Assembly (NCBI GenBank): GCA_902801485.1
Contig: CADCIP010000002.1
Span: forward strand, 62,001 to 126,000
Source: an uncultured Bacteroidales bacterium
GTDB taxonomy: Bacteria; Bacteroidota; Bacteroidia; Bacteroidales; Bacteroidaceae
DNA: 64,000 bases
Direction: 5' to 3'
This document shows positions 1-64,000 of this stretch, piece by piece. Each line of letters begins with the position of its first letter. The first letter of the stretch is position 1. The notes under the pieces are model-generated. The model made no database searches and was not told where the DNA came from. It worked only from the letters and a program-made list of their open reading frames with translations. The translations under genes were made by a program, and so were the position numbers.

Positions 1-2
1 TC

Positions 3-2267
3 TCTTACATCTTGCGCGACTGCGCCCCTCATGCTATATGGACGTCGGAGCATAACATTACCATTGTTGAACAGGCTTTGGCAGAGACAGGATTGGACAT
101 TCCTTTTTTTATCATAGAAGAGAAGATGAGGTTGCAGCCCGAAGCGGAACGAAAGTCGCCTAATACATTTCCTTGGGCAGAACTGGATGTTCCCTATAAC
201 CAAAAGGTGGCCCTTATTATCTATACGTCCGGTACAACGGGAAGTCCAAAGGGAGTTATGCTCAGCTATCAGAATCTGATGGCCAACATAAAGGGCGTTT
301 CGCAGGATGTGGGTATATACACAAGCTATAGGCGGACAATGATTCTCTTACCCCTTCATCACGTTCTTCCCCTTATGGGTAGCGTGGTTGCTCCTTTCTG
401 GACAGGCGGAGGTGTGGCTATTTGTCCCAGTCTTACAGCTCCCGACCTGATGGATACACTTTCAAAGGGAAAGGTTGCCATAGTGATTGGTGTACCTCGT
501 CTGTGGCAGATGTTGTATGGCGGCATAAAGAAAAAGATAGACTCTAACTCCATAACATCTTTCCTTTTCCGTACGTGTGCCTTTTTCCGCAGCAGAACAC
601 TTTCAAGGATTGTGTTCAGCAGCATCCGACGTAAAATGGGCGGGCATATTAAGTTCTTTGTAAGCGGCGGTGCTGCACTCAGTAAGGAAATAGGGGAGGG
701 ACTGAAGACCTTGGGCCTGGATGTGCTGGAAGGATATGGTATGACTGAAACAGCTCCCATTATCTGCTTTACCCGTCCAACAGATATCCGTCCCGGTTGT
801 GTGGGACTTCCCTTGCCAGGAATCGAATGTAAATTGGTAAACGGCGAGCTATGTGCTAAAGGTCCCAATGTGATGTTGGGCTATTATAACCGACCCGAAG
901 AAACTGCAGCAGTTATAGATAGTGACGGATTTATTCATACGGGTGATTTGGCAACCATAGACAAGAAAGGCCGTGTAATCATTACCGGAAGAACCAAGGA
1001 GATAATTGTGCTGAGTAATGGCAAGAATATAGAACCCAGCGAGATAGAATACAAGTTAGAGCAGTACGACCAGTATGTTAAGGAAGTTGCCATTATGCAG
1101 GACAATGATCTCCTTCGTGCCATTGTTGTGCCACAGAGTCCCTGGGCTTCCCTGCTTAACGATACACAGGTAGAGGTAGCACTGAAGCGCGAAGTAATTG
1201 AACCCTACAACCGTTCTGTTGCCAACTACAAGAAGGTAATGGCACTGACGGTTTACAGGGGAGAACTGCCAAGGACCAAATTAGATAAGTTGCAGCGTTT
1301 CAAGCTTCAGGACTTGCTCAAGGCTTGCCAGTCTTCGCAACCTGTCCGTCAGGAAGAGCCGGAACCGGACTTGGAGGAGTACCGCATCATAAAACAGTTT
1401 ATCGAGCAGGAGAAGAAAGTTCCCGTTAAACCCTCTTCACACGTAGAGACGGACTTGGCAATGGATTCGTTAGATAAAGTCGGATTGCAGGGATTCATAG
1501 AACATACCTTTGGTTTGAAACTCCTCGTCGATCAGATGATTGTGTTTCCCAACATCAAGGCAATGGCCGAATATGTAGCTTCACGCAAAACGAAGGTAGA
1601 GGTGGAAGGTGTTGACTGGCACCGTCTGCTCAACGAATCGGTTCCAGACCTCCGCATACCACAGGCCTCATGCCTATTTCCTTTTGTGAACAAATGTTTT
1701 AAATTGTTCTTCAGATGTTATAATTCGCTTCGCATACATGGACGTATTCAGATACCGGATAAGGGTCCTTATATCCTGGCTCCCAATCATCAGAGTTTTG
1801 CCGATGCGCCTGTTGTCCTGAGTGGACTTTCCTGGCATCAGATAAAGACCTGCTATTTCTATGCCACAGAGGAACACATAAAAAGTAAGTTCCGCCGTGC
1901 GTTGGCCGACAAGAATAACACTATCATCATGGAACAGGTTCACCTGAAGGAGAGCATCCAGAAACTGGCACAGGTACTGAAAAACGGAAAGAATATTGTT
2001 ATCTTCCCAGAAGGAAGTCGTACACACGACGGTGAATTGGGCGACTTTAAACTTGCCTTTGCTATCCTAAGTAAGGAGCTGAATATTCCCGTCATCCCCG
2101 TTTGTATAAAAGGTGCCTACGAAGCATGGCCGAGGCATCGCAAGTACATCCATCCCCGTCATATCGAGGTGCATTATCTTCCACCTGTTATACCTACGGC
2201 AGACTTGTCTTATCAGCAGTTGGCAGATAAGGTAAAACAGGCGATAGCAACGATATTAGAAAAGTGA
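3..2267 (+). CDS. Acyl-ACP/acyl-CoA synthetase - ACP - PlsC acyltransferase fusion (5' end cut by window)
   Basis: The protein activates a fatty acid with ATP and probably passes it to a lysophospholipid or glycerophosphate, so it acts in membrane lipid synthesis or repair. From the first visible codons, an AMP-binding domain carries YTSGTTGSPKG near residue 71 and a hinge motif GRTKEIIVLSNGKNIEP near 330. A carrier-protein-like domain follows at about 455-535 with the phosphopantetheine-type motif MDSLDKV. A PlsC acyltransferase domain occupies about 560-751, with HQSFAD (HX4D) and FPEGSRT. The frame is open to the window edge with no stop, so the true start lies upstream; the first Met-like codon in view (TTG at 12) is not a real start. 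The architecture resembles E. coli Aas with an added carrier domain. The 3' end overlaps the convergent next gene by 12 bp. Confidence 0.88.
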   Translation, partial: SYILRDCAPHAIWTSEHNITIVEQALAETGLDIPFFIIEEKMRLQPEAERKSPNTFPWAELDVPYNQKVALIIYTSGTTGSPKGVMLSYQNLMANIKGVSQDVGIYTSYRRTMILLPLHHVLPLMGSVVAPFWTGGGVAICPSLTAPDLMDTLSKGKVAIVIGVPRLWQMLYGGIKKKIDSNSITSFLFRTCAFFRSRTLSRIVFSSIRRKMGGHIKFFVSGGAALSKEIGEGLKTLGLDVLEGYGMTETAPIICFTRPTDIRPGCVGLPLPGIECKLVNGELCAKGPNVMLGYYNRPEETAAVIDSDGFIHTGDLATIDKKGRVIITGRTKEIIVLSNGKNIEPSEIEYKLEQYDQYVKEVAIMQDNDLLRAIVVPQSPWASLLNDTQVEVALKREVIEPYNRSVANYKKVMALTVYRGELPRTKLDKLQRFKLQDLLKACQSSQPVRQEEPEPDLEEYRIIKQFIEQEKKVPVKPSSHVETDLAMDSLDKVGLQGFIEHTFGLKLLVDQMIVFPNIKAMAEYVASRKTKVEVEGVDWHRLLNESVPDLRIPQASCLFPFVNKCFKLFFRCYNSLRIHGRIQIPDKGPYILAPNHQSFADAPVVLSGLSWHQIKTCYFYATEEHIKSKFRRALADKNNTIIMEQVHLKESIQKLAQVLKNGKNIVIFPEGSRTHDGELGDFKLAFAILSKELNIPVIPVCIKGAYEAWPRHRKYIHPRHIEVHYLPPVIPTADLSYQQLADKVKQAIATILEK

Positions 2268-3698
2268 TTCCTGCGAATTGATTTCCTCGAGAGTGAAGGC
2301 AGAGGATCCGTCGAAGCAATGTGTACAGATTTGGTCTTTAGGAAGACCGATAGCTTCGATAAGCGTTTCCAGTTTGCTGAATTTCAGTGAATCCAGATTC
2401 AGGCGCTTGGCAATCTCTGCTACCATCTTCTTGTATTCAGGGCTGTCGGTGCGCGTATAGGCCTCCAGGTTCTTGTTCTCGTCACCTTCGAAATCCTTTA
2501 TGATACGGCGTGTAATAAGTTCCAGGTCGCTCTTGCTGGCACTGAAGTTGATAAACTTACAACCGTACACCAATGGAGGACAGGCGATACGCATATGAAC
2601 CTCCTTCGCTCCTAATTCATGGAAAATCTTTGCATTATCGTGAAGCTGTGTTCCTCGTACAATACTGTCATCGCAGAACAGGACACGCTTGCCACGCAAT
2701 TTGGCAGTGTTGGGTATAATCTTCATCTTGGCCACCAGATTTCGCATATCCTGATTGCTGGGTGTGAAGCTGCGGGGCCAAGTGGGTGTATATTTGTTGA
2801 TGGCTCTGCTATATGGACACTTATGACCTTCTGCATAACCCACTGCCATGCCAATGCCACTGTCGGGTATTCCGCAGGCACAATCCACCTCTACGTTGTC
2901 ATCTTCGCCCATTCTGCGTCCGCACTCATTACGAACCCATTCTACGTTTCTTCCTTCATAGCAACTGGAGGGGAATCCATAGTAAACCCAAAGGAACGAA
3001 CATATCTGCATACGTTTGTTGGGCTTGCGTAACTGCTCCATTTTATTGGCTGTAATGCGGATAATCTCGCCGGGGCCTACAAAGTAGGTTGTCTCGTAAT
3101 CCAGGTTGGGAAATGCCGTGTTTTCGCTGGCAACAGCCATAGCTCCTTTTTTCTTTCCAACTACAATGGGTGTGCGTCCCCAAGAATCGCGGGCTGCAAT
3201 AATGCCGTTCTCCGTAAGCAGGAGCATAGAGCAAGAACCCTTTATATGATTAAAGACATTTTCTATACCAGAAACAAAATCCTTACCTTTTATAATAAGC
3301 AAGGCAACAAGTTCTGTCGGATTGATTTTTCCTGAGGAGAATTCACTGAAGTGCTGCCCTTCGGAAAGGAGTTTCTGGCATAGTTCTTCCAGATTGTTTA
3401 TTTTGGCAACCGTAACCAGGGCAAAGCGACCTAAGTGGCTGTTCATAAGCATGGGTTGCGCATCGGTGTCGCTGATTACGCCTATACCTGCGTTTCCTTT
3501 GAACTTATCCAGTTCGTCTTCAAAACGAGTCCTGAAATAAGTGCTTTCCAAGTTGTGAATACTGCGGAAAAACTCACCTTCTTCACTCAGCGTAGCCATA
3601 CCGCCGCGTTTGGTACCCATGTGCGACTGGTAGTCTGTTCCGTAAAATAAGTCTGCGCTGCAGGGCTGCATGGATACTGTTCCGAAAAAACCTCCCAT
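2256..3698 (-). CDS. Amidophosphoribosyltransferase-like protein (PurF family) without the N-terminal catalytic cysteine
   Basis: PurF makes phosphoribosylamine from PRPP and glutamine, the first step of purine synthesis. This 480-residue protein has the N-terminal nucleophile amidotransferase fold and the phosphoribosyltransferase half, with the PRPP loop FCDDSIVRGTQ near residue 345. It also has cysteines suited to an Fe-S cluster of the Bacillus type (CACGIPDSG and CTHCFDG). The start is fixed by ATG at 3698, giving MGGFFGTVS. In active PurF the second residue is Cys, exposed by processing and used as the glutaminase nucleophile; here it is Gly. From memory, Bacteroidales carry a similar MGG-starting paralog beside a normal PurF. 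It may use ammonia, a partner glutaminase, or serve another role. A -7-like element (TACCTTTG, minus strand) lies about 40 bp upstream. Family assignment is firm; function is not. Confidence 0.85.
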   Translation of the reverse strand: MGGFFGTVSMQPCSADLFYGTDYQSHMGTKRGGMATLSEEGEFFRSIHNLESTYFRTRFEDELDKFKGNAGIGVISDTDAQPMLMNSHLGRFALVTVAKINNLEELCQKLLSEGQHFSEFSSGKINPTELVALLIIKGKDFVSGIENVFNHIKGSCSMLLLTENGIIAARDSWGRTPIVVGKKKGAMAVASENTAFPNLDYETTYFVGPGEIIRITANKMEQLRKPNKRMQICSFLWVYYGFPSSCYEGRNVEWVRNECGRRMGEDDNVEVDCACGIPDSGIGMAVGYAEGHKCPYSRAINKYTPTWPRSFTPSNQDMRNLVAKMKIIPNTAKLRGKRVLFCDDSIVRGTQLHDNAKIFHELGAKEVHMRIACPPLVYGCKFINFSASKSDLELITRRIIKDFEGDENKNLEAYTRTDSPEYKKMVAEIAKRLNLDSLKFSKLETLIEAIGLPKDQICTHCFDGSSAFTLEEINSQESLF

Positions 3699-3734
3699 AA
3701 ATGTGTTTGTTATCTTCTATCTTAAAAACTGCTG

Positions 3735-3742
3735 CAAAGGTA
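3735..3742 (-). promoter_or_regulatory. Candidate -7 promoter element for the PurF-like gene
   Basis: Read on the minus strand this is TACCTTTG, a match to the Bacteroidota -7 consensus TAnnTTTG, 36 bp before the ATG. I see no clear TTTG at the -33 position. Confidence 0.45.
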
Positions 3743-3816
3743 ATTCATTTTCATTAAATAGCATAGCTATAATATAATTTTTTTTTCTTCTTTTTTTCTT
3801 TTTACATGAGTTGGCT

Positions 3817-6800
3817 TTAATACTTCACAATCTTCTTTCCATTATAAATATAAATACCCTTGGGTAAGGACCCACTTACCCATTTATCACTTACCCATTT
3901 ATCACTTACCCATTTATCACTTACCCATTTACCATTTAGCCATTTACCATTTGCCATTTTGCGGCCGCTGAGGTCGTATGTCCCATACTGGTTATAGGCT
4001 TTATAGGTTTCATGGGTCTCTGCTATGCCGTCCTCCTCATCGTTATGATAGCTGCCGTCGGTCCATAAATATACCGGTTTATGGCTTGCGTCGGGGATAG
4101 GGAAGGGGTCTGTTCCCAATGTCTGATACCATGCCATATCGTCGTCTTTGCGTTTGCCGTTCAGCAGGAGGCAGAGGGCACCGTTCTTGTACTCTGTGGG
4201 ATTGGTTCTCTTTACGCCCTTGGGTATATCCACATTCCAGTCGGTGAAGTAGTAGCAGTTGTCCTGAAGTAGCATGCTGTTGTTCCTGCATATCACATCA
4301 CTGCCGTTGATACCGACGTTATAGTTACCCATCACCAATGTGTTTGAAACCATGATAGGCGCAGAAGCCCAGCCGCACACACCGCCGCAGCAGTCGGTGT
4401 TACTGCCGTTGATAGAACCGCCAAAGAAGCAGTCGGTCACCTCTGATATCTCTGTGCTCTCACTGTTAAGTCCTATGATGCCGCCATGTGTTCCGTCGCC
4501 ATTCACCGTACTGACAATATCCGTGTAGCTTTGGCATCTTATTAGTTGTCCTCCTATCATGTTGCTGACAATCCCGCCCGCAAATTTAGCACTTGTCTTT
4601 ACAGTCCCATAAACTATAAGGTCTTGTATTGTTCCGCTTACATTGTGGAACAGACCGGCATAGTCTGCATTGCGTTGCACATTTATCTTTATGGAGTACC
4701 CTGCCCCGTCAAATGTTCCTGCGTATGAAGTTCCCATGCCAATCATGGTATTGAAAGCTGTAAAGTCGATATTGTCTCCCAGAACGGCACATACCGTATT
4801 GTCCGTTCCGGCAATATACCTGGCATACCATTCCAATTGCTGAGCTGTGGAAAGAACGTAGTAGCCCCTTTCATCTCGTGGCATGGTGCTGTCGTCACAG
4901 AGTCCGCAAACGATACAGATGCCGTCTCTTATCACATGTGCATCCCTTTGGTCGAAAACCTTATTGTTGGAATAGCCCAAGCCGGGAGAGTAGGGCGATC
5001 CGTCGCAATGGACGCGGGAAACGGAATACACCTCTCCTCTGGAAGAATCCATCGAGGGCATGTCGTCCACACCCAAACGCTGGAACCATAGCGGTTCTTT
5101 CCGGTTTGTATTCATCCGGAAACATGCGTCACCCATGCATATTTGGTCTAATGTAAAATAGGTCAGGTTGCCGCAACCGTTGGCAGCTCCCCACGTGTCA
5201 TAAGTAAAGTTGTTGACAGAAGCGACGTTACCTGCGTTTCTTGCTATGATGTCGCTTCCGTTCTTAGATACTGTTATGTTGGAACTTATCAGGCAGTTCT
5301 TAATGGTGGTGGAAGACGAGGCCCATCCTACAACGCCTCCGCAACAGTCTGTATTGGAGCCGCTCATGCTTCCGCTAATCAGGCAATCTTCGATGTATGT
5401 ATTATCGTTACTGACGCCCACAATGCCTCCGTGTGTTCCGTCACCGTTTACCGTACTTATTATTTGTACATCGGCGGTACACCGTTCTATGCGTGCTCCT
5501 TCCGTCCCCCCGGCAATTCCGGCAGCAAATTTGTTGCTTGTGCGGATGGTACCTTTTACAGTCAGGTCTTTTACGCATCCGTCCAGGTAACGGAATAGCG
5601 CAACATACTCTTGCGAGGCATTCATCTTGATTGTTATGCTGTGGTGATTGCCGTTAAAGGTACCCTTGAATCGTACGCCTTTTCCAATCATTTCGTTCTC
5701 ATAGGCAGTAAAATCAATGTCTGCCTGTAGGGTGGCCGAGATAGAAGCTTTACCGCTGTTCACCATATCGGCAAAGTTTTTCAGATCCTTTGCCGAGGCT
5801 ATGTAGTAGTGTTCCTCTTCTCCTTGATGGTTCTTTGTCCGATCGTCCAGGAACGGAATGCGTTCGCGCAGGTATTCGCGCAGGTATTCCACCTCTCCCT
5901 CATACGTACCGGCCACACGCGGATTCAGGTGTTGTACCGAGTTAAGTATGGGCCATCTTATGAAGTTCAGCCGCTGGCTTTCGTCCAGTTCGCGGGCTGT
6001 GGAGTCGATGTATGCGAAAAGGCTTTCTTCTGTAATGTCCCAGTCCTTTCGTGCTGTTTCCCACATAACACGCAGCGAGTCGCAGAAGGCTTCGTCCGAG
6101 AAGATACGCCTAAGCAGCGCACGGGAATTGCCTGCACCGCCTCGAGCCAGCGAGAGGTAGTCTCCGTAGTTACGGTTGGGATAGAATCGGCTGTCGTTGT
6201 CGAAAGCCAGGTCGAAGTCCCATACCGTCTCTACCCTCAGTTTGTCTGTACCGCGGTCTTTGCTCAAATAGCAACTGTGGAAAGCATCGGGATTGCCTGT
6301 AAGTTCTTCCACCAGCCAATAGCACTGAAGGCTCTTCTCGTCCAGTATTGCCCTATAGCCCAGTTCCGGATCATTGAAACTCCTGCTCAGAATGCGCATT
6401 TCCATCTGGTTATAGAAGTCCTCGATATATTTATGCTGTTCGGTGGTGATGCTGTTTTCGTCGGGTGACTTGATGGTCACTGGCGACCCGAAGCGTGTCT
6501 GGAACCACGATGTTTCCTGACTGGCATAACCGTCCAGTTCCAGCAGATAACCACCCGTCAGTGCCTCGCCTTCTATGTCATCGGGTTCCATTTCTGTGAT
6601 GTTCACACGGTCCTTGTCAACGGTTATCTGGTCGGTCAGTTGGTAGCATCCCTTGTATTCTCCGTTCACAATCACATCCACAGGTTTGCTCCAAGGCGTG
6701 TAAGGCATCCTCATTCTGCGTGACACTTCAAAGCTGACCAGGTTACGCATCAGCGACTTATCGCCGTAGTTGTTGATAAGTGTCCACTTCTTGGCTTTAG

Positions 6801-7578
6801 CAGGCGACTTCATGTCGCTGTCCTTGAACATGTGTTTCTTTGTGTCAAGTTTTATGCGATAGGGCTTCTTGGGGAAGGAAATGCTGGCATTGCCGCGTAA
6901 ACGGGTTGTCCCTGTTTCTTCCTGAACTTTTGTGCCGTTTGCATAGATAATTGTGTATGAACTCGTTAGCTCGTGTATCTTATCGTAAGGATCTATGTGG
7001 TTTTGCGTATTGATAACCACTGTCGGCAGGTTCGTAAGCTGATAGAATTTGCTCTCGTCGCCTTCCGACTCGTAGCCGTAGAATTCCAGTTCGGCTATGT
7101 TGCATCGGGCGGCATTAGGTCCCACGTAACGCACATATCGGAAGCCTTTGCTAACATTCACATCCGCATAGTCCATTTTGCCGATGGTACCTTCCTGACT
7201 GTTGATGTAAAGGGGGTAGGATGTCAGGAAGTCGGAATCGTTAGACCCTTCGAAGAGACCTAAAACCACACGTTGTGGACCCACGCTTCCGTTTCGTGGG
7301 CTCCATCCCACACGGGTAATAACATGTGGTGTGCCCAAGTCCAGTCCTGCCCAGGTATTGCTTCTTTCCCAGCTGGCAAAAAATGTGCTCAGGTTGCCGT
7401 CGAAGGCATTTCTTATGGTGTTTATTGTCGTGCTGGCTTGGCTGGAGTTATCGTAATCCACCGAAAGCGGAGAGCCGATAGGCGTCCCCGTAAGCTTATA
7501 AGAAACCCTATTGTCGGCCCAACAGTGCAGAACCGACAATAGGGCTATAAGAACAATATGCCCTTTTGTTTTCAGCAT
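3817..7578 (-). CDS. Large secreted CotH-domain protein with discoidin-like domain, GLUG-type repeats and T9SS tail
   Basis: The 1253-residue protein starts with a signal peptide (about residues 1-21, ending HCWA). Next comes a discoidin (F5/8 type C)-like domain at about 25-170, including AFDGNLSTFF. A CotH domain follows at about 185-560, with TTRLRGNASISFPKKPYR and LMRNLVSFEVSRRM. CotH proteins include spore-coat protein kinases and fungal invasins; in Bacteroidota they are secreted and of unknown substrate. Two related GLUG-type beta-helix blocks (about 600-830 and 890-1150) share the signature GSNTDCCGGVVGWAS. The C-terminus (YDLSGRKM, then PKGIYIYNGKKIVKY) resembles a short type IX secretion sorting tail and is split by a KWVSD repeat array. 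Its ATG overlaps the stop of the upstream PH-domain gene (TGATG), which suggests translational coupling. It is probably surface-anchored or secreted; adhesion is a guess. Confidence 0.85.
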   Translation of the reverse strand: MLKTKGHIVLIALLSVLHCWADNRVSYKLTGTPIGSPLSVDYDNSSQASTTINTIRNAFDGNLSTFFASWERSNTWAGLDLGTPHVITRVGWSPRNGSVGPQRVVLGLFEGSNDSDFLTSYPLYINSQEGTIGKMDYADVNVSKGFRYVRYVGPNAARCNIAELEFYGYESEGDESKFYQLTNLPTVVINTQNHIDPYDKIHELTSSYTIIYANGTKVQEETGTTRLRGNASISFPKKPYRIKLDTKKHMFKDSDMKSPAKAKKWTLINNYGDKSLMRNLVSFEVSRRMRMPYTPWSKPVDVIVNGEYKGCYQLTDQITVDKDRVNITEMEPDDIEGEALTGGYLLELDGYASQETSWFQTRFGSPVTIKSPDENSITTEQHKYIEDFYNQMEMRILSRSFNDPELGYRAILDEKSLQCYWLVEELTGNPDAFHSCYLSKDRGTDKLRVETVWDFDLAFDNDSRFYPNRNYGDYLSLARGGAGNSRALLRRIFSDEAFCDSLRVMWETARKDWDITEESLFAYIDSTARELDESQRLNFIRWPILNSVQHLNPRVAGTYEGEVEYLREYLRERIPFLDDRTKNHQGEEEHYYIASAKDLKNFADMVNSGKASISATLQADIDFTAYENEMIGKGVRFKGTFNGNHHSITIKMNASQEYVALFRYLDGCVKDLTVKGTIRTSNKFAAGIAGGTEGARIERCTADVQIISTVNGDGTHGGIVGVSNDNTYIEDCLISGSMSGSNTDCCGGVVGWASSSTTIKNCLISSNITVSKNGSDIIARNAGNVASVNNFTYDTWGAANGCGNLTYFTLDQICMGDACFRMNTNRKEPLWFQRLGVDDMPSMDSSRGEVYSVSRVHCDGSPYSPGLGYSNNKVFDQRDAHVIRDGICIVCGLCDDSTMPRDERGYYVLSTAQQLEWYARYIAGTDNTVCAVLGDNIDFTAFNTMIGMGTSYAGTFDGAGYSIKINVQRNADYAGLFHNVSGTIQDLIVYGTVKTSAKFAGGIVSNMIGGQLIRCQSYTDIVSTVNGDGTHGGIIGLNSESTEISEVTDCFFGGSINGSNTDCCGGVCGWASAPIMVSNTLVMGNYNVGINGSDVICRNNSMLLQDNCYYFTDWNVDIPKGVKRTNPTEYKNGALCLLLNGKRKDDDMAWYQTLGTDPFPIPDASHKPVYLWTDGSYHNDEEDGIAETHETYKAYNQYGTYDLSGRKMANGKWLNGKWVSDKWVSDKWVSDKWVSGSLPKGIYIYNGKKIVKY
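3874..3960. repeat. 15-bp tandem repeat (minisatellite) inside the CotH gene
   Basis: The unit ACTTACCCATTTATC occurs three times exactly (3874, 3889, 3904). A fourth copy has one change (3919), and degenerate units continue to about 3960. On the coding strand each unit encodes the pentapeptide KWVSD or a variant (KWLNG), so copy changes keep the reading frame. The array lies between the two halves of the C-terminal sorting tail. Confidence 0.95.
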
Positions 7579-8156
7579 CAGGATGGCTGTGTTTCTGCCG
7601 ATGGTGCCTGTGCGGTTGCTTCTGGCTGTGGAACTGAGGCAGGAGTTGGGGTTGAAGACAGGACAGAATTAACGGTGCTTGCGTTGATGGCACTCAGCAC
7701 CATCTTCCTTACTTGCATGGGGTGTTCTATGCAGTGTACCTGATGACTGGTTCCGCCGCTTCCCACCAGTTCCACGCAACCCGTACCTAACATACGCTGC
7801 CAGAAAGTCTGGTAATAGTTTACCGTCTCAATCCGATGAAGCGGGATTTCCGTCATCTTGATATTGAAGATGCCATCCTTCTGTACAAATCGGGTGCTAG
7901 TGATGGCAAATTCGGAACGTGTGCGTACAATCCTGCCGATAATACCGATAATCAGGCCCAATACAGCAACAGCCAGCCCTGCGTACATATATGCATCCGT
8001 TTGGTTGTAGTAATAGCAAACACCAGCAGCTGCCAAACCGCCCAAAACCATCAGCCAACTACAGAAGATGTATCTCCAGATACTGCTCCAGTGCAGTCTT
8101 CCCTCGTACTTAATCTCTTCGCCATTCTCGAGGCTTTTCTTAATGAAGTTTCCCAT
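7578..8156 (-). CDS. PH-domain (YdbS/YdbT-like) membrane protein
   Basis: This 192-residue protein has two hydrophobic segments at about residues 29-48 and 53-72, typical of bacterial bPH2 membrane proteins. A PH-like region follows with TSTRFVQKDGIFNIKMTEIPLHRIETV and QTFWQRMLGTGCVELVGS, split here to show only the hallmark stretches. The C-terminal 45 residues are a low-complexity Ala/Pro/Thr/Ser tail. Such proteins sit in the cytoplasmic membrane and their role is poorly defined. The stop overlaps the start of the downstream CotH gene by one base (TGATG), so the two are very likely cotranscribed and coupled. The start is ATG at 8156. Confidence 0.82.
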   Translation of the reverse strand: MGNFIKKSLENGEEIKYEGRLHWSSIWRYIFCSWLMVLGGLAAAGVCYYYNQTDAYMYAGLAVAVLGLIIGIIGRIVRTRSEFAITSTRFVQKDGIFNIKMTEIPLHRIETVNYYQTFWQRMLGTGCVELVGSGGTSHQVHCIEHPMQVRKMVLSAINASTVNSVLSSTPTPASVPQPEATAQAPSAETQPS

Positions 8157-8291
8157 TTTTTTGTTTGTTCTGTGCCCTCTGAGGGCGTAAACTTATTTTT
8201 AGTGCAAATTTCGGAAAAAAAATTGTTACTGGCAAACTTTTCCAAGATTTTAATTTGCAAAAAGACAAGAAGAAAAGACAAAAATGCGTTT

Positions 8292-8433
8292 GCGTTGCAC
8301 CGTTGCAGTGTTGCAGTTCCAAAACAGATTATTTGAAAGTCAAAAATTAACTCTATATTTATAAGTAAATATAGAAGTATTTTTAGGGTGTAGAAATGCT
8401 TTTCGAGAACTGCAACGCTGCAACGCTGCAACA
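8292..8433. repeat. Inverted repeat pair built of CTGCAAC iterations
   Basis: The arm at 8292-8324, read on the minus strand, gives TTTTGGAACTGCAAC followed by ACTGCAACGGTGCAAC. The arm at 8400-8433, read on the plus strand, gives TTTTCGAGAACTGCAAC then GCTGCAACGCTGCAAC. Both contain a 9-bp iteration (CTGCAACRC). They flank about 75 bp of AT-rich DNA with no coding sense. Confidence 0.8.
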
Positions 8434-8896
8434 GCGAGAGCAGAGCAGTTGAAAAAAGTTTGACTTTTATTCGAGAACCGCAATGCTATTGTCATATCTT
8501 TGCAACGTCAAAACGAGGTAGGAAGTGCACTCCCTAACTAGGCGGCAAAAATTGCCTAACTAGAGAGTTTTTCCTCCCCAACTTGACAGAAAAGAACCGG
8601 TTCAGAGAGTGTGATAGAAAATTATTTACAAACTAAACCTTAACCAGATCCCACCTCAGTTCCTCCGTCGCGAATGGGGATTCGCTCCCCTTGGTGAAGC
8701 CGCAGTGACATCCAGCCACTGCTCTAAACACCTCAGTCGCCCCTTGTAGGGGAGGGGGGACAGACTTCCAGGATCTTATTACACCCGTCCCTACAAAGGA
8801 AGGGGATATTTCCTAAACACACAAATACACACACATATATATTGTAACGTGCTAATGACAAACAAGGCAATCTTCTGGTATATGTTGGAGACATCA

Positions 8897-8928
8897 TTTG
8901 GACTTTCACCCGCTTTATTCTATCTTTG
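8897..8928 (+). promoter_or_regulatory. Bacteroidota-type promoter upstream of a broken secreted-protein gene
   Basis: TTTG at 8897-8900, exactly 20 bp, then TATCTTTG at 8921-8928 matches the sigma-ABfr consensus (TTTG, N19-21, TAnnTTTG). The ATG of the pseudogene follows 9 bp later, so the leader would be very short. Confidence 0.75.
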
Positions 8929-8937
8929 CCACGTATA

Positions 8938-9358
8938 ATGAAAACAATGCTTATGAAATCACGTATTCTTCTATTCCTGATTATTCTTTGCCCTTTCACA
9001 AGCAAAGCTCAGCTTAATGTTAACCAATATGGCAATGTTGGCATTTACTGAGGGACTACTTTACGTTTCAAAAATAAGTGAAATAATAGATGACGAATGC
9101 ATATATGGTAATATACGTATTACTGGAACAGGTCAACTCACCATTCAAGGTAATATAGAAATGTGAGGGAACGGAACCTTAACAGTAGAATCGGGTGGTA
9201 AACTGATCATGGCTGGTGGTAAGCTTACAAATGCCAAACTGAGTCTTAAGCCTGGGTCAACCCTACGTATATTAAATGATGGAATCATAGAAACACGGAA
9301 TGGATTCAAAGCACCTGTAGGTGCAAAGGTTGAAATCAGTCACGGAAAGATATTATAA
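8938..9358 (+). pseudogene. Degenerate secreted beta-rich protein gene (frameshift and two premature stops)
   Basis: The ATG at 8938 encodes a good signal peptide (KSRILLFLIILCPFTSKAQ) followed by LNVNQYGNVGIY and a TGA at 9049. The rest reads in another frame from about 9070. It runs through ITGTGQLTIQGNIEM, a second TGA at 9164, then GNGTLTVESGGKLIMAGG and KLTNAKLSLKPGS up to TAA at 9356. The repeating GGxL/N-x-L-x-L-KPGs pattern is one I associate with beta-helix tails of secreted Bacteroidales proteins. A strong promoter is still present. Much of the middle is probably deleted, since intact relatives would be far longer. Nearby genes use TGA only as a stop, so recoding is unlikely. Confidence 0.75.
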
Positions 9359-9398
9359 AAATACAACTAATTTCTCTCTGTCAATTAAAAGAATTTTA

Positions 9399-9406
9399 TA
9401 TTTTTG
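9399..9406 (+). promoter_or_regulatory. Candidate -7 element for the leucine-rich-repeat gene
   Basis: TATTTTTG matches TAnnTTTG and lies 34 bp before the ATG at 9441. The -33 element is not clear. Confidence 0.4.
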
Positions 9407-9440
9407 CATAAACTTAGTTGCAAACTTTAATAGATACATC

Positions 9441-9977
9441 ATGAAACATCTTATCATTACCCTATTTTCCCTCATGTTCTGTACCACGCTTTTAGCTTAT
9501 GACGTTGAAATTGACGGGATATATTATAACTTTTCTGGAGATGAAGCAGAAGTGACATATCAACAAAGGGTAGGAGAGAATCAATTTCCAATGTCTGATT
9601 ACTCTGGCTCAATTGTTATTCCTGAATCTGTTGTATATAAAGAAAAGTCTTACAAGGTCACCAGGATAGGTCAGCAAGCTTTTTTCTGTTGTGAAGACGT
9701 GATATCCATCACAATCCCTAAAAGTGTGAATGTAATTAGGCATTATGCATTTGCTGGTTGCTCAAACCTGACAGAAATAGTATGTAAGGCACATAATCCT
9801 CCTGCAACTCGTTATATAGATAAGGTTGGGTTTGACCGTCCTGGTGGTGTTTTTTACGGTGTGGATAAACAGAATTCAAACTATATGTTCCCCAAGGTTG
9901 TGAAGAGGCTTACAGAGCCTCAGAATTATGGAAGGACTTCAATATCGTGGAAATGGAAATGGGAATTGATGAAGTGA
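9441..9977 (+). CDS. Secreted BspA-like leucine-rich-repeat protein, C-terminus frameshifted
   Basis: The start is taken at ATG 9441 because it begins a clean signal peptide (MKHLIITLFSLMFCTTLLA), whereas the frame further upstream has no signal features. Mature residues show LRR_5/BspA repeats: GSIVIPESVVYKEKSYKVTR, then IGQQAFFCCEDVISITIPKS and IRHYAFAGCSNLTEIVCK. BspA-like proteins are surface adhesins or of unknown role. The end is abnormal. From 9881 a different frame encodes the expected family ending (LYVPQGCEEAYRASELWKDF, then NIVEM) and runs to TAG at 10022, while the annotated frame ends in the unlikely peptide SISWKWKWELMK. An indel near 9876-9884 therefore replaced the last ~30 residues. 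The gene is short for the family and may be decaying. Confidence 0.7.
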   Translation: MKHLIITLFSLMFCTTLLAYDVEIDGIYYNFSGDEAEVTYQQRVGENQFPMSDYSGSIVIPESVVYKEKSYKVTRIGQQAFFCCEDVISITIPKSVNVIRHYAFAGCSNLTEIVCKAHNPPATRYIDKVGFDRPGGVFYGVDKQNSNYMFPKVVKRLTEPQNYGRTSISWKWKWELMK

Positions 9978-9989
9978 AAAGTGAAGAAA

Positions 9990-10032
9990 GCCTCACCCCT
10001 AACCCTATCTCGGAGAGGGGTTAGGGGGAGGC
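9990..10032. repeat. GC-rich palindromic (REP-like) repeat
   Basis: GCCTCACCCCTAACCC, a short centre TATCTCGGAGA, then GGGGTTAGGGGGAGGC form a near-perfect inverted repeat. Related palindromes occur at 45693, 45791 and 52961 in this window. It overlaps the extended frame of the LRR gene and precedes the next gene. Confidence 0.85.
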
Positions 10033-10097
10033 TGACATTAAACAATAAATTTATGAAACGAAATTGTATAGAGCATGCCATGGAGAACCGAGGTAAC

Positions 10098-11600
10098 ATG
10101 ATGAAGTATCGTATTCTATATCTCATTATATTTTGTGTGGCATCGACAACCATACAGGCACATCGTGTTACTCTCTCTCGTGCTGCACTCCTGGATAAGA
10201 TTAAGGGCGGATGGGCCGGCCAGACAATAGGATGCGCCTATGGCGGACCTACTGAATTCTGCTATCGGGGTGTGACGATTCCTGAAAGTACTGCTATTGA
10301 ATACCCAGAGCATCATTTGCAGCATTTTTTCGACAGGTCGCCCGGCCTCTTCGACGATATTTATATGGATCTTACCTTCCTCGATGTCTTTAACCGTTTG
10401 GGGCTGGATGCGCCTACAGATTCCTTTGCCACAGCCTTTGCATACGCTCGCTATCCGCTCTGGCACGCTAACCAGGCAGGGCGTTACAACATTCAGCACG
10501 GCCTTATGCCGCCTGCCTCGGGCTATTGGAAGAACAATCCGCATGCCGACTGTATCGACTACCAGATAGAGGCTGACTACTCGGGCCTTATGTCGCCTGG
10601 AATGCCTAACGCGGCTTCGTCCATCAGCGATAGAATAGGTCATATCATGAATTATGGCGACGGGTGGTATGGCGGTGTCTTCGTCGGTGCCATGTATGCA
10701 TTGGCCTTTGTGGAGACGAATGTCGAAACTATCGTAACAGAAGCATTAAAGACCATTCCTAAGCGTAGCAAGTTCCACCAGTGTATAAGTAAAGTTATTC
10801 AGTGGTACAGGGAAAATCCGAACGACTGGCTTCATACCTGGCAACGCTACAACGATACCTACGCCGAGGACGTCGGTTGTCCGGAGCTTATTCTTGCTCC
10901 AGGCAATATAGATGCCACCATGAATTCGGCCTATGTGGTGATGGGGTTGCTCTTCGGACACGGAGATTTCGGTCGTACCCTGGAGATTGCCACTCGATGC
11001 GGACAAGACTCCGACTGCAATCCCTCTACTGCAGGCGGCATCCTGGCTACAGTACTGGGCTATAGTGGTATTCCCGAAGCATGGATGCCTAATCTCAGGG
11101 AAATAGAGAACCGTCCCTTTGCCTATACCGATATGTCGTTGCAAACCACGTACGATGTCTGTTTCCGTCTGGCCTTGCAGCAGATTCTGCGTTATGGCGG
11201 TAGTGTCACGGACGAATACGTGACTATCAGGCCACAGAAGCCACATGCCGTAAAATTAGAGCAAGGTTTTACGGACCTTCACCCAGAGATCCTGGCAGAA
11301 AACATCCAGTATCTGGGAACTGACAGCGCCACCCAAAACACGTTCAGTTTCGAAGGAAAAGGTTTTGTTGCCTATGGATATGTTGATTGCCCAGATTCGC
11401 AATATGAGGCTGAACTGGAAGTCAGCGTTGATGGGAAAGTGCATCGTGTTATGGACTTGCCGGCAACCTTCCTTCGCCGTACAGCCGACTGCCTGTACTG
11501 GAATTACGACCTTGTGCCGGGCAGACACACCGTTACCTTCAGGCTTCTTAATCCTGCACCCAATGTCAACATCAAGGCGCTACGGCTTATCCGTTACTGA
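10098..11600 (+). CDS. Secreted ADP-ribosylglycohydrolase-family protein
   Basis: The family hydrolyses ADP-ribosyl bonds in characterised members, but the many secreted Bacteroidota versions beside glycosidases have no proven substrate. I place the start at ATG 10098: it gives a canonical signal peptide (MMKYRILYLIIFCVASTTIQA) and follows GAGAACCGAGG. The longer frame from 9981 reads through a palindromic repeat. ARH hallmarks are KIKGGWAGQTIGCAYGG near mature residue 10, then a DDIYMDLTFL acidic metal motif, and GQDSDCNPSTAGGILA for the second metal site. The last ~110 residues look like a beta-sandwich accessory domain (FSFEGKGFVAYGYV). It is export-targeted and lies upstream of the arabinose-linked hydrolases, which hints at a carbohydrate-related substrate by inference only. 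Confidence 0.82.
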   Translation: MMKYRILYLIIFCVASTTIQAHRVTLSRAALLDKIKGGWAGQTIGCAYGGPTEFCYRGVTIPESTAIEYPEHHLQHFFDRSPGLFDDIYMDLTFLDVFNRLGLDAPTDSFATAFAYARYPLWHANQAGRYNIQHGLMPPASGYWKNNPHADCIDYQIEADYSGLMSPGMPNAASSISDRIGHIMNYGDGWYGGVFVGAMYALAFVETNVETIVTEALKTIPKRSKFHQCISKVIQWYRENPNDWLHTWQRYNDTYAEDVGCPELILAPGNIDATMNSAYVVMGLLFGHGDFGRTLEIATRCGQDSDCNPSTAGGILATVLGYSGIPEAWMPNLREIENRPFAYTDMSLQTTYDVCFRLALQQILRYGGSVTDEYVTIRPQKPHAVKLEQGFTDLHPEILAENIQYLGTDSATQNTFSFEGKGFVAYGYVDCPDSQYEAELEVSVDGKVHRVMDLPATFLRRTADCLYWNYDLVPGRHTVTFRLLNPAPNVNIKALRLIRY

Positions 11601-11700
11601 TAGATAATAGTTGATAGATAATAGTTGATAGTTTAGAGTTTGGGGAGTTAAGTCAGACAGTTCTTCTTCACTTTAGGAGAGACTTTTGTCGCTTGGGGTT

Positions 11701-12420
11701 TTACAGCAAGAAGTCCTTCAGGGTTTCCTTATACCAGTCAGAAACCGTTTTATCGGTGTTGCGCATACAGAAAGTCTGTTCTTGGGTGGGAGTTTCGGCT
11801 ATACCTTTCTGATAGATAAGGATGTGTCGCTTGGTTCCCTTGTCGGGGAGCGATTTAATCCGGAAGTTCTCCTTGAGCCAGAAGCCTGCCATGAAGCATT
11901 CTGCATTAAAGTCGCTCAGCACCTCGGGCGGAATGCAGACGGTAAACGAGCCCTGCTCCTCCATCACGTTTGCCACGCCCCTTGCCAGTACCCCGAAGGG
12001 CAGGCTGCTGCTGTGACGGGCTCTGGTTCGGCCCAGGGTAGGGCATTCCAGGCTGCGGTCGAAATAGGGAGGGTTACACACCACGCTGTCGAAGTGGAAG
12101 TCTTCCGATTTCCGTGCTGCGAGGAAGTTCTGGAAAGAGTCGTGCACCAGCGTGATGCGGTCGCGGAACGGCGATTCCTCGAAGTTCCTCCTGGCATCCA
12201 GCACCGCCTCGTCGTCTATCTCCACGCCTGTCACCCTGGCATCCCCGAATCGTTGTGCCATCATCAGTGCCAGCACGCCAGTGCCGGTACCCACGTCCAG
12301 GATACGTTTCCCGCCAGCAGCCAAGGCACCCAGCAGATCGCTGTCCGTCCCCACCTTCATGGCGGCGTGCTCCTGATGAATATGAAACTGTTTGAACTGA
12401 AAGAAATCCTTCTTGCCCAT
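11701..12420 (-). CDS. trmN6: tRNA1(Val) (adenine(37)-N6)-methyltransferase
   Basis: The enzyme methylates N6 of A37 in tRNA-Val with S-adenosylmethionine. The start is ATG 12420 (MGKKDFFQFKQFHIHQEHAA), because this is where family similarity begins; the open frame further upstream has no conserved sequence and runs into the 3' end of the neighbour. The protein has 239 residues, normal for TrmN6/YfiC. The SAM motif RILDVGTGTGVLALMMAQR is near residue 38, the acidic VEIDDEA follows, and the catalytic N6-adenine motif NPPYF is near 116. It lies 23 bp downstream of the GH5-GH43 gene on the same strand, but the two have no functional link that I can see. Identification is good. Confidence 0.88.
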   Translation of the reverse strand: MGKKDFFQFKQFHIHQEHAAMKVGTDSDLLGALAAGGKRILDVGTGTGVLALMMAQRFGDARVTGVEIDDEAVLDARRNFEESPFRDRITLVHDSFQNFLAARKSEDFHFDSVVCNPPYFDRSLECPTLGRTRARHSSSLPFGVLARGVANVMEEQGSFTVCIPPEVLSDFNAECFMAGFWLKENFRIKSLPDKGTKRHILIYQKGIAETPTQEQTFCMRNTDKTVSDWYKETLKDFLL

Positions 12421-12443
12421 ACTTCCTTGTTTAAGCCTAAACC

Positions 12444-15400
12444 CTAACGTCTTACGTACTTCTTTCCGCCTATGATGTATATGCCGGCGGGAAGGTTCTG
12501 GAGCTCTTGGCCAATGCTCACATTCCTGCGGACACATACGCCGTTAACGCTATAAATATCCACGGTTGCGGGGGAAGCCTCCATGAACCGGATGGCATCG
12601 GGATTCTCCTCACGGGAATAATCATCGTTGTTGGTCAGGTACATGTCGTCTAATACAACGTTTCCAGTACCATTACCCCAGAAGCTGACGATATGAATGT
12701 GCTGGAGGTCGAGGGGTTGACCAGTCTTTTCGCCAGAGGTGTATTTAGCTTCCTGCAGATTGATAACTATCTGTTTCTGCTTACCGAAAGCAGGTGATTC
12801 GCAGCAGTTACTCCAGATGCTGTTCTCTGTGAAGATATTCAGGTGGGCATTGCACTTCTGCTCCCGATTCAGATTAATTACCAGATACTTATATGCACTC
12901 CAATCCGCACCATCAGTGTATTGCCATCCCATCTGCCCGTATTGCCCGGGCTTGAAGGCACGGAGTTTCTCGTTATATGTACCCTCAGCAAAGAAGTTGG
13001 TGGTGACAAATTCCTTGCTGAATGGGAAGAAGGTGGAGCGGACGGTAAAGCTGGTGGTAAGAACATGTCCCATAGGATCCTTATAGGAAACATCTACCAG
13101 CACTTCTCCTTCGCTCAAACCACGCAAACGACCACGTGATGCTGTGACAACATTATCAGTACTTGTCTTATAATGGGCCTGTGCAGCCACATCTTCTGTA
13201 TGACCGTCACGGAAAGTGGCTTTCAGCGCAAACGGTGTACTGTTACCTATCAGAACCTCATAGCTCTCTTTCTCCATTACAAGAGATTCTGCCGTAAGCA
13301 TATCTTGGTTATATCCCTCGAAGGTATCAGGAAAAAAATAGGACTCGTCGTAGTCCTTCTCGGTAGAGAACCAGTCGAAATCAGCATAGCCTTCGCTGTC
13401 CTCGCTTGTGGCGTAACAGAAGAGACCGAATCGGGCACCGACAAAGACTGTGAGGCTAAAGCCCAAGCTAGTTTCGCCGCCGACGGGTTTATAGGTGACG
13501 TTATCCAAAGAGTAGTAGAATTGCGTCTTGCTGTTGGAGTAAGAGACAGTAGCACGAAGATATACAATATCTTCTATATCAATCGCTTGTGTTTGTTCCT
13601 TTGGAGTAAAGTTTTCATGAACACGCAAGGTGTCCTGCTTCCAAACCAACTGTTTCTGCCCGTCCTTGACCGTAACGGCAAGCATGGCGTATGGATCCTG
13701 GAAGATGCAGATACCGGCATAATCGCCTTCTTGTAGATTGCTGACATCCAGACGAACGGTTCCCAGGGAAGCTGACTTCTCGAAGGCAAAGATGCGCTGG
13801 GTAAGCATGTTACGAGCCTGAGTAAGACGGGAAACGGTTGTGGATGTCCTAAGACGTAACCATCCGGGACGTTCGAACAAAGACCATGTGCCATCGTCGG
13901 GATTGTGGTTCCATTGCCACTGCATACCCATAGGATAACTGCGGAAGTTGTCGTTGGTGGGCAAAGGCTGACGTTTGGTGGCTGCGCCGGTCTTAGGCTT
14001 TGTGGTAATCTCGTATGGTACACCCTTATTGCCTACAATGGGCCAGCCGTCTGTCCACTTAACAGGTTGCAGGTTAGGGAAGCGCCCCAGACAACCTACA
14101 TCCTGCTGCATGATGGTCCACCACTCGCCTGTGGCAGTTTCTATGAGAGCGCCCTGATGAATGGTGTTAGGTCTGTCGTTGATAACCTTCTCGACCAGCA
14201 TTTTCTCTTCGTACGGACCAAAGATATTCTTGGAACGGAAAGCTACCTGTCCGCTGGGCCAGCCGCCATAGGTTGCGTAGATATAGTAATATTCTCCTAT
14301 TTTATAAAGGTGACATCCCTCGAGGCCTGTACCTTCACGCTTTACTACAGACCGTTCCTGCTTGAAGTTGAATTTCTCGTCGAGTTCGCAAATCTTGATG
14401 TCGTTAATGCCGCAGGCTACATAAACCTTGCCGTTATCGAAGAGCATGCCAGGGTCGTAATAGATGCGGGAAAGTTTTTTCATATCCCATGTACCCTCTG
14501 GATTGGAGGTAGAAAGGACAAAGCCACCAGCATCGTTACCGTTAATCAGAATGTAGAATGTGCCATCGTGATAAGTCATTGAGCAAGCCCACATACCAGC
14601 AGCATAGGCGTTCTTGTCGTTCAACAGACAGTAACGGTCTGACGTTGACAACTGTGCTAAAGGCTGGGCGCAGTATTCCCAGTTTACAAGATCCTTGGAC
14701 TTCAGAATGGTTGCACCGGGAAAGTGGTGCATAGTGGTGGAGACCATGTAAAAGGTATCGCCAACGCGAATCACATCCGGGTCGGGGAAATCGGCCATCA
14801 CCACGGGGTTCTTGTATTTTCCGTTGCCTTGGTCTCCCAAAGACGCAATTTTGTAATCGGGATGTGCATAATCTACATTGTAATATTCGGCATACCAGTC
14901 AAAACAAGCTTTGCCGCAAGCTTCCTCCAGTCCTCCGAAGGCAGGGGTAACGGTACCATCAGCGATTAATTTGTTCACATCCAGCAAACAATGTGTGCCG
15001 GAAAGGGTCATGGATATATTACCATAGTAGTCGAGGCAGGCTTTGTATGCTTTACCCCATTTAGAAGTGGAGCCTGTGGACCATGTGCCGTAGTTGGGCT
15101 GTACCCAATCTCCGTGCTCGTTATAATGACCTTCCTTGTCAGGATTTACAGGGCTCCAGTCCACTTCGGTAATAATGACGGGTGCAAAGTCCACCACGGG
15201 GACTTGTTTGTGAAACTGATTGATTTTACTTTGCGGATCAGGGTGGCTGTCGCTACATCCATACCAGCCGGTATAGTCGTGCACGGCATAGCCAATATCT
15301 GAACCTTCTATGGGATATGAGGCATAGCTGGTGTAGTTGGCTTGCCAACCGGTGCCGGGAGTCCAAATGATGCCCGTAAAACCGTTCTCGCGTATCTTGT

Positions 15401-16109
15401 TCACAACGGGTTGGAAGTAATCATGCAAGGCTGCAGGGTCCTCCTTCCCCTCGGCATTCTTCAGGGAAACGGGTTCGTTGGCCAACTCAATGCTAATCTG
15501 ACCAGCATATTTCTTTATGGAGTCGTTCTGCGTGAAGATATCCCATACTGTCATCAAATAGTCGTTATAGTAATCGCCCACCTTCAGATCACCAGGACAT
15601 ACACCTGGTGGGCGTACAACAACATACATGCCATGATTAATGGCATCCTTGGCCAACGGAAAGTAGAGGGTCTTGAGGAAATTCCTCAGACGAGTAGGGT
15701 TGAACTTTCTGATATCTGCTTCGCCTCCAACACCAGCCGCCTGGTCCTTTGCACCAGGATAGGTATAGGAGCTGCTGGGATCGTTGGTCCATGCAGGATC
15801 CATGTGAAGACGAAACACATCGCAGTGGGCTTTCTCGAGGCCGATAAAGAGTTTCCTGAAGTATGCCTTACATTTTGTGGCACCATTATTATCGTATGCC
15901 ACAGGATTGCTACCCCAAGGGGAACCCCAGCGATAATCGTTGAAGTACATACTGGGTGTATCCATAACACCATGCAATACCACGTGATTGCCATGAGTAT
16001 CTACCAGCCACCGGCCCTCGACATGTAGGGACGGCAAAGGTTTCCGGACCTGCGCCTGCGCCATAACTAAGACAAAACAGGCAAAAAAGAGAAGAGATAA
16101 TTTTTTCAT
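12444..16109 (-). CDS. Bifunctional secreted GH5-GH43 glycoside hydrolase with T9SS tail
   Basis: This 1221-residue enzyme starts with a signal peptide (ends MAQAQ). It continues with a GH5 cellulase/xylanase-type (beta/alpha)8 domain at about 25-420: the acid/base is in ISIELANEP and the nucleophile in VIITEVDW. A GH43 five-bladed propeller at about 440-745 follows, with MADFPDPDVIRVGD (base), YYDPGMLFDNGKVYV, and GTGLEGCHLY (acid). After it come a concanavalin-like beta-xylosidase C-terminal domain (about 755-960), an Ig-like stretch (LVDVSYKDPMGHVLT), a CBM-like beta-sandwich and a sorting tail ending LPAGIYIIGGKKYVRR. GH43 enzymes of this layout remove xylose or arabinose from xylan; GH5 would cut the backbone. 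Which polymer is cut is inferred. It is divergent from the lipoprotein gene, sharing an intergenic promoter region. Confidence 0.9.
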   Translation of the reverse strand: MKKLSLLFFACFVLVMAQAQVRKPLPSLHVEGRWLVDTHGNHVVLHGVMDTPSMYFNDYRWGSPWGSNPVAYDNNGATKCKAYFRKLFIGLEKAHCDVFRLHMDPAWTNDPSSSYTYPGAKDQAAGVGGEADIRKFNPTRLRNFLKTLYFPLAKDAINHGMYVVVRPPGVCPGDLKVGDYYNDYLMTVWDIFTQNDSIKKYAGQISIELANEPVSLKNAEGKEDPAALHDYFQPVVNKIRENGFTGIIWTPGTGWQANYTSYASYPIEGSDIGYAVHDYTGWYGCSDSHPDPQSKINQFHKQVPVVDFAPVIITEVDWSPVNPDKEGHYNEHGDWVQPNYGTWSTGSTSKWGKAYKACLDYYGNISMTLSGTHCLLDVNKLIADGTVTPAFGGLEEACGKACFDWYAEYYNVDYAHPDYKIASLGDQGNGKYKNPVVMADFPDPDVIRVGDTFYMVSTTMHHFPGATILKSKDLVNWEYCAQPLAQLSTSDRYCLLNDKNAYAAGMWACSMTYHDGTFYILINGNDAGGFVLSTSNPEGTWDMKKLSRIYYDPGMLFDNGKVYVACGINDIKICELDEKFNFKQERSVVKREGTGLEGCHLYKIGEYYYIYATYGGWPSGQVAFRSKNIFGPYEEKMLVEKVINDRPNTIHQGALIETATGEWWTIMQQDVGCLGRFPNLQPVKWTDGWPIVGNKGVPYEITTKPKTGAATKRQPLPTNDNFRSYPMGMQWQWNHNPDDGTWSLFERPGWLRLRTSTTVSRLTQARNMLTQRIFAFEKSASLGTVRLDVSNLQEGDYAGICIFQDPYAMLAVTVKDGQKQLVWKQDTLRVHENFTPKEQTQAIDIEDIVYLRATVSYSNSKTQFYYSLDNVTYKPVGGETSLGFSLTVFVGARFGLFCYATSEDSEGYADFDWFSTEKDYDESYFFPDTFEGYNQDMLTAESLVMEKESYEVLIGNSTPFALKATFRDGHTEDVAAQAHYKTSTDNVVTASRGRLRGLSEGEVLVDVSYKDPMGHVLTTSFTVRSTFFPFSKEFVTTNFFAEGTYNEKLRAFKPGQYGQMGWQYTDGADWSAYKYLVINLNREQKCNAHLNIFTENSIWSNCCESPAFGKQKQIVINLQEAKYTSGEKTGQPLDLQHIHIVSFWGNGTGNVVLDDMYLTNNDDYSREENPDAIRFMEASPATVDIYSVNGVCVRRNVSIGQELQNLPAGIYIIGGKKYVRR

Positions 16110-16161
16110 GCAGTTTAAGGATGTTTTCTCTGTTAGTTTCTTTTTATCAGTTAATTCAGTG

Positions 16162-16169
16162 CAAATTTA
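16162..16169 (-). promoter_or_regulatory. Candidate -7 element for the GH5-GH43 gene
   Basis: On the minus strand this reads TAAATTTG (TAnnTTTG), 53 bp before the ATG at 16109. No convincing -33. Confidence 0.4.
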
Positions 16170-16327
16170 TACTTTTTCTTTTGGAAATTTCACTTGATTT
16201 ATGAAAAAAAAGTATTAAAAGTCCTCAAATCTGTGTTATTTTGTGCTCTCTCTTGACATAAATCAATAATACATATACTTTTTTCACATTTTTCTTACCA
16301 TATTCTTTTTATATTTTGTCTTATTTA

Positions 16328-16335
16328 TACATTTG
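16328..16335 (+). promoter_or_regulatory. Candidate -7 element for the lipoprotein gene
   Basis: TACATTTG matches TAnnTTTG, about 60 bp before the ATG at 16395, within a very AT-rich divergent intergenic region (16110-16394). The -33 element is poor. Confidence 0.4.
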
Positions 16336-16394
16336 CAGCGAAAATAAAATAACACATCGGGAATATAGTATTTTTTAAACTTAACTATTTGTAT

Positions 16395-17600
16395 ATGAAA
16401 AAGGTTTTTTTTCTATTTTCACTTCTTTCCGCTGCTGCATTGTTCAGCAGTTGTAGTAATGAAGAGGGCGGTGCAAATCCCGTACAGAACACTAAGCCCA
16501 AGACAACAGTATTTTTTCAGGGTCAACAGTTATTCCCTGTTGGTAGTGAGGAACCTGCTGGAGTAAGAGCATTCTCCGAGATGCTTACTCGAGCTGAAGG
16601 GCTCAAATGGCCTTATCATACCGATGAAGGTTGGGAGTCGGCTCGTTTCTCCATTCGTGCAGATAATGGCGTTGTAGATTTCTACGATAAGCCATCTGTT
16701 CAGTATTTTGGTCGCGTTCCAGGTAGGGATGGCAGAAATAGGGGTAAGGTTTCTAATCTCTACAACTACTCTCATTATAACGACCGCGATTACGATTACT
16801 ATAAGGTAGATAAGAAAACAGGTGAGAATATCGGTCTGTTCCGTTATTTATATGACGAAAATGGTCTGAAGACACAGCCCGTAATCCTTGAGGCTCCCAA
16901 AGTCGAGGACATTCTAGCTGACGAGGTTGATGATTTGAATGCTGCAATAGCTGCTGGGAAGGATGTTGATAATAACACAGCTAAGCTGAATCGGGTTAAT
17001 GAGCTGTTGGATTTAGGCAGCGAATACCTGAACTCTCACATTCGCTGGTATGTTGTTAAGGAAGTTGCTTCTCGCTACTACTGGCATGTAAATGGTGTTC
17101 TCGGCGAAGATCCTGTGCCTCCCTACATTGTAGATCCCGTTCCTGACGATGTAGAAGTTGACGTTCATCAGCAGGTTCACGAGACTTGGAACGAGATTAA
17201 GACATCTATCCATATCAGAACCGATTGCGAGTCTGTTAAGGTTATCATTCCTCTCAAGGAACAGGATATCTTGGAGCAGGACGACTTTAACATCCGCATT
17301 TTTAACTTCTATTATAAGGAATATACAATCAATCATACCATTACACACGATGCCAACGGTATTACCATCGAGATTACCAATATCCCTGCTGATATGATTG
17401 AGCAGTTGAAGCATGAATTTGGCGATGGAATTACAATAGAGATTCACAGCTATTGCACAGGCGATGTTTGGGAACAGCTGAAAAATAGTCGTGTTCAGAC
17501 AGGCAAGCCATGTAACGTTGACGGCCAGATTTCTACTGCACTCCAGCCAACCGTGGAAGGTGTGAATCCGCGTCCAATTTATGTAGAGAAATCCAATTAG
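16395..17600 (+). CDS. Lipoprotein of unknown function
   Basis: I do not recognise this 401-residue protein. The start at 16395 gives a lipoprotein signal MKKVFFLFSLLSAAALFSSC with the lipid-carrying Cys at about residue 20. The mature part begins with an acidic linker (SNEEGGANP) suited to export of lipoproteins to the cell surface in Bacteroidota. Visible content: a Tyr/Asp/Asn-rich stretch (YNYSHYNDRDYDYYKVDKK) at about 125-145; a possible helical segment with repeated Asp/Ala (DILADEVDDLNAAIAAG) near 178; and a beta-rich C-terminal third (ITIEITNIPADMIEQL). It is flanked by GH5-GH43 (divergent) and GH51 (downstream after a strong terminator), so a role in binding or handling a plant glycan is possible but only inferred from location. 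It is not a SusD homolog as far as I can see. Confidence 0.75.
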   Translation: MKKVFFLFSLLSAAALFSSCSNEEGGANPVQNTKPKTTVFFQGQQLFPVGSEEPAGVRAFSEMLTRAEGLKWPYHTDEGWESARFSIRADNGVVDFYDKPSVQYFGRVPGRDGRNRGKVSNLYNYSHYNDRDYDYYKVDKKTGENIGLFRYLYDENGLKTQPVILEAPKVEDILADEVDDLNAAIAAGKDVDNNTAKLNRVNELLDLGSEYLNSHIRWYVVKEVASRYYWHVNGVLGEDPVPPYIVDPVPDDVEVDVHQQVHETWNEIKTSIHIRTDCESVKVIIPLKEQDILEQDDFNIRIFNFYYKEYTINHTITHDANGITIEITNIPADMIEQLKHEFGDGITIEIHSYCTGDVWEQLKNSRVQTGKPCNVDGQISTALQPTVEGVNPRPIYVEKSN

Positions 17601-17624
17601 ACCATAAGTTTATAAATATATTAT

Positions 17625-17657
17625 GAGAGAGGCGTTCCTTTTTGGAATGCCTCTCTC
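17625..17657 (+). terminator. Strong intrinsic terminator after the lipoprotein gene
   Basis: GAGAGAGGCGTTCC, a TTTTT loop and GGAATGCCTCTCTC form a 14-bp stem with one G-U pair, followed by ATTTTT. It ends 24 bp past the stop codon region. Confidence 0.92.
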
Positions 17658-17741
17658 ATTTTTCATTCGCAGAAAACACACTATTGTGATATAGTTGCAA
17701 AAAAAATACAAGAAATAAATGATTATATGCGAAAATATTTG

Positions 17742-17749
17742 TAATTTTG
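17742..17749 (+). promoter_or_regulatory. Candidate -7 element for the GH51 gene
   Basis: TAATTTTG matches TAnnTTTG, 53 bp upstream of ATG 17803 and downstream of the terminator, so GH51 should have its own transcript. No good -33. Confidence 0.45.
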
Positions 17750-17802
17750 CACGCATAAGACCTAAAAATACAACTGACAACAACAATTATTAATTATACA
17801 CT

Positions 17803-19815
17803 ATGACATTTCGCATGACTTTCAGTGCTGTCTTTTTTGCAGCTACCATGGGTCTTTCTGCCCAAACGCCTATGAAGGCTCCTGCCGGAGGCAAACTTAT
17901 CAGTGATGAATTAATTGGAATCTTCTTTGAAGACATCAGCAGTGCTGCTGACGGTGGTCTGTATGCCGAGCTTGTACAGAACGGCTCCTTTGAATTCAAC
18001 CCCACAGAGAAAGACGGTTGGGGACCAGGAACTGCATGGCACCTCCAGCGCCCAGGTCATTCTTTAGGCCGCATGGAACCGCGTATGGACAATACGCTGA
18101 ATGCCAACAATCCAACCTATATGCGCCTCTACATTGAGCGTGTGGGGCGTTACTATGATTTTGACGGCTGGACGGGTATTGGTCTGCAGAACGACGGTTT
18201 CGATGGTTTCTCTGTTAAGAAGGGTGCCAAATATGACTTCTCGGCTTTTATGCGTAATGTTCAGGGAGATGCCAAGAATGTACGCGTAGTGCTGACTGAG
18301 CCGCAAGGGTGGGGCAAGAGTCCCAAACTTCTGGCTGAGTCATACATTAAGGTAGATAATAATAGCTGGCGAAAATTCGAAGCGCAGCTATTGCCTAATG
18401 CCGACTGCAAGAATGCCGTTCTGCAAATCCTATCCGAGACCACAGGTGCCATGGATATGGACGAGATCTCGCTTATGCCCGAGGATACTTACAAGGGACA
18501 CGGACTGCGCAAGGATCTGGCACAGGCGCTGGCCGACCTTCACCCTAAGTTCATGCGCTTCCCCGGCGGTTGCGTGGTTCATGGAGGCGGTGACGGCTTC
18601 TGGGATACATACCGCTGGAAGACAACCATCGGACCTAAGGAACAGCGCCGTAGCCTTAAGAATTGCTGGGGCTACCATCAGAGCATGGGACTGGGGTACT
18701 ATGAATATTTCCAGTTCTGCGAAGACCTGGGTATGCAGCCGCTGCCTATTCTGCCTTGTGGCGTAAGCTGTCAGGGTGCCAACGGCGGTTGGGGCATGAA
18801 GAACCAGGCGCAGGATGTGGTTCCTATGAGCGAGATGGATGAATGGGCCGACGAGGCGCTCGACCTGATAGAATGGGCCAACGGTGATCCTGCTACCAGT
18901 AAGTGGGCTAAGATGCGTGCCGATGCCGGACACCCCGCACCCTTCAACCTGAAATACCTGGGTCTGGGCAACGAGGAGAGAATCTCTCCGGAATTCTGTG
19001 AACGCTTTACCTATATATATAATAAGGTAAAGGCTAAGCATCCCGAAATCGTGATTGTAGGTACAGCCGGTCCTGGCTCTCATCCCGGCAATCCCGACCT
19101 GGAGAACGGTTGGAAGCTGGCAGACGAACTGGGTATGCCCATTATCGACGAGCATTATTACGAGCCCAACACTTACTTCCTGAATCAGCGTCAGTACGAC
19201 AATTATCCGCGTAACCGTAAGACTAAGGTTTATCTGGGCGAATATGCCTCGAAAGACAAGAAGCTCATCGATGCACTGGCAGAAGGTCTGTACCTGCTTC
19301 ATGTGGAGCGCAACGGAGATGTTGTCTGTATGACCAGCTATGCACCTCTTTTTGCCCGCAAGAATGCCACCAACTGGAACCCCGACCTGATATACTTCGA
19401 CAACGAACGTCCCTTCCTGACATGCAGCTACTATGTTCAGCAGATGTTCGGCCAGAGTGCCGGTCAGTACTTCTACGGCAACTGCGTACGTTTCGAAGGG
19501 GATGCTGCCAAGGTGCTACAGCCTCAGGAGAATGTACATTACGGTCAGAGCGTTATTCTTAACGTTAAGACCCGTCAGTTGTTTGTGAAGTTGGTGAATG
19601 CCTCAGCTGATGCCAAGAAGGCCAATATTGACCTTTCTCGTTTCAAGGGTATGAAAGAAACGGCTGTAAAGACAGTTCTTTCTGGAAATCCTCAGGATGA
19701 GAACAACTTTGACCAGCAGCCTGTTTCGCCTAAGAAAGAGACTATTAAGGCTGAGAAGAAGTTCTCCATCGATCTTCAGCCATACTCTATGGTAATGATT
19801 ACCTATGAGCTTTAG
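17803..19815 (+). CDS. Secreted GH51 alpha-L-arabinofuranosidase
   Basis: The enzyme releases terminal alpha-L-arabinofuranose from arabinan, arabinoxylan or arabinogalactan by a retaining mechanism. The 670-residue protein has a signal peptide (MTFRMTFSAVFFAATMGLSAQ; a shorter start at 17815 is possible). A beta-sandwich carbohydrate-binding insertion lies at about 90-230 (YYDFDGWTGIGLQNDGFDGF). The catalytic barrel follows, with FMRFPGGCVVHGG near 248. The acid/base Glu is in YLGLGNEERI near 388 and the nucleophile Glu in VYLGEYASKD near 480. The C-terminal beta domain is normal. It ends in TAG, which matters for judging the amber codon at 62495. GH2 follows 107 bp downstream on the same strand, probably in the same transcript or a closely related one. 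Confidence 0.93.
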   Translation: MTFRMTFSAVFFAATMGLSAQTPMKAPAGGKLISDELIGIFFEDISSAADGGLYAELVQNGSFEFNPTEKDGWGPGTAWHLQRPGHSLGRMEPRMDNTLNANNPTYMRLYIERVGRYYDFDGWTGIGLQNDGFDGFSVKKGAKYDFSAFMRNVQGDAKNVRVVLTEPQGWGKSPKLLAESYIKVDNNSWRKFEAQLLPNADCKNAVLQILSETTGAMDMDEISLMPEDTYKGHGLRKDLAQALADLHPKFMRFPGGCVVHGGGDGFWDTYRWKTTIGPKEQRRSLKNCWGYHQSMGLGYYEYFQFCEDLGMQPLPILPCGVSCQGANGGWGMKNQAQDVVPMSEMDEWADEALDLIEWANGDPATSKWAKMRADAGHPAPFNLKYLGLGNEERISPEFCERFTYIYNKVKAKHPEIVIVGTAGPGSHPGNPDLENGWKLADELGMPIIDEHYYEPNTYFLNQRQYDNYPRNRKTKVYLGEYASKDKKLIDALAEGLYLLHVERNGDVVCMTSYAPLFARKNATNWNPDLIYFDNERPFLTCSYYVQQMFGQSAGQYFYGNCVRFEGDAAKVLQPQENVHYGQSVILNVKTRQLFVKLVNASADAKKANIDLSRFKGMKETAVKTVLSGNPQDENNFDQQPVSPKKETIKAEKKFSIDLQPYSMVMITYEL

Positions 19816-19876
19816 GGCTATTGCAGCGCTGACGCGCCTTTGGCTAATTGTAATAAAAGAGAGCAACCGATTTTAG

Positions 19877-19899
19877 ACTAGTAAAACTAGTTAAACTAG
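19877..19899. repeat. Three ACTAG units at 9-bp spacing upstream of GH2
   Basis: ACTAG occurs at 19877, 19886 and 19895 in a short AT-rich array before the GH2 ATG (19923). It may be simple repeat debris or a protein-binding array; nothing in the sequence decides. Confidence 0.5.
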
Positions 19900-19922
19900 C
19901 CATCCTAGAAAAAAAATAAAAC

Positions 19923-21770
19923 ATGAAAGGAAATAAAAGATTATTAGCTGCAATATTTAGCTTAGGCTGCATGCTTACGGCATGGGCAGCAGACAAGGAC
20001 GTACCGTTGATTCAGAATGTGATGGGCTACGAAAGCCAGTCATTGAACGGTGCATGGAATTACATTGTTGATGTGCAGGAGGAGGGATATTACGACTATC
20101 GCATGAATCCCACCCGTTGGGGCTTCTTCCAGAATGCAAAGCCGCAGAAGCCCGAGGATCTGATAGAATACGACTTCGACAAGTCACCCACCATGCAGAT
20201 TCCTTCGGACTGGAACACACAGGACGAGAAGCTGTTCTTTTATGAAGGAACCGTATGGTTTTATAAACAGTTTAGAGTTGATAGTTCAGCGTTTAGAGGT
20301 AATAGGGCTTTACTCTATTTCGGTGCTGTGAACTACGATGCTCATGTGTATGTGAATGGTCAGCATGTGGGACATCACATAGGTGGCTTTACTCCCTTCA
20401 ACTATGATGTTACCGACTTGCTGAAGGATGGCGAGAATAATGTAATCGTAAAGGTGGACAACAAGCGCCATGCCGAGGATGTGCCAACTCAGATTTTCGA
20501 CTGGTGGAACTATGGCGGCATTACGCGCGATGTGAAGCTGGTAAGTGTTCCTGCCGTTTATCTCGAGGACTACAGCCTAGGCCTTGAAAAAATGAAAAGT
20601 GAAGGAGTGAAGAGTGTAAAATCAAGGACTATCTCTTTCTCTGCCAAGCTGAACAAGGCTGAGGCTGGTCAGCAAGTTACCCTCAGTATTCCCGAACTGA
20701 AAATCGAGAAATCTTTCACCACCGATGCCGATGGCAAGGTCAATTCTCAATTCTCAATTGTCAATTCTCAATTAAAGAAGTTCCAGCTCTGGTCGCCCGA
20801 GAATCCCAAGCTCTATCAGGTAAAGATAAGCATGGGCGCTAATACTGTCAGCGATGAAATAGGTTTCCGTACCATCGAGACACGTGATAAACAGATACTT
20901 CTGAACGGAAAGCCTATCTTCCTGAAAGGCATTAGTATACATAATGAGAAACCCAACGGCGGCGGTCGTGCCAACAGCGTTGAGGATGCTCGTACCTTAC
21001 TCTCTTGGGCCAAGGAACTAGGCTGTAACTTTGTACGTCTGGCACACTATCCTCACCATGAGGAGATGGTGCGCGAGGCAGAGAAGATGGGTATCTTAGT
21101 ATGGTCCGAGATTCCCGTTTACTGGACCATTGCCTGGAAGAATCCAAAGACCTACGAGAACGCCAAGAATCAGCTGACAGATATGATTTCGCGCGACCAT
21201 AACCGTGCCAACATCATCATCTGGAGTATCGCCAACGAGACGCCACATTCGCCAGAGCGCGACACATTCCTGGGCAACCTGGCCCAGTATGCCCGTACGT
21301 TGGACAATACCCGTCTGATCTCTATGGCAATGGAAGTTACGGGTGCTTCTAACTATGTGAACCGACTGAACGACAATATGAACAAGTATGTGGATGTGGT
21401 AAGCTTCAACCAGTATATCGGTTGGTATCGCGATGTGAACGATGCCCCCAAGATGAAGTGGGAGATACCTTACAACAAACCGGTTATTATCAGTGAGTTC
21501 GGCGGTGGTGCCCGCTATGGATTGCACGGCCCTAAGAATCAGCGTTGGACCGAAGAGTTCCAGGAGAACCTGTATATCGAGAACTGCGCGATGCTGGACA
21601 AGATTGACGGCCTTGCAGGTACTACGCCCTGGATTCTGAAGGATTTCCGCTCGCCCCGCCGTGTTCTGCCCGGTGTGCAGGACTATTACAACCGCAAAGG
21701 ATTATTCAGTGATAAGGGAGAAAAGAAGAAAGCTTTCTACGTACTGAAGAAGTGGTACGAAGGGAAATAA
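19923..21770 (+). CDS. Secreted GH2 glycoside hydrolase (beta-glucuronidase/beta-galactosidase type)
   Basis: This 615-residue enzyme has a signal peptide (ends TAWA) and the GH2 order. First is a sugar-binding jelly roll (about 35-215, GAVNYDAHVYVNGQHVGHH), then an immunoglobulin-like domain (about 220-325), then a (beta/alpha)8 barrel (about 330-615). The acid/base Glu is in IIWSIANETPHSPE and the nucleophile in PVIISEFGGGARYG. The exact sugar (beta-glucuronate, beta-galactose, or other) cannot be told from sequence alone; the shortness and the SEFGGGA signature favour the glucuronidase-like group. Two AT-rich simple-repeat insertions lie in frame inside the Ig-like domain, encoding KMKSEGVKSVKSR (around 20589) and NSQFSIVNSQLKK (around 20741). 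A third repeat-like segment encodes RVDSSAFRGNR (around 20275). It ends at a bidirectional terminator. Confidence 0.88.
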   Translation: MKGNKRLLAAIFSLGCMLTAWAADKDVPLIQNVMGYESQSLNGAWNYIVDVQEEGYYDYRMNPTRWGFFQNAKPQKPEDLIEYDFDKSPTMQIPSDWNTQDEKLFFYEGTVWFYKQFRVDSSAFRGNRALLYFGAVNYDAHVYVNGQHVGHHIGGFTPFNYDVTDLLKDGENNVIVKVDNKRHAEDVPTQIFDWWNYGGITRDVKLVSVPAVYLEDYSLGLEKMKSEGVKSVKSRTISFSAKLNKAEAGQQVTLSIPELKIEKSFTTDADGKVNSQFSIVNSQLKKFQLWSPENPKLYQVKISMGANTVSDEIGFRTIETRDKQILLNGKPIFLKGISIHNEKPNGGGRANSVEDARTLLSWAKELGCNFVRLAHYPHHEEMVREAEKMGILVWSEIPVYWTIAWKNPKTYENAKNQLTDMISRDHNRANIIIWSIANETPHSPERDTFLGNLAQYARTLDNTRLISMAMEVTGASNYVNRLNDNMNKYVDVVSFNQYIGWYRDVNDAPKMKWEIPYNKPVIISEFGGGARYGLHGPKNQRWTEEFQENLYIENCAMLDKIDGLAGTTPWILKDFRSPRRVLPGVQDYYNRKGLFSDKGEKKKAFYVLKKWYEGK

Positions 21771-21774
21771 AAAA

Positions 21775-21807
21775 AAAGAGCCTGCGAAAAAAATTAGCAG
21801 GCTCTTT
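21775..21807. terminator. Bidirectional terminator between convergent genes
   Basis: AAAGAGCCTGC, an A-rich 11-base loop and GCAGGCTCTTT give an 11-bp stem. U-rich runs lie on both sides (CTTTCTTG on plus; a run of A on plus becomes U on minus). It serves GH2 (plus) and the kinase-like gene (minus). Confidence 0.9.
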
Positions 21808-21829
21808 CTTGTTTTGTTGATGTGATAGC

Positions 21830-22462
21830 TTATTTATTAAATTCCATCTTATGACGGATTTGTTCAGCTAAAAACATGGCAACTTTCTCTGGTTGTAATC
21901 CCGTAACGTTTAAAGTAAAGTTGTAGTTACGTGCATCGTAACGGGAAGTTCCTGTAACATTCTTCACAAAAGTATCGCGCTCTCTGTCCACTTTGTCAAC
22001 TACTGCTGCAGCGTCTTCATAGGAAAGGTTTTGTCTCTGAGCAATATTTTTGATACGGGCTTCGTGGTCTGCAATGATGAGCAGATGTAAAGCATTAGGA
22101 TTTTCACGGAAAATGTGAAATCCCGCACGACCTATGATAATGCAGCTATCCTTCTCTGCCAGTTCCTGAAGCAAACGTGCCTCAGCATTGTAGATTTTAA
22201 TGGGTGTAACCTCTGATTTATTGCCAGGAGAATAACTGACTGCACCAAATTGCTGGTAGAAACGACAAAAGTCACTCCACCAGTTTGTTTTCTGGGCTTT
22301 CACACGTTCGATATGTTCAACTGTCATGTCAAATTTCTCTGCAATGCTGTCAAGCATCAGACGGTCATAAACTTTCAAACCCAAATTTTCACCTAAAAGG
22401 TGTGCTATCCTTCCGCCTCTTGAGCCACACTCACGGTTGATGGTTATGATAATTTTGTTCAT
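21830..22462 (-). CDS. Cytidylate kinase-like protein
   Basis: This 210-residue P-loop protein belongs to the cytidylate-kinase-like family, distinct from true Cmk. Its N-terminus ITINRECGSRGGRIAHLLGE contains the modified nucleotide-binding loop. Further family features are YDRLMLDSIAEKFDM near residue 32, CIIIGRAGFHIFRE near 108, and the Arg-rich lid region VDKVDRERDTFVKNVTG near 155. The natural substrate of this family is not settled. It stands alone between two GH2 genes, converging with one and divergent from the other, so its place here seems accidental rather than functional. Confidence 0.83.
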   Translation of the reverse strand: MNKIIITINRECGSRGGRIAHLLGENLGLKVYDRLMLDSIAEKFDMTVEHIERVKAQKTNWWSDFCRFYQQFGAVSYSPGNKSEVTPIKIYNAEARLLQELAEKDSCIIIGRAGFHIFRENPNALHLLIIADHEARIKNIAQRQNLSYEDAAAVVDKVDRERDTFVKNVTGTSRYDARNYNFTLNVTGLQPEKVAMFLAEQIRHKMEFNK

Positions 22463-22781
22463 TGGTAAATATGTTTAAGTAAAGATAATTGTTCATCGAA
22501 TAAAAGTTTTTTCTTTAATTTTGGTGTAAAGTTACTAAATTAAGCACGCAAATGCAATAGTATGTACAAAAACAATTCTGTTATTTTGCAAATTCTAGTA
22601 TAAGGTACATTGTTTTATTAAAATAGACCCAGTTAAACAAAACCAAATAAGCATAAAAACCTAAATTATGAAAAAAAGACGCATAACGGAAAAATATTCT
22701 TCAAATTTAATCTGCATTTAGGGAATTAGTTATATTTTTGCAAAAATAATACTACAATTAAGCAATTAATCGACAAATATT
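22463..22781. other. AT-rich divergent intergenic region
   Basis: No gene is visible. The region carries the promoters of the kinase-like gene (minus) and the second GH2 (plus). The best element is TATTTTTG at 22733-22740 on the plus strand, 42 bp before the GH2 ATG. Confidence 0.6.
22733..22740 (+). promoter_or_regulatory. Candidate -7 element for the second GH2 gene
   Basis: TATTTTTG fits TAnnTTTG; the -33 position is not convincing. Confidence 0.4.
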
Positions 22782-25118
22782 ATGAAGAAGGTATCACTTA
22801 GCCACCTGGCACTGATTACATTGAGCATGGGCTTGTGCCTGAGTATCAAAGCACAAACAAAGTTGCTTTTTGATAAGGGCTGGCAATTTACACGAAACGG
22901 AAATACTATCGCAGTAGATTTGCCACATGATTGGGACATCTACGACTCGCCTGACCCTGCAACAGGCGCTACAGGTACCGGAGGAGGTTGGTTCCAAGGC
23001 GGAAAGGCTGAATACAGAAAAAAGTTCAGAGTGGAAAATGCAGAACTAAAAGACGACAGTCGGGCAAAATTACACTTCGAGGGTGTTTATCAGAGGGCAG
23101 AAGTTTTTATAAACGGACAGAAAGCAGGTCAGCATAGCTATGGCTATACACCTTTCACAATCGATATAACACCATATCTCTATAAGGACAATCGCGAGAA
23201 CGAGGTAGTAGTGAAGGTTGACAACAGCGGGCAACCCAACTGCCGCTGGTATAGTGGTTCTGGCATCTACCGACACGTCTGGCTTCTGACGATGCCTGCA
23301 TTGCATATTGCCGAGAATGGAGTATTCATTATTACCCCGGAAGTAACAAAAGATAAAGCTATTATTCAAGTTGAAGTAACGGTACAAAACGAAGCAGCAA
23401 CCGCACTGCGCGATTTCGTAGAGGTGGAAGGACAGAAAAAAGAGGTTGTACTGGATGCCGGTGAAAGCAAATCCATACTGTTTACTTATACCATCGAACG
23501 TCCACAGCTTTGGTCGCCCAATTCACCATATCTTTATACAGCCAATGCAAAACTCTCGAATCATAACTCTCGACTTTCCACGAAGTTTGGTGTTCGTACT
23601 TTCTCGTTTGATGCAGAAAAGGGATTTATTCTGAACGGCATACCTTTGCTCATTAACGGTTCATGTGTACATCACGATGATGGCATCCTTGGTGCGATGG
23701 CCTTTGACGATGCCGAAATCCGTAAGGTAAGATTGATGAAGGAGGCAGGTTTCAACCTGATTCGTACCTCGCATAACCCTACTACACGTGCTTTCCTTGA
23801 TGCATGCGACTCTTTGGGTATGCTAGTAATTGGTGAGGCTTTCGACGGATGGCGTTCGGCTAAACTGAAGTATGATTATTCTACACTTATCGACTCATGC
23901 TATCGCGAAGATATATATGCAATGGTTCTGCGCGACCGCAACCATCCTAGTATCATTTCATGGAGTATTGGAAACGAAGTCATCGAACGCAAGGAAATAC
24001 GTGTGATAACTACTGCCAGACAACTGAAAGCGGCCGTTCTGGAGTGTGACACAACGCGCCCCGTAACAGAGGCCCTATGTGCATGGGATCGCGACTGGGA
24101 AATCTATGACCCACATGCAGAAGTGCTGGATGTAGTAGGCTATAACTATATGATATTTAAGCATGCAAGCGACCACCAGCGCAATCCGAATCGGGTAATG
24201 TGGCAGACAGAAAGCTATCCGCGTGATGCCTTTAGGAACTGGTCTGTAGTAAATGATTTTCCCTACGTGGTTGGCGATATGGTGTGGACAGGTCTTGACT
24301 ATATGGGTGAGTCTGGTATTGGCAGGTATTATTACGAGGGCGAGCGTCCAGGCGAGAGTTTTGCCGAAGGCGGACAACCCGACTGGCATGGTGCTTACTG
24401 TGGTGATGTGGATGTGACAGGATGGCGTAAGCCTATCAGTCACTATCGAGAGATGTTGTGGAGCGATAAGTCCAATCTCTATATGGCTGTAAAAGAACCT
24501 GACGGCTATCTGGGTAAAATTAAGGAAACCATGTGGAGTGTATGGCCCACTTGGGAGAGCTGGACTTGGCCAGGTTGGGAAGGGAAACCCGTTGATGTGG
24601 AGGTGTACACCAAGGCACATGAGGTTAAACTATATTTAAACGACAAACTCATTGGAACTAAAAACGTTAATCGCGAAACACAATTTAAAGCAGTATTTAA
24701 CGTTCCTTACCAAGCAGGTACCTTGCGTGCTGAGGCTGACGGAAAGAGCGTAACACTATGCACCGTCGGAAACCCAGCAAGACTGCGACTGGCGACTGAT
24801 AAACAAGCATTGAAGGCAGATGGGCAATCACTGGCGTTCATTACAGTTGAAGTTGTAGATAAGAACGGGAACGTATGTCCCAATGCTGCTATCCCCTGTG
24901 AAGTAAATGTAAGCGGTCAAGGCCAACTGATGTCAGCAGCCTCAGCAGACCTTAAAGACCGAGAACCTTCTACCTCTGAACACTTTACTACATGGAAAGG
25001 CCGTGCTTTGGTAGTAGTGCGTAGCACGCAGAAGAAGGGTAAGGCGCAAATCAGCATCAAAAGCAAACTTCCAACAGCAACAATCAAACTCCCGGTTGAG
25101 TTCCTTCCGGGTTATTGA
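22782..25118 (+). CDS. Secreted GH2 beta-galactosidase-type enzyme with C-terminal Ig-like domains
   Basis: The 778-residue protein starts with a signal peptide (ends SIKAQ). A jelly-roll domain has DLPHDWDIYDSPDP near 45 and GVYQRAEVFINGQKAG near 100. An Ig-like domain follows, then a barrel with RTSHNPTTRAFLDACD, the acid/base Glu in IISWSIGNEVIER near 400, and the nucleophile Glu in VMWQTESYPRD near 475. After the barrel come a DUF4982-like sandwich (PVDVEVYTKAHEVKLYLND) and a further Ig/Big-like domain to the C-terminus. This layout is common in Bacteroidota beta-galactosidases acting on plant glycans. A short simple-repeat insertion encoding KLSNHNSRLS lies at about 23553-23580 in the Ig-like domain. 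The 3' end overlaps the convergent anti-sigma-like kinase gene by 7 bp. Confidence 0.9.
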   Translation: MKKVSLSHLALITLSMGLCLSIKAQTKLLFDKGWQFTRNGNTIAVDLPHDWDIYDSPDPATGATGTGGGWFQGGKAEYRKKFRVENAELKDDSRAKLHFEGVYQRAEVFINGQKAGQHSYGYTPFTIDITPYLYKDNRENEVVVKVDNSGQPNCRWYSGSGIYRHVWLLTMPALHIAENGVFIITPEVTKDKAIIQVEVTVQNEAATALRDFVEVEGQKKEVVLDAGESKSILFTYTIERPQLWSPNSPYLYTANAKLSNHNSRLSTKFGVRTFSFDAEKGFILNGIPLLINGSCVHHDDGILGAMAFDDAEIRKVRLMKEAGFNLIRTSHNPTTRAFLDACDSLGMLVIGEAFDGWRSAKLKYDYSTLIDSCYREDIYAMVLRDRNHPSIISWSIGNEVIERKEIRVITTARQLKAAVLECDTTRPVTEALCAWDRDWEIYDPHAEVLDVVGYNYMIFKHASDHQRNPNRVMWQTESYPRDAFRNWSVVNDFPYVVGDMVWTGLDYMGESGIGRYYYEGERPGESFAEGGQPDWHGAYCGDVDVTGWRKPISHYREMLWSDKSNLYMAVKEPDGYLGKIKETMWSVWPTWESWTWPGWEGKPVDVEVYTKAHEVKLYLNDKLIGTKNVNRETQFKAVFNVPYQAGTLRAEADGKSVTLCTVGNPARLRLATDKQALKADGQSLAFITVEVVDKNGNVCPNAAIPCEVNVSGQGQLMSAASADLKDREPSTSEHFTTWKGRALVVVRSTQKKGKAQISIKSKLPTATIKLPVEFLPGY

Positions 25119-25528
25119 TTGTTGTCTCTAATAACTTTTTCGATAGTAAGAACATTTTTGTTATTTATATACGAATAGCGGATGTCGTCCATCTTACGGA
25201 TAGTAAGCAAAATGCCTAAGCCGCCAATGGGACGTTTCTTCCAACTTAGAGTGGTATCCGGATTTTTCTGTTCTAATGGGTTGAAAGGCATTCCACCATC
25301 CTCAAAGGAAATGATGATACTGTCGGCCTTCTGGATTTCAATATCCATAAAACCATCGGCACCTTCGGGATAGGCATATTTCACCACATTTGTTATTATT
25401 TCCTCACATGCCAGACGTAAGAGCAAAATCTCTTTTAGGCTACAAGAAGAAACTTCCGGTGACTTTAGAACTGCACTAAGGATTGTCCGTGTCTGTCCTT
25501 TGATGGGTTGAAAATGAAACTTACTCAT
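25112..25528 (-). CDS. RsbW-like serine-protein kinase (HATPase_c), partner-switching anti-factor
   Basis: In the known systems such kinases phosphorylate a STAS partner and, when released from it, bind and block a sigma factor or other target. The 138-residue protein has the GHKL ATPase signature. The N-box is in LACEEIITNVVKYAYPEG near residue 40, the G1 box in SFEDGGMPFNP near 74, and the G2 region in RPIGGLGILLTIRKMDD near 98. It is the last gene of a minus-strand run, 2 bp after the debranching enzyme. A STAS protein and a PP2C phosphatase lie in the same run, so the full switch is present. No sigma factor is encoded nearby; the target is unknown. Confidence 0.87.
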   Translation of the reverse strand: MSKFHFQPIKGQTRTILSAVLKSPEVSSCSLKEILLLRLACEEIITNVVKYAYPEGADGFMDIEIQKADSIIISFEDGGMPFNPLEQKNPDTTLSWKKRPIGGLGILLTIRKMDDIRYSYINNKNVLTIEKVIRDNNQ

Positions 25529-25530
25529 TA

Positions 25531-27648
25531 TTATTTACCAACTAATATGATGATAGAGCGGGGCCCTACCAGAACTTCATGCTGATTATCAATAACAGGT
25601 TCCTGTCCTGGCTCGAAGATATCTTCTGGAGCGTTCATGCCCGTATTGGTAAAGACATGCCAGACCTTCCCTTGGGGTAGCATAGGCAGTTCGAAGCCAT
25701 GCATCTCCCAGTGCATATTAATTGCCACATAGATGAAATCGTCTGCTTCTCCATCCGTTTCGGCATATAGCCCGTTCAGCATAAATGCCACAGTCAGGTT
25801 ATTATGACCTGTTTCGGGTTGCCATGCCCTAACACCGTGCCATGAGAAATCGGGATAACCCAGATTGCGAAAGTCGCTATGACTTAGATGATCTTCATAG
25901 CGAAGCACCTTATGCAGGCGACGAAACAGGATCATCCGCCTGAAGAACCTGAAGATATCTGCATTCTTCTCCAGATTGTTCCAATCGAGCCAGGCAATCT
26001 CATTATCCTGACAGTATGCATTGTTATTACCTTGCTGAGAGTTGCCAATCTCGTCGCCAGACAATACCATAGGGATTCCCTGACTAACCATAAGCAACGA
26101 AATGGCGTTCTTGATTTGCTGATGTCGCAGATGGTTAATGTCTGGATCGTTACATTCGCCTTCAAATCCGCAATTCCAACTATTATTAAGATTCTCACCA
26201 TCGCAGTTATTCTCTCCGTTGGCTTCGTTGTGCTTATTGTTGTACGAGACAAGATCCATCAGTGTAAAACCATCGTGCGCTGTAATAAAGTTAACGCTTG
26301 CCTTAATGCCTCTTTTCTGTGAAGCGTAGAGGTCGGGCGAACCAATGATACGTTCCTTCACATCTGCCAGCACTTGTTCATCGCTCTTCAGGAAGCGGCG
26401 CATGCTATCGCGGAACTTACCATTCCATTCTGCCCAGCGTCCCCAAGAGGGGAAGGAGCCAACCTGATAAAGACCGCCTGCATCCCAGGCTTCTGCTATC
26501 AGTTTTGTCTTACCTAAGATAGGATCGTGTGCCAAGGATTCCAGCAGTGGAGGATTAGACATGGGATTGCCGTTTTGGTCGCGTCCCAAAATCGCAGCCA
26601 GATCAAACCGGAACCCGTCAATGTGGTAATCGGTAACCCAGTAGCGAAGACTTTCCACAATCATATCACGCACGTTGGGATTGTTGCAGTTTAGCGTATT
26701 GCCACATCCGCTAAAATTGAAGTAGTAGCCTTCTGGCGTAAGCATGTAGTAAGTCTTATTGTCTATGCCGCGATAAGAGATGTAAGGACCATTTTCATTG
26801 CCCTCAGCTGTATGGTTGAACACCACATCAAGTATCACCTCTATACCATTGGTATGCAGTTTTTTCACCAAGTTCTTCAGTTCATCCACTTGCATGCCGA
26901 ACCGTCCTGATGAGGCGTATGCGGCTTTAGGTGCAAAGAATCCCACGTTACTGTACCCCCATAGGTTGCAGAGTTGTCGTCCGTCAACCGGCGAGATACG
27001 GGAGTTTTCAAATTCGTCAAACTCATGAATAGGCATCAGTTCCACACAGTTGATACCCAACTCCTTTAAGTAGGGAATCTTTTCGACAATACCGGCAAAG
27101 GTTCCGGGATGTTTCACATTAGCACCCTTGCCACATGTAAAGTTACGTACGTGCATCTCATAGACAACGAGGTCATTGACGGGTGTTTCCAGGGGCATAT
27201 CGTTCTCCCAATCGAAATCATCGAAAACCACACGGGCACGATATTGATATATTTTATCCCAATTGGGCAACTGTCCCCAAACGTCACGCCCTGCTATCAG
27301 TTTAGCGTATGGGTCAAGCAGAATTTTCGATTTATCAAAGCGGTGTCCTTCTTCTGGTTGGAATGGACCGTCCATACGGTATCCGTATTCGATGTCCTCA
27401 TAATCTAAGTCAAAGATAATCATCGAAAAAACATTACCCATCCTGAACTCTTTGAAAAATGGAATTTCGACGAACGGTTTTTCTTCGTGTTTGTGGAAAA
27501 GCACCAATGTGCAGTCTGTGGCATAGCGTGAATACACCGAGAAGTTTACCATATTGCCAAAGACCATTGCACCGAACGGATAAGGGCGACCTGCACGCAA
27601 CTTCAATCCTTTATACTCATGTGTAGGGAATAAATCTACTCTTTGCAT
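25531..27648 (-). CDS. glgX: GlgX-type glycogen debranching enzyme (GH13 isoamylase family)
   Basis: The enzyme hydrolyses alpha-1,6 branches of glycogen or limit dextrin in the cytoplasm (no signal peptide). The 705-residue protein has an N-terminal early-set domain (about 10-150, FGAMVFGNMVNFSVYSR) and a GH13 barrel. Region I is VVFNHTAEGNENGP. Region II carries the nucleophile Asp in DGFRFDLAAILGRD. Region III carries Glu in KLIAEAWDAGGLYQVG. Region IV is FITAHDGFTLMDLVSYN, the typical isoamylase/GlgX form. A C-terminal beta domain follows. It lies 5 bp after the STAS gene and 2 bp before the kinase gene, so it is cotranscribed with partner-switch regulators, an unusual setting for a metabolic enzyme. 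Confidence 0.92.
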   Translation of the reverse strand: MQRVDLFPTHEYKGLKLRAGRPYPFGAMVFGNMVNFSVYSRYATDCTLVLFHKHEEKPFVEIPFFKEFRMGNVFSMIIFDLDYEDIEYGYRMDGPFQPEEGHRFDKSKILLDPYAKLIAGRDVWGQLPNWDKIYQYRARVVFDDFDWENDMPLETPVNDLVVYEMHVRNFTCGKGANVKHPGTFAGIVEKIPYLKELGINCVELMPIHEFDEFENSRISPVDGRQLCNLWGYSNVGFFAPKAAYASSGRFGMQVDELKNLVKKLHTNGIEVILDVVFNHTAEGNENGPYISYRGIDNKTYYMLTPEGYYFNFSGCGNTLNCNNPNVRDMIVESLRYWVTDYHIDGFRFDLAAILGRDQNGNPMSNPPLLESLAHDPILGKTKLIAEAWDAGGLYQVGSFPSWGRWAEWNGKFRDSMRRFLKSDEQVLADVKERIIGSPDLYASQKRGIKASVNFITAHDGFTLMDLVSYNNKHNEANGENNCDGENLNNSWNCGFEGECNDPDINHLRHQQIKNAISLLMVSQGIPMVLSGDEIGNSQQGNNNAYCQDNEIAWLDWNNLEKNADIFRFFRRMILFRRLHKVLRYEDHLSHSDFRNLGYPDFSWHGVRAWQPETGHNNLTVAFMLNGLYAETDGEADDFIYVAINMHWEMHGFELPMLPQGKVWHVFTNTGMNAPEDIFEPGQEPVIDNQHEVLVGPRSIIILVGK

Positions 27649-27653
27649 AACAA

Positions 27654-27965
27654 TCAGTTCTCAATTGCTTTTAGGCATTCTTCCATTGTACTGAAAGAAT
27701 CAAAGAAACTGTCAAAGCCTGTCACATTCATAATGTCCCGAACCTCTTCGCTGATGCCAACCAGATACATTTTCAGCCCTTTTGTGGCAGCAACTTTCTT
27801 GGAGTATAGCAATACACGCAAACCTGTACTGGAAACATACTTGCAGGCAGTCATATCCAATATAACACTTTGGCCTTTCTCCAAAATGGCCAGAATTCCG
27901 TCTTGTTCTTCCTGGTAGTTGAAAGAGTCCAGCTCTTCACCTAATTTATAAATATCTGTTGTCAT
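27654..27965 (-). CDS. STAS-domain anti-anti-sigma-like protein
   Basis: STAS proteins of the RsbV/SpoIIAA type are phosphorylated by their kinase and reactivated by a PP2C phosphatase. This 103-residue protein is a single STAS domain. The core strand VILDMTACKYVSSTGLRVLL (residues about 34-53) contains the Ser-Ser-Thr stretch where the phosphoacceptor normally sits. The next helix has LLYSKKVAATKG. The short N-terminal extension is acidic (EELDSFNYQEEQDG). It is 72 bp after the phosphatase gene, with a palindromic element in that gap, and 5 bp before glgX. Confidence 0.88.
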   Translation of the reverse strand: MTTDIYKLGEELDSFNYQEEQDGILAILEKGQSVILDMTACKYVSSTGLRVLLYSKKVAATKGLKMYLVGISEEVRDIMNVTGFDSFFDSFSTMEECLKAIEN

Positions 27966-27981
27966 TGTAATAATTTTGACC

Positions 27982-28015
27982 CACTCAGCCCTTCCCTTAG
28001 GGGAGGAGAGGAGCG
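27982..28015. repeat. GC-rich palindromic element in an operon gap
   Basis: CTCAGCCCTTCCCTTAGGGG followed by AGGAGAGGAGCGG forms an imperfect hairpin centred on CCCTTAGGG. It belongs to the same general style as the other GC-rich palindromes here and lies between the phosphatase and STAS genes, where it could affect transcript processing. Confidence 0.55.
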
Positions 28016-28037
28016 GTGTTCATTAATTCGAAATATT

Positions 28038-29234
28038 CTAGTCCCTAATCCTTTTCCAATGAATGGACATCATAGTGAGATCGTCGCTTTGAGGAGCATC
28101 GCCCACAAATTGATGTACAGCCTGAGTCATCCCTTCTATCAGTTGTTTGCAGCTTGTTTTAATATTCAGTTGATCTTTGAGGCGTTCACGACCAAACAGT
28201 TTGCGTTGAGCATTCATGGCCTCAGTCAGACCGTCAGTATAGAGGAATAACGTAGTATCTGTTGGCAAGGTATATTCTCTCACTACGAACACTGTCTCAT
28301 CCGAAACACCCAGAGGCAGATCGGGCTTTGCCGGTAGCTCTGTAATGCTGTCATTCATGATGAAGGGCTTGTTGTGTCCCGCATTACAATAGCGCAACAG
28401 TCCTGTATTCAAGTCCAATACACCTGCAAAGAAAGTTACAAACATAACGGTTTCGTTTCCTTCGCATCTGGTGTCGTTAAGAGATTGAATGACTTTTTCG
28501 ATATCGTCCTCATAACTGACCACATTACGGAACTGACTGAGGGTCATAGCCATCACCAAAGCAGCTGGCACGCCCTTGCCTGAGACGTCGCCTATACAGA
28601 AGAAAAGCTTACCATTGCTGATAAAGAAGTCATAGAGGTCGCCGCCAACATCCTTGGCCGAAATAAGTTGACCGTAGATATCCAGGTAGTCGCCATTAGT
28701 AGTGGGAACATATACTTTTGGCAACATAGACTGCTGAATGTCGCATGCTGCTTGCAACTCACCCTCTATACGGCCTTTGGCCTCGTTCACCTGTTTCAGT
28801 TCCTCCATCTGATGCGCTAGTGATTGCTGCATAATACAGAACGAATGATGTAGCCGTTGCATCTCATCCTTGGAATGAATGGTGGGTAGGGTAGCCTGCA
28901 GATTTCCCTGTGCTATTTCGTCCACTGCTTGAGTAAACTCAGTCAGTGGGGCTATGAGCCGATGGATAAGTCGTCTCAACTGACCAGTGAGCACTATTAG
29001 TGTTATGATGGACACCATAGTTAGCGCCAACGACAATCTGCGCACGGTGATGGCATGCAGCAGACCGTGTTCCTGCACCTCTCTAATAAGCTTCATCAGG
29101 AAATAATCGCCCACATAGGCCGAAATGGTTAAAATCACAACCACATATATCACCACCCAGAGGCTGATGCGACTTGCAAGTGATTCCCTGATATGTAGTA
29201 GATTGGACATCCACATAGATTTCCTTATTTGCAT
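28038..29234 (-). CDS. Membrane-bound SpoIIE/RsbU-type PP2C phosphatase with HAMP domain
   Basis: This 398-residue protein would dephosphorylate the STAS protein and set the switch. Two membrane helices at about 25-45 and 65-85 are separated by only ~20 residues, so there is no room for a large external sensor domain. A HAMP segment (about 86-140, LIAPLTEFTQAVDEIAQGN) and a coiled-coil linker follow. The PP2C domain has metal-binding motifs DVGGDLYDF and GDVSGKGVPAALVMAM, then YTDGLTEAMN and QSDDLTMMSIHW. Signals must come through the membrane, the HAMP linker or a partner protein. It overlaps the upstream amylase gene by 10 bp, so translation is probably coupled. Confidence 0.9.
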   Translation of the reverse strand: MQIRKSMWMSNLLHIRESLASRISLWVVIYVVVILTISAYVGDYFLMKLIREVQEHGLLHAITVRRLSLALTMVSIITLIVLTGQLRRLIHRLIAPLTEFTQAVDEIAQGNLQATLPTIHSKDEMQRLHHSFCIMQQSLAHQMEELKQVNEAKGRIEGELQAACDIQQSMLPKVYVPTTNGDYLDIYGQLISAKDVGGDLYDFFISNGKLFFCIGDVSGKGVPAALVMAMTLSQFRNVVSYEDDIEKVIQSLNDTRCEGNETVMFVTFFAGVLDLNTGLLRYCNAGHNKPFIMNDSITELPAKPDLPLGVSDETVFVVREYTLPTDTTLFLYTDGLTEAMNAQRKLFGRERLKDQLNIKTSCKQLIEGMTQAVHQFVGDAPQSDDLTMMSIHWKRIRD

Positions 29235-30379
29235 AATCTCAATGCTGTAGGCTGTTTAGTCCAGTCCATACAGTTACGAACACGCAGGTCGGCATATGGT
29301 TCAGCATTGAAGATGGTAGAATTGATAGTCATCAGTTGTTCTGTTCCGTAAAGGAAGGAGAAAGGTCTGGTTTGTTCCATTGTCAGATCGATGGCTTCTT
29401 GCAACATGGTAACATTATTATGACAGTCAAATAGGAAACGGTCTGTATCGTGGTTGTCCAGGAACAAAACCAACTTGAAATCGGCAGGATATTTGGCAAA
29501 GTGGTCGGCAATCTTACTCTTGAGCGTTGCATTGCCTTTTATACCATGACCTGCATGGACTTCTTCCAGCAGGAGGTCGCGATATGCAAAGTCCAAAACA
29601 CCATCCAATGTGCCTACGTAATCGGCCTGCAGGTTGTCTTGGCTAAATGGTTTGGTTTCCTGTGCAAGAAACTCGTTCAGTCTGTTCTCTGTCTTGAAGT
29701 ACAACTGACTGGCCAATTGTGGACCAATGCCGAATGCCCAGACTTCTCCAAACACGACAATATCACTGCGAATGGCTTGCAGACTTTCACGCAAGCTCTT
29801 CAGGAATCTGTGCGGTTGTCCCAACGCATGGTCAATGCGGAAAGCATCTACTCCCATGTTGGCGAGTTTTTCCGCTTTGTCAATCATGAAACTGACCACA
29901 TTTGGATTAGTAAGATTGAATTTGGGCAGGTCGCCATAGCCCAGGAACGATACAAATTCATCATTGCTCTCATTTTTGAAGAAGAACCAGTCACGGTTTC
30001 TGCCTCCGTTCTTCAACAATGCCTCCTGGAACATAGGAGCCTGATACCAGCAATGGTTTGGTACGAAGTCGCAGATAATTTTTAAACCCTTGTCATGAGC
30101 GGTGTCGAGCAACCGCTGATAGTCTTCCCAAGTGCCCAGATGCGGGTCCACTTCGTCGAAATTCAGGGTGTGATAACCATGATAGTTCGCAGATGCAAAG
30201 ATGGGCGACAGCATCACAGCGTTAAAACCAAGCTCCTTGATGTAATCCAGTTTGTCTGTAACTCCCTGCAGATTTCCACCACAGAAAACGTTCTTACTTT
30301 TTGGCGGTATCTTCCAACCTCCATTAAATCTGTCAATTAGCAGATGATAGATGCGGTTATTATCGAACCATTCTTTCAT
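29225..30379 (-). CDS. Cytoplasmic GH13 alpha-amylase-family enzyme
   Basis: The enzyme should act on alpha-1,4-glucan or maltodextrin inside the cell, since no signal peptide is present. The compact 384-residue protein starts directly with strand 1 (IYHLLIDRFNGGW). The GH13 regions are ICDFVPNHCWY (I), GVDAFRIDHALGQPH with the nucleophile Asp (II), VVFGEVWAFG with the acid/base Glu (III) and LFLDNHDTDRF with the transition-state Asp (IV). It lacks most of the usual C-terminal domain, so it is short for the family. Its stop region overlaps the phosphatase gene by 10 bp. Only 32 bp separate it from the TolC gene upstream, and I see only a weak TATCTTTT-like element there, so it could be read from the efflux operon. 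Confidence 0.88.
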   Translation of the reverse strand: MKEWFDNNRIYHLLIDRFNGGWKIPPKSKNVFCGGNLQGVTDKLDYIKELGFNAVMLSPIFASANYHGYHTLNFDEVDPHLGTWEDYQRLLDTAHDKGLKIICDFVPNHCWYQAPMFQEALLKNGGRNRDWFFFKNESNDEFVSFLGYGDLPKFNLTNPNVVSFMIDKAEKLANMGVDAFRIDHALGQPHRFLKSLRESLQAIRSDIVVFGEVWAFGIGPQLASQLYFKTENRLNEFLAQETKPFSQDNLQADYVGTLDGVLDFAYRDLLLEEVHAGHGIKGNATLKSKIADHFAKYPADFKLVLFLDNHDTDRFLFDCHNNVTMLQEAIDLTMEQTRPFSFLYGTEQLMTINSTIFNAEPYADLRVRNCMDWTKQPTALRLCK

Positions 30380-30411
30380 AAAAATAACTTATAAAAAAGA
30401 TATATGTTGTT

Positions 30412-31752
30412 TTATTCCTCCAGGCGTCCTGTTACACGAAGGTATTCGGTCTCGTAAATTTTAAGTTGGGTCTGCGCCTCGATGAGGTTGCTGCGTGCTT
30501 GTTGCCATTGTGATTGAGCATCAAGCAGGTCTGTCATAGTGCACAGCTGATTATCGTACTTTTGACGCATTACACGCAAGTTCTCGTCAGCCTGTTGTCT
30601 ACCAACTATAGCTGTCTCAACCATACGTTGACCGTCTGTCACATTCTGAACAGCCTTGCGGACTTCCACACGCATGCCGCGTTCTAATTGCTGTAATTGC
30701 AGATGTGAATCGGCCAGGCTAAGCTTTGCCTTCTTTACTTTCTTAAGCTCAGCTCCCCAGTGGAAAATAGGCAATTTAAGAGCAAGTATGGCATAGGGAC
30801 TACTACCTTTGAAAGTGTGGTTAAATCCCAGATTAGTACCATTAGGCAAATTCAGATCACCCTTCAGCTTTAAATTGTCATGATATGAATAGCTACCAAT
30901 AAGTGCCAAAGTTGGTAGATAATTAGAACGCGCTCTCTTCACCTCTACTTCGCTTGCTTTAACCTGTTGCTGAAGCAAATGAAGGTCAGGACGGGACGAA
31001 AAATCTTCGCTTAACCCTAAATCTTGAGAATTAAGAGTTGAGGATTGATAATTAAAGATGGTATCTGTAGGTATGATAACCTGTTCCAAATCGGTACCAA
31101 TAGCGTATGCCAGTGCCAACCCACATAGTTGTTCACCATTATGTGCCTTCTGCAACTGGTAACTGATTTCGTTCTGCTTAGTAGAGATGCGCAGGAGGTC
31201 GTTTTCTGTAGCCATTTGGACGTTAACACCCAATTGTACTTGGTCATAAAGTCCTTGCATTTGACGAGCGTATGCCTCCAGCATCTGGACTTTAGAACGT
31301 ACAGAGATTAGCGTATAGTAGGCGTTATCTACGTCGGCAATCACTTGCTGGCGAATTTTACGCTGTTGCTCCTCGCTAACTGTCTGACCAATACGAGCAA
31401 GTCGGTTGGCTGCTGTTATTTGTCCGCCCACATAAAGGGGCTGAGTGATATTTACACCTGCAAGAAAAGTGCCTCGAGTCTGTAACGAAACACCCAAAAC
31501 ATTACCAATTTCAAGCAAGTCTTGATTCTGCATGTGGAGCAAAGTGAAGGAGCCGTCCACTTTAGGCAGATACTGGGCAAATGCTATTTGGCGATCCAGT
31601 TTTGCTTTATTAACGGCATTGTCGGCTGTCTTGATTTTCTCGTTATATTCAAGAGCCATTCTTCGACAGTCTTGCAGGCTCAGGGACAATGGCTGTGCAT
31701 GGAGCCCAGCAACCGTTACCATTGTTATAATGGTCAAAATATATTGTTTCAT
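30412..31752 (-). CDS. TolC-family outer membrane efflux protein
   Basis: TolC proteins form the outer membrane exit duct for RND pumps. The start is ATG 31752, which gives a signal peptide (MKQYILTIITMVTVAGLHAQ); the longer open frame runs into the pump gene and has no conserved sequence. The start overlaps the pump stop in the four bases ATGA, classic coupling. The two OEP repeats cover about residues 25-215 and 235-445, with long helices rich in Gln, Glu and Ala. A segment encoding NYQSSTLNSQDL (about 31015-31060) falls between the two repeats and is made of the AT-rich CAATTCTCAATT-type repeat seen elsewhere, so it looks like an in-frame insertion into a tolerant loop. Confidence 0.92.
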   Translation of the reverse strand: MKQYILTIITMVTVAGLHAQPLSLSLQDCRRMALEYNEKIKTADNAVNKAKLDRQIAFAQYLPKVDGSFTLLHMQNQDLLEIGNVLGVSLQTRGTFLAGVNITQPLYVGGQITAANRLARIGQTVSEEQQRKIRQQVIADVDNAYYTLISVRSKVQMLEAYARQMQGLYDQVQLGVNVQMATENDLLRISTKQNEISYQLQKAHNGEQLCGLALAYAIGTDLEQVIIPTDTIFNYQSSTLNSQDLGLSEDFSSRPDLHLLQQQVKASEVEVKRARSNYLPTLALIGSYSYHDNLKLKGDLNLPNGTNLGFNHTFKGSSPYAILALKLPIFHWGAELKKVKKAKLSLADSHLQLQQLERGMRVEVRKAVQNVTDGQRMVETAIVGRQQADENLRVMRQKYDNQLCTMTDLLDAQSQWQQARSNLIEAQTQLKIYETEYLRVTGRLEE

Positions 31753-34700
31753 GCTTTTTTTGGTTCTTGTACTTTGAAAATGGTGGAATATAAAATTGGC
31801 AGGAAGATGAGAATGATAAGTGTACCCATAGTCAGACCAGACATGATGCATACTGCCATAGAACCGTACATCGGGTCGGGAATAAGCGGAGCCATACCCA
31901 AAATAGTAGTCAGCGATGCCATGATAACAGGACTTGTTCGACTTACAGTGGCATTCACAACAGCGTCGTAGGCAGGAAGTTTCTCTTCATTCCGTAGGCG
32001 ATTAATTTCGTCCACCAGAACAATACCATTTTTGATCATCATACCTACAAGACCCATTGCACCAAGGATTGCAATGAAAGTGAAAGGCATTCCCAAAAGA
32101 AGTAGTGCAGGAACAATACCTACCACGATGAATGGCAGACAGAATACTATAGTCAGTACTTGCTTCCAACTATTGAACAATAAAAGCATGATGACAAGTA
32201 TGAATGCAAAGGCCAAAGGAAATAGTCCCAAGATAGAGCCGGCAGCTTCGCCAGAGGAACCTCCTTCACCTTGCCACGACATAGAGTAGCCTTGTGGCAG
32301 TTCGATGGCTTCGATGGCCTTGCGGATATCAGCCTCCACCTTCTTGGGCGTTGCATCGTCAAGGTCTGGATTCGGGTCACACTCTGCTTGAATCGTACGC
32401 TGTCCATTACGACGGAAGATATAGTCTTCTTCCCACTCCAAATGAATATCACTATTTACTGTACCCAAAGGAATACTGTTGGTCAACTTGCTTTCCACAT
32501 CCTCAACACTTGTGGTACCAGCTATTAAGCCTTTGACATCATCTGGAGTTATATTCATATTCAATGTGCTCCATACAGGCATATTACTGATATTCTTAAT
32601 TTTAGAACCATCCTCGTTGCGCACTTGCATCTGAACAATGATTCTCTTATCTTGATCGCTGATGATGCCAACAGGCATTCCGTCGGTAGCCGCAAGCAAT
32701 GCGTCGGCTACGTTCTCGCGATTAAGTCCGCTACGTAACGCATCGGTCTGAACATAATTGGTTACAATAGCTTTACCTTTATTCTGCCAGTTGTTCTGAA
32801 CGGAGTAAGTATCTACGTATTTTGAATTACGCATGATAGCTTCTGCTTGGTGTACCAATTCACGTAATACTTCTGGGTCAGGACCCTGGAATTCTACCTC
32901 CACAGTATGGGTAGTCGTGATGCTGAAGTTGTAGTTACGGAAACGGATATAAGCATCGGGATAAGCTGTACGCAATTGTGGGCGAATTTCTTTGATGACT
33001 TCTTTCATCGTCTTGAAATCCTTAGTATCAATAATAAGTTCACCATCATTGCTGCCACTAGTGTTCATGGGGCGAACCAGACTATAGCGAACAGGAGACG
33101 AACCCATTGAGGCTGTAACACGGTCAATTTTCGGGTTCTTCAGCAAGGTATCCGTAATTGCCAACAGATCTTCCCGTACACGATCAGGACTGGTCTGGTC
33201 GGGTAAATGATATTCAACCACAAACTGGCCATAATCAAAGTCGGGAAAGAAAACCTGCTTTACTTTGGTATAACCAAAAGCACAGGCTACTAACAAGACT
33301 AACATAATACAGATGGTGGTATAGCGGAAGTCTATGAGCTTGCTTATTAACTTGCGTGTCATAGCCTGCAGTTTCGTTTCTTTAACTTCACCATTACAAG
33401 CCTTCTCTTTCGGTCTCAGTGGCATCCAGGCTACTACACAAGACGGGACTTGTACCATTGCCATCACCCATGAGGCTAACAAAGAGATGCAGAGTACGAG
33501 GAAAAGGTCACGGCAGTATTCACCCGCTGTACTCTTGGAAATATAGGTAGGGTAGAATGTCAGCACAGCAATAACTGTTGCTCCTAACATGGGCAATGCA
33601 GTGTTGTTGACTATATTATATAAGTATGATTTAGGACCTAAGCCTCGTTTACGATCCACCAATATACCATCCATAACCACAATAGCATTATCCACCAACA
33701 TACCCATTGCAACAATGAATGCTCCGAGAGAGATACGCTGCAAGGTACTGTCGGCTATAAGCAGAATCGGGAAAGTAACAAAGATGGCCAGCACAAGACT
33801 GGTACCGATAATCATACCGCCACGGAATCCGTAGGTGAACATCAGAACTACAATCACAATGAGTACAGACTCCAGCAGGTTCAGAAGAAAACCATTTACA
33901 GCACTGGTAACCTGATCGGCCTGAAAGAATATCTTGTCGGTCTCAAATCCTACAGGAAGACGATCCTTGACTTCTGCCAGTTTTTTGTCAACAGCCTTTC
34001 CCACATCGGGTACGATGGCATCATCATTTAAGGTTATGCAGATTCCGAGTGCAGGTTTGCCATCAACAAAAAAACCTCCTGTCTGCGGCTCTTTATAATT
34101 TCGCTCAACTTTAGCGATATCCCCAAGTCGCATCAGTTTGTCTTCGGTAGTACGGATATGCAGGTCAGCAATATCCTTTTCATCCTCCAATTCGTTGTTT
34201 ACACGCAACTGCAGTCGGTCATCATCATTCTCGTAATTACCGGCATTCACAGTTTTACCTGCATTTTGTAGTCCTATCATCACCTGTGTAGGTAATATTC
34301 CTGTTCGTGCAAGTTTCTCCTTATCGATAATGATATTGATAACTTCGGGACGTGTGCCAATAATGTTGATTCGTTTAACACCTTTTACTGTAAGCAATTC
34401 ACGGCGTACCAGCTTAGCATATTTCTCCAATTCTGCGTAGCTGTAGCCGTCGCCCATAAAGGCATAGAACAGACCATATACATCCAGCATGTCATCGACT
34501 ACGATAGGAGCGTAGCAGCCAGAGGGAAGTTTCGACTGTACATCGTTAGCCTTGCGGCGCAGCTGGTCGAAGTGCTGCTCCATCTCAGACATCTTCACTT
34601 TTTGCTGGAATTTCACACCTATAATGGCCATGTTAGGACGACAATCCGTAGTCAGTTCCTTTACATCGGCCAGTGTACGCAATTCGTCTTCCATTACCTG

Positions 34701-34901
34701 TACGGCCTCTAATTCTACCTCATGTGCAGTTGCGCCAGGATAGACTAATACAACAGAGGCTTGCTTAACAGCAACGGCCGGGTCTTCCAATTTGGGCATC
34801 TTAAAGTAACTAAGCACACCAATTAAAAGGATTCCAACCACAAAGCTCCAAAATATAATCGGACGCTTGACGAAAAATTCTGTCAGTGCTCTTGCGTTCA
34901 T
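31749..34901 (-). CDS. RND-family efflux pump inner membrane transporter
   Basis: This 1050-residue protein has the RND layout of two six-helix halves with large periplasmic loops. TM1 is in IIFWSFVVGILLIGVLSYF, and the porter domain shows QASVVLVYPGATAHEVE. The TM4 region IVAMGMLVDNAIVVMDG carries the proton-relay Asp type motif. The second half ends with GAMGLVGMMIKNGIVLVDE and PLIPDPMYGSMAVCIMSG. It exports drugs, bile salts or lipids using the proton gradient; the substrate cannot be told. It is 39 bp after the membrane-fusion gene and overlaps TolC by 4 bp, so the tripartite pump is a single operon. Confidence 0.93.
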   Translation of the reverse strand: MNARALTEFFVKRPIIFWSFVVGILLIGVLSYFKMPKLEDPAVAVKQASVVLVYPGATAHEVELEAVQVMEDELRTLADVKELTTDCRPNMAIIGVKFQQKVKMSEMEQHFDQLRRKANDVQSKLPSGCYAPIVVDDMLDVYGLFYAFMGDGYSYAELEKYAKLVRRELLTVKGVKRINIIGTRPEVINIIIDKEKLARTGILPTQVMIGLQNAGKTVNAGNYENDDDRLQLRVNNELEDEKDIADLHIRTTEDKLMRLGDIAKVERNYKEPQTGGFFVDGKPALGICITLNDDAIVPDVGKAVDKKLAEVKDRLPVGFETDKIFFQADQVTSAVNGFLLNLLESVLIVIVVLMFTYGFRGGMIIGTSLVLAIFVTFPILLIADSTLQRISLGAFIVAMGMLVDNAIVVMDGILVDRKRGLGPKSYLYNIVNNTALPMLGATVIAVLTFYPTYISKSTAGEYCRDLFLVLCISLLASWVMAMVQVPSCVVAWMPLRPKEKACNGEVKETKLQAMTRKLISKLIDFRYTTICIMLVLLVACAFGYTKVKQVFFPDFDYGQFVVEYHLPDQTSPDRVREDLLAITDTLLKNPKIDRVTASMGSSPVRYSLVRPMNTSGSNDGELIIDTKDFKTMKEVIKEIRPQLRTAYPDAYIRFRNYNFSITTTHTVEVEFQGPDPEVLRELVHQAEAIMRNSKYVDTYSVQNNWQNKGKAIVTNYVQTDALRSGLNRENVADALLAATDGMPVGIISDQDKRIIVQMQVRNEDGSKIKNISNMPVWSTLNMNITPDDVKGLIAGTTSVEDVESKLTNSIPLGTVNSDIHLEWEEDYIFRRNGQRTIQAECDPNPDLDDATPKKVEADIRKAIEAIELPQGYSMSWQGEGGSSGEAAGSILGLFPLAFAFILVIMLLLFNSWKQVLTIVFCLPFIVVGIVPALLLLGMPFTFIAILGAMGLVGMMIKNGIVLVDEINRLRNEEKLPAYDAVVNATVSRTSPVIMASLTTILGMAPLIPDPMYGSMAVCIMSGLTMGTLIILIFLPILYSTIFKVQEPKKA

Positions 34902-34940
34902 ATTCTTTGATTATTTAGTTGACAAATTGATTGTTTTCGT

Positions 34941-35990
34941 TTAAAGAAGGTCCCCTACATTCGTGTTCTTTTGTGTAACAATTTTCACTTTGTCCCCATC
35001 GTGGAGTGCCTTTACGCCAGCCTTCACTACGCGGTCGTTTGCAGAGATTCCATCAACAACAACTGCCATACCCTCGGAATCTACACCACTGACAGAGATA
35101 GCATGGCGCTTTACCACATCGCCTTGCTCAACCACCCAAACGTATGTTTTATTATTGTCTTCGAAGATGGCATGAGCTGGAATCGAGAAACCTTTAACAG
35201 TTTCAGATCCACCCATTTCAATATATACATCAACGTTAACGCCTGCACTAAGATGCCCGTCGATTGCAAACTTCACAGTGAAGAGTTGGTTAGCGTCGGC
35301 TTTAGCCAATACGCTTTTCTTGTGCAAGTTATACCTGTTACCCGCAGCTAAGCAATATGCTTCGGTAGTGTTGCTCAACATACGATATATATCATTAGGA
35401 ATGTTCACCTCCACTTCCATGCTACGAGTATCTATAAGGTCCATCACAGGCAGTCCTGCACTTACCATTTCAGAAGGCTCAAAGTTAACCTTTTGGATAG
35501 TCCCGTCAACAGGAGCTGTCAGTTGAGTGTAGCTTAATTGGTTCTTGGCATTTTGTAATTTGATACGAAGTTGTTCCAATCCGCTTGTAGCTTTCTCGTA
35601 GTCGTTTCCTGGCAGGCTATTGGCCTCGTGTAACTTACGAAGTCGTTCCACTTCGTTTTTCAACTGATCGTACTGCGTCTGTGCAGCATCCACCTGTAGT
35701 TGGTAATCCTTTGTGTCAAGTGTGGCAACCAACTGGCCTTTCCTTACGTGCGCACCTTCTTTTACTAATACACGCATTATCTGACCCGGTGTGCGGAAAC
35801 TTAGACTCACGGTACTGTTCTCTTTCACTACACCTGAAAAATTTTTCACCGCCAACTCCTGACGATTCAACGGTAGCACAGTCATTACACTGTGTACCTT
35901 CGCTTCGTTGACTTTCTTGTCGCTTTCTCCACATGCTGTCAGCAAACCAACTATTGCCAACGCAAAAACAGATTTTTTAATATTCTTCAT
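34941..35990 (-). CDS. RND efflux membrane-fusion lipoprotein
   Basis: The periplasmic adaptor links the pump to TolC. The 349-residue protein has a lipoprotein signal (SVFALAIVGLLTACGES, Cys at about 20). A biotinyl-lipoyl-like half hairpin has RTPGQIMRVLVKEGAHVRKG, then the helical hairpin (about 90-135) and the second half GTIQKVNFEPSEMVSAG. Beta-barrel and membrane-proximal domains end in VVVDGISANDRVVKAG. It is the second gene after the patatin-like gene (26 bp gap) and first of the three pump components. Confidence 0.92.
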   Translation of the reverse strand: MKNIKKSVFALAIVGLLTACGESDKKVNEAKVHSVMTVLPLNRQELAVKNFSGVVKENSTVSLSFRTPGQIMRVLVKEGAHVRKGQLVATLDTKDYQLQVDAAQTQYDQLKNEVERLRKLHEANSLPGNDYEKATSGLEQLRIKLQNAKNQLSYTQLTAPVDGTIQKVNFEPSEMVSAGLPVMDLIDTRSMEVEVNIPNDIYRMLSNTTEAYCLAAGNRYNLHKKSVLAKADANQLFTVKFAIDGHLSAGVNVDVYIEMGGSETVKGFSIPAHAIFEDNNKTYVWVVEQGDVVKRHAISVSGVDSEGMAVVVDGISANDRVVKAGVKALHDGDKVKIVTQKNTNVGDLL

Positions 35991-36016
35991 TTTTATTTAT
36001 GGTTTGATTATTAAAT

Positions 36017-38242
36017 TTAAAATTCGTATCCCAAATCAAGGAAGAAATATGGTTTCTTGGTATGGTTGCTATAGCCGAATGTGGCACCAAGGGGCCCGAA
36101 GATAGTATTGTAGTAATAGGCTATCTGTCCGCCCAACAGCGTACGGTTGTCAAAGATTTCCTTTAACTTGTCAGATTGCTGTCCAGCTGCAAAACGTAAT
36201 AATATATAATGGTTAGAACCTATGCGCTGCTGTCCCTGAAGCTGAACTGCGATGAATTGTTTTCCTACGTACTCCATGTTTCCGATTCCTGCAAAAGGCA
36301 TCTGCTGTTCTACGTAGTGTCCGAACCAGTTTCCCCCGATGACGTTGCCGAATATGTGACGAACCACATCGCCGAAGAGCAGTCGTCCATAGACCATAGG
36401 TTGAAGGGTGAACCGCTTGCCAAAGGTGAACGACATACGCCAGTTAGCACTAACTTCGTTTAGGCCTGTCTGACCGTCAAGACGCAAGAAGTTGTCTGTT
36501 ACATAGGCATACTCTGCTTTGAAGCGAGCACCTCGAGTGGGGAAGATCCAGTTATCTTCACTATTGTAGTTGGCCCGGGCACGATAGCTGAAGTAGTGGT
36601 CGTTATTAAGTGCCAATTCTGCATTTTTGTTTTCCGCCTTCAGAATGTCACGGTATTTTACATAATCCCAGCGCAATCCTATCTGTAGGTTAAAGTGTCG
36701 GACATCGAAATTAAGCGGCAAAAATTCTGCCTGATGCTGATGGTATAGGATACTGTAGTCGTGGTCTCCCTTGATATATACATCTACATCGTTTCTGCGG
36801 AAAGTGTAAGAAACTGTAGGGCGTGTGAAACTGCGTGGATGGATGGTCCAACCCCCGTGTACCATTATACGCTTGCCCAGTCGGAGCGTTACATCAGCAT
36901 TCATGGGAGTCTTGGTTTTAAATGGAAATTCTGCACCCACCTGCAGCGAAGCATGTTCCTCTGTATCGTAGCGCATGCCTGCATGTAATTGAACAGTCTT
37001 GCGTTCGCCTGCCGAGATGATAACACGAATACCTTTACCATCCGGAACAAAACGGCATTCGGCAGTCTGATAAAAGAGGTCGGTGCGCATACAGGTGGTT
37101 ATTTCCTGAGCCAATCTGGCGTCTATGCTGTCTGCTTTCTGCAAATGGAACTTCTGGCGCAAGAACATCTCGGTCTGCGGATTCATATTCTCAAAAGTAT
37201 AACCAGTGACGTACTGCTTCTCTGTCATTACCTGAGGACGAAGAGGTTGCAGAATAGCAGGGTGGAATGTGTCGTCTATTCCAATACGCTTTTTCAGAGC
37301 AATAATTTCGTCCCAATGACGCATGGCTTCTTCCTCGCCACGGTGGATGAGCGTATCGATGGCAGCTGAAGAAAAACTGGCAGAACCATAGCCTTTGGTG
37401 TTTACCTGCATGTGAAGGTCGGTGATGGCCAAGTTGTCCTCCACCTTGTTCTTACAGTTCACGTCCACAATCTGGCTGATGATGCTCATGGTGCCGCCCA
37501 TGTCCTCTGCCACCTTTGGTGCACCTTGCACAGTAACACCGATGATTATTTCGGCTCCCATTTCTTTTGCAATATCGGCGGGATAGTTATTCTTCAGACC
37601 GCCGTCAACCAATACTTTATCACCTAACCTGATGGGTGAGAAAGCTCCGGGTATCGACATAGATGAGCGCATGGCCTGGGGAAGTCGCCCGCTATGGAAG
37701 TCAAATTCCGAGTTGTCTATAATGTTCGTTGCCACGCAGGCAAAAGGGATAGGCAGGTCTTTCGAGAAATCCAGTGAGTCGGTGTAGCCTGTGCAGAGAT
37801 GCTGGAACAGTTCTGCCAGGTTTTTGCCCTTAATCAGGCCACCGGCGTTCTTATCACGTTTTCCTATGGTCAAGCCTGTTGTAAAGACATAGGTATATTG
37901 CCTCAGCCTGTCTCTGAGACTCTGGTTACGCAAGTCTTCCTTATCGCTGATGACATAACTCCAGTCCTGAGCCCGTGCAACAGAATCAAGCGCAATTGCA
38001 TTATAGCCAATGGAATATAAACCACCGATGATACTTCCCATAGATGTGCCAGTAACAATATCTACAGGGATGCCGGCTTTCTCCAGCACTTTCAATACAC
38101 CAATATGCGCCATACCCTTGGCACCGCCACCGCTCAAAACAACAGCGACTTTTTTCCTATTCACAAATGTACTGTCTTTCTGAGCATTCACTGTGTTTCC
38201 AATTAATATAGCAGCAAATACCAACAATAGTAATTTTTTCAT
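36017..38242 (-). CDS. Patatin-like phospholipase with Omp85-type beta-barrel (PlpD-like)
   Basis: The 741-residue protein has a signal peptide (ends NTVNAQ). A patatin domain at about 30-310 has the oxyanion loop VVLSGGGAKGMAHIGVLK, the nucleophile Ser in DIVTGTSMGSIIGGLYS, and the dyad Asp in VLVDGGLKNNYPADIA. A POTRA-like linker (about 330-410) and a C-terminal 16-strand-type barrel follow, ending in aromatic FFLDLGYEF, a typical outer-membrane signature. Known relatives (PlpD, type Vd secretion) display a phospholipase or lipase. It leads the efflux operon, so membrane lipid turnover and export may be linked; that link is inference from gene order. No strong promoter was identified upstream. 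Confidence 0.9.
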   Translation of the reverse strand: MKKLLLLVFAAILIGNTVNAQKDSTFVNRKKVAVVLSGGGAKGMAHIGVLKVLEKAGIPVDIVTGTSMGSIIGGLYSIGYNAIALDSVARAQDWSYVISDKEDLRNQSLRDRLRQYTYVFTTGLTIGKRDKNAGGLIKGKNLAELFQHLCTGYTDSLDFSKDLPIPFACVATNIIDNSEFDFHSGRLPQAMRSSMSIPGAFSPIRLGDKVLVDGGLKNNYPADIAKEMGAEIIIGVTVQGAPKVAEDMGGTMSIISQIVDVNCKNKVEDNLAITDLHMQVNTKGYGSASFSSAAIDTLIHRGEEEAMRHWDEIIALKKRIGIDDTFHPAILQPLRPQVMTEKQYVTGYTFENMNPQTEMFLRQKFHLQKADSIDARLAQEITTCMRTDLFYQTAECRFVPDGKGIRVIISAGERKTVQLHAGMRYDTEEHASLQVGAEFPFKTKTPMNADVTLRLGKRIMVHGGWTIHPRSFTRPTVSYTFRRNDVDVYIKGDHDYSILYHQHQAEFLPLNFDVRHFNLQIGLRWDYVKYRDILKAENKNAELALNNDHYFSYRARANYNSEDNWIFPTRGARFKAEYAYVTDNFLRLDGQTGLNEVSANWRMSFTFGKRFTLQPMVYGRLLFGDVVRHIFGNVIGGNWFGHYVEQQMPFAGIGNMEYVGKQFIAVQLQGQQRIGSNHYILLRFAAGQQSDKLKEIFDNRTLLGGQIAYYYNTIFGPLGATFGYSNHTKKPYFFLDLGYEF

Positions 38243-38565
38243 ATTCTATATTATTCTTTTTAACATTTCAATCTTTATTCCATCAAGGTCACGAACGTGT
38301 TCAAAAAAGCATTTCCGAGAATGGAAGAATTTCGGAAATCAGGTCGTTGGCTATCCCTCTGGATCATCATTTCAGAAAAAGTGAATGTATTTAATCTTTT
38401 CATGGTATGAAATTTTTAATTTTCATATAGCTTGTTAATTATCGAGTTCAAAATACGCAATTTTTTTTCAGATTCTGATGTCCTATATTTCCAGAAACAT
38501 GATATTTAACATTTTTTATCATTTAATTCATGAATCATTTGCATAGAAATCATTTACCAATTTTT
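38243..38565. other. 323-bp gene-free stretch
   Basis: I see no gene. It carries a small hairpin (TTTCCGA at 38312 with TCGGAAA at 38333) and otherwise AT-rich DNA. It contains the upstream region of the patatin gene and the downstream end of the glycerate kinase gene. Confidence 0.55.
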
Positions 38566-39621
38566 TCATTTGGACAATATATCTCTAATAGTATCTGAAA
38601 TATGTTTTCGTGCCACTTCCGGAAGCATGGCTTCCTGTAGAGAAAAGCCCTCGGGATTGATGCATTTGACGTTAGAGAAACCGCTTTGCAAAAGTGCTTC
38701 TCTGTCTCTGATGCGTCCGGCAATGATACATACTGGCACGTCACCTGATTGCTGCAACACGCCAACAGGCAACTTGCCCATAAGCGTCTGGCTATCTGCA
38801 GATCCTTCGCCAGTGATGACAAGGTCGGCATCTTTGACCACTTCGCTGAAATGTGCCGCTTCAAGTAGCACCTCTATACCAGGCTTGTATGTGGCATGCA
38901 TGTATTGAAGGAAAGCATATCCTAATCCACCGGCTGCGCCCGCTCCTTCATCATTGGAACAGTCATAACCGAAATGTTTGGCTGATAGCTCTGCAAATCT
39001 TTTGGCACGCGCATCCAAACGCTCCACCATCTCAGGAGTAGCGCCTTTCTGCGGAGCAAAGATATGAGCTGCTCCTTTGGCACCGCAAAGAGGATTCTTC
39101 ACATCAGAAGCAATGGTAAACTGAATATCTTTGAGCTCTGTAATATCATCAAACTTCCCACGATTGGCAAAGGTATCAATCAAGGCTCTTAGCATCCCTA
39201 CACCTGAATCGCTGGTAGCACTGCCACCAAGTCCCACGATAATCCGTTTAGCCCCTTTCCTGACGGCATCTGCAATCAGTTGTCCGGTGCCATAGCTCGT
39301 GGCTAGCATGGGATTACGCTCTTCTTCAGAAAGAAGAGTTAGTCCACTGGCCTGCGCTATCTCAATGACTGCCTCTTGGTCGCGTAACAGATACCTGGCT
39401 GTAATACAGCGCATCATAGGGTCACGCACCGTCACTTCCTGAATTGTGCCACCAATAGCTGCATGGAAAGCATCTATAAAACCTTCACCACCATCGCTGA
39501 CAGGTATCTGAACTATATCTGCATCAGGGAAAACGAGTCTAACGCCATCTACTGCCGCCTGATTAGCATCAGCAGAGCTCAGACAGCCTTTCATCGAATC
39601 TATGACAATGACTATTTTCAT
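38566..39621 (-). CDS. Glycerate kinase (GarK/GlxK type)
   Basis: The enzyme phosphorylates D-glycerate to 2-phosphoglycerate. The 351-residue protein matches the family in length and order. The N-terminal IVIVIDSMKGCLSSADAN is followed by IPVSDGGEGFIDAFHAA near residue 41, the Gly-rich loop GAKRIIVGLGGSATSDSGVGM near 120 (shown only to its key part), NDEGAGAAGGLGYAFLQ near 205 and LVITGEGSADSQTLMGK near 260. The start is ATG 39621. Immediately upstream lies the 20-residue stub of a flavoprotein gene, so the present promoter region may be a deletion product. Confidence 0.92.
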   Translation of the reverse strand: MKIVIVIDSMKGCLSSADANQAAVDGVRLVFPDADIVQIPVSDGGEGFIDAFHAAIGGTIQEVTVRDPMMRCITARYLLRDQEAVIEIAQASGLTLLSEEERNPMLATSYGTGQLIADAVRKGAKRIIVGLGGSATSDSGVGMLRALIDTFANRGKFDDITELKDIQFTIASDVKNPLCGAKGAAHIFAPQKGATPEMVERLDARAKRFAELSAKHFGYDCSNDEGAGAAGGLGYAFLQYMHATYKPGIEVLLEAAHFSEVVKDADLVITGEGSADSQTLMGKLPVGVLQQSGDVPVCIIAGRIRDREALLQSGFSNVKCINPEGFSLQEAMLPEVARKHISDTIRDILSK

Positions 39622-39635
39622 AACATATTTTTTAG

Positions 39636-39698
39636 CTACAGCAGCTGTGCCGTATTGCCGTTCTTACGCGGACTTCCGTTGATAAATAATGCTTTCAT
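39636..39698 (-). pseudogene. N-terminal stub of a flavodoxin-fold NAD(P)H-dependent FMN reductase gene
   Basis: ATG at 39698 starts MKALFINGSPRKNGNTAQLL, the highly conserved first strand and FMN phosphate loop of this flavoprotein family. TAG follows at once. Intact members are about 180-200 residues, so all but the first 20 residues are missing. The stub stops 14 bp before the glycerate kinase ATG. It looks like the scar of a deletion. Confidence 0.75.
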
Positions 39699-39763
39699 AT
39701 TTTTTGTGGTTTTAGATTTTTTTTCTATGTTTCGTATATTTAGCCTTTACTTTAGCATATTCT

Positions 39764-40135
39764 CTATTGCCTGGTTATCCGAAAAGTACACCGATCGCTT
39801 CCTCTGAGAATCGTGTTTACAATCAGCACATCAAATTTGCTATTCGGCTCAAGTTGTGAAAGAATATATAAAATGCTCTGGCGCGAACACTCGCATTGTT
39901 CTGGACAACTTCTTATTCCACATTTAACTTTAGGGCACGAACATTCCAAGTAACTCAGTTCATATACCTTCCCTGGGACGATTACTTTACCTGAATAGGA
40001 TTTGTTATTGTACGCTTCCGCATAGATTCTGTCAAAATTCCCTTTACATTTGTCATATATTTGCTTATGCATCGGGAGAACAGAATATTTAACACATTCT
40101 ATTGCCTCTTCTTGGAAATTAACATCTTTCTTCAT
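39764..40135 (-). CDS. Small cysteine-rich protein of a Bacteroidales family, function unknown
   Basis: The 123-residue protein is probably complete: it starts with a charged helix and ends in a conserved-looking tail. Six cysteines cluster at about residues 64-84 (ECSCPKVKCGIRSCPEQCEC), a possible metal site. The end GSDRCTFRITRQ resembles the C-terminus of DUF6144 or ATC-hydrolase-like families, a comparison from memory only. Residues 33-55 (FDRIYAEAYNNKSYSGKVIV) are duplicated as a fragment at 42558-42623. It stands alone, divergent from the solute-binding gene if the doubtful frame at 40168 is not real. Confidence 0.65.
   Translation of the reverse strand: MKKDVNFQEEAIECVKYSVLPMHKQIYDKCKGNFDRIYAEAYNNKSYSGKVIVPGKVYELSYLECSCPKVKCGIRSCPEQCECSRQSILYILSQLEPNSKFDVLIVNTILRGSDRCTFRITRQ
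39974..40040. repeat. Copy 1 of a 67-bp direct repeat (second copy at 42558-42623)
   Basis: This part of the Cys-rich gene recurs 2.6 kb away with three substitutions and one single-base gap. Both copies are in the same orientation. Confidence 0.9.
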
Positions 40136-40167
40136 GTATTATCTTTCAGTTTAATAAAAATTCCGAT

Positions 40168-40347
40168 TTATCGTTCTTTTGATAATATATAAACAGCCCA
40201 CGTAAGTAGAATGAACAATAGCAAAGGCGTAACTTCCTGTAAACCTCTCGACTTGGGCTGTAGGGTTATCTCTAATTGCTGAATCATACTGAATATCGTT
40301 AAGATGCGCCACAAAATTACTAAAAAAAGATGATTTCTTTCCACCAT
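40168..40347 (-). CDS. Possible small membrane protein (doubtful)
   Basis: A 59-residue frame from ATG 40347 ends in a hydrophobic helix (VTPLLLFILLTWAVYIL) followed by SKER, a plausible single-span membrane peptide. Its 5' part overlaps the promoter region of the divergent solute-binding gene, and no promoter or homolog is evident. I keep it as a possibility because of the clear membrane segment. Confidence 0.25.
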   Translation of the reverse strand: MVERNHLFLVILWRILTIFSMIQQLEITLQPKSRGLQEVTPLLLFILLTWAVYILSKER

Positions 40348-40394
40348 TGTAAATGAATGTATGTTATTTTGGCAAATTTCTAATGAAAATTGTG

Positions 40395-40402
40395 TAATTT
40401 TG
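40395..40402 (+). promoter_or_regulatory. Candidate -7 element for the solute-binding lipoprotein
   Basis: TAATTTTG fits TAnnTTTG and lies 17 bp before ATG 40420. A TTTG at 40368-40371 is 23 bp upstream, slightly wider than usual. Confidence 0.5.
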
Positions 40403-40419
40403 TCCCCGTTATAAAATAT

Positions 40420-41610
40420 ATGATACAAAGAAATACAGACCAGATAGGAAAATTGTTCTGTTTCCTGACCGTAATATTGACATTATGCAGTTCTACAGTA
40501 TTGGCTGCTTGTTCCAATTATGGCACTCCTACTGAACAGGATAGCATAACGCCTATTTCTGATAAGGTTTGGACTTTCAGCCAGAGTCACCCGGACGGAT
40601 TCACGCTTGACATCCGCACAATGACAGAGCCAGCCGAAGGAATAGCAGTCAGTTATGCAGAAACACAGAACAGTCATTCACGCGACCAACTCGACAAAGT
40701 TGTTAGCCATGCGCTTTGTCACGATGGCTATGTAGGAGGTTGGCTAAATACGGGAAATGGCCTGTATTACTTTGACAGCACCAAGCTTTTCCCGGAAACA
40801 TCACTCAAAGAAGCCATTCAGTTTGGAAAAGAGAACGGCCAATATTCAGTTTCCATCCTTTCTGCCAATTCAGATATTCCTGTTAATGGGAAGGTTGCTG
40901 AGATAGTAGAACGTGGCACATTGCTCGTAGGTACTACAGGTGACTATCGTCCTCTATCATTCTGTGAAACAGATGGGACATACTGGGGCTTTGGTATAGA
41001 AATCGCCAAAGAGATTGCTAGATACTTAGGTGTTGAGATTTCTTTCGTAAAGACTTCATGGCCTACTCTGACAGCCGATGTATTGGCGGACCCTCAGACT
41101 TTCGACTTAGCCATAGGCGGCATTACCATCACAGATACCCGGCGCGAGAATATGTTAATGAGCGAAGGTTATCTGGCTAATGGAAAAACGATTCTTTGCC
41201 GTGCATCAGAAGCAGACCGTTTCTGCTCATTGGCTGACATCGACAAGCCCGAAGTGACTGTAATGGTGAATCCTGGTGGACTTAATGAAAAGTTTGCCAA
41301 CGAGAACCTGACTCATGCAAACATAGTCGTTCATCAAAAGAACGAGGAAATACCGACACTTGTAGCCGAAGGTGCAGCCGATGTGATGATAACGGAAATT
41401 ACAGAGGCTCCATATTATGTGCAGACTGACAACCGATTAGCAGCCCCACTATTGAACGCTCCATTTACTCATGGTGAAATTGGTGTCCTCATGCGGAAGG
41501 GACAGGAGGATCTCTTGCAGATGGTTAACAATGTCATCTGTCAGATGAAGTCCAACGGATCTCTCCGGAAACTGCATGAGAAGTACGGCCTAGTATATGC
41601 CTACGATTAA
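40420..41610 (+). CDS. Lipoprotein with type-3 solute-binding domain (PheC/amino-acid-binding type) and an unknown N-terminal domain
   Basis: The start is ATG 40420 (MIQRNTDQIGKLFCFLTVIL), placed just after the -7 element. A lipobox-like STVLAAC makes it a likely lipoprotein. Residues about 45-150 form a domain I cannot name (GFTLDIRTMTEPAEGIAVSY; DGYVGGWLNTGNGLYYFDS). Residues about 165-396 are an SBP_bac_3 fold with LLVGTTGDYRPLSF, GFGIEIAKEIARYLGVEI and DLAIGGITITDTRRENMLMS. That start resembles cyclohexadienyl dehydratase PheC as well as amino-acid receptors, so it may be an enzyme or a binding protein. No ABC permease or kinase gene is nearby, which favours a stand-alone role. Confidence 0.8.
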   Translation: MIQRNTDQIGKLFCFLTVILTLCSSTVLAACSNYGTPTEQDSITPISDKVWTFSQSHPDGFTLDIRTMTEPAEGIAVSYAETQNSHSRDQLDKVVSHALCHDGYVGGWLNTGNGLYYFDSTKLFPETSLKEAIQFGKENGQYSVSILSANSDIPVNGKVAEIVERGTLLVGTTGDYRPLSFCETDGTYWGFGIEIAKEIARYLGVEISFVKTSWPTLTADVLADPQTFDLAIGGITITDTRRENMLMSEGYLANGKTILCRASEADRFCSLADIDKPEVTVMVNPGGLNEKFANENLTHANIVVHQKNEEIPTLVAEGAADVMITEITEAPYYVQTDNRLAAPLLNAPFTHGEIGVLMRKGQEDLLQMVNNVICQMKSNGSLRKLHEKYGLVYAYD

Positions 41611-41830
41611 AAAGAGATAATAACTGACGATCTACCTTCCTAAAGCATCTGCAATTCAGGTTTCGAGCGTGAACATACTTCTGAGAGACGACTGATTATC
41701 GGCACTTATGATAAGAACGGTTAACCTAATGCCATGAATTCAGCTGAGAGGAGGGCTGCTGTCAGTTCACCATTCTCAATGGCATATAGCACTTGATAGA
41801 ACTTGCAACACACCCTTCTCGCCATGAAAT
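41611..41830. other. Gene-free stretch next to a decayed mobile-element gene
   Basis: No intact gene. On the minus strand a short peptide MVNELTAALLSAEFMALG (about 41732-41785) can be read and may be a gene tail, but I cannot place it. Confidence 0.4.
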
Positions 41831-42551
41831 CTAAGGCTTAAAGCCAGTCTGCCAGACGGCTTTGACACCTTCGCAGAAGTAGTAGAGGATATGGTGCCCT
41901 TGGACACGGCGACCGGCAGCCAACTGTTCGAGTAAGGCAATGGTATATTCTTCATCATCACTGATGTCGCGAAACTTCTCAATGGCAGTATCGAGACAAT
42001 CGTGGAATCGGCGCATTCGACTATTGCGCAGACTTTAGACCAGGTATTTCCTCTGGATAATTATAGTCGCTGATGCTCTCCTGCATAGGTCGGAATTCGG
42101 GTGTCGCTTCCGGTTCTGACGGAACGGTTAGGGCATTAGCCGATGGATTATAGAATGTCTCCGGATCGTAGCTCGCCTTGCAACTGGTTTCGAAGGTTGG
42201 CTCGTGCTCAGCCAACGGCGTACCTAATTGCGACGAATAGATGAAATGCAGTTTGCGGAAGGCGTTGAGCAATGCTGTTTCCGACGGATTGCTATCCGAA
42301 ACCGTGAATGGACATACGATGTGGAGCGAATGACCATCGTGCCCTATAAAGCAGAGTAGGGTAAAGGGCTGCAGGGTGGCCAGTCGTTTATATTCATCAA
42401 CGGTACTCATGTCGCACAGGTTTTCCAGCGAGAGCAGTATCAGATAGTTATAGTTTTTTGCTTTCAACTCTCCATTCTGTTTCACCCTTTCTACCGCAAA
42501 ACACACCTCCTTGTTAAAGTTGTGTACATCTATGCTGGCGATAGGTGCCAT
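41831..42551 (-). pseudogene. Remnant of a VirE/BT4734-like mobile-element protein
   Basis: The larger frame (42551 to 42021) contains YKRLATLQPFTLLCFIGHDG, then HSLHIVCPFTVS and ETSCKASYDPETFYNPSA. These match, from memory, the BT4734-like N-terminal domain found beside VirE domains in integrative elements of Bacteroidales (LAFTSPSGxGLKIVVP and CKASYDPExYYNP). After EIPGLKSAQ the frame stops. A shifted frame continues with MRRFHDCLDTAIEKFRDISD and DEEYTIALLEQLAAG, like the start of the VirE part, and then stops. Both ends are missing and no integrase, mobilisation or primase gene remains nearby. Confidence 0.65.
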
Positions 42552-42557
42552 CCCTCA

Positions 42558-42623
42558 TGGGACGATTACTTTGCCAGTATAGGATTTGTTATTGTACGCT
42601 TCCGCATAGATTCTGTCAAATTC
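42558..42623. repeat. Copy 2 of the 67-bp repeat (fragment of the Cys-rich gene)
   Basis: On the minus strand it encodes EFDRIYAEAYNNKSYTGKVI followed by VP and a TGA, one Ser-to-Thr change from the copy in the 39764-40135 gene. Only about 22 codons survive. It abuts the decayed VirE-like gene. Confidence 0.85.
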
Positions 42624-42669
42624 TATTAAAACTAACGGCACAGGTACTCATTTTTTACTTTATTATTCG

Positions 42670-42677
42670 TATCTTTG
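42670..42677 (+). promoter_or_regulatory. Candidate -7 element for the Nim-like gene
   Basis: TATCTTTG is an exact TAnnTTTG match, 66 bp before ATG 42744. The -33 is unclear. Confidence 0.5.
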
Positions 42678-42743
42678 CAGCAATTATTAAAATAGTTTAG
42701 GAAATATAACAACTAAGTCATATATTAATGATAATTAAGTGAT

Positions 42744-43250
42744 ATGGTACAGCAGTTCGAATTCAGGGCAATGAGGCGCAAGCGCCAGCAGCTTTCAGAA
42801 AAAGAAAGCATTGGCATATTGCAGAAAGCAACGGCAGGCACTTTGGCATTGCTGGGTGACAACGATTACCCGTATGCCGATCCTATCAGCTATGTCTATC
42901 ACGATGGGAAGCTATACTTCCATAGTGCTTTGGCTGGCCACAAGGTTGATTCTATTCGTAAGTGCGATAAGGCATCTTTCTGTGTAATAGAAAAAGATGA
43001 TGTTCAGCCGGAGAAGTACACCACTTTCTTCCGTAGCGTGATAGCATTCGGTAGAATCCAAATCATCGAGGACGAGCATGAGAAGTTGGAAGCGGCACGC
43101 ATGCTTGGTAACCGCTACAATCCGAGCCAAGACAAAGCCCTGCAGAAAGAGATTGAAAATGGTCTGTCTCGTATGTTGGCCATCCGTTTCGACATCGAGC
43201 ATCTGACAGGTAAAGAAGCAATAGAGTTGGTAAAACAACATCAGAAATGA
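42744..43250 (+). CDS. Pyridoxamine-phosphate-oxidase-fold flavoprotein, NimA/B-like
   Basis: The 168-residue protein is a split-barrel flavin-binding family member. Visible features are the N-terminal MRRKRQQLSEKESIGILQKA, a strand pair TLALLGDNDYPYADPISYVY, and DGKLYFHSALAGHKVDSIRK, where FMN contacts lie in Nim proteins. SVIAFGRIQIIEDEHEK and MLAIRFDIEHLTGKEA follow at the end. Nim proteins in Bacteroides reduce 5-nitroimidazoles and can give resistance, but most chromosomal relatives are uncharacterised flavoproteins. It has its own promoter-like element. Flanking DNA is decayed on both sides. Confidence 0.85.
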   Translation: MVQQFEFRAMRRKRQQLSEKESIGILQKATAGTLALLGDNDYPYADPISYVYHDGKLYFHSALAGHKVDSIRKCDKASFCVIEKDDVQPEKYTTFFRSVIAFGRIQIIEDEHEKLEAARMLGNRYNPSQDKALQKEIENGLSRMLAIRFDIEHLTGKEAIELVKQHQK

Positions 43251-43480
43251 CACACGTGCATCGTAGAGGCCTAGAACAACGTCTATAACCTCACTTTTTA
43301 AGGGTTGGCTAACCGTTTATATTCCATATTTCAACCTTTCCAATTCTTCAAACATTAGAAAGAATTACTTTAAAAAGTGGCTTTGACAGTCTCTTCAAAG
43401 TATTCACTTCTTACATAGCCTCTCTTCACCTTATTAAAGGCAAACTCGTTGAAAAGTCCACGATTTACTAATGGTGCTCT

Positions 43481-44389
43481 TTATTTCTGATTTCCTTTCT
43501 TGAATACTGTTTTCCCCTTAAACACGGTTTCGAGCACCTGGATATCCTGTATCTGTTCTGCAGGAGTGGTTTCAATATCGCTATCCAAAACGATTAGCTC
43601 AGCTGATTTTCCTACTTCGATTGAGCCTGTTACATTCTCCAGATGTGCCTGATATGCCGCATTGATCGTATGTGCTTGAAGCGCTTCCTTAAGGCTGATG
43701 CATTCCTCCGGCATGGCTGCGGGAACATCCTTATATAACTCGTAGGTTAAATCCATCTTGATGTGCCTACGGGTCATGGCAACTTGAAGACCTGCGAGAC
43801 CGCAAGCGGGATTGACGACGAAATCCGATCCGTAAGCGCATACTACGCCGTTATCTATCAGTGACTTGCTTGGATACGTATGTCTAACAACATCCTCGCC
43901 CCAGTAAGCCACCATCACCTTCTCGTCTGTCGGCAACTACAGCATCTATATCATGTCGTGTGATGGGGCGCACGATGCCCTGTAGTCCTCCGGAAAACCA
44001 TGTTCTGTCCCAACCTATTCCTCTGATTACTGCGAGATCTTTGTGCTCTTTGGCGTAAGCTCTCAGTATGTCCTGCATCTGCTTTATCACTCCTTCGGGT
44101 GTATCCGTCTGGGGATTTGGTACTATTCTGCTGAAACTGCACGTTCCGAATAACTCTGCGGAGTGAGCAAGGTGCATGTGAGCGTCCGCAAGCCCGGGGA
44201 GAACGCTCTTTCCGTGGCAATCAACTATCGTTGTGGTATCGCCTATCCACGCTGCTATGCCAGCCTCGTTACCTACATATACGAACTTGCCGTCCTTGAT
44301 AGCAACGCTTCTGCATGCGTTTCCTTTCCATCCAATGCGATGGAATAAACTTTGGCATTTCTGTAAACTTTGTCTGCAATCAGTGTCAT
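43481..44389 (-). pseudogene. YtcJ-like metal-dependent amidohydrolase gene with frameshift and large internal deletion
   Basis: ATG at 44389 starts MTLIADKVYRNAKVYSIALD. A one-base loss near 44310 shifts the frame. The shifted frame continues with VAIKDGKFVYVGNEAG, the metal-binding LPGLADAHMHLAH and ITRHDIDAVVADR. At about 43935 it jumps to PTDEKVMVAYWGEDVVRHTY and GSDFVVNPACGL, ending SAELIVLDSDIE and KKGNQK. In intact members (about 540-600 residues) some 300 residues lie between the VVADRP motif and the C-terminal part. About 0.9 kb is therefore missing, including most metal ligands, so the product cannot be active. Confidence 0.8.
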
Positions 44390-44480
44390 AATTTTGAATG
44401 AATGTTGTTAATACAAGTGCAAAGGTTAATGATTTCGACTTATCATGAAATCCCTCACTCTCCGCTCCCCTTGTGAGGCT

Positions 44481-45677
44481 TTACATTTGTTTATAGTCTT
44501 TGGCCAGGCCGCCTTCGGCCGTTTCTTTGTAGAGGGAAGGCAGGTCATGACCCGTTTGTTTCATAACTTCTACAACCTTGTCGAATGAAACGCGGTGAAT
44601 ACCATCAGAGAAGGTGCTGTAGATATTAGCATCCAGAGCTCGGGCAGCAGCGTATGCATTACGCTCGATGCAGGGAATCTGAACCATTCCACATACTGGG
44701 TCGCAGGTCATGCCTAAGTGATGTTCCAGTCCCATTTCGGCTGCATACTCTATTTGGGCAGGTGAACCGCCAAACAACTGGCTGGCTGCAGCGGATGCCA
44801 TCGCACAGGCTACTCCCACTTCGCCCTGGCAGCCAACCTCGGCCCCCGAAATACTTGCATGTTCCTTAACAACATTACCGAAGAGTCCAGCCGTTGCTAA
44901 TGCCCTTAGGATTCGAGCCTCACTGAAATCACGGCTCTTCCACATGTGGTATAATACACCGGGCAATACTCCGCAGGAACCGCAGGTGGGGGCAGTAACT
45001 ATCTTACCGCCGGCAGCATTCTCCTCGCTTACGGCCAGCGCATACGAGAAGACTAAACCACGGGTACGCAGGTTGTCCTTGTATCCGGTTGCTTTTACAT
45101 AATAGGCAGCAGCTTTACGGCGCAGATTAAGGGGCCCCGGCAGCACACCTTCGGCATCCAGACCGCGTTCTACGGCAGCTTTCATGGTCTGCCATACCTC
45201 TCGCAGATAATCCCAGAGGTCAGGCCCTTCTGATTCAGCCACATATTCCCAGTAGCTCTTACCCGAACGTTCGCAGTACTTCAGGATTTCTGTCATTTTG
45301 TCCAACCTGTATATGTCTGGCGATGCCAGTCTGTTCTGACTCTCCTCGGCCAGTTCGCCGCCTCCGATGCTGAACACCTGCCAACTGTCTGTCAGCTTGC
45401 CGTCCTGTGCATAGGCACGGAACTCCATGCCGTTGGGGTGAAAGGGCAGAAAAACTTTAGGCTCCCATATAATCTTAATTCCCGGTATGGCATCCTCGAT
45501 GGCTACATCCGTCATGTGCCCCTTACCGGTAGCAGCCAAGGAACCGTACAATGTTACTTCCGTACGTGCTGCTGCAGCATGCCGAGATATGAATTGCTCT
45601 GCGGCTTTTCTGGGCCCCATTGTATGACTCGATGACGGCCCCATTCCTATCTTGTATATTTCCTTTATTGTTTTCAT
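44481..45677 (-). CDS. sdaA: L-serine ammonia-lyase (single-chain, iron-sulfur)
   Basis: The enzyme converts L-serine to pyruvate and ammonia in the cytoplasm. The 398-residue single chain has the beta domain first (GMGPSSSHTMGPRKAAEQ near residue 12, TLYGSLAATGKGHMTD near 42) and then the alpha domain. The cluster cysteines are in VTAPTCGSCGVLPGVLYH near 225 and MTCDPVCGMVQIPCIERN near 338. SGAEVGCQGEVGVACAMA lies near 275. Its start is ATG 45677. A pair of facing GC-rich palindromes separates it from the upstream acyltransferase gene on the same strand. Confidence 0.93.
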   Translation of the reverse strand: MKTIKEIYKIGMGPSSSHTMGPRKAAEQFISRHAAAARTEVTLYGSLAATGKGHMTDVAIEDAIPGIKIIWEPKVFLPFHPNGMEFRAYAQDGKLTDSWQVFSIGGGELAEESQNRLASPDIYRLDKMTEILKYCERSGKSYWEYVAESEGPDLWDYLREVWQTMKAAVERGLDAEGVLPGPLNLRRKAAAYYVKATGYKDNLRTRGLVFSYALAVSEENAAGGKIVTAPTCGSCGVLPGVLYHMWKSRDFSEARILRALATAGLFGNVVKEHASISGAEVGCQGEVGVACAMASAAASQLFGGSPAQIEYAAEMGLEHHLGMTCDPVCGMVQIPCIERNAYAAARALDANIYSTFSDGIHRVSFDKVVEVMKQTGHDLPSLYKETAEGGLAKDYKQM

Positions 45678-45692
45678 TCTTTAGCCTTACAT

Positions 45693-45826
45693 CTAACCCC
45701 TCTCCGAGGAGAGGGAAACTTGGTTTAAGAGGACTTGTTTTATATGATTGTATCTGTTATTCTCCACTCTTTACTTTTCACTTTTCATATCTCCCCTCTC
45801 CGGAGAGGGGACGGGGGTTAGGGGTC
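45693..45826. repeat. Two facing GC-rich palindromic repeats
   Basis: CTAACCCCTCTCCGAGGAGA (45693 onward) and CCCCTCTCCGGAGAGGGG followed by ACGGGGGTTAGGGG (45793-45822) are the same element in opposite orientation. They are joined by AT-rich DNA with a CTTTACTTTTCACTTTTC array (about 45763-45788). Each can fold alone and the pair can fold together. Confidence 0.85.
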
Positions 45827-45827
45827 T

Positions 45828-47024
45828 CTATCCCACCACCCACTTGCTGCCTGGGAGTTGGGAGATAAGTTTGGTTGTTACAGCACAGCAGATATAGCAA
45901 GCTATTGCCATACAAGGAATAGCTGCCCATACAGGGATTAAGGGAACGGCAGGATTATCCTGTACAATGATAGAGGCTATGCGATTAAGGAAGAAGATAT
46001 GCATCAGGTACATACCGAACGAAAGCTTGCCCAGTTCTGTTATCAAACGAGGAGCCTTGTACTCTTTGCATGGTGATCCATCGGCATTGGTACCTATGCA
46101 GCTAAACAGCAGAAATGCACCGAAAGTTGCCAGTGCTACATTGGGGGTGCAGAACTCCCATGACCATTCCAACTCGGGGGTAGCAATGGGGCAGAGGGGT
46201 TCTCCCTTCCACCAAAACGACCATGCAGTAAAGGCAGCGCCAGTCAGGAAGCACAGTACTCCTATGTTCAGACGTTTGCTGCGGGACCAGCCAAGATGGA
46301 ATCGTATGTAATGTGCCAATACAAGGTAACCCAGATAACCCGAGCAATACCACAGCATACTATAACGGTTCCAGAAACACTCGCCCCACAGCTCTGCTGT
46401 TACAAAAGTGTGTAGCCAAGGTATAAGGGTGCTCAGGCCAAAAAGAACAATGAAAATTCTTTCATCCTTTGCGCCAGACCGTTCCAACCAAGGAGAGACA
46501 ACAGGTATAATAAGGTACAGGCTGATGAGTGGGTACATAAACCAAAGATGTCCTGCATTCTCGGGAAAATTGAAGGGTAGGGCAGGCAGCATACGCAATG
46601 TATCGTCCCATGTCATCTCGCCCCACAGAACGGGTAAGGTTGCATATAGCAGCATGAAGATAATCATGGGGGGTAGGATACGCAAGAAACGATGCTTGTA
46701 GAATTGTGTCATACTTACACCTGGCTTCATGGGTACCAGCAAGAAGGCAGATACTACCATGAACAGGGGTACGCAGGTGCGGGCAACTCCACCATCGTAG
46801 AAGGCAACCCAGAATCGGTTTGACTCGTTCAGCAGGACAGCCTTGTCACCTGCCAGACCACCAGTGTTGGTGGCAAAGCCAGCCAGTTTCTCAGCACCTC
46901 CTGGGATGCTCTCAATGGCTTTTTCTGTTACTACTCCATAAAAATGCTCAGCAGAATGTACCAGCATGACCATAAAACATGCTGTGGCTCGCAACCAATC
47001 TACAAAAGGGATACGTTCTTTCAT
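45828..47024 (-). CDS. Acyltransferase-3 family integral membrane protein
   Basis: The family transfers acetyl or other acyl groups to exported sugars, lipids or peptidoglycan. The 398-residue protein starts RIPFVDWLRATACFMVMLVH with the conserved catalytic-type His on TM1. It has about ten hydrophobic helices (for example ILPPMIIFMLLYATLPVLW and HLWFMYPLISLYLIIPVV, the second with the HLWF motif). The C-terminal YLMHIFFLNRI is typical. Substrate unknown; no polysaccharide gene cluster is next to it. A full promoter lies upstream at 47050-47081. Confidence 0.88.
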   Translation of the reverse strand: MKERIPFVDWLRATACFMVMLVHSAEHFYGVVTEKAIESIPGGAEKLAGFATNTGGLAGDKAVLLNESNRFWVAFYDGGVARTCVPLFMVVSAFLLVPMKPGVSMTQFYKHRFLRILPPMIIFMLLYATLPVLWGEMTWDDTLRMLPALPFNFPENAGHLWFMYPLISLYLIIPVVSPWLERSGAKDERIFIVLFGLSTLIPWLHTFVTAELWGECFWNRYSMLWYCSGYLGYLVLAHYIRFHLGWSRSKRLNIGVLCFLTGAAFTAWSFWWKGEPLCPIATPELEWSWEFCTPNVALATFGAFLLFSCIGTNADGSPCKEYKAPRLITELGKLSFGMYLMHIFFLNRIASIIVQDNPAVPLIPVWAAIPCMAIACYICCAVTTKLISQLPGSKWVVG

Positions 47025-47049
47025 TGTTGTTATTTAACTTATGTGCCGA

Positions 47050-47081
47050 CAAAATTAATGAACTTTTTCATCCTCTGCAAA
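47050..47081 (-). promoter_or_regulatory. Bacteroidota promoter of the acyltransferase gene
   Basis: Read on the minus strand: TTTG (47081-47078), 20 bp, TAATTTTG (47057-47050). Both elements and the spacing match consensus; the ATG is 25 bp further on. Confidence 0.75.
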
Positions 47082-47236
47082 TTTTTGTAAGTTTTTTCCC
47101 TTTTCAAAGCATGACAACACCTATCACTATTATATGTGAAAGTTATCCATGTCAGAAATAGTGTATAACTATGCTATATTAGCATTTTTATGATGGAATA
47201 ATACTGTAAATCGTATGTGTATTAAAAATAAATCCG

Positions 47237-47244
47237 TACCTTCG
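47237..47244 (+). promoter_or_regulatory. Candidate -7 element for the flavoprotein operon
   Basis: TACCTTCG differs from TAnnTTTG by one base and lies 9 bp before ATG 47254. Confidence 0.35.
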
Positions 47245-47253
47245 CAGTCGAAA

Positions 47254-48459
47254 ATGGAAGATAAGTTGTCCATAGCAATAATTGGAGCAGGAGCGGCAGG
47301 ATGTTTCTGCGCTATTAACCTGAAACGGATGATGCCCGAAGCTGATATCCATATCTTCGAGAGTAAGGGTAGGGCGCTGGCGAAAGTGGCCGTAACAGGC
47401 GGGGGACGTTGTAACCTGACTAATACCTTCCGTCAGGTTGGGAATCTGCAAGATGTGTATCCGCGTGGTGAGCAATTGATGCGACGGGCCCTTTCTGTTT
47501 TCAGTGCCGAAGATACCTGTGCGTGGTTCCAAAAAGAAGGCGTCCGCCTGATAGCTCAGGAAGATGAGTGCATCTTCCCACAGTCGCAAGATGCTATGCA
47601 GATAGTGAACACATTGCTTTATAATATAAAGAAACATAATATACAACTTCATTTGAATGAGAAAGTTACAGAACTTTTATTAAACAAATGGGGTAGGATT
47701 GTGGTAACTGCAGGAGGACATGCCACACTTGCTGGATTCGGCATGCTGGATGGTCTGGATATTCCCATCGAGCGACCTGTTCCATCGCTCTTTACCTTTA
47801 GTGTTCAGGGGGACTGGAACCAACTCTTAATGGGTACAGTGGTGGAGGATGTACAGGCGTTTCTTCCAGGAACGAAGTTCCGCAGTCAGGGTGCTTTATT
47901 GCTTACTCATTGGGGCATGAGCGGACCGGCAATTCTGCGCCTTTCATCTTATGCTGCCCGTTATTTGGCAGAACATAACTATCAAAGTGCGCTGGGCATC
48001 AACTGGATGGGCCGAATGGCTGAAGAGGAAGTAAAAAACATGCTTCAGAACATGATGCGACAACATGCTCAGAAACTTATTACCAATGTATATCCACCGC
48101 AATTTTCCAGTAAACTCTGGAATCTGTTGCTTACCCGTATGGGCATACCCCTGACACAACGGTGGGGAACCCTGAACACCAGACATCTGAACAAGATGCT
48201 GAGTCTGCTGACTGCCGACAATTATCAGATTACAGGCAAATATCCGTTCAAGGAGGAGTTCGTAACGTGCGGTGGCGTTTCGCTGAAAGCTATCAACATC
48301 AATACACTGCAAAGCAAGCAGTATCCCAACTTATACTTTGCCGGCGAGGTGCTGGACGTAGATGCCGTAACGGGTGGTTTTAACCTGCAAGCGGCTTGGA
48401 GCATGGGATACGTAGTAGCAAAACATATATTCACATCATACCAGACAAATAGCCAATAA
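47254..48459 (+). CDS. HI0933/YhiN-family NAD(P)/FAD-dependent oxidoreductase
   Basis: The start is ATG 47254 (MEDKLSIAIIGAGAAGCFCA), because the FAD dinucleotide fold begins there and a -7-like element sits just before it. The 401-residue flavoprotein has the GxGxxG motif at residues about 10-15, GRALAKVAVTGGGRCNLTNT near 41 (a family signature), FRSQGALLLTHWGMSGPAIL near 208 and a C-terminal FAD motif GEVLDVDAVTGGFNLQAAW. Its reaction is unknown; relatives are often called BaiN-like or aminoacetone-oxidase-like without proof here. It is the first gene of a tight operon (2-bp gap to the next). Confidence 0.88.
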   Translation: MEDKLSIAIIGAGAAGCFCAINLKRMMPEADIHIFESKGRALAKVAVTGGGRCNLTNTFRQVGNLQDVYPRGEQLMRRALSVFSAEDTCAWFQKEGVRLIAQEDECIFPQSQDAMQIVNTLLYNIKKHNIQLHLNEKVTELLLNKWGRIVVTAGGHATLAGFGMLDGLDIPIERPVPSLFTFSVQGDWNQLLMGTVVEDVQAFLPGTKFRSQGALLLTHWGMSGPAILRLSSYAARYLAEHNYQSALGINWMGRMAEEEVKNMLQNMMRQHAQKLITNVYPPQFSSKLWNLLLTRMGIPLTQRWGTLNTRHLNKMLSLLTADNYQITGKYPFKEEFVTCGGVSLKAININTLQSKQYPNLYFAGEVLDVDAVTGGFNLQAAWSMGYVVAKHIFTSYQTNSQ

Positions 48460-48461
48460 TT

Positions 48462-49094
48462 ATGAAATACCTATATGTAATAATAATGTTATTATTCTCG
48501 CTGTCAGGGAAAAGTATGACGGCAGAAAAGGAACATCGGGGAACTGAGGCAAAAGAGTTATTCGACAAAGTGTTCAATTTGGTCTTCGGACCCGAAGGAT
48601 CGTCGCTTTCCTATTCTGTAAATATTGTCGGATTGTACAAGACACAGGGCGATGTTGTGTATAAAGACAAGAAAATAAGCTACGAAGAGAAACGTTACGG
48701 TGCTTGGGAAGACGGTAAAGTTGCCTATATGGTGGACAAGGAGAAGAAGAAGGTGGACATTCATGACTTTAACGATGAAAAAAAGGATAAATACCTGGCA
48801 ATGTTCAAGTACGATCTTAACAATTTTGTCTATAGTTATAAGGATTTAGGACAGAATTACGAGTTAACGGCCAAGGTGAAAAATTCCAAGTTCTTCGGCA
48901 TTCGATATGTTACTGCCCTCGTTAAGAAGAGTAACCTGCATCCGGTTTCTCTTACAATAAAGTTGGCATTTATAACGACAACAGTACAGATATCAAACTT
49001 CCACAGTGGCGGTATAGACGAGAAGGCATTCATCTTCCCCAAAAACCGTTTTGCGGATTATAATTATATTGATCATAGAAACGAAAAGCAATAA
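48462..49094 (+). CDS. LolA-like periplasmic protein (putative lipoprotein chaperone)
   Basis: The 210-residue protein has a signal peptide (MKYLYVIIMLLFSLSGKSMT) and a beta-rich body. KELFDKVFNLVFGPEGSSLS is followed by alternating strands (YKTQGDVVYKDKKISYEEKR; VAYMVDKEKKKVDIHDF), as in the LolA/LolB fold used to carry lipoproteins across the periplasm. Bacteroidales have short divergent LolA-like proteins, and I place it there on fold features and length rather than clear motifs. It lies 2 bp after the flavoprotein gene and 2 bp before the aldolase gene, so it is part of the operon. Confidence 0.6.
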   Translation: MKYLYVIIMLLFSLSGKSMTAEKEHRGTEAKELFDKVFNLVFGPEGSSLSYSVNIVGLYKTQGDVVYKDKKISYEEKRYGAWEDGKVAYMVDKEKKKVDIHDFNDEKKDKYLAMFKYDLNNFVYSYKDLGQNYELTAKVKNSKFFGIRYVTALVKKSNLHPVSLTIKLAFITTTVQISNFHSGGIDEKAFIFPKNRFADYNYIDHRNEKQ

Positions 49095-49096
49095 TA

Positions 49097-50137
49097 ATGG
49101 AAAAAATCCAATTTCAGTGTGACTATAACGAGGGCTGCGCCCCTCAGATTTTACAGCGTTTATCAGAGACCAACCTCGAACAGAACATCGGATACGGAGA
49201 AGATCCGCATTGTGAACATGCCAGAGAGTTGATTCGCAAGGCATGCGAGGCTTCTGAGGCCGATGTACACTTCTTGGTAGGTGGTACACAAGCCAATGCT
49301 ACCATCATTAGCAGCATTTTACGGCCATATCAGGGAGTAATAGCAGCTACAACGGGACATATTGCCATTCATGAAACAGGAGCTATAGAGCATGGCGGGC
49401 ACAAGGTATTGGCACAGCCTGCCACAAATGGTAAAATACAGGCGGAACAGATTAAACAATGTCTGCAGAATCATTATAGCGAAGACGGACCGGAACATGC
49501 CGTACAACCTGCCATGGTGTACATCAGCTATCCAACTGAATACGGTACACTATATAGCAAGCAAGAACTGAAGGATATACATAATGTATGTCTGCAACAC
49601 CATATCCCGCTTTTTATCGATGGTGCCCGATTAGGATATGGATTGGCAAGCAAGGAGTCGGATATAACATTACCTGAGTTGGCTAAGTTGGCAGATGTCT
49701 TCTATGTTGGCGGGACCAAGCAGGGTGCACTGTTCGGTGAGGCAGTAGTCATTACAAATCCTGCATTGAAAAAAGATTTCCGTTACTTTATCAAGCAAGG
49801 TGGTGGAATGTTGGCTAAAGGTAGGCTACTTGGCATTCAGTATGAGGAACTTATGCAGAACGACCTCTATCTGACACTTGCCCGTCATGCTAATGAACAG
49901 GCCGAGCGTATCCAGAAGGCTCTTTTGCAAAAAGGATATAAAATGGCTGTGCCTAGTCCTACCAATCAGCAGTTCTTTGTGCTACCCAACGATGACCTGA
50001 AACGCCTGGAGGAAAAATATGTACTAAGTGTATGGGACCGTGTAGATACAGACCATACAATAGTCCGTTTCTGCACCAGTTGGGCAACCAAGAAGGAGAA
50101 TGTGGATAAGTTAATAGACACTATAAACAGATTATGA
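49097..50137 (+). CDS. ltaE: Threonine-aldolase-type PLP enzyme (beta-eliminating lyase fold)
   Basis: The enzyme cleaves L-threonine or allo-threonine to glycine and acetaldehyde. The 346-residue protein has CDYNEGCAPQILQRLSETN at the start and GYGEDPHCEHARELIRKAC near 33. The PLP phosphate region VGGTQANATIISS lies near 62, ATTGHIAIHETGAIEHGGHK near 85 and the Asp in IPLFIDGARLGYGL near 175. The Schiff-base lysine is in VFYVGGTKQGALFGE near 210. The low-specificity type is inferred. Its stop overlaps the menA start by 4 bp (ATGA). Confidence 0.88.
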   Translation: MEKIQFQCDYNEGCAPQILQRLSETNLEQNIGYGEDPHCEHARELIRKACEASEADVHFLVGGTQANATIISSILRPYQGVIAATTGHIAIHETGAIEHGGHKVLAQPATNGKIQAEQIKQCLQNHYSEDGPEHAVQPAMVYISYPTEYGTLYSKQELKDIHNVCLQHHIPLFIDGARLGYGLASKESDITLPELAKLADVFYVGGTKQGALFGEAVVITNPALKKDFRYFIKQGGGMLAKGRLLGIQYEELMQNDLYLTLARHANEQAERIQKALLQKGYKMAVPSPTNQQFFVLPNDDLKRLEEKYVLSVWDRVDTDHTIVRFCTSWATKKENVDKLIDTINRL

Positions 50138-51033
50138 ATAAGTGGATTCTCGCTGCCCGTCCTAAGACGCTGACAGGGGCTATGATTCCCGTGATCTTAG
50201 GAAGTGCTCTGGCATATCATGACGGTGTGCTGAACTGGCTTTTGGTGGTATGCTGTGCGCTTTTTGCTGGTTTTATGCAGATTGCCGCTAATATGATAAA
50301 CGACCTGTACGACTATCAGAAAGGTTCCGACCGTGAAGACCGATTGGGTCCTGAACGAGCTTGTGCACAGGGCTGGATTACGCCCAAGGCTATGCGCAGA
50401 GGCATTGCTGTGGTATTATGTTTAGCATCTATGGCCGGCTTGGCTGCCTTGTGGCTCTGCTGGAAAGATTTGCCTTATCATGGGATAGAGTTGTTGGTGA
50501 CAGGCGTGCTCTGTATTATCTTTGCATTCCTATACACTTACGGGCTTTCATACATGGGAATGGGAGATTTGTTAGTCCTGTTATTCTTCGGCTTGATTCC
50601 TGTATGCGGAACCTATTACATACAGGCTCATCAGATTACCACACCTGCAATACTGTTGGGATTTATCGCCGGTATCAGCATAGATGCTTTGTTAGTCATT
50701 AATAATTACCGCGACAGAGAACAGGACCTTATTTCCGGCAAAAGGACTATCATAGTATGGGGCGGTGAAAGATTCGGTCGCTATCTGTATCTGCTTATTG
50801 GACTTGTATCGGCTACTATGTGTATTTTTTTCGGATATCTGTTGGATGGATGCTTGCTATACTTCCAGATAGCTGCCTATGTATATCTTGCCTTACATAT
50901 TAGTTCTTGGATGCAAATGAATAGAATCCGTAGTGGTAAAGCATTAAATAAGATACTTGGCCTTACCAGCAGAAATATGTTCCTTTTTGCTTTGCTGCTC
51001 GCTGTGGCTATGAACCTTGAAACATTATTCTAA
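50134..51033 (+). CDS. menA: 1,4-dihydroxy-2-naphthoate polyprenyltransferase
   Basis: MenA attaches the prenyl tail in menaquinone synthesis at the cytoplasmic membrane. The 299-residue protein has about eight membrane helices and the two Asp-rich motifs: NDLYDYQKGSDREDR near 55 and NNYRDREQDLISGKRT near 190. The start IPV and ARPKTLTGAMIPVILGSALA are family-typical. It overlaps the aldolase gene by 4 bp and precedes the transporter gene by 20 bp. Other men genes are not in the window. Confidence 0.93.
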   Translation: MNKWILAARPKTLTGAMIPVILGSALAYHDGVLNWLLVVCCALFAGFMQIAANMINDLYDYQKGSDREDRLGPERACAQGWITPKAMRRGIAVVLCLASMAGLAALWLCWKDLPYHGIELLVTGVLCIIFAFLYTYGLSYMGMGDLLVLLFFGLIPVCGTYYIQAHQITTPAILLGFIAGISIDALLVINNYRDREQDLISGKRTIIVWGGERFGRYLYLLIGLVSATMCIFFGYLLDGCLLYFQIAAYVYLALHISSWMQMNRIRSGKALNKILGLTSRNMFLFALLLAVAMNLETLF

Positions 51034-51053
51034 ACATAACACCTATTATTCGT

Positions 51054-52016
51054 ATGGGGTTAAAGACTCTTGTAAAACAGAATGCGTTGTTCATTTCCAT
51101 GGCTTTTGGAGCTTTGGTTTATGAATCCTTTGCACATATTTCTTTTTTGCGGGATTCTGGAGAAATACTAGGGCCTTATCTTAAAGACTGGCTCCCCATA
51201 GGTCTGTTCCTTTTGTTATATGCTACTTTTTGCAAAATCAGAATATCTGAAATGAAACCACGTGTGTGGCATTTTGTTATTCAGCTGGTGCGTACAGGTA
51301 TTTCTGCTTTTATGGTACTGTTGATCTTACTTTTTGGTGATAATGCCGATGTAAAGCTGGTTCTTGAGGGTATGTTTATCTGTTTTATCTGTCCTACTGC
51401 AGCAGCTGTTGTAGTGGTTACAGAGAAGTTGGGCGGTAGCATAGGTTCCCTAACCACATTCACGATTATAGCCAATATCGTTACCATGTTGATTATCCCA
51501 TTCTTTTTCCCTATTGTGGAACGAGGTGCAGACATCACCTTTTTCTCTGCTATGCTATTGGTATTAAGGAATGTAACGGCGGTATTGGTGGCTCCCCTAT
51601 TCCTGGCCCTACTTTCACGACATATAATACCCAACCTCGTTAACCGTCTTAATAAGCATAAGGACCTCGGATTTTACATTTGGTGCTTCAACCTTAGCAT
51701 TATAACGGGAATTACCATGCATAACATAGAACGAAGCAGCATTACCGGTTGGGTGCTTTGGGTATTAATGATGGCTCCTTTGGGTGTGTGTCTTCTTCAG
51801 TTTGGTTTAGGTAAGCTGATAGGCAAACGTTGGAACGACAGCATAAGCGCCGGACAGGCTTTAGGACAGAAGAATACTGTTGTGGGAATATGGCTTACGC
51901 TGACATTCCTTAACCCCCTTGCTGCCATTTCACCAGGTGCGTATGTTCTGTGGCAGAATCTGGTCAACGGCTGGCAGATATGGTACAAGGAAAAACACGG
52001 GCACGTAAAATGGTAA
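51054..52016 (+). CDS. BASS-type (bile acid:sodium symporter-like) membrane transporter
   Basis: The 320-residue protein has about ten hydrophobic helices. ICFICPTAAAVVVVTEKLGGS and IGSLTTFTIIANIVTMLIIP around residues 110-150, and ISAGQALGQKNTVVGIW near 262, fit the BASS/AEC-type fold where a crossover helix pair binds sodium and substrate. The substrate is unknown. Last gene of the 47.2-52.0 kb operon, ending at a strong bidirectional terminator. Confidence 0.78.
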   Translation: MGLKTLVKQNALFISMAFGALVYESFAHISFLRDSGEILGPYLKDWLPIGLFLLLYATFCKIRISEMKPRVWHFVIQLVRTGISAFMVLLILLFGDNADVKLVLEGMFICFICPTAAAVVVVTEKLGGSIGSLTTFTIIANIVTMLIIPFFFPIVERGADITFFSAMLLVLRNVTAVLVAPLFLALLSRHIIPNLVNRLNKHKDLGFYIWCFNLSIITGITMHNIERSSITGWVLWVLMMAPLGVCLLQFGLGKLIGKRWNDSISAGQALGQKNTVVGIWLTLTFLNPLAAISPGAYVLWQNLVNGWQIWYKEKHGHVKW

Positions 52017-52054
52017 GAAAGAGGCTGTGCCGAAAGACACAGTCTCTTTCTTTG
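52016..52054. terminator. Bidirectional terminator after the transporter gene
   Basis: AGAAAGAGGCTGTG, an 8-base loop and CACAGTCTCTTTCT form a 14-bp stem with one G-U pair, followed by TTG and flanked on the other side by A-rich DNA. It also fits the end of the convergent SGNH gene. Confidence 0.9.
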
Positions 52055-52064
52055 TAATGGTGTT

Positions 52065-52859
52065 TTATTCAGCCAGTATTTTTTCGAATGCTTGGATTAG
52101 GACATTGGCCATAATCTGGAAGCCTGCATCGTTGGGATGCAATGCAGAATCATAGCTAAGATACGAAAGCTGACGTTGTCCGCCGCATTCAGCAAAGAAG
52201 TCTGCAACGGGGAATGATTCGTATGCAGCTATTTCGCGTATCAGTTTTGCATAGTCCTCCAGATAGATACCATTATAAGGATCATACCAATGATCTGGCA
52301 AATAACCGTTGAATCCGTATGCCTTACGAGGTGTGCAGAGAATAACACGTGCCTTAGGATTACGTATAAAGATACGGTCAATAACTTGTCTGTAGATGGC
52401 AGCAAAGGTTCCGTTCTTTTTATTCTTGATGTAGTCCTCGAGTGTACCAACGGGCGTAGAATGCCCCCAATCGTTGATACCATGTTCTATGGTATAGTAG
52501 TCGGCAAGCACGATTTCAGAAGTTGTAGAAGAGAGCGTTCCGCCATTTACAGCTTTATTCTTGAAATCAGTAAACTGCAGTTTTTCCATTACACGCGTCT
52601 GGTAACCCTTTGTTATGGGATACGAATCTGTATGATCGTTAAGCCAGGAAATAGAGGTCCCCAAAGAGCACCAACGTCCCTTTACCTTGCGAGGTTCTAC
52701 ACTTGGCGCCTGGGCTTTACCTGTACTGAATACAATACTATCAACCTCATCATCATTAAACCCGTGTGTCTTACCATCGTTCTCATAGACAGTAAAACTC
52801 TGTGCCATAGCCACAGAGGCTACGGCGCAGAGTATGATAGTTAAAAATGATTTCTTCAT
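52065..52859 (-). CDS. Secreted SGNH/GDSL-type hydrolase
   Basis: The start is ATG 52859, giving signal peptide MKKSFLTIILCAVASVAMAQ and 264 residues. A short N-terminal strand domain (VYENDGKTHGFNDDEVDSIV) is common in secreted Prevotella proteins. The SGNH core has the nucleophile Ser in CSLGTSISWLND (a Thr-Ser variant of GDS), block III in IEHGINDWGHS and the catalytic Asp-His pair in DSALHPNDAGFQIMA near the end. Such enzymes remove acetyl or other esters from glycans. It lies 19 bp after the giant GLUG-repeat gene on the same strand, likely in one transcript. Confidence 0.84.
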   Translation of the reverse strand: MKKSFLTIILCAVASVAMAQSFTVYENDGKTHGFNDDEVDSIVFSTGKAQAPSVEPRKVKGRWCSLGTSISWLNDHTDSYPITKGYQTRVMEKLQFTDFKNKAVNGGTLSSTTSEIVLADYYTIEHGINDWGHSTPVGTLEDYIKNKKNGTFAAIYRQVIDRIFIRNPKARVILCTPRKAYGFNGYLPDHWYDPYNGIYLEDYAKLIREIAAYESFPVADFFAECGGQRQLSYLSYDSALHPNDAGFQIMANVLIQAFEKILAE

Positions 52860-52878
52860 TATTATATCGACTTTAATA

Positions 52879-55800
52879 CTAATATAATACCTTCTTTCCA
52901 TTAATAATGTTAATACCCTTCTGCAGACGGCTCATACGCTGACCAGAAAGGTTGTAAATAGCTCCCTCGCCTTCGGAGAGGGTTGGGGTGAGGCTTATGC
53001 CATCAGGATCAAGACTGTTCTCATAACTGCCATCCTCATTCTTAAAGACAACCTGATGAGTATCATCCAGAACAGGGAATTCATCAGAACCGATATTCTG
53101 GAACCAGTTAATCTGACTCTGGTCACCATTGAGTTTAAAGCAAACCTCGCCGTTCTTGAACTGTTCTAAGGTCAATTGTGTACCCTGAGCTTCTCCTATT
53201 GCGTTCAGGTAGTAGCAGTTGTTTAGTTGTCCGTTCCCACGATAGAAGGTGTAACAATAGTCTGTTCCTGTACCTTCGGTGAGAGTGCAAGCTGTGTAGC
53301 AATTGTTGAGCGTAGAAGAACCGCTACCGGAATAGGCTACGAAGCCGCAATACATAGAGCTTCCTTCATATCCCATAGCACCCAACGTAGCACAGTTGTT
53401 AAAGGTGGCATCACCTTCAAGGCGTCCGAACATACCGCCGTCACCTGTTACACCACTGTGGACTCCAGTAATATCTACATCGGTTATCACACTCTCAATG
53501 AGTACAGTATTGCTGGCCCAACCAACAAGTGCTCCGAAATGGATGGTTGTTACTGTAGCATCGCCCTCGACACGCAAATTACGAATGGTGCCTCCGTCAA
53601 CATAGCGGAAAAGACCACAATAGTTATCATTCACCTCATAGCTGTATGTTACTGTATGTCCCTGACCGTCGAATGTTCCGCTGAACTGAGCATCGGAAGT
53701 ACCAATCATCAGGTTGGGGAATTCTTCTGCACGAAGGTCGATATCGGTCATCAGTTTGGCATTGATATCGGTATTACCAGCATTGACCAGATTGGCAAAT
53801 ACGATATAGTCTTTCAGACTACGAATAAGGTAATAGCCATCCTCCTCGTCGGGATAGAAACTGATTTCTTTCTTCAAGTCAATCGCTAAGGCCTCCTCTG
53901 CAGTCATGGTACCGTCAACATAGGCATTGGTAAGCATATTATAGAGGTCATCCATTTGGTCGTTCTCATCATCTGTGAGAATCTCAGAGAATGCACTCTG
54001 CAAACTGCTTACCTGTTCTGCCTTATCCATAAGTGTTACATAAGCCTGCTTACATTCGTATATTTGCAGGAAGATGTTGGAGAACTTCTCGATGAGTTTG
54101 TATTTAGCATCAGGCTCAGTAGTTGTAGCTACAGCATCCAATGTCTCACGGAGTTCATCCTTGAGTGACTGACTGAAGTTGGGATATGTAGCGTATTCCG
54201 CGTAATCGAACTTGTAAACGTCAAGTATGGTGGTTGCACGGGCAGCCTGTGATTCCAGCACATGGTCAAGGCCTTCTTCGGCATCTTCCAATTCGCCAAA
54301 ATAAATCACCTTGATGTTACCGAAGCCGAGCCAGTCACGAGAAAGACCTGTACCAGGTTGGCGGACGCCAATGGTCAGCGTGCCGTCAGTAACGTTGCAA
54401 AGTATGCTGTTGGGATAACGTCCTGCCTGGAAGGCGTTGCAGCAGCTTACTATACCCTGCATGGTGTAACCGATGGTCTCGCCATTATCGTCTGGCACAG
54501 CAAAATCGGCAATCGGGCCGTTGATGTTACAATTCTCGCCATCAATGGCATCATTCACGCTAATCATATCCTCGATATTGGTCTGGAAATAGTTGTGGAT
54601 GCCGTTGGCATACAGAGTGGCAGCATAGTTGGTATTGTAGTAGTCGGTGTGAGGAGTTGGGCGGAAAGCTCCGTTTATCCGCAACTCATAGATTCCGTTC
54701 TTCACACCTGTAACTGTCTGGTACATATCCATCGTGGATACCAGACATTCTGCTGCATACAATGGGCTGGTTTCAGAAGTTCCCCACCCTGTTGGAAGCT
54801 TGCCTTCCCATCCGTCGAACTTATCTCTCAAGTCTGGATTGATGAATAGCATGGTTACATCAGTGCCTACAGTGGGTGCATCTGTGAGAGCCTCTATCAG
54901 TTTCTCGCCAACAAAAGTCGTTTCAGCGATTATTTCCTCCTCACTGAGATTACATTCCTCCAGAATGGTAGGAGCCGATCCATGAGGATAATCCTCGGTC
55001 GGGTCGTTATATTCTGTAAGGTATGATCTCAGTGCCTCAACCTTTTCATTATCAAGTTCAGGATGCTCTTCAAGGTATTGCTTGGTCTCTTCTACCTTAG
55101 CTATGTAAGCAGAATAAGCCTCGGCACAACTGTTAACGTTCTGACGCATACCGTCCAGTTCGGCATAACCTGCCAAGAAAGCATCAATAGTAGCAGATGC
55201 CCTTAGGTCTTCGAGCGCTCCTAAGTAAGAATCTACCAAACTCTTTTGAGCTATGATATCTTCATAACGTTCTGTTTCTTCGTTAACAACCAAATTGACG
55301 AAAGTCTTGAAACTTGCATCATCGGTGATATTCATGAAAATCTTACCTGCACCATATACTTTCAGGTGGTTGTCATCGGGTACCGGTATTTCGTCTTCAC
55401 CGATGGTCTGGTACCAGCCAATTTGACTTTGGTCACCGTTTAATTTATAGCAAAGTTCACCAGTAGAGAGTTCTTCCTCTGTAAAGGGCGTGCCTTGAGC
55501 CACTCCAACAGTATTCAGATAGAAGCAACTGTTCAGCGTACACTCACCTCGGCAGAATGTGTAACAGTAATCAAGTCCCGTTCCTTCTGTAAGACTACAT
55601 GTTGTATAACAATTGTTCAGAACAGAAAGAGTACCGCTTGCCGCATAAGCCACAAATCCGCAATACATCGAACTGCCGACGTTTCCCATTTCACCCAACG
55701 TAGCGCAGTTGTTGAAAGTTACGTTACCATACAAGGCGCCAGTCATACCGCCATCACCTGTAACACCACTACGTTCACCAGTGATATTTACATTTGTAAC

Positions 55801-57198
55801 CACGTTCTCTATGAGCACATCACCTTGCATCCTGCCATTGAGGGCACCAAAGTGAATGGCTGTAACAACGGCCTCACCTTCAATACGCAGGTTACGGATG
55901 GTAGCGCCGTCCATGTATGCGAAGAGACCTCCGTAGTTTTCTGTCACCATGTAGCTATAGGTAATGGTGTGACCGCCACCATCAAAGATACCTTTGAACT
56001 GTTTGTCTGCCGAACCTATCATCAAGTCAGGATTGTCGAATTCGGTCAGATTGATGTCGTCTGTCAGGAGCGCCTTGATATTGTCATCACCCTCCAGAAC
56101 CTTCTGGTTCAACCAGTTCAACTGCTTGGCATTGCCAATAAGATAATAACCCTCTGCGTTCTTCTTTACAGCGTCGGGATCTGCCTGACCGCAAACAACA
56201 CAGATTCCGTCAGCATTAAACTGATGGTCAGGTTTGTTCGGATAACTTTCTGTATTACTGAAAGTAAGAGGGTTGTCTTCAAGTTCTGCACCATCACAAC
56301 GGACAGTGCCTGATGCATAAACGCGCTTCCCTGCCGGGTTAGGCATGGGGTACGGGTCAGTACCTATGGTTTGTGTCCATACGATGTCTTCCTGGTTACC
56401 GTTGAGTTTGTAGCATAGGGAACCGTTGGCTATCTGCTCTGCGGTTATCTGCGTACCTTGTTTCTTATCAATATAATTGAGATAGTAGCAGTTATTGAAG
56501 GTGTTCGTACCACTGCCATGAGTTAAAGTTCCGCTGTTCCCGTCGATTCCTGTACCTTCCTTAAACGCACAGGCTGAATAACAGTTGTTCAGCGTTGTTT
56601 TGCTGGCTCCGTCTGACCAACCAGAATAGCTGCTGTACATTGAGCTGATTTCTGATCCCATCGGACCCAGTGTGGCACAGTTGTTGAAGGTAATGTTGGC
56701 ATAGTTGGCACCAATCATACCCGCATCGCCCTGAACACCAGTGTTGGACATTCCTGTGATGTCAACATTCGTCACTACATTCTCCACAAGTATGTTACCC
56801 TTTCCACGACCAATGAGGGCGCCAAAGTGAATATTCGTCGCGTAAACGCTTCCCTCAACACGGAGGTTACGGATAGTTGCTCCTTCGACAAAGGCAAAAA
56901 GGCCACGCCACTTTTCTGTAACTTCCTCATAATGATAGGTGATGGTATGCCATTGGCCATCAAACGTGCCCTTAAAGGGATTTGCTTCCGTACCAATCAT
57001 CAGGTTGGGATAGTCGCTTGTGCTCAGGTCGATGTCTGCAGTCAGCACGCCGTCCACTTCGGTACCCATCTCGACAAGTTGTGCAAAGTTATACAAATCC
57101 TCGGCAGTAGCAATAGAAAGCGGCTGTGCCATCGCCACATTCTTTCCCACCAAACCTGTCATGGCAAGAAAAAGTAATGTTAGTAATTTTGTTTTCAT
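52879..57198 (-). CDS. Giant secreted GLUG-repeat protein with T9SS tail
   Basis: I do not know its function. The start is ATG 57198, which gives a signal peptide (MKTKLLTLLFLAMTGLVGKN, cleaved after MAQ) and places the promoter 40 bp upstream; the longer frame has no signal. The 1439-residue protein contains three related blocks of about 230 residues (near 20-330, 360-640 and 1150-1385). Each has the order NLMIG, GTFDGxxHT(I/V)TY, GLF, TIRNLR(V/I)EG, IHFGAL, FNNCATLG, LNNCY and CYKLNG. Between blocks two and three lie a helical region (LEDLRASATIDAFLAGYAEL) and a jelly-roll-like carbohydrate-binding domain (NGIYELRINGAFRPTPHTD). The end YNLSGQRMSRLQKGINIING resembles a sorting tail and is preceded by an inserted palindrome. 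It may bind glycans or surfaces. Confidence 0.82.
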   Translation of the reverse strand: MKTKLLTLLFLAMTGLVGKNVAMAQPLSIATAEDLYNFAQLVEMGTEVDGVLTADIDLSTSDYPNLMIGTEANPFKGTFDGQWHTITYHYEEVTEKWRGLFAFVEGATIRNLRVEGSVYATNIHFGALIGRGKGNILVENVVTNVDITGMSNTGVQGDAGMIGANYANITFNNCATLGPMGSEISSMYSSYSGWSDGASKTTLNNCYSACAFKEGTGIDGNSGTLTHGSGTNTFNNCYYLNYIDKKQGTQITAEQIANGSLCYKLNGNQEDIVWTQTIGTDPYPMPNPAGKRVYASGTVRCDGAELEDNPLTFSNTESYPNKPDHQFNADGICVVCGQADPDAVKKNAEGYYLIGNAKQLNWLNQKVLEGDDNIKALLTDDINLTEFDNPDLMIGSADKQFKGIFDGGGHTITYSYMVTENYGGLFAYMDGATIRNLRIEGEAVVTAIHFGALNGRMQGDVLIENVVTNVNITGERSGVTGDGGMTGALYGNVTFNNCATLGEMGNVGSSMYCGFVAYAASGTLSVLNNCYTTCSLTEGTGLDYCYTFCRGECTLNSCFYLNTVGVAQGTPFTEEELSTGELCYKLNGDQSQIGWYQTIGEDEIPVPDDNHLKVYGAGKIFMNITDDASFKTFVNLVVNEETERYEDIIAQKSLVDSYLGALEDLRASATIDAFLAGYAELDGMRQNVNSCAEAYSAYIAKVEETKQYLEEHPELDNEKVEALRSYLTEYNDPTEDYPHGSAPTILEECNLSEEEIIAETTFVGEKLIEALTDAPTVGTDVTMLFINPDLRDKFDGWEGKLPTGWGTSETSPLYAAECLVSTMDMYQTVTGVKNGIYELRINGAFRPTPHTDYYNTNYAATLYANGIHNYFQTNIEDMISVNDAIDGENCNINGPIADFAVPDDNGETIGYTMQGIVSCCNAFQAGRYPNSILCNVTDGTLTIGVRQPGTGLSRDWLGFGNIKVIYFGELEDAEEGLDHVLESQAARATTILDVYKFDYAEYATYPNFSQSLKDELRETLDAVATTTEPDAKYKLIEKFSNIFLQIYECKQAYVTLMDKAEQVSSLQSAFSEILTDDENDQMDDLYNMLTNAYVDGTMTAEEALAIDLKKEISFYPDEEDGYYLIRSLKDYIVFANLVNAGNTDINAKLMTDIDLRAEEFPNLMIGTSDAQFSGTFDGQGHTVTYSYEVNDNYCGLFRYVDGGTIRNLRVEGDATVTTIHFGALVGWASNTVLIESVITDVDITGVHSGVTGDGGMFGRLEGDATFNNCATLGAMGYEGSSMYCGFVAYSGSGSSTLNNCYTACTLTEGTGTDYCYTFYRGNGQLNNCYYLNAIGEAQGTQLTLEQFKNGEVCFKLNGDQSQINWFQNIGSDEFPVLDDTHQVVFKNEDGSYENSLDPDGISLTPTLSEGEGAIYNLSGQRMSRLQKGINIINGKKVLY
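52961..52994. repeat. GC-rich palindromic repeat inside the coding region
   Basis: On the coding strand GCCTCACCCCAACCCTCTCC and the following GAAGGCGAGGGAGC encode SLTPTLSEGEGA in frame, right before the YNLSGQR tail. The same element outside genes is at 9990, 45693 and 45791. Confidence 0.88.
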
Positions 57199-57238
57199 AA
57201 TAGTTGATTTATTTGTTGAAACAGTGTTTTTTATATGG

Positions 57239-57269
57239 CAAAGATACAAATATGAGAGAGAAATACAAA
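57239..57269 (-). promoter_or_regulatory. Bacteroidota promoter of the GLUG-repeat gene
   Basis: On the minus strand: TTTG (57269-57266), 19 bp, TATCTTTG (57246-57239). Elements and spacing match; ATG follows 40 bp later. Confidence 0.75.
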
Positions 57270-57309
57270 AGAAAACAGAAAATCTTTTCATTTCTGATTG
57301 AAAAAATTG

Positions 57310-57317
57310 TATCTTTA
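57310..57317 (+). promoter_or_regulatory. Candidate -7 element for the C69 peptidase gene
   Basis: TATCTTTA is one base off TAnnTTTG and lies 28 bp before ATG 57346. No clear -33. Confidence 0.35.
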
Positions 57318-57345
57318 TCCCCAAATTAAAAATAAGGTAAAGAAA

Positions 57346-58914
57346 ATGACCCGATTCAGAATTATTCCCCTACTCTTCCTGCTGGTTGCTACAGGCTGCC
57401 TGGCAGATGGCTATGATAAGGATGCCTGCACCAGTATTATGGTAGGCAAAAAGGCTTCTGCCGACGGAAGTGTGATGACCAGCCACACATGCGACTCGTG
57501 GTATCGTACATGGATGGATATCGTTCCTGCCCAGAACTTCGGGAAAGATACCGTTACCTACATCTACGAAGGCACCATGCACACAGAACATGCCAGCGAC
57601 CGTACTGGCGTTAAAGAGAAAGGTACGATTCCTCAGGTAAAGCATACCTACCGCTATCTGAATACCGCCTACCCTTGTCTGAACGAGCATCAGTTAGGCA
57701 TAGGAGAAACCACCTATGGCGGTCGGGATACGATGCAGAACAAGGCAGGCATGTTTATGATAGAGGAACTGGAACGCATCGCCCTGGAGCGTTGCACTAC
57801 AGCACGCGATGCCATCCGTCTGATGGGCGAGCTGATCAAACAGTACGGCTACGGTGATTCGGGCGAATGCCTGACCATTGCCGACCCCAACGAGGTGTGG
57901 ATATTCGAGGTGCAAGGCGAAGGCCCCAAGAAGATCGGCGGCGTATGGGCTGCCCAGCGGATTCCCGACGATGAGATTGCCGTAAGCGCCAATGTCAGCA
58001 GAATAGGAAAGCTGGACCTCTCCGACACCGACCATTTTATGGCTTCGGAAAATGTGTTCGATGTAGCACGGGATATGAAACTATGGGACGGCAAGGATGA
58101 ATTTTCTTTCTGGAAAGCCTACAGCGGCGGCAATTACTTCAACGAGCCCAAGAACTATTCGGTACGCGAGCTGTTCATTATGCAGCAGCTGGCTCCCTCG
58201 AAGGGATTCACGGCCGATATGGAGGAACTGCCAGTAAGTGTGAAACCCGATTCCTTGGTAAGCGTAGAGCGTGTGGCTAAACTCCTCGGCTCTTACTACG
58301 AGGGAACAGAGCAGAGTTTGTCGTGCAAGATAGACAGCCTGGCAGCTAAGTCGGAGGTAAAAGGCCGGCCTATGATTACCAACCCTTGGATGCGGCCCGA
58401 CGAGATAGCGCTTTACGGTAAGCTGCTGAACGATTCCACCATGCAGAACATCCGTACCGTTAGCGTCAGCTGGTGTGCCTACAGTACCATTATCCAGCTG
58501 CGCTCCTGGCTGCCCGACGAGATTGGCGGCGTAGCATGGATCTGTCTGGACAATCCCGGTCAGTCGCCCCGCTTCCCCATATTTGCAGGCAACACCTCGC
58601 TTCCCATGATGCTGAACATCTGCGGTCAGCACCGCCTGCGCGACGATGCAGCCCTCTGGCATTTCCGTCAGGCCAACCGGATAGCTACCGTAAGATGGGC
58701 CAGCTGCAGAAATGCGATGGTGAATGCACAGCAATACTTCCTGGACAAGGGAAAGCGCGAACTGCCCTTTGTGGAACAGACGTGGCAGTCGTTGCCCGAG
58801 AATGAAAGAAATAATTTCCTGAACGGATACACACGCGACTTCTTCGGTGCTGCCGTCACCCGTTGGGACGAACTCTTCCGACAGTACTCGCGCCAGCTTT
58901 GGTCGGGATTCTAG
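57346..58914 (+). CDS. C69-family dipeptidase, secreted
   Basis: C69 (PepD-like) enzymes are N-terminal nucleophile dipeptidases. The start is ATG 57346: it gives a signal/lipoprotein-type leader RIIPLLFLLVATGCLADG, whereas the upstream in-frame codons overlap the promoter. The nucleophile is Cys in DKDACTSIMVGKKASADGS at about residue 29, exposed after removal of the leader. Further family features are GIGETTYGGRDTMQNKAGM near 125 and ECLTIADPNEVWIFEVQG near 185. The 522 residues are normal length. The TGC preceding LADG could instead be a lipidated Cys. Its stop codon shares CTAG with the stop of the convergent next gene. Confidence 0.9.
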   Translation: MTRFRIIPLLFLLVATGCLADGYDKDACTSIMVGKKASADGSVMTSHTCDSWYRTWMDIVPAQNFGKDTVTYIYEGTMHTEHASDRTGVKEKGTIPQVKHTYRYLNTAYPCLNEHQLGIGETTYGGRDTMQNKAGMFMIEELERIALERCTTARDAIRLMGELIKQYGYGDSGECLTIADPNEVWIFEVQGEGPKKIGGVWAAQRIPDDEIAVSANVSRIGKLDLSDTDHFMASENVFDVARDMKLWDGKDEFSFWKAYSGGNYFNEPKNYSVRELFIMQQLAPSKGFTADMEELPVSVKPDSLVSVERVAKLLGSYYEGTEQSLSCKIDSLAAKSEVKGRPMITNPWMRPDEIALYGKLLNDSTMQNIRTVSVSWCAYSTIIQLRSWLPDEIGGVAWICLDNPGQSPRFPIFAGNTSLPMMLNICGQHRLRDDAALWHFRQANRIATVRWASCRNAMVNAQQYFLDKGKRELPFVEQTWQSLPENERNNFLNGYTRDFFGAAVTRWDELFRQYSRQLWSGF

Positions 58915-59717
58915 ACCTTCTTACTATCCCTGACAATAGAAACCAGCCGGTTCAGGTTTTCGCGGCTATTGCCGGCCAGAACGCCTGACGGCTTTGTATA
59001 GTCAAGGGGCAGACCTTCGCGGTTACAGAGTACACCGCCGGCCTCTTCGAGAATCAGCGAAGCGGCAGCAAAATCCCAAGGCGAAAGAAGGTACTCGAAG
59101 TAAAGTTCACAACGGCCCATAGCCAGATAACAGAGTTCGGGAGCAGCTGCTCCGAACCGACGGATATCGTTACACTGCATGAATACATTCCGGATAATGT
59201 CGGAACATACCTGAGCATATTCCTTGTGATAGACAGCCAGGGCCGTACACATGATACTGTCTGAGAACGGACGGTCGGACACATGAAGGGGCACAGACGG
59301 CCTGCCGCTTTGCGGATGATGCAGGAAGGCACCCTTGCCGCGCTGAGCGGCGAAGAGTTCGTCGGTCCGAGGCAGATACACAACGGCCAGCTCCATCACT
59401 GCACCATGTTTCAGACCCACACAAATAGCACATTCGCGAATGCCCCTGCTGTAATTGGCCGTACCGTCTATAGGGTCGATAATCCATGTGTATTCGTGCA
59501 AGAGGTCGTGCATATCTTCCTCCTCGCACAAGAAACCGCAACCGGGCAGCAAGTCGCTGAGCCGCCGGCAAAGGAATTCCTGCACGGCAATATCAGACGA
59601 AGTGACAATATTGGCAGCTCCGTCTTTCTGAGAAATCCGGAAGTCGTCTGTAAGCATCAGGCCAGATGCATCGATAACGGTATGAATAACTGAACTAAGC
59701 ATATTTATTTCGTCCAT
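58911..59717 (-). CDS. Inositol-monophosphatase-family phosphatase
   Basis: The family dephosphorylates inositol phosphate, PAP or similar sugar phosphates using Mg2+. The 268-residue protein shows all metal motifs: Glu-rich GFLCEEEDMHD near 76, WIIDPIDGTANYSRGI near 93 and SPWDFAAASLILEEAGG near 220. A small-molecule phosphatase role is clear, but the substrate is not. SuhB and CysQ are the closest named kinds. It overlaps the convergent C69 gene by 4 bp and lies 25 bp after the GntR regulator on the same strand, so it may be read with it. Confidence 0.9.
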   Translation of the reverse strand: MDEINMLSSVIHTVIDASGLMLTDDFRISQKDGAANIVTSSDIAVQEFLCRRLSDLLPGCGFLCEEEDMHDLLHEYTWIIDPIDGTANYSRGIRECAICVGLKHGAVMELAVVYLPRTDELFAAQRGKGAFLHHPQSGRPSVPLHVSDRPFSDSIMCTALAVYHKEYAQVCSDIIRNVFMQCNDIRRFGAAAPELCYLAMGRCELYFEYLLSPWDFAAASLILEEAGGVLCNREGLPLDYTKPSGVLAGNSRENLNRLVSIVRDSKKV

Positions 59718-59742
59718 ACTCTGTGAGTTTTATCCTGGTGCT

Positions 59743-60720
59743 TTAAACAGATGATCGCAGGTTCAGACAGCACGGATTGCGTATCACCTCTATGCCAGGC
59801 TTTCCCAAGAGAGAAGCCATCGTATGGCCCATCAGCCTGAAATCCGTACTGATGGTGGTGATACCGCCACAGAGCACCTCCTTAAGAGGTGTCTCATTGT
59901 ATGAAACAATGCCAAAGTCTCTGCCCGGTACAAAATTCTGTCGGGCAGCCTGTTTGATAACTGTCACTAAATCCCGGTCATTAACAAGTATAAAAACATC
60001 ACCTTCGTGAATACGCCGGTTCTCGATGCTGTTTAAATATTTACACTTAAAACCGTATTCCTTGCAGAAACGCATCAGGCCATAATAACGTTCATAAGGT
60101 TCTTTCGCTTCGTTCTGAACCATAATAAAACGCTTGTACTTACTAAAATGGGGGACGCCGGAAAGAAGCGCATCGTAGGTGTCAGCTTCGAAGTCCTGCG
60201 CAACGGCAGAATACTTGCCGAAAAGTTCCCTGTCGTAATGGTCAAGCAGATATACGCGTCCGCCCAGCGAGTTGAGCAAATCTTCCGTGCCCAGGAACTT
60301 ACCCGTCATGACAATATACGTCGTGTACTTTCCTTTGGCTTCTGTCAGCAATTGATTAAAGACCTCCCTATTATAATTATGGAATTGTATATTAACAGAG
60401 CATTTGTTGTCGATGCTTTCCATGAAAGAATTATATAGATCTTCCTTGAACTCATTCAACTCATTAAATAGCATGAATATATTGTATTCTGAATGCAAAT
60501 TGGTACTGTCAATATAATAGCCTTTGCCTTGCTTTGAATCAATGATTCCCCTTGACTTCAGTTCCGTAATCCCGGCAAATACAGTATCACGGGATAAGTT
60601 GAACATACGACGGAATTCATTAATGGAAGGTATCCAGTCGCCTTTTTGTAGTCTTCCAGACGATACCTCTTCCTGCACATATTTTACAATCAACTTGTAT
60701 TTCGAATCGTTGTGTTGCAT
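59743..60720 (-). CDS. GntR-type regulator with LacI-like sugar-binding domain
   Basis: The 325-residue regulator has a GntR winged helix at residues about 8-75 (VQEEVSSGRLQKGDWIPSIN; EFRRMFNLSRDTVFAGITEL; IIDSKQGKGYYID). A periplasmic-binding-protein-like effector domain follows to the end (FVPGRDFGIVSYNETPL; GGITTISTDFRLMGHTMASL). This arrangement is known for sugar-responsive regulators such as AraR of Bacillus and FucR-type factors of Bacteroides. It is divergent from the GH51-GH127 gene, with a direct repeat in the shared region, so I infer that it controls that gene in response to arabinose or a related sugar. Confidence 0.88.
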   Translation of the reverse strand: MQHNDSKYKLIVKYVQEEVSSGRLQKGDWIPSINEFRRMFNLSRDTVFAGITELKSRGIIDSKQGKGYYIDSTNLHSEYNIFMLFNELNEFKEDLYNSFMESIDNKCSVNIQFHNYNREVFNQLLTEAKGKYTTYIVMTGKFLGTEDLLNSLGGRVYLLDHYDRELFGKYSAVAQDFEADTYDALLSGVPHFSKYKRFIMVQNEAKEPYERYYGLMRFCKEYGFKCKYLNSIENRRIHEGDVFILVNDRDLVTVIKQAARQNFVPGRDFGIVSYNETPLKEVLCGGITTISTDFRLMGHTMASLLGKPGIEVIRNPCCLNLRSSV

Positions 60721-60744
60721 TCCTTATATATGTATTTAATGGTG

Positions 60745-60752
60745 CAAAGGTA
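60745..60752 (-). promoter_or_regulatory. Candidate -7 element of the GntR gene
   Basis: TACCTTTG on the minus strand, 25 bp before the ATG at 60720. Confidence 0.5.
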
Positions 60753-60829
60753 CGATAAAAAGAGAAAAAAGAAAGATAAAAAGCGAAAAGAATATGTATA
60801 TGTTATATAACATGCTAAAATAATTCCCA

Positions 60830-60866
60830 ACTGATACGGACTGGTACGATTTATTTTGTATATTTG
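60830..60866 (+). promoter_or_regulatory. Candidate operator and promoter of the GH51-GH127 gene
   Basis: ACTGATACG (60830-60838) and ACTGGTACG (60840-60848) form a direct repeat with a 10-bp period, one helical turn. TATATTTG, a -7 match, follows at 60859-60866. The repeat covers where the -33 should be, so a bound regulator would block RNA polymerase. GGTAC half-sites are plausible for a GntR/LacI-type protein. Confidence 0.55.
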
Positions 60867-60937
60867 CAGCCGGAAAGTTGCAAAAACGACAAATACGGTC
60901 CTAAAACTAAAGAAAAAACCATTTAAAAAAAACTGAT

Positions 60938-62497
60938 ATGAAGAAACTATTATTATTCTCTGCTTTTGCTGTTGCCGTCTCTGCCGCGGCACAGACACTT
61001 ACCGTAGATGCAGATAAGGTGTTGTGTAATGTGGAACCCCTCATTTACGGCGCCGGTGCAGAAGATGTGAACCACGAGATTTACGGAGGCCTGTACGACC
61101 AGAAAATCTTCGGAGAAGGCTTCGAGGAACCTGCAAAGGTTAGCATCAAGGGCTTTAAGCCTTACGACAGCGACTGGAGCCTTGTATCGGGTATGGCCCA
61201 ACTGGTAACTGCCCAGCATGGCAAGTTAATATACACGTCCAGGCAAATCTCAAGCGGTACAGTTGAGGTGGAGGTGAGAATGGATAATATTAACGCTATT
61301 GCCGGTTTTATCCTTAATGTAACTAATGCAGCTAACGGGGCCGATGCCTTCAATGGCTACGAGGTTGCCCTGAATGCCCAGAAGGGCGTACTGGTATTAG
61401 GCAAGCACCAGCAGAACTGGCAGCCTGTTGCAGAAACCGCAACAGCTTTCAATCCTTTGGGAGAATGGAACAAGATTCGTGTTGCCATCAGCGGTGCTAA
61501 ACTGGATATCTATCTGAACGGCAAACTGATACGAAAATACGAAGATACCAGCAGCCCCTTGAAGTCGGGTTACATAGGCTTGCGCTCTTACGGCGGTTCG
61601 GCAACCTTCCGTAATCTGAAGATAAACGACGAAGACATTGCCTTCGAGAGCGACTCTCCCAACGTATCGGCCATGTGGACGGCTTTGGGGGACGGTTCCT
61701 TCGAGCACGACAGCTCATCGCCCTTTACCGGCAAATATGCCCAGAAGATTAGCGGAAAAGAGGGAACGGGTATCTTCAATATGGGACTGAACCGATGGGG
61801 TATCGGCATCCGAAAAGATGAACCGCTATATCTCTCGGTCTATCTGAAGGGAACAGCACAGAAGGTGCAGGTTGTCCTGCAATCTGCCGACGGTTCCAGG
61901 GAATATGCACGTACAGTAATAAATGGTATAGGGGGATTGTGGAAACGCTTCGATGTGCCCTTGACTGCTAATGATACCGACCCCTCAGGACGCTTCTGTC
62001 TGTTGTTGGGCGAAGAGGGAACCGTATGGGCTGATCAGGTGCTGCTGCATACAGACAGCTATCCCTTCCGCTCCGACCTTACACAAGCCTTCAGAGAAGA
62101 AAACCTTACCTTCCTGCGTTATGGAGGTACAATGGTGAATGCCCGTGAATATATGACCAAGGACATGATAGGAAGCCGCCTGGAGCGCCAGCCATATTAC
62201 GGTCACTGGTACCTGTATTCCACCAACGGATTTGCCATCCCGGAATTTGTGGAGTTTGCACGTCTCATAGGCACAGAGCCGACCTTTGCCATTAACATCG
62301 AGGATAACCCGGCAGATGTTTTAGCACTGCTTCATGAAATAGAGCCTTATAATCTGAAATTCATAGAAATAGGTAATGAAGAGAATTTGAATTCATCAGC
62401 CCGTCGTGATTACGAACATTATGTCGAACGCTACCTTATCCTATATGATGCCATCCACAAGGCATACCCCGATTTGCAGTTCATCAACGCTGCCTAG
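60938..62497 (+). CDS. GH51 alpha-L-arabinofuranosidase part of a GH51-GH127 fusion, ended by an in-frame TAG
   Basis: The 519 residues read to TAG at 62495-62497. A signal peptide (MKKLLLFSAFAVAVSAAAQ) precedes the GH51 start IYGAGAEDVNHEIYGGLYDQ. A laminin-G/DUF1080-like sandwich is inserted at about 85-230 (YLNGKLIRKYEDTSSPLKSG). A CBM-like part follows at about 245-370 and the barrel begins near 380 (LRYGGTMVNAREYMTKDM). The acid/base Glu is in FIEIGNEENLNSS near 480. The frame stops at FINAA, where GH51 relatives, from memory, have AAWWRPD. The single base change TGG to TAG explains the stop. The codons continue in the same frame with the rest of GH51 and a second enzyme. The truncated product would lack the nucleophile. 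Confidence 0.85.
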   Translation: MKKLLLFSAFAVAVSAAAQTLTVDADKVLCNVEPLIYGAGAEDVNHEIYGGLYDQKIFGEGFEEPAKVSIKGFKPYDSDWSLVSGMAQLVTAQHGKLIYTSRQISSGTVEVEVRMDNINAIAGFILNVTNAANGADAFNGYEVALNAQKGVLVLGKHQQNWQPVAETATAFNPLGEWNKIRVAISGAKLDIYLNGKLIRKYEDTSSPLKSGYIGLRSYGGSATFRNLKINDEDIAFESDSPNVSAMWTALGDGSFEHDSSSPFTGKYAQKISGKEGTGIFNMGLNRWGIGIRKDEPLYLSVYLKGTAQKVQVVLQSADGSREYARTVINGIGGLWKRFDVPLTANDTDPSGRFCLLLGEEGTVWADQVLLHTDSYPFRSDLTQAFREENLTFLRYGGTMVNAREYMTKDMIGSRLERQPYYGHWYLYSTNGFAIPEFVEFARLIGTEPTFAINIEDNPADVLALLHEIEPYNLKFIEIGNEENLNSSARRDYEHYVERYLILYDAIHKAYPDLQFINAA

Positions 62498-64000
62498 TGG
62501 CGGCCGGACCAGTTAGAGACCATGCAATATGTCTTCAGCCGGCTCGACGGGAAATGCGACTACTGGGACTATCACCCTTGGACAGAGACACCTCAGCAGG
62601 CAAAGAACATCGAGAAGGAGATTGCCCAGATGAAGGCACTCTTCCTGCAATGGAATCCCCAGACAACAATGCGCTGTGCTATTCTCGAGGAAAACGGCAA
62701 TACGCATAACATGGCCCGCGCCCTTGCCCATGCCGTGATGCTGAACGTTGTACGGCGTGCCGCAGGATTCGTTCCGCTGGACAGCCCTGCCAATGCCCTG
62801 CAGCCTTACAAACAGAACGACAACGGTTGGGATCAGGGTCAGATATTCTTCTCACCCTCACAGGTATGGATGCAGCCCCCGTTCTATGCCCAGCAGATGG
62901 CAGCCGGGAATCATCAGCCTTTGCTCGTAGAAAGCAGTTGTTCAAACAACAACCAACTCGATTATACTGCCACTCGTAACCTTTCCGGCGACACCATTGT
63001 GCTGCATATCGTAAACTACGCAACAGCACAGAAAAGCCTGACACTGAACCTGCAGGGAACTGGAACCGTCAATAGCATAAAGTCCTATTCGCTCAGCGGC
63101 ATATCCACTGGAGAGAATACCCCCGAGCGTCCCACACGTTTCGTACCGACAGAAGCTTCCGTTGTGCCTGGTGCTAAGCTTACGCTGAAGTCCTATAGCT
63201 ATACTGTGTTCGTAATTGCCGTGTCAAAGGGGCAGGATGCCGGAAAAGGAGAAATCAGGCAAGTACCCTTTACCGATGTACAGGTGAAGGACCAGTTCTG
63301 GAAACAGCGTCTGGATGTTATGCGTAACACCACTATCCGCTATGCCTTTCAGAAGTGCACCGATGCGGGGCAGTTGCGCAACTTCGAGTATGCCGGCAAG
63401 ATTGTAAGCGGTCAGAACAAGGTGGGCGACCTGAAATTCCAGTCAGGCAACCCCTACGACGATGCCGAGGTCTATAAGGTACTCGAGGGTGCCTCCTACG
63501 TCCTGCTTACCCAAAAAGATCAGGAGCTGGAGGCCTATTGCGACGGAGTGGTGGACCTTATCTGCTCGGCTCAGGAACCCGACGGGTACCTGCAAACCAA
63601 TTTCACCATCCACAATCCCTTGCATCCCTGGTACGGCGGGGAAAAGTGGAAGATGGACTGGAACCTTTCGCACGAAACCTTCAATGTGGGCGAGCTTATC
63701 GAAGCCGGTATTGCCTACTATATGGCAACAGGCAAGGATAAGCTGTTAAACTGCGCACGCAAGGCTGCCGACAATATGCTCAGCGTATTTAACGAGAACG
63801 GCATCCGCATGGCACCCGGTCATGCAGTTGTAGAGATGGCTTTGGTACGTCTGTACGAACTGACACGCGAGGAACGTTACCTGCAGGGCTGTAAGTTCTT
63901 CCTGGATTGCCGAGGCATCCGAAAGTTCGACCCCACAAGTTCTGACCAGCGTGTCAACGGCAAGTATTGGCAAGACCATCTGCCCGCTATCCAGCAGCGC
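62498..64000 (+). pseudogene. Continuation: GH51 C-terminal part plus GH127 beta-L-arabinofuranosidase start (runs off window)
   Basis: The frame after the TAG is open to the window end, 501 codons with no stop. It begins WRPDQLETMQYVFSRLDGKC. It carries the GH51 nucleophile region TMRCAILEENGNTHNMA with Glu, then the C-terminal beta domain up to TLKSYSYTVFVIAVSKG. A linker (QDAGKGEIRQ) leads into a GH127 (DUF1680) domain: VPFTDVQVKDQFWKQRLDVM, TTIRYAFQKC, DDAEVYKVLEGASYVLLT, QEPDGYLQTNF and SHETFNVGELIEAGIAYYMA. GH127 removes beta-L-arabinofuranose. An internal ATG at 62522 could allow a restart but would not give an active GH51. The preserved sequence suggests a recent nonsense mutation. 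Confidence 0.8.

Follow-up and report, generated by a model that had tools for sequence, protein, structure and literature searches.

A partner-switching cassette organised around a GlgX-type debranching enzyme in an uncultured Bacteroidales bacterium: a derived relative of the icfG cluster

The window analysed here is a stretch of 64,000 nucleotides from an uncultured Bacteroidales bacterium (assembly GCA_902801485.1, contig CADCIP010000002.1, forward-strand positions 62,001 to 126,000). Within it lie five closely packed genes that combine the parts of a partner switch with two alpha-glucan enzymes (Table 1). By their ORF coordinates the GH13 and phosphatase genes overlap by 10 bp, while 5 bp separate STAS from GlgX and 2 bp separate GlgX from the kinase; the GH13 gene begins 32 bp beyond the end of an efflux gene transcribed in the same direction. 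A Bacteroidota-type promoter pattern was looked for between the phosphatase and STAS genes and none was found there. The original prediction – five minus-strand genes with this overlap and these gaps, all with intact family motifs – is borne out by the coordinates, the profile matches and the positions of the motifs.

Table 1. Genes and principal gap of the cassette, in window coordinates.
Feature	Position	Strand	Length	Evidence or remark
GH13 alpha-amylase-type enzyme	29225..30379	-	384 aa	Pfam PF00128 Alpha-amylase, 156.8 bits
PPM/SpoIIE-type serine phosphatase	28038..29234	-	398 aa	Pfam SpoIIE, 161.9 bits; HAMP, 36.2 bits
SpoIIE-STAS gap	27966..28037	-	72 bp	Sole sizeable gap within the cassette
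STAS protein, STAS1 class	27654..27965	-	103 aa	Pfam STAS, 67.8 bits; phospho-acceptor position Ser46
GlgX/isoamylase-type glycogen debranching enzyme, switch-carrying clade	25531..27648	-	705 aa	CBM_48, Alpha-amylase, Isoamylase_C
RsbW/SpoIIAB-like GHKL serine kinase	25112..25528	-	138 aa	HATPase_c_2, 58.2 bits

The two enzymes are readily placed. GlgX scores 681.9 bits against TIGR02100, above the equivalog cut-off of 640.9, is the only gene of this type to exceed it in the 85%-complete source genome, and matches chloroplast isoamylase 1, its best solved relative, over nearly its whole length (623.9 bits). The closest solved structures to the GH13 protein are alpha-amylase 8jnx and neopullulanases or maltogenic amylases. 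The motifs DFVPNH, GVDAFRIDHA and VVFGEVWA were located in the GH13 enzyme, VGGDLYD, GDVSGKG, TDGLTEA and SDDLTM in the phosphatase, and EEIITNVVKYAY, EDGGMPFNP and GGLGI in the kinase; these we take to be the catalytic motifs of their families. A search with defence-system profiles returned a single generic GlgB-type model, matching two of the five cassette proteins.

The regulatory proteins are of the partner-switching kind: a GHKL kinase with its nucleotide-binding boxes, a STAS protein with an acceptor serine, and a PPM phosphatase that has the metal-binding motifs. The kinase, modelled at pLDDT 88.9, is matched by Foldseek to SpoIIAB (1l0o, 1til) and RsbW (6m37); the N, G1 and G2 boxes are present, and residues E43, N47, D77, G103, G105, D114 and N125 are kept in all 68 kinases compared. 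Ser46 is likewise invariant, being found in 76 of 76 STAS1 proteins; the window protein scores as STAS1 over STAS2, and is itself one of the 76 rows on which the STAS1 model was trained. Hydropathy and Pfam give the phosphatase two membrane-like segments in addition to its HAMP domain. Among eight relatives scanned the input domain of the phosphatase is variable, being dCache/PDC-HAMP, HAMP only, GAF or a response-regulator receiver.

A critical issue is whether the association of switch and enzyme is more than an accident of one genome. We examined the nearest 80 loci among at least 588 GlgX relatives, drawn from several phyla. In 75 of these a STAS gene immediately precedes GlgX, in 62 a kinase gene follows it closely, and the exact five-gene order recurs in nine, one of which (L039) has an additional SpoIIE gene. 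Given the recurrence of the five-gene order and of the STAS-GlgX pair, the arrangement exceeds what chance would produce, and the expectation that regulators and enzymes keep a non-random order holds. Going by record titles, the phyla represented include Bacteroidota, Cyanobacteriota, Chloroflexota, Omnitrophota, Riflebacteria, Nitrospirota and Schekmanbacteria. The upstream STAS gene is missing from five of the 80 loci; in two, L068 (on a short branch) and L069, no switch gene was seen within 8-10 kb on either side of GlgX.

The upstream enzyme tells a different story from GlgX. A GH13 gene precedes STAS-GlgX in 34 of the 80 loci, none of which has a gene resembling AGE (the GlcNAc 2-epimerase family) in that place; of the 46 loci that have no amylase there, 39 carry such an AGE-like gene, which the window lacks, and 37 a second STAS. 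The second STAS gene (STAS2) follows GlgX in 37 of the 80 loci. AGE accompanies it in 36 of these, the exception being L106, where AGE was not detected; conversely, L091, L100 and L118 have AGE with no STAS2 right after GlgX, the sequence of L118 ending at that point. Directly after GlgX, STAS2 is absent from all 34 GH13 loci (25 with wide flanks), and in seven of the 34, some of which end there, a close downstream kinase was not seen. The idea that loss of AGE always goes with loss of STAS2 was considered and discarded, since in L042 a STAS2-class gene and another kinase are retained ahead of the GH13 gene. GH13 occupies the position held by the AGE-like gene in most relatives lacking GH13, as it does in the window, where the 2 bp between GlgX and the kinase leave no room for a second STAS. 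Across the loci STAS1 keeps its place next to GlgX, whereas the phosphatase shifts position and GH13 can stand in for AGE. The conserved core is STAS-GlgX-(STAS)-kinase and the amylase is a local replacement, which tells against the original picture.

Nor is the cassette a general trait of Bacteroidales. Near-full-length GlgX was found in one of 61 genomes of the family and nine of 121 of the genus, and a STAS-flanked GlgX in five of 247 genomes of the order. In trees of GlgX (a first tree of 78 of 145 rows, from which closely similar copies, repeated entries of one genome and L056 were removed; and a 93-row tree, leaving out 12 of those and the truncated L195 and L198) the window enzyme and its switch-associated relatives form a separate clade within the GlgX/isoamylase-type enzymes, and the window enzyme groups with cyanobacterial cassette GlgX (SH-aLRT 86). 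On the 93-row tree STAS adjacency, for which our labels are coarse, needs two changes. Both trees place GlgX of gut Bacteroidales nearer to Omnitrophota and Riflebacteria than to other Bacteroidota.

Among the loci examined, stand-alone switch genes are restricted to this clade. Control GlgX proteins of 43-50% identity have a stand-alone STAS or kinase gene beside them in none of eight Bacteroidales and none of 19 cyanobacterial loci, the sequence of one locus in each set (L129 and L173) being cut just upstream of GlgX; in two of the cyanobacterial controls (L165, L166) the neighbouring AGE gene itself carries a STAS domain. Where both classes coexist, in Dyadobacter and Chloroploca, the single additional GlgX copy looked at per genome (L142 and L143) has no switch. 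A threshold of at least 60% GlgX identity for STAS adjacency was tried and rejected: in a broader sample of Bacteroidota, STAS-GlgX pairs in other layouts also occur at 56-59% (L194, L196, L197, L199, L200), and STAS was not found beside GlgX in L193 (59%), L201-L204 (51-53%), L152 (52%, with 440 bases visible upstream) or L153 (49%). The border is therefore not sharp. Positions whose conservation is confined to switch-type GlgX are concentrated towards the N terminus (19 of the first 140 against 40 of the remaining 565; Fisher p 0.017, for a region picked post hoc), which offers a faint lead to a possible contact surface.

Further insight into the relationship between switch and enzyme comes from two kinds of gene fusion, studied with alignments of 30 rows for the fusions and 53 rows for the kinases. 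In L085 and L086 GlgX and kinase form a single ORF of 852 aa, joined by a linker of about 5-8 residues, with a SpoIIE gene after it; no STAS gene was seen within the 300 and 627 bases visible upstream. The two genomes that carry this fusion are close (90% identical) and make up a single clade; the fusion turned up in one of 101 genomes from the genus, and a sample of 299 genomes from the family added no other. The fused kinase resembles a stand-alone kinase of the same genome (38.6%) about as much as it does cassette kinases (40%). It joins GlgX at the C-terminal end, opposite the N-terminal cluster of residues. A structure model of the L086 fusion, considered as a guide to a possible docking surface, was set aside (pLDDT 63.2, pTM 0.66, most of the kinase part below 50). 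The second kind joins AGE to STAS and was found beside GlgX in all seven widely fetched loci; Pfam STAS is above cut-off in both of the two scanned, and by score the domain is of STAS2 class in all seven. Its phosphosite serine is replaced by Glu, Asp or Pro, and the neighbouring GlgX belongs to a different class and is without a kinase.

How does the cassette compare with known partner switches? In the SpoIIA and Rsb switches of Bacillus the sigma-factor target is encoded in or near the operon and the STAS phosphosite reads DSSG. The window shares with SpoIIAB/SpoIIAA/SpoIIE and RsbW/RsbV/RsbU the kinase fold, the STAS phosphoserine site and the phosphatase family, but its phosphosite reads SSTG and no sigma gene is seen among the nine genes scanned at the cassette. 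The SiaABCD system of Pseudomonas aeruginosa, in which, according to PMC8457831, the phospho-switch SiaC-SiaD controls an enzyme by contact, resembles the cassette in having a phosphatase, a kinase and a phospho-gated partner with an enzyme target. It differs in that the target is a diguanylate cyclase and the partner a DUF1987 protein phosphorylated on Thr (PMC8457831), whereas the window has a STAS protein with Ser and, as proposed below, a glycogen enzyme as target; none of the five cassette genes is a diguanylate cyclase. SiaA is the best NCBIfam match of the window phosphatase, at 59.9 bits, far under the cut-off of 700.

The closest precedent, which the original prediction overlooked in its treatment of known systems, is the icfG cluster (slr1852-slr1862) of Synechocystis sp. 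PCC 6803. It is implicated in carbon and glucose regulation (PMC12329169, PMC8670252), and its genes run STAS, GlgX, STAS, SpoIIE-type phosphatase and RsbW-like kinase. There the STAS gene slr1856 adjoins the GlgX/isoamylase gene slr1857 (whose product was assayed on a gel in PMC4911114), and these, the kinase slr1861 and the phosphatase slr1860/IcfG have counterparts in the window. The window has neither a second STAS behind GlgX (slr1859 in Synechocystis) nor an epimerase-like gene (slr1855), whose place GH13 takes; its phosphatase lies ahead of STAS and is equipped with HAMP and membrane-like segments. This likeness is drawn from the literature; our sequence comparison used other cyanobacteria, at 62-67% GlgX identity. 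In architecture the cassette is derived from the icfG type, and the mechanism proposed below would be new.

Our data lead us to propose, at a probability just short of even (about 0.48), that the cassette is an icfG-type partner switch whose main output is GlgX itself – here probably with GH13 – controlled post-translationally through protein contact. Under this proposal the membrane phosphatase, driven by a signal through its HAMP domain, would remove phosphate from Ser46 of STAS and the kinase would restore it; the phosphorylation state would determine whether the kinase pairs with STAS or with another partner, which we suggest is GlgX, in the place taken by a sigma factor in Bacillus. GlgX, freed or bound, would then set the rate at which its presumed substrate, glycogen, is trimmed or broken down. 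Control by direct contact is the best reading because the gene order is conserved, because switch domains are fused to GlgX and AGE, and because 11 of 16 tested Bacteroidota cassette genomes have at most one region-3 sigma match (several of these 11 being only 72-87% complete). Weighing against it are the five loci with no STAS immediately before GlgX, the seven GH13 loci with no close kinase seen, the rarity of the GlgX-kinase fusion and the likeness of its kinase to a stand-alone one, the AGE-STAS fusions lying next to a kinase-free GlgX of another class, the 2-3 region-3 sigma matches in the other five genomes, and the anti-SigC role reported for the Synechocystis kinase. The original suggestion of direct binding thus survives as the favoured interpretation, one in which the binding itself is inferred. 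A bolder version, which we hold to be doubtful, would make the STAS proteins phospho-gated subunits of glycogen enzymes (STAS1 of GlgX, STAS2 of AGE) in place of anti-anti-sigma factors, the switch controlling a complex made up of carbohydrate enzymes; AGE-STAS2 proteins with Glu or Asp would be locked, kinase-free forms and the GlgX-kinase fusion a tethered kinase.

A classical transcriptional switch appears rather unlikely; in it the kinase would bind a sigma factor (primary, ECF or cyanobacterial SigC) or some other transcription factor, with GlgX and GH13 as co-expressed output or neighbours. The original prediction had set a sigma target aside, and here experimental work in Synechocystis goes against that choice: Slr1861, the icfG-cluster kinase, is reported in PMC12329169 as an anti-SigC factor working with Ssr1600. 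A primary-sigma target is also reported for Chlamydia (PMC4552016), four cyanobacterial cassette genomes each have 6-12 region-3 sigma matches (some being split pieces), and five of the 16 Bacteroidota genomes have 2-3. Against this, Ssr1600 is reported not to adjoin a kinase gene, so that both STAS proteins encoded within the icfG cluster, whose sigma targets PMC12329169 gives as unknown, are still left without a target. The 85%-complete source genome has one region-3 sigma (ECF sigmas fall outside this count), located on another contig, and the nine genes scanned around the cassette include none, in agreement with the earlier observation. Moreover, a transcriptional target leaves the fusions to enzymes unexplained.

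The same fusions would also suit an enzyme with a sensor role, and not only one that is a target; information could in principle flow in reverse, with GlgX (and AGE) as glucan sensors through which glycogen status alters the activity of the kinase or of STAS, and with some other output downstream. The constancy of GlgX beside phosphatases of varied sensor domains (in the eight scanned) is in keeping with this. We nevertheless think it improbable: the phosphatase already supplies inputs, no other constant output gene is seen in the cassette, and GlgX is unlikely to be a bare sensor because it passes the debranching-enzyme equivalog cut-off and keeps many residues invariant across the 30 aligned rows. 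Least probable of all is that the operon has moved between phyla as a unit whose enzymes and switch travel together with no functional contact, for while the patchy presence within the genus and the affinity of gut Bacteroidales GlgX to Omnitrophota and Riflebacteria suggest transfer, mere linkage is at odds with switch domains fused to two different enzymes, with STAS1 holding its place despite phosphatase moves and the AGE-GH13 exchange, and with the invariance of Ser46.

Switches of this kind are familiar mostly as regulators of gene expression. Should the module act on GlgX and its partner enzyme, such a device would regulate storage-glycogen enzymes directly, and would do so in several phyla, bacteria of the ruminant gut included.

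The cassette has the layout first described: the original prediction of a minus-strand run of GH13, SpoIIE-type phosphatase, STAS, GlgX and RsbW-like kinase is right in gene order and position, and its 10-bp overlap of phosphatase and amylase and its gaps of 5 bp and 2 bp on either side of GlgX are all correct.

Genes of the cassette in the window
Gene	Coordinates	Strand	Evidence
GH13	29225-30379	minus	ORF; family confirmed by Pfam/NCBIfam
SpoIIE	28038-29234	minus	ORF; family confirmed by Pfam/NCBIfam
STAS	27654-27965	minus	ORF; family confirmed by Pfam/NCBIfam
GlgX	25531-27648	minus	ORF; family confirmed by Pfam/NCBIfam
kinase	25112-25528	minus	ORF; family confirmed by Pfam/NCBIfam

Foldseek places SpoIIAB (1l0o, 1til) and RsbW (6m37) near the top of the matches for a structure model of the kinase (pLDDT 88.9), behind LvrC (9qih), a Leptospira response regulator. 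The phosphatase carries a HAMP domain and two hydrophobic segments, and the GlgX is the sole gene above the GlgX cut-off in its genome (85% complete). Only 32 bp separate the end of an outer-membrane efflux protein gene from the GH13 start on the same strand; a patatin-Omp85 gene and frames that by eye resemble RND and membrane-fusion efflux genes precede that efflux gene (30412-38242). A search of the minus strand from 25,100 to 32,000 for the Bacteroidota-type promoter pattern, allowing one mismatch, gave no match, and the cassette may therefore be transcribed from further upstream. The same genome has four more partner-switch modules (L186-L189, on contigs C38, C13, C59 and C24): a single pair of kinase and STAS, and three proteins in which SpoIIE and kinase domains are combined, two of these hybrids with a STAS gene near.

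Scanning genome contigs with the window GlgX gave at least 588 relatives, and counts over the best 80 describe the nearest part of the GlgX family. Neighbours were called with profiles derived from the window's own proteins (from six loci for the epimerase-like AGE), and their counts are lower bounds, some contigs ending close to GlgX. Of these best 80 of at least 588, 75 have a STAS gene on the same strand no more than 700 bp upstream of GlgX, 62 have a kinase a short way downstream and 47 have a SpoIIE gene at a distance of up to about 8.5 kb. AGE lies upstream in 39, GH13 upstream in 34 and a second STAS after GlgX in 37; in two, GlgX and kinase are fused. The five exceptions to the STAS rule are two loci with GlgX alone (L068, L069), the two fusions (L085, L086) and one with a phosphatase gene between STAS and GlgX (L102). 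GH13 and AGE never occur together upstream (0/80), and none of the 34 GH13 loci has a second STAS after GlgX; the 46 loci lacking GH13 have AGE in 39, a second STAS in 37 and both in 36. In the 61 of the 80 with flanks of 3 kb or more upstream and 1.5 kb or more downstream, the order is AGE-STAS-GlgX-STAS-kinase in 28 and GH13-STAS-GlgX-kinase in 21, the remaining 12 varying. The exact window order recurs in 8 of the best 80, plus one locus with an additional SpoIIE gene (L039). The phosphatase gene shifts position among relatives, and its input domain varies between dCache/PDC-HAMP, HAMP only, GAF and receiver domains (8 proteins scanned).

In L042 GH13 is immediately preceded by a gene of the STAS2 class and a second kinase (7635-9628), giving two kinases and both STAS classes at one locus. 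In L056 (8435-10555; L148 is judged by its coordinates to be the same place) a TAG stop codon interrupts the GlgX frame in an otherwise complete cassette. A DJ-1/PfpI family gene (L070 12883-13449, L087 9859-10437, L228 5382-5948) recurs next to the switch cassette and also next to the pair of AGE-STAS and GlgX.

Among the loci inspected, the pairing goes largely with one class of GlgX. Thirteen of 247 Bacteroidales genomes have GlgX at E 1e-100 or better, STAS-flanked in five (the window's and L120-L123, 63-81% identity); the other eight, at 43-48%, have neither STAS nor kinase in the nearest 1.4 kb or so, one (L129) being cut just upstream. Cyanobacteria gave 48 matches in 42 of 156 genomes. 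Among the 30 loci obtained, STAS lies upstream in 11/11 at 62-67%, and a stand-alone STAS or kinase in 0/19 at 45-50% (L173 with only 135 bases visible upstream); in two of these 19 (L165, L166) an AGE-STAS fusion adjoins GlgX. Dyadobacter and Chloroploca possess both classes, and the one second copy inspected in each (L142, L143) is without switch genes. Across Bacteroidota, a match occurs in 72 of 395 genomes; in the 30 loci inspected, the window's among them, STAS is upstream in seven (window, L192, L194, L196, L197, L199, L200), absent in 21, including L193 at 59%, and cut off by the contig end in two (L195, L198). AGE adjoins GlgX in five of the 21. In L196, L197, L199 and L200 STAS-GlgX comes after a kinase domain, which in the two of these genomes viewed widely belongs to a SpoIIE-kinase hybrid (L224, L225). 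In one Bacteroidota genome GlgX is separated from a second STAS-kinase pair by a DUF4301 gene (L222 9299-10930). The cassette is patchy: a sample of 61 genomes from the family has it once and a sample of 121 from the genus nine times, incomplete MAGs included.

On a 78-row GlgX tree a branch with SH-aLRT 86 sets the switch-type rows apart (99 when the switch-free L152 and L153 join them). In both trees most rows were labelled switch-type by score alone (>1100 bits), which takes in L068, L085 and L086, all without adjacent STAS; the 2 changes of STAS adjacency on a 93-row tree are therefore fewer than the true number. L152 and L153 (L242), next to the switch clade with no switch genes seen nearby, have very long branches (1.2-1.6, where the median is 0.15-0.2), which may reflect a loss of constraint or a wrong placement. 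The gut Bacteroidales fall together with Omnitrophota and Riflebacteria and are separated from other Bacteroidota (support 88 in the 78-row tree, 99 in the 93-row tree), which suggests that the cassette GlgX moved by transfer.

Fusions join GlgX and AGE to switch domains. Two Bacteroidales MAGs, L085 and L086 (the latter from horse faeces by its title), encode a single 852-aa protein, GlgX then kinase domain, with a linker of about 5-8 residues; the two are 90% identical and so probably represent one event. A SpoIIE gene follows in both, its product in L086 (the only one scanned) bearing a dCache input domain. No STAS is seen beside the fusion in the 627 (L086) and 300 (L085) bases visible upstream; each genome has another kinase gene elsewhere with a STAS gene near (L184, L185). 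The second kind came from seven wide loci, about four lineages since four belong to one family, in which AGE adjoins a 44-48% GlgX (L228, L229, L231-L235). In all seven a STAS domain forms the C-terminal part of AGE (above the Pfam cut-off in the two scanned, called by the STAS profiles in the other five); it scores better as STAS2 than as STAS1, and no kinase lies beside it in the 5.5-16 kb examined per locus.

The acceptor serine is kept in 76/76 STAS1 (window included) and 37/37 STAS2, with Arg four residues after it throughout; the preceding residue is always Ser in STAS1, while STAS2 has Ala or Ser there. Profile scores separate the classes (76/76 and 37/37, on their own training rows), but the STAS1 profile also draws in generic STAS proteins, which leaves STAS2 membership as the diagnostic one. 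In the AGE-fused domains the serine is replaced by Glu in five, Asp in one and Pro in one; an acidic residue in six of seven hints that the phosphorylated form of STAS is the one working with AGE.

The cassette is of the type of the icfG cluster, known from Synechocystis since the 1990s (PMC12329169, citing Beuf 1994 and Shi 1999). PMC8670252 and PMC12329169 list slr1856 (STAS), slr1857 (isoamylase), slr1859 (STAS), slr1860 (IcfG phosphatase) and slr1861 (kinase), with slr1855 annotated as N-acetylglucosamine 2-epimerase. According to PMC12329169, Slr1861 phosphorylates Slr1856, Slr1859 and Ssr1600, IcfG dephosphorylates Slr1856, and SigC is under the control of Slr1861 and Ssr1600; that paper gives the sigma factors targeted by Slr1856 and Slr1859 as unknown. 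The available text of PMC4911114 states no result for slr1857 activity, and its section 7 gives slr0237 and slr1857 an identical reverse primer, which may be a printing slip. Among the open-licence papers listed, judged by title and abstract start, none reports cross-phylum conservation, fusions or GlgX as a switch target; subscription papers are not included, so novelty is not proven.

A sigma factor is the alternative target. Region-3 sigma matches number one in the window's genome and, over 16 Bacteroidota cassette genomes, none in two, one in nine, two in four and three in one; four cyanobacterial genomes have 6-12, some split. With so few, a dedicated SigB/SigF-like target is unlikely in most Bacteroidota tested, although a sigma target could still lie in missing MAG sequence or among ECF and primary sigma factors. 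Direct contact of the switch with the enzymes is the reading best supported by the sequences, because the pairing is conserved, is restricted to a clade and is accompanied by two independent kinds of fusion. By analogy with SiaC-SiaD (PMC8457831), binding of the unphosphorylated partner protein may activate the enzyme; on the model of SpoIIAB, GlgX may stay bound to the kinase until STAS draws the kinase off.
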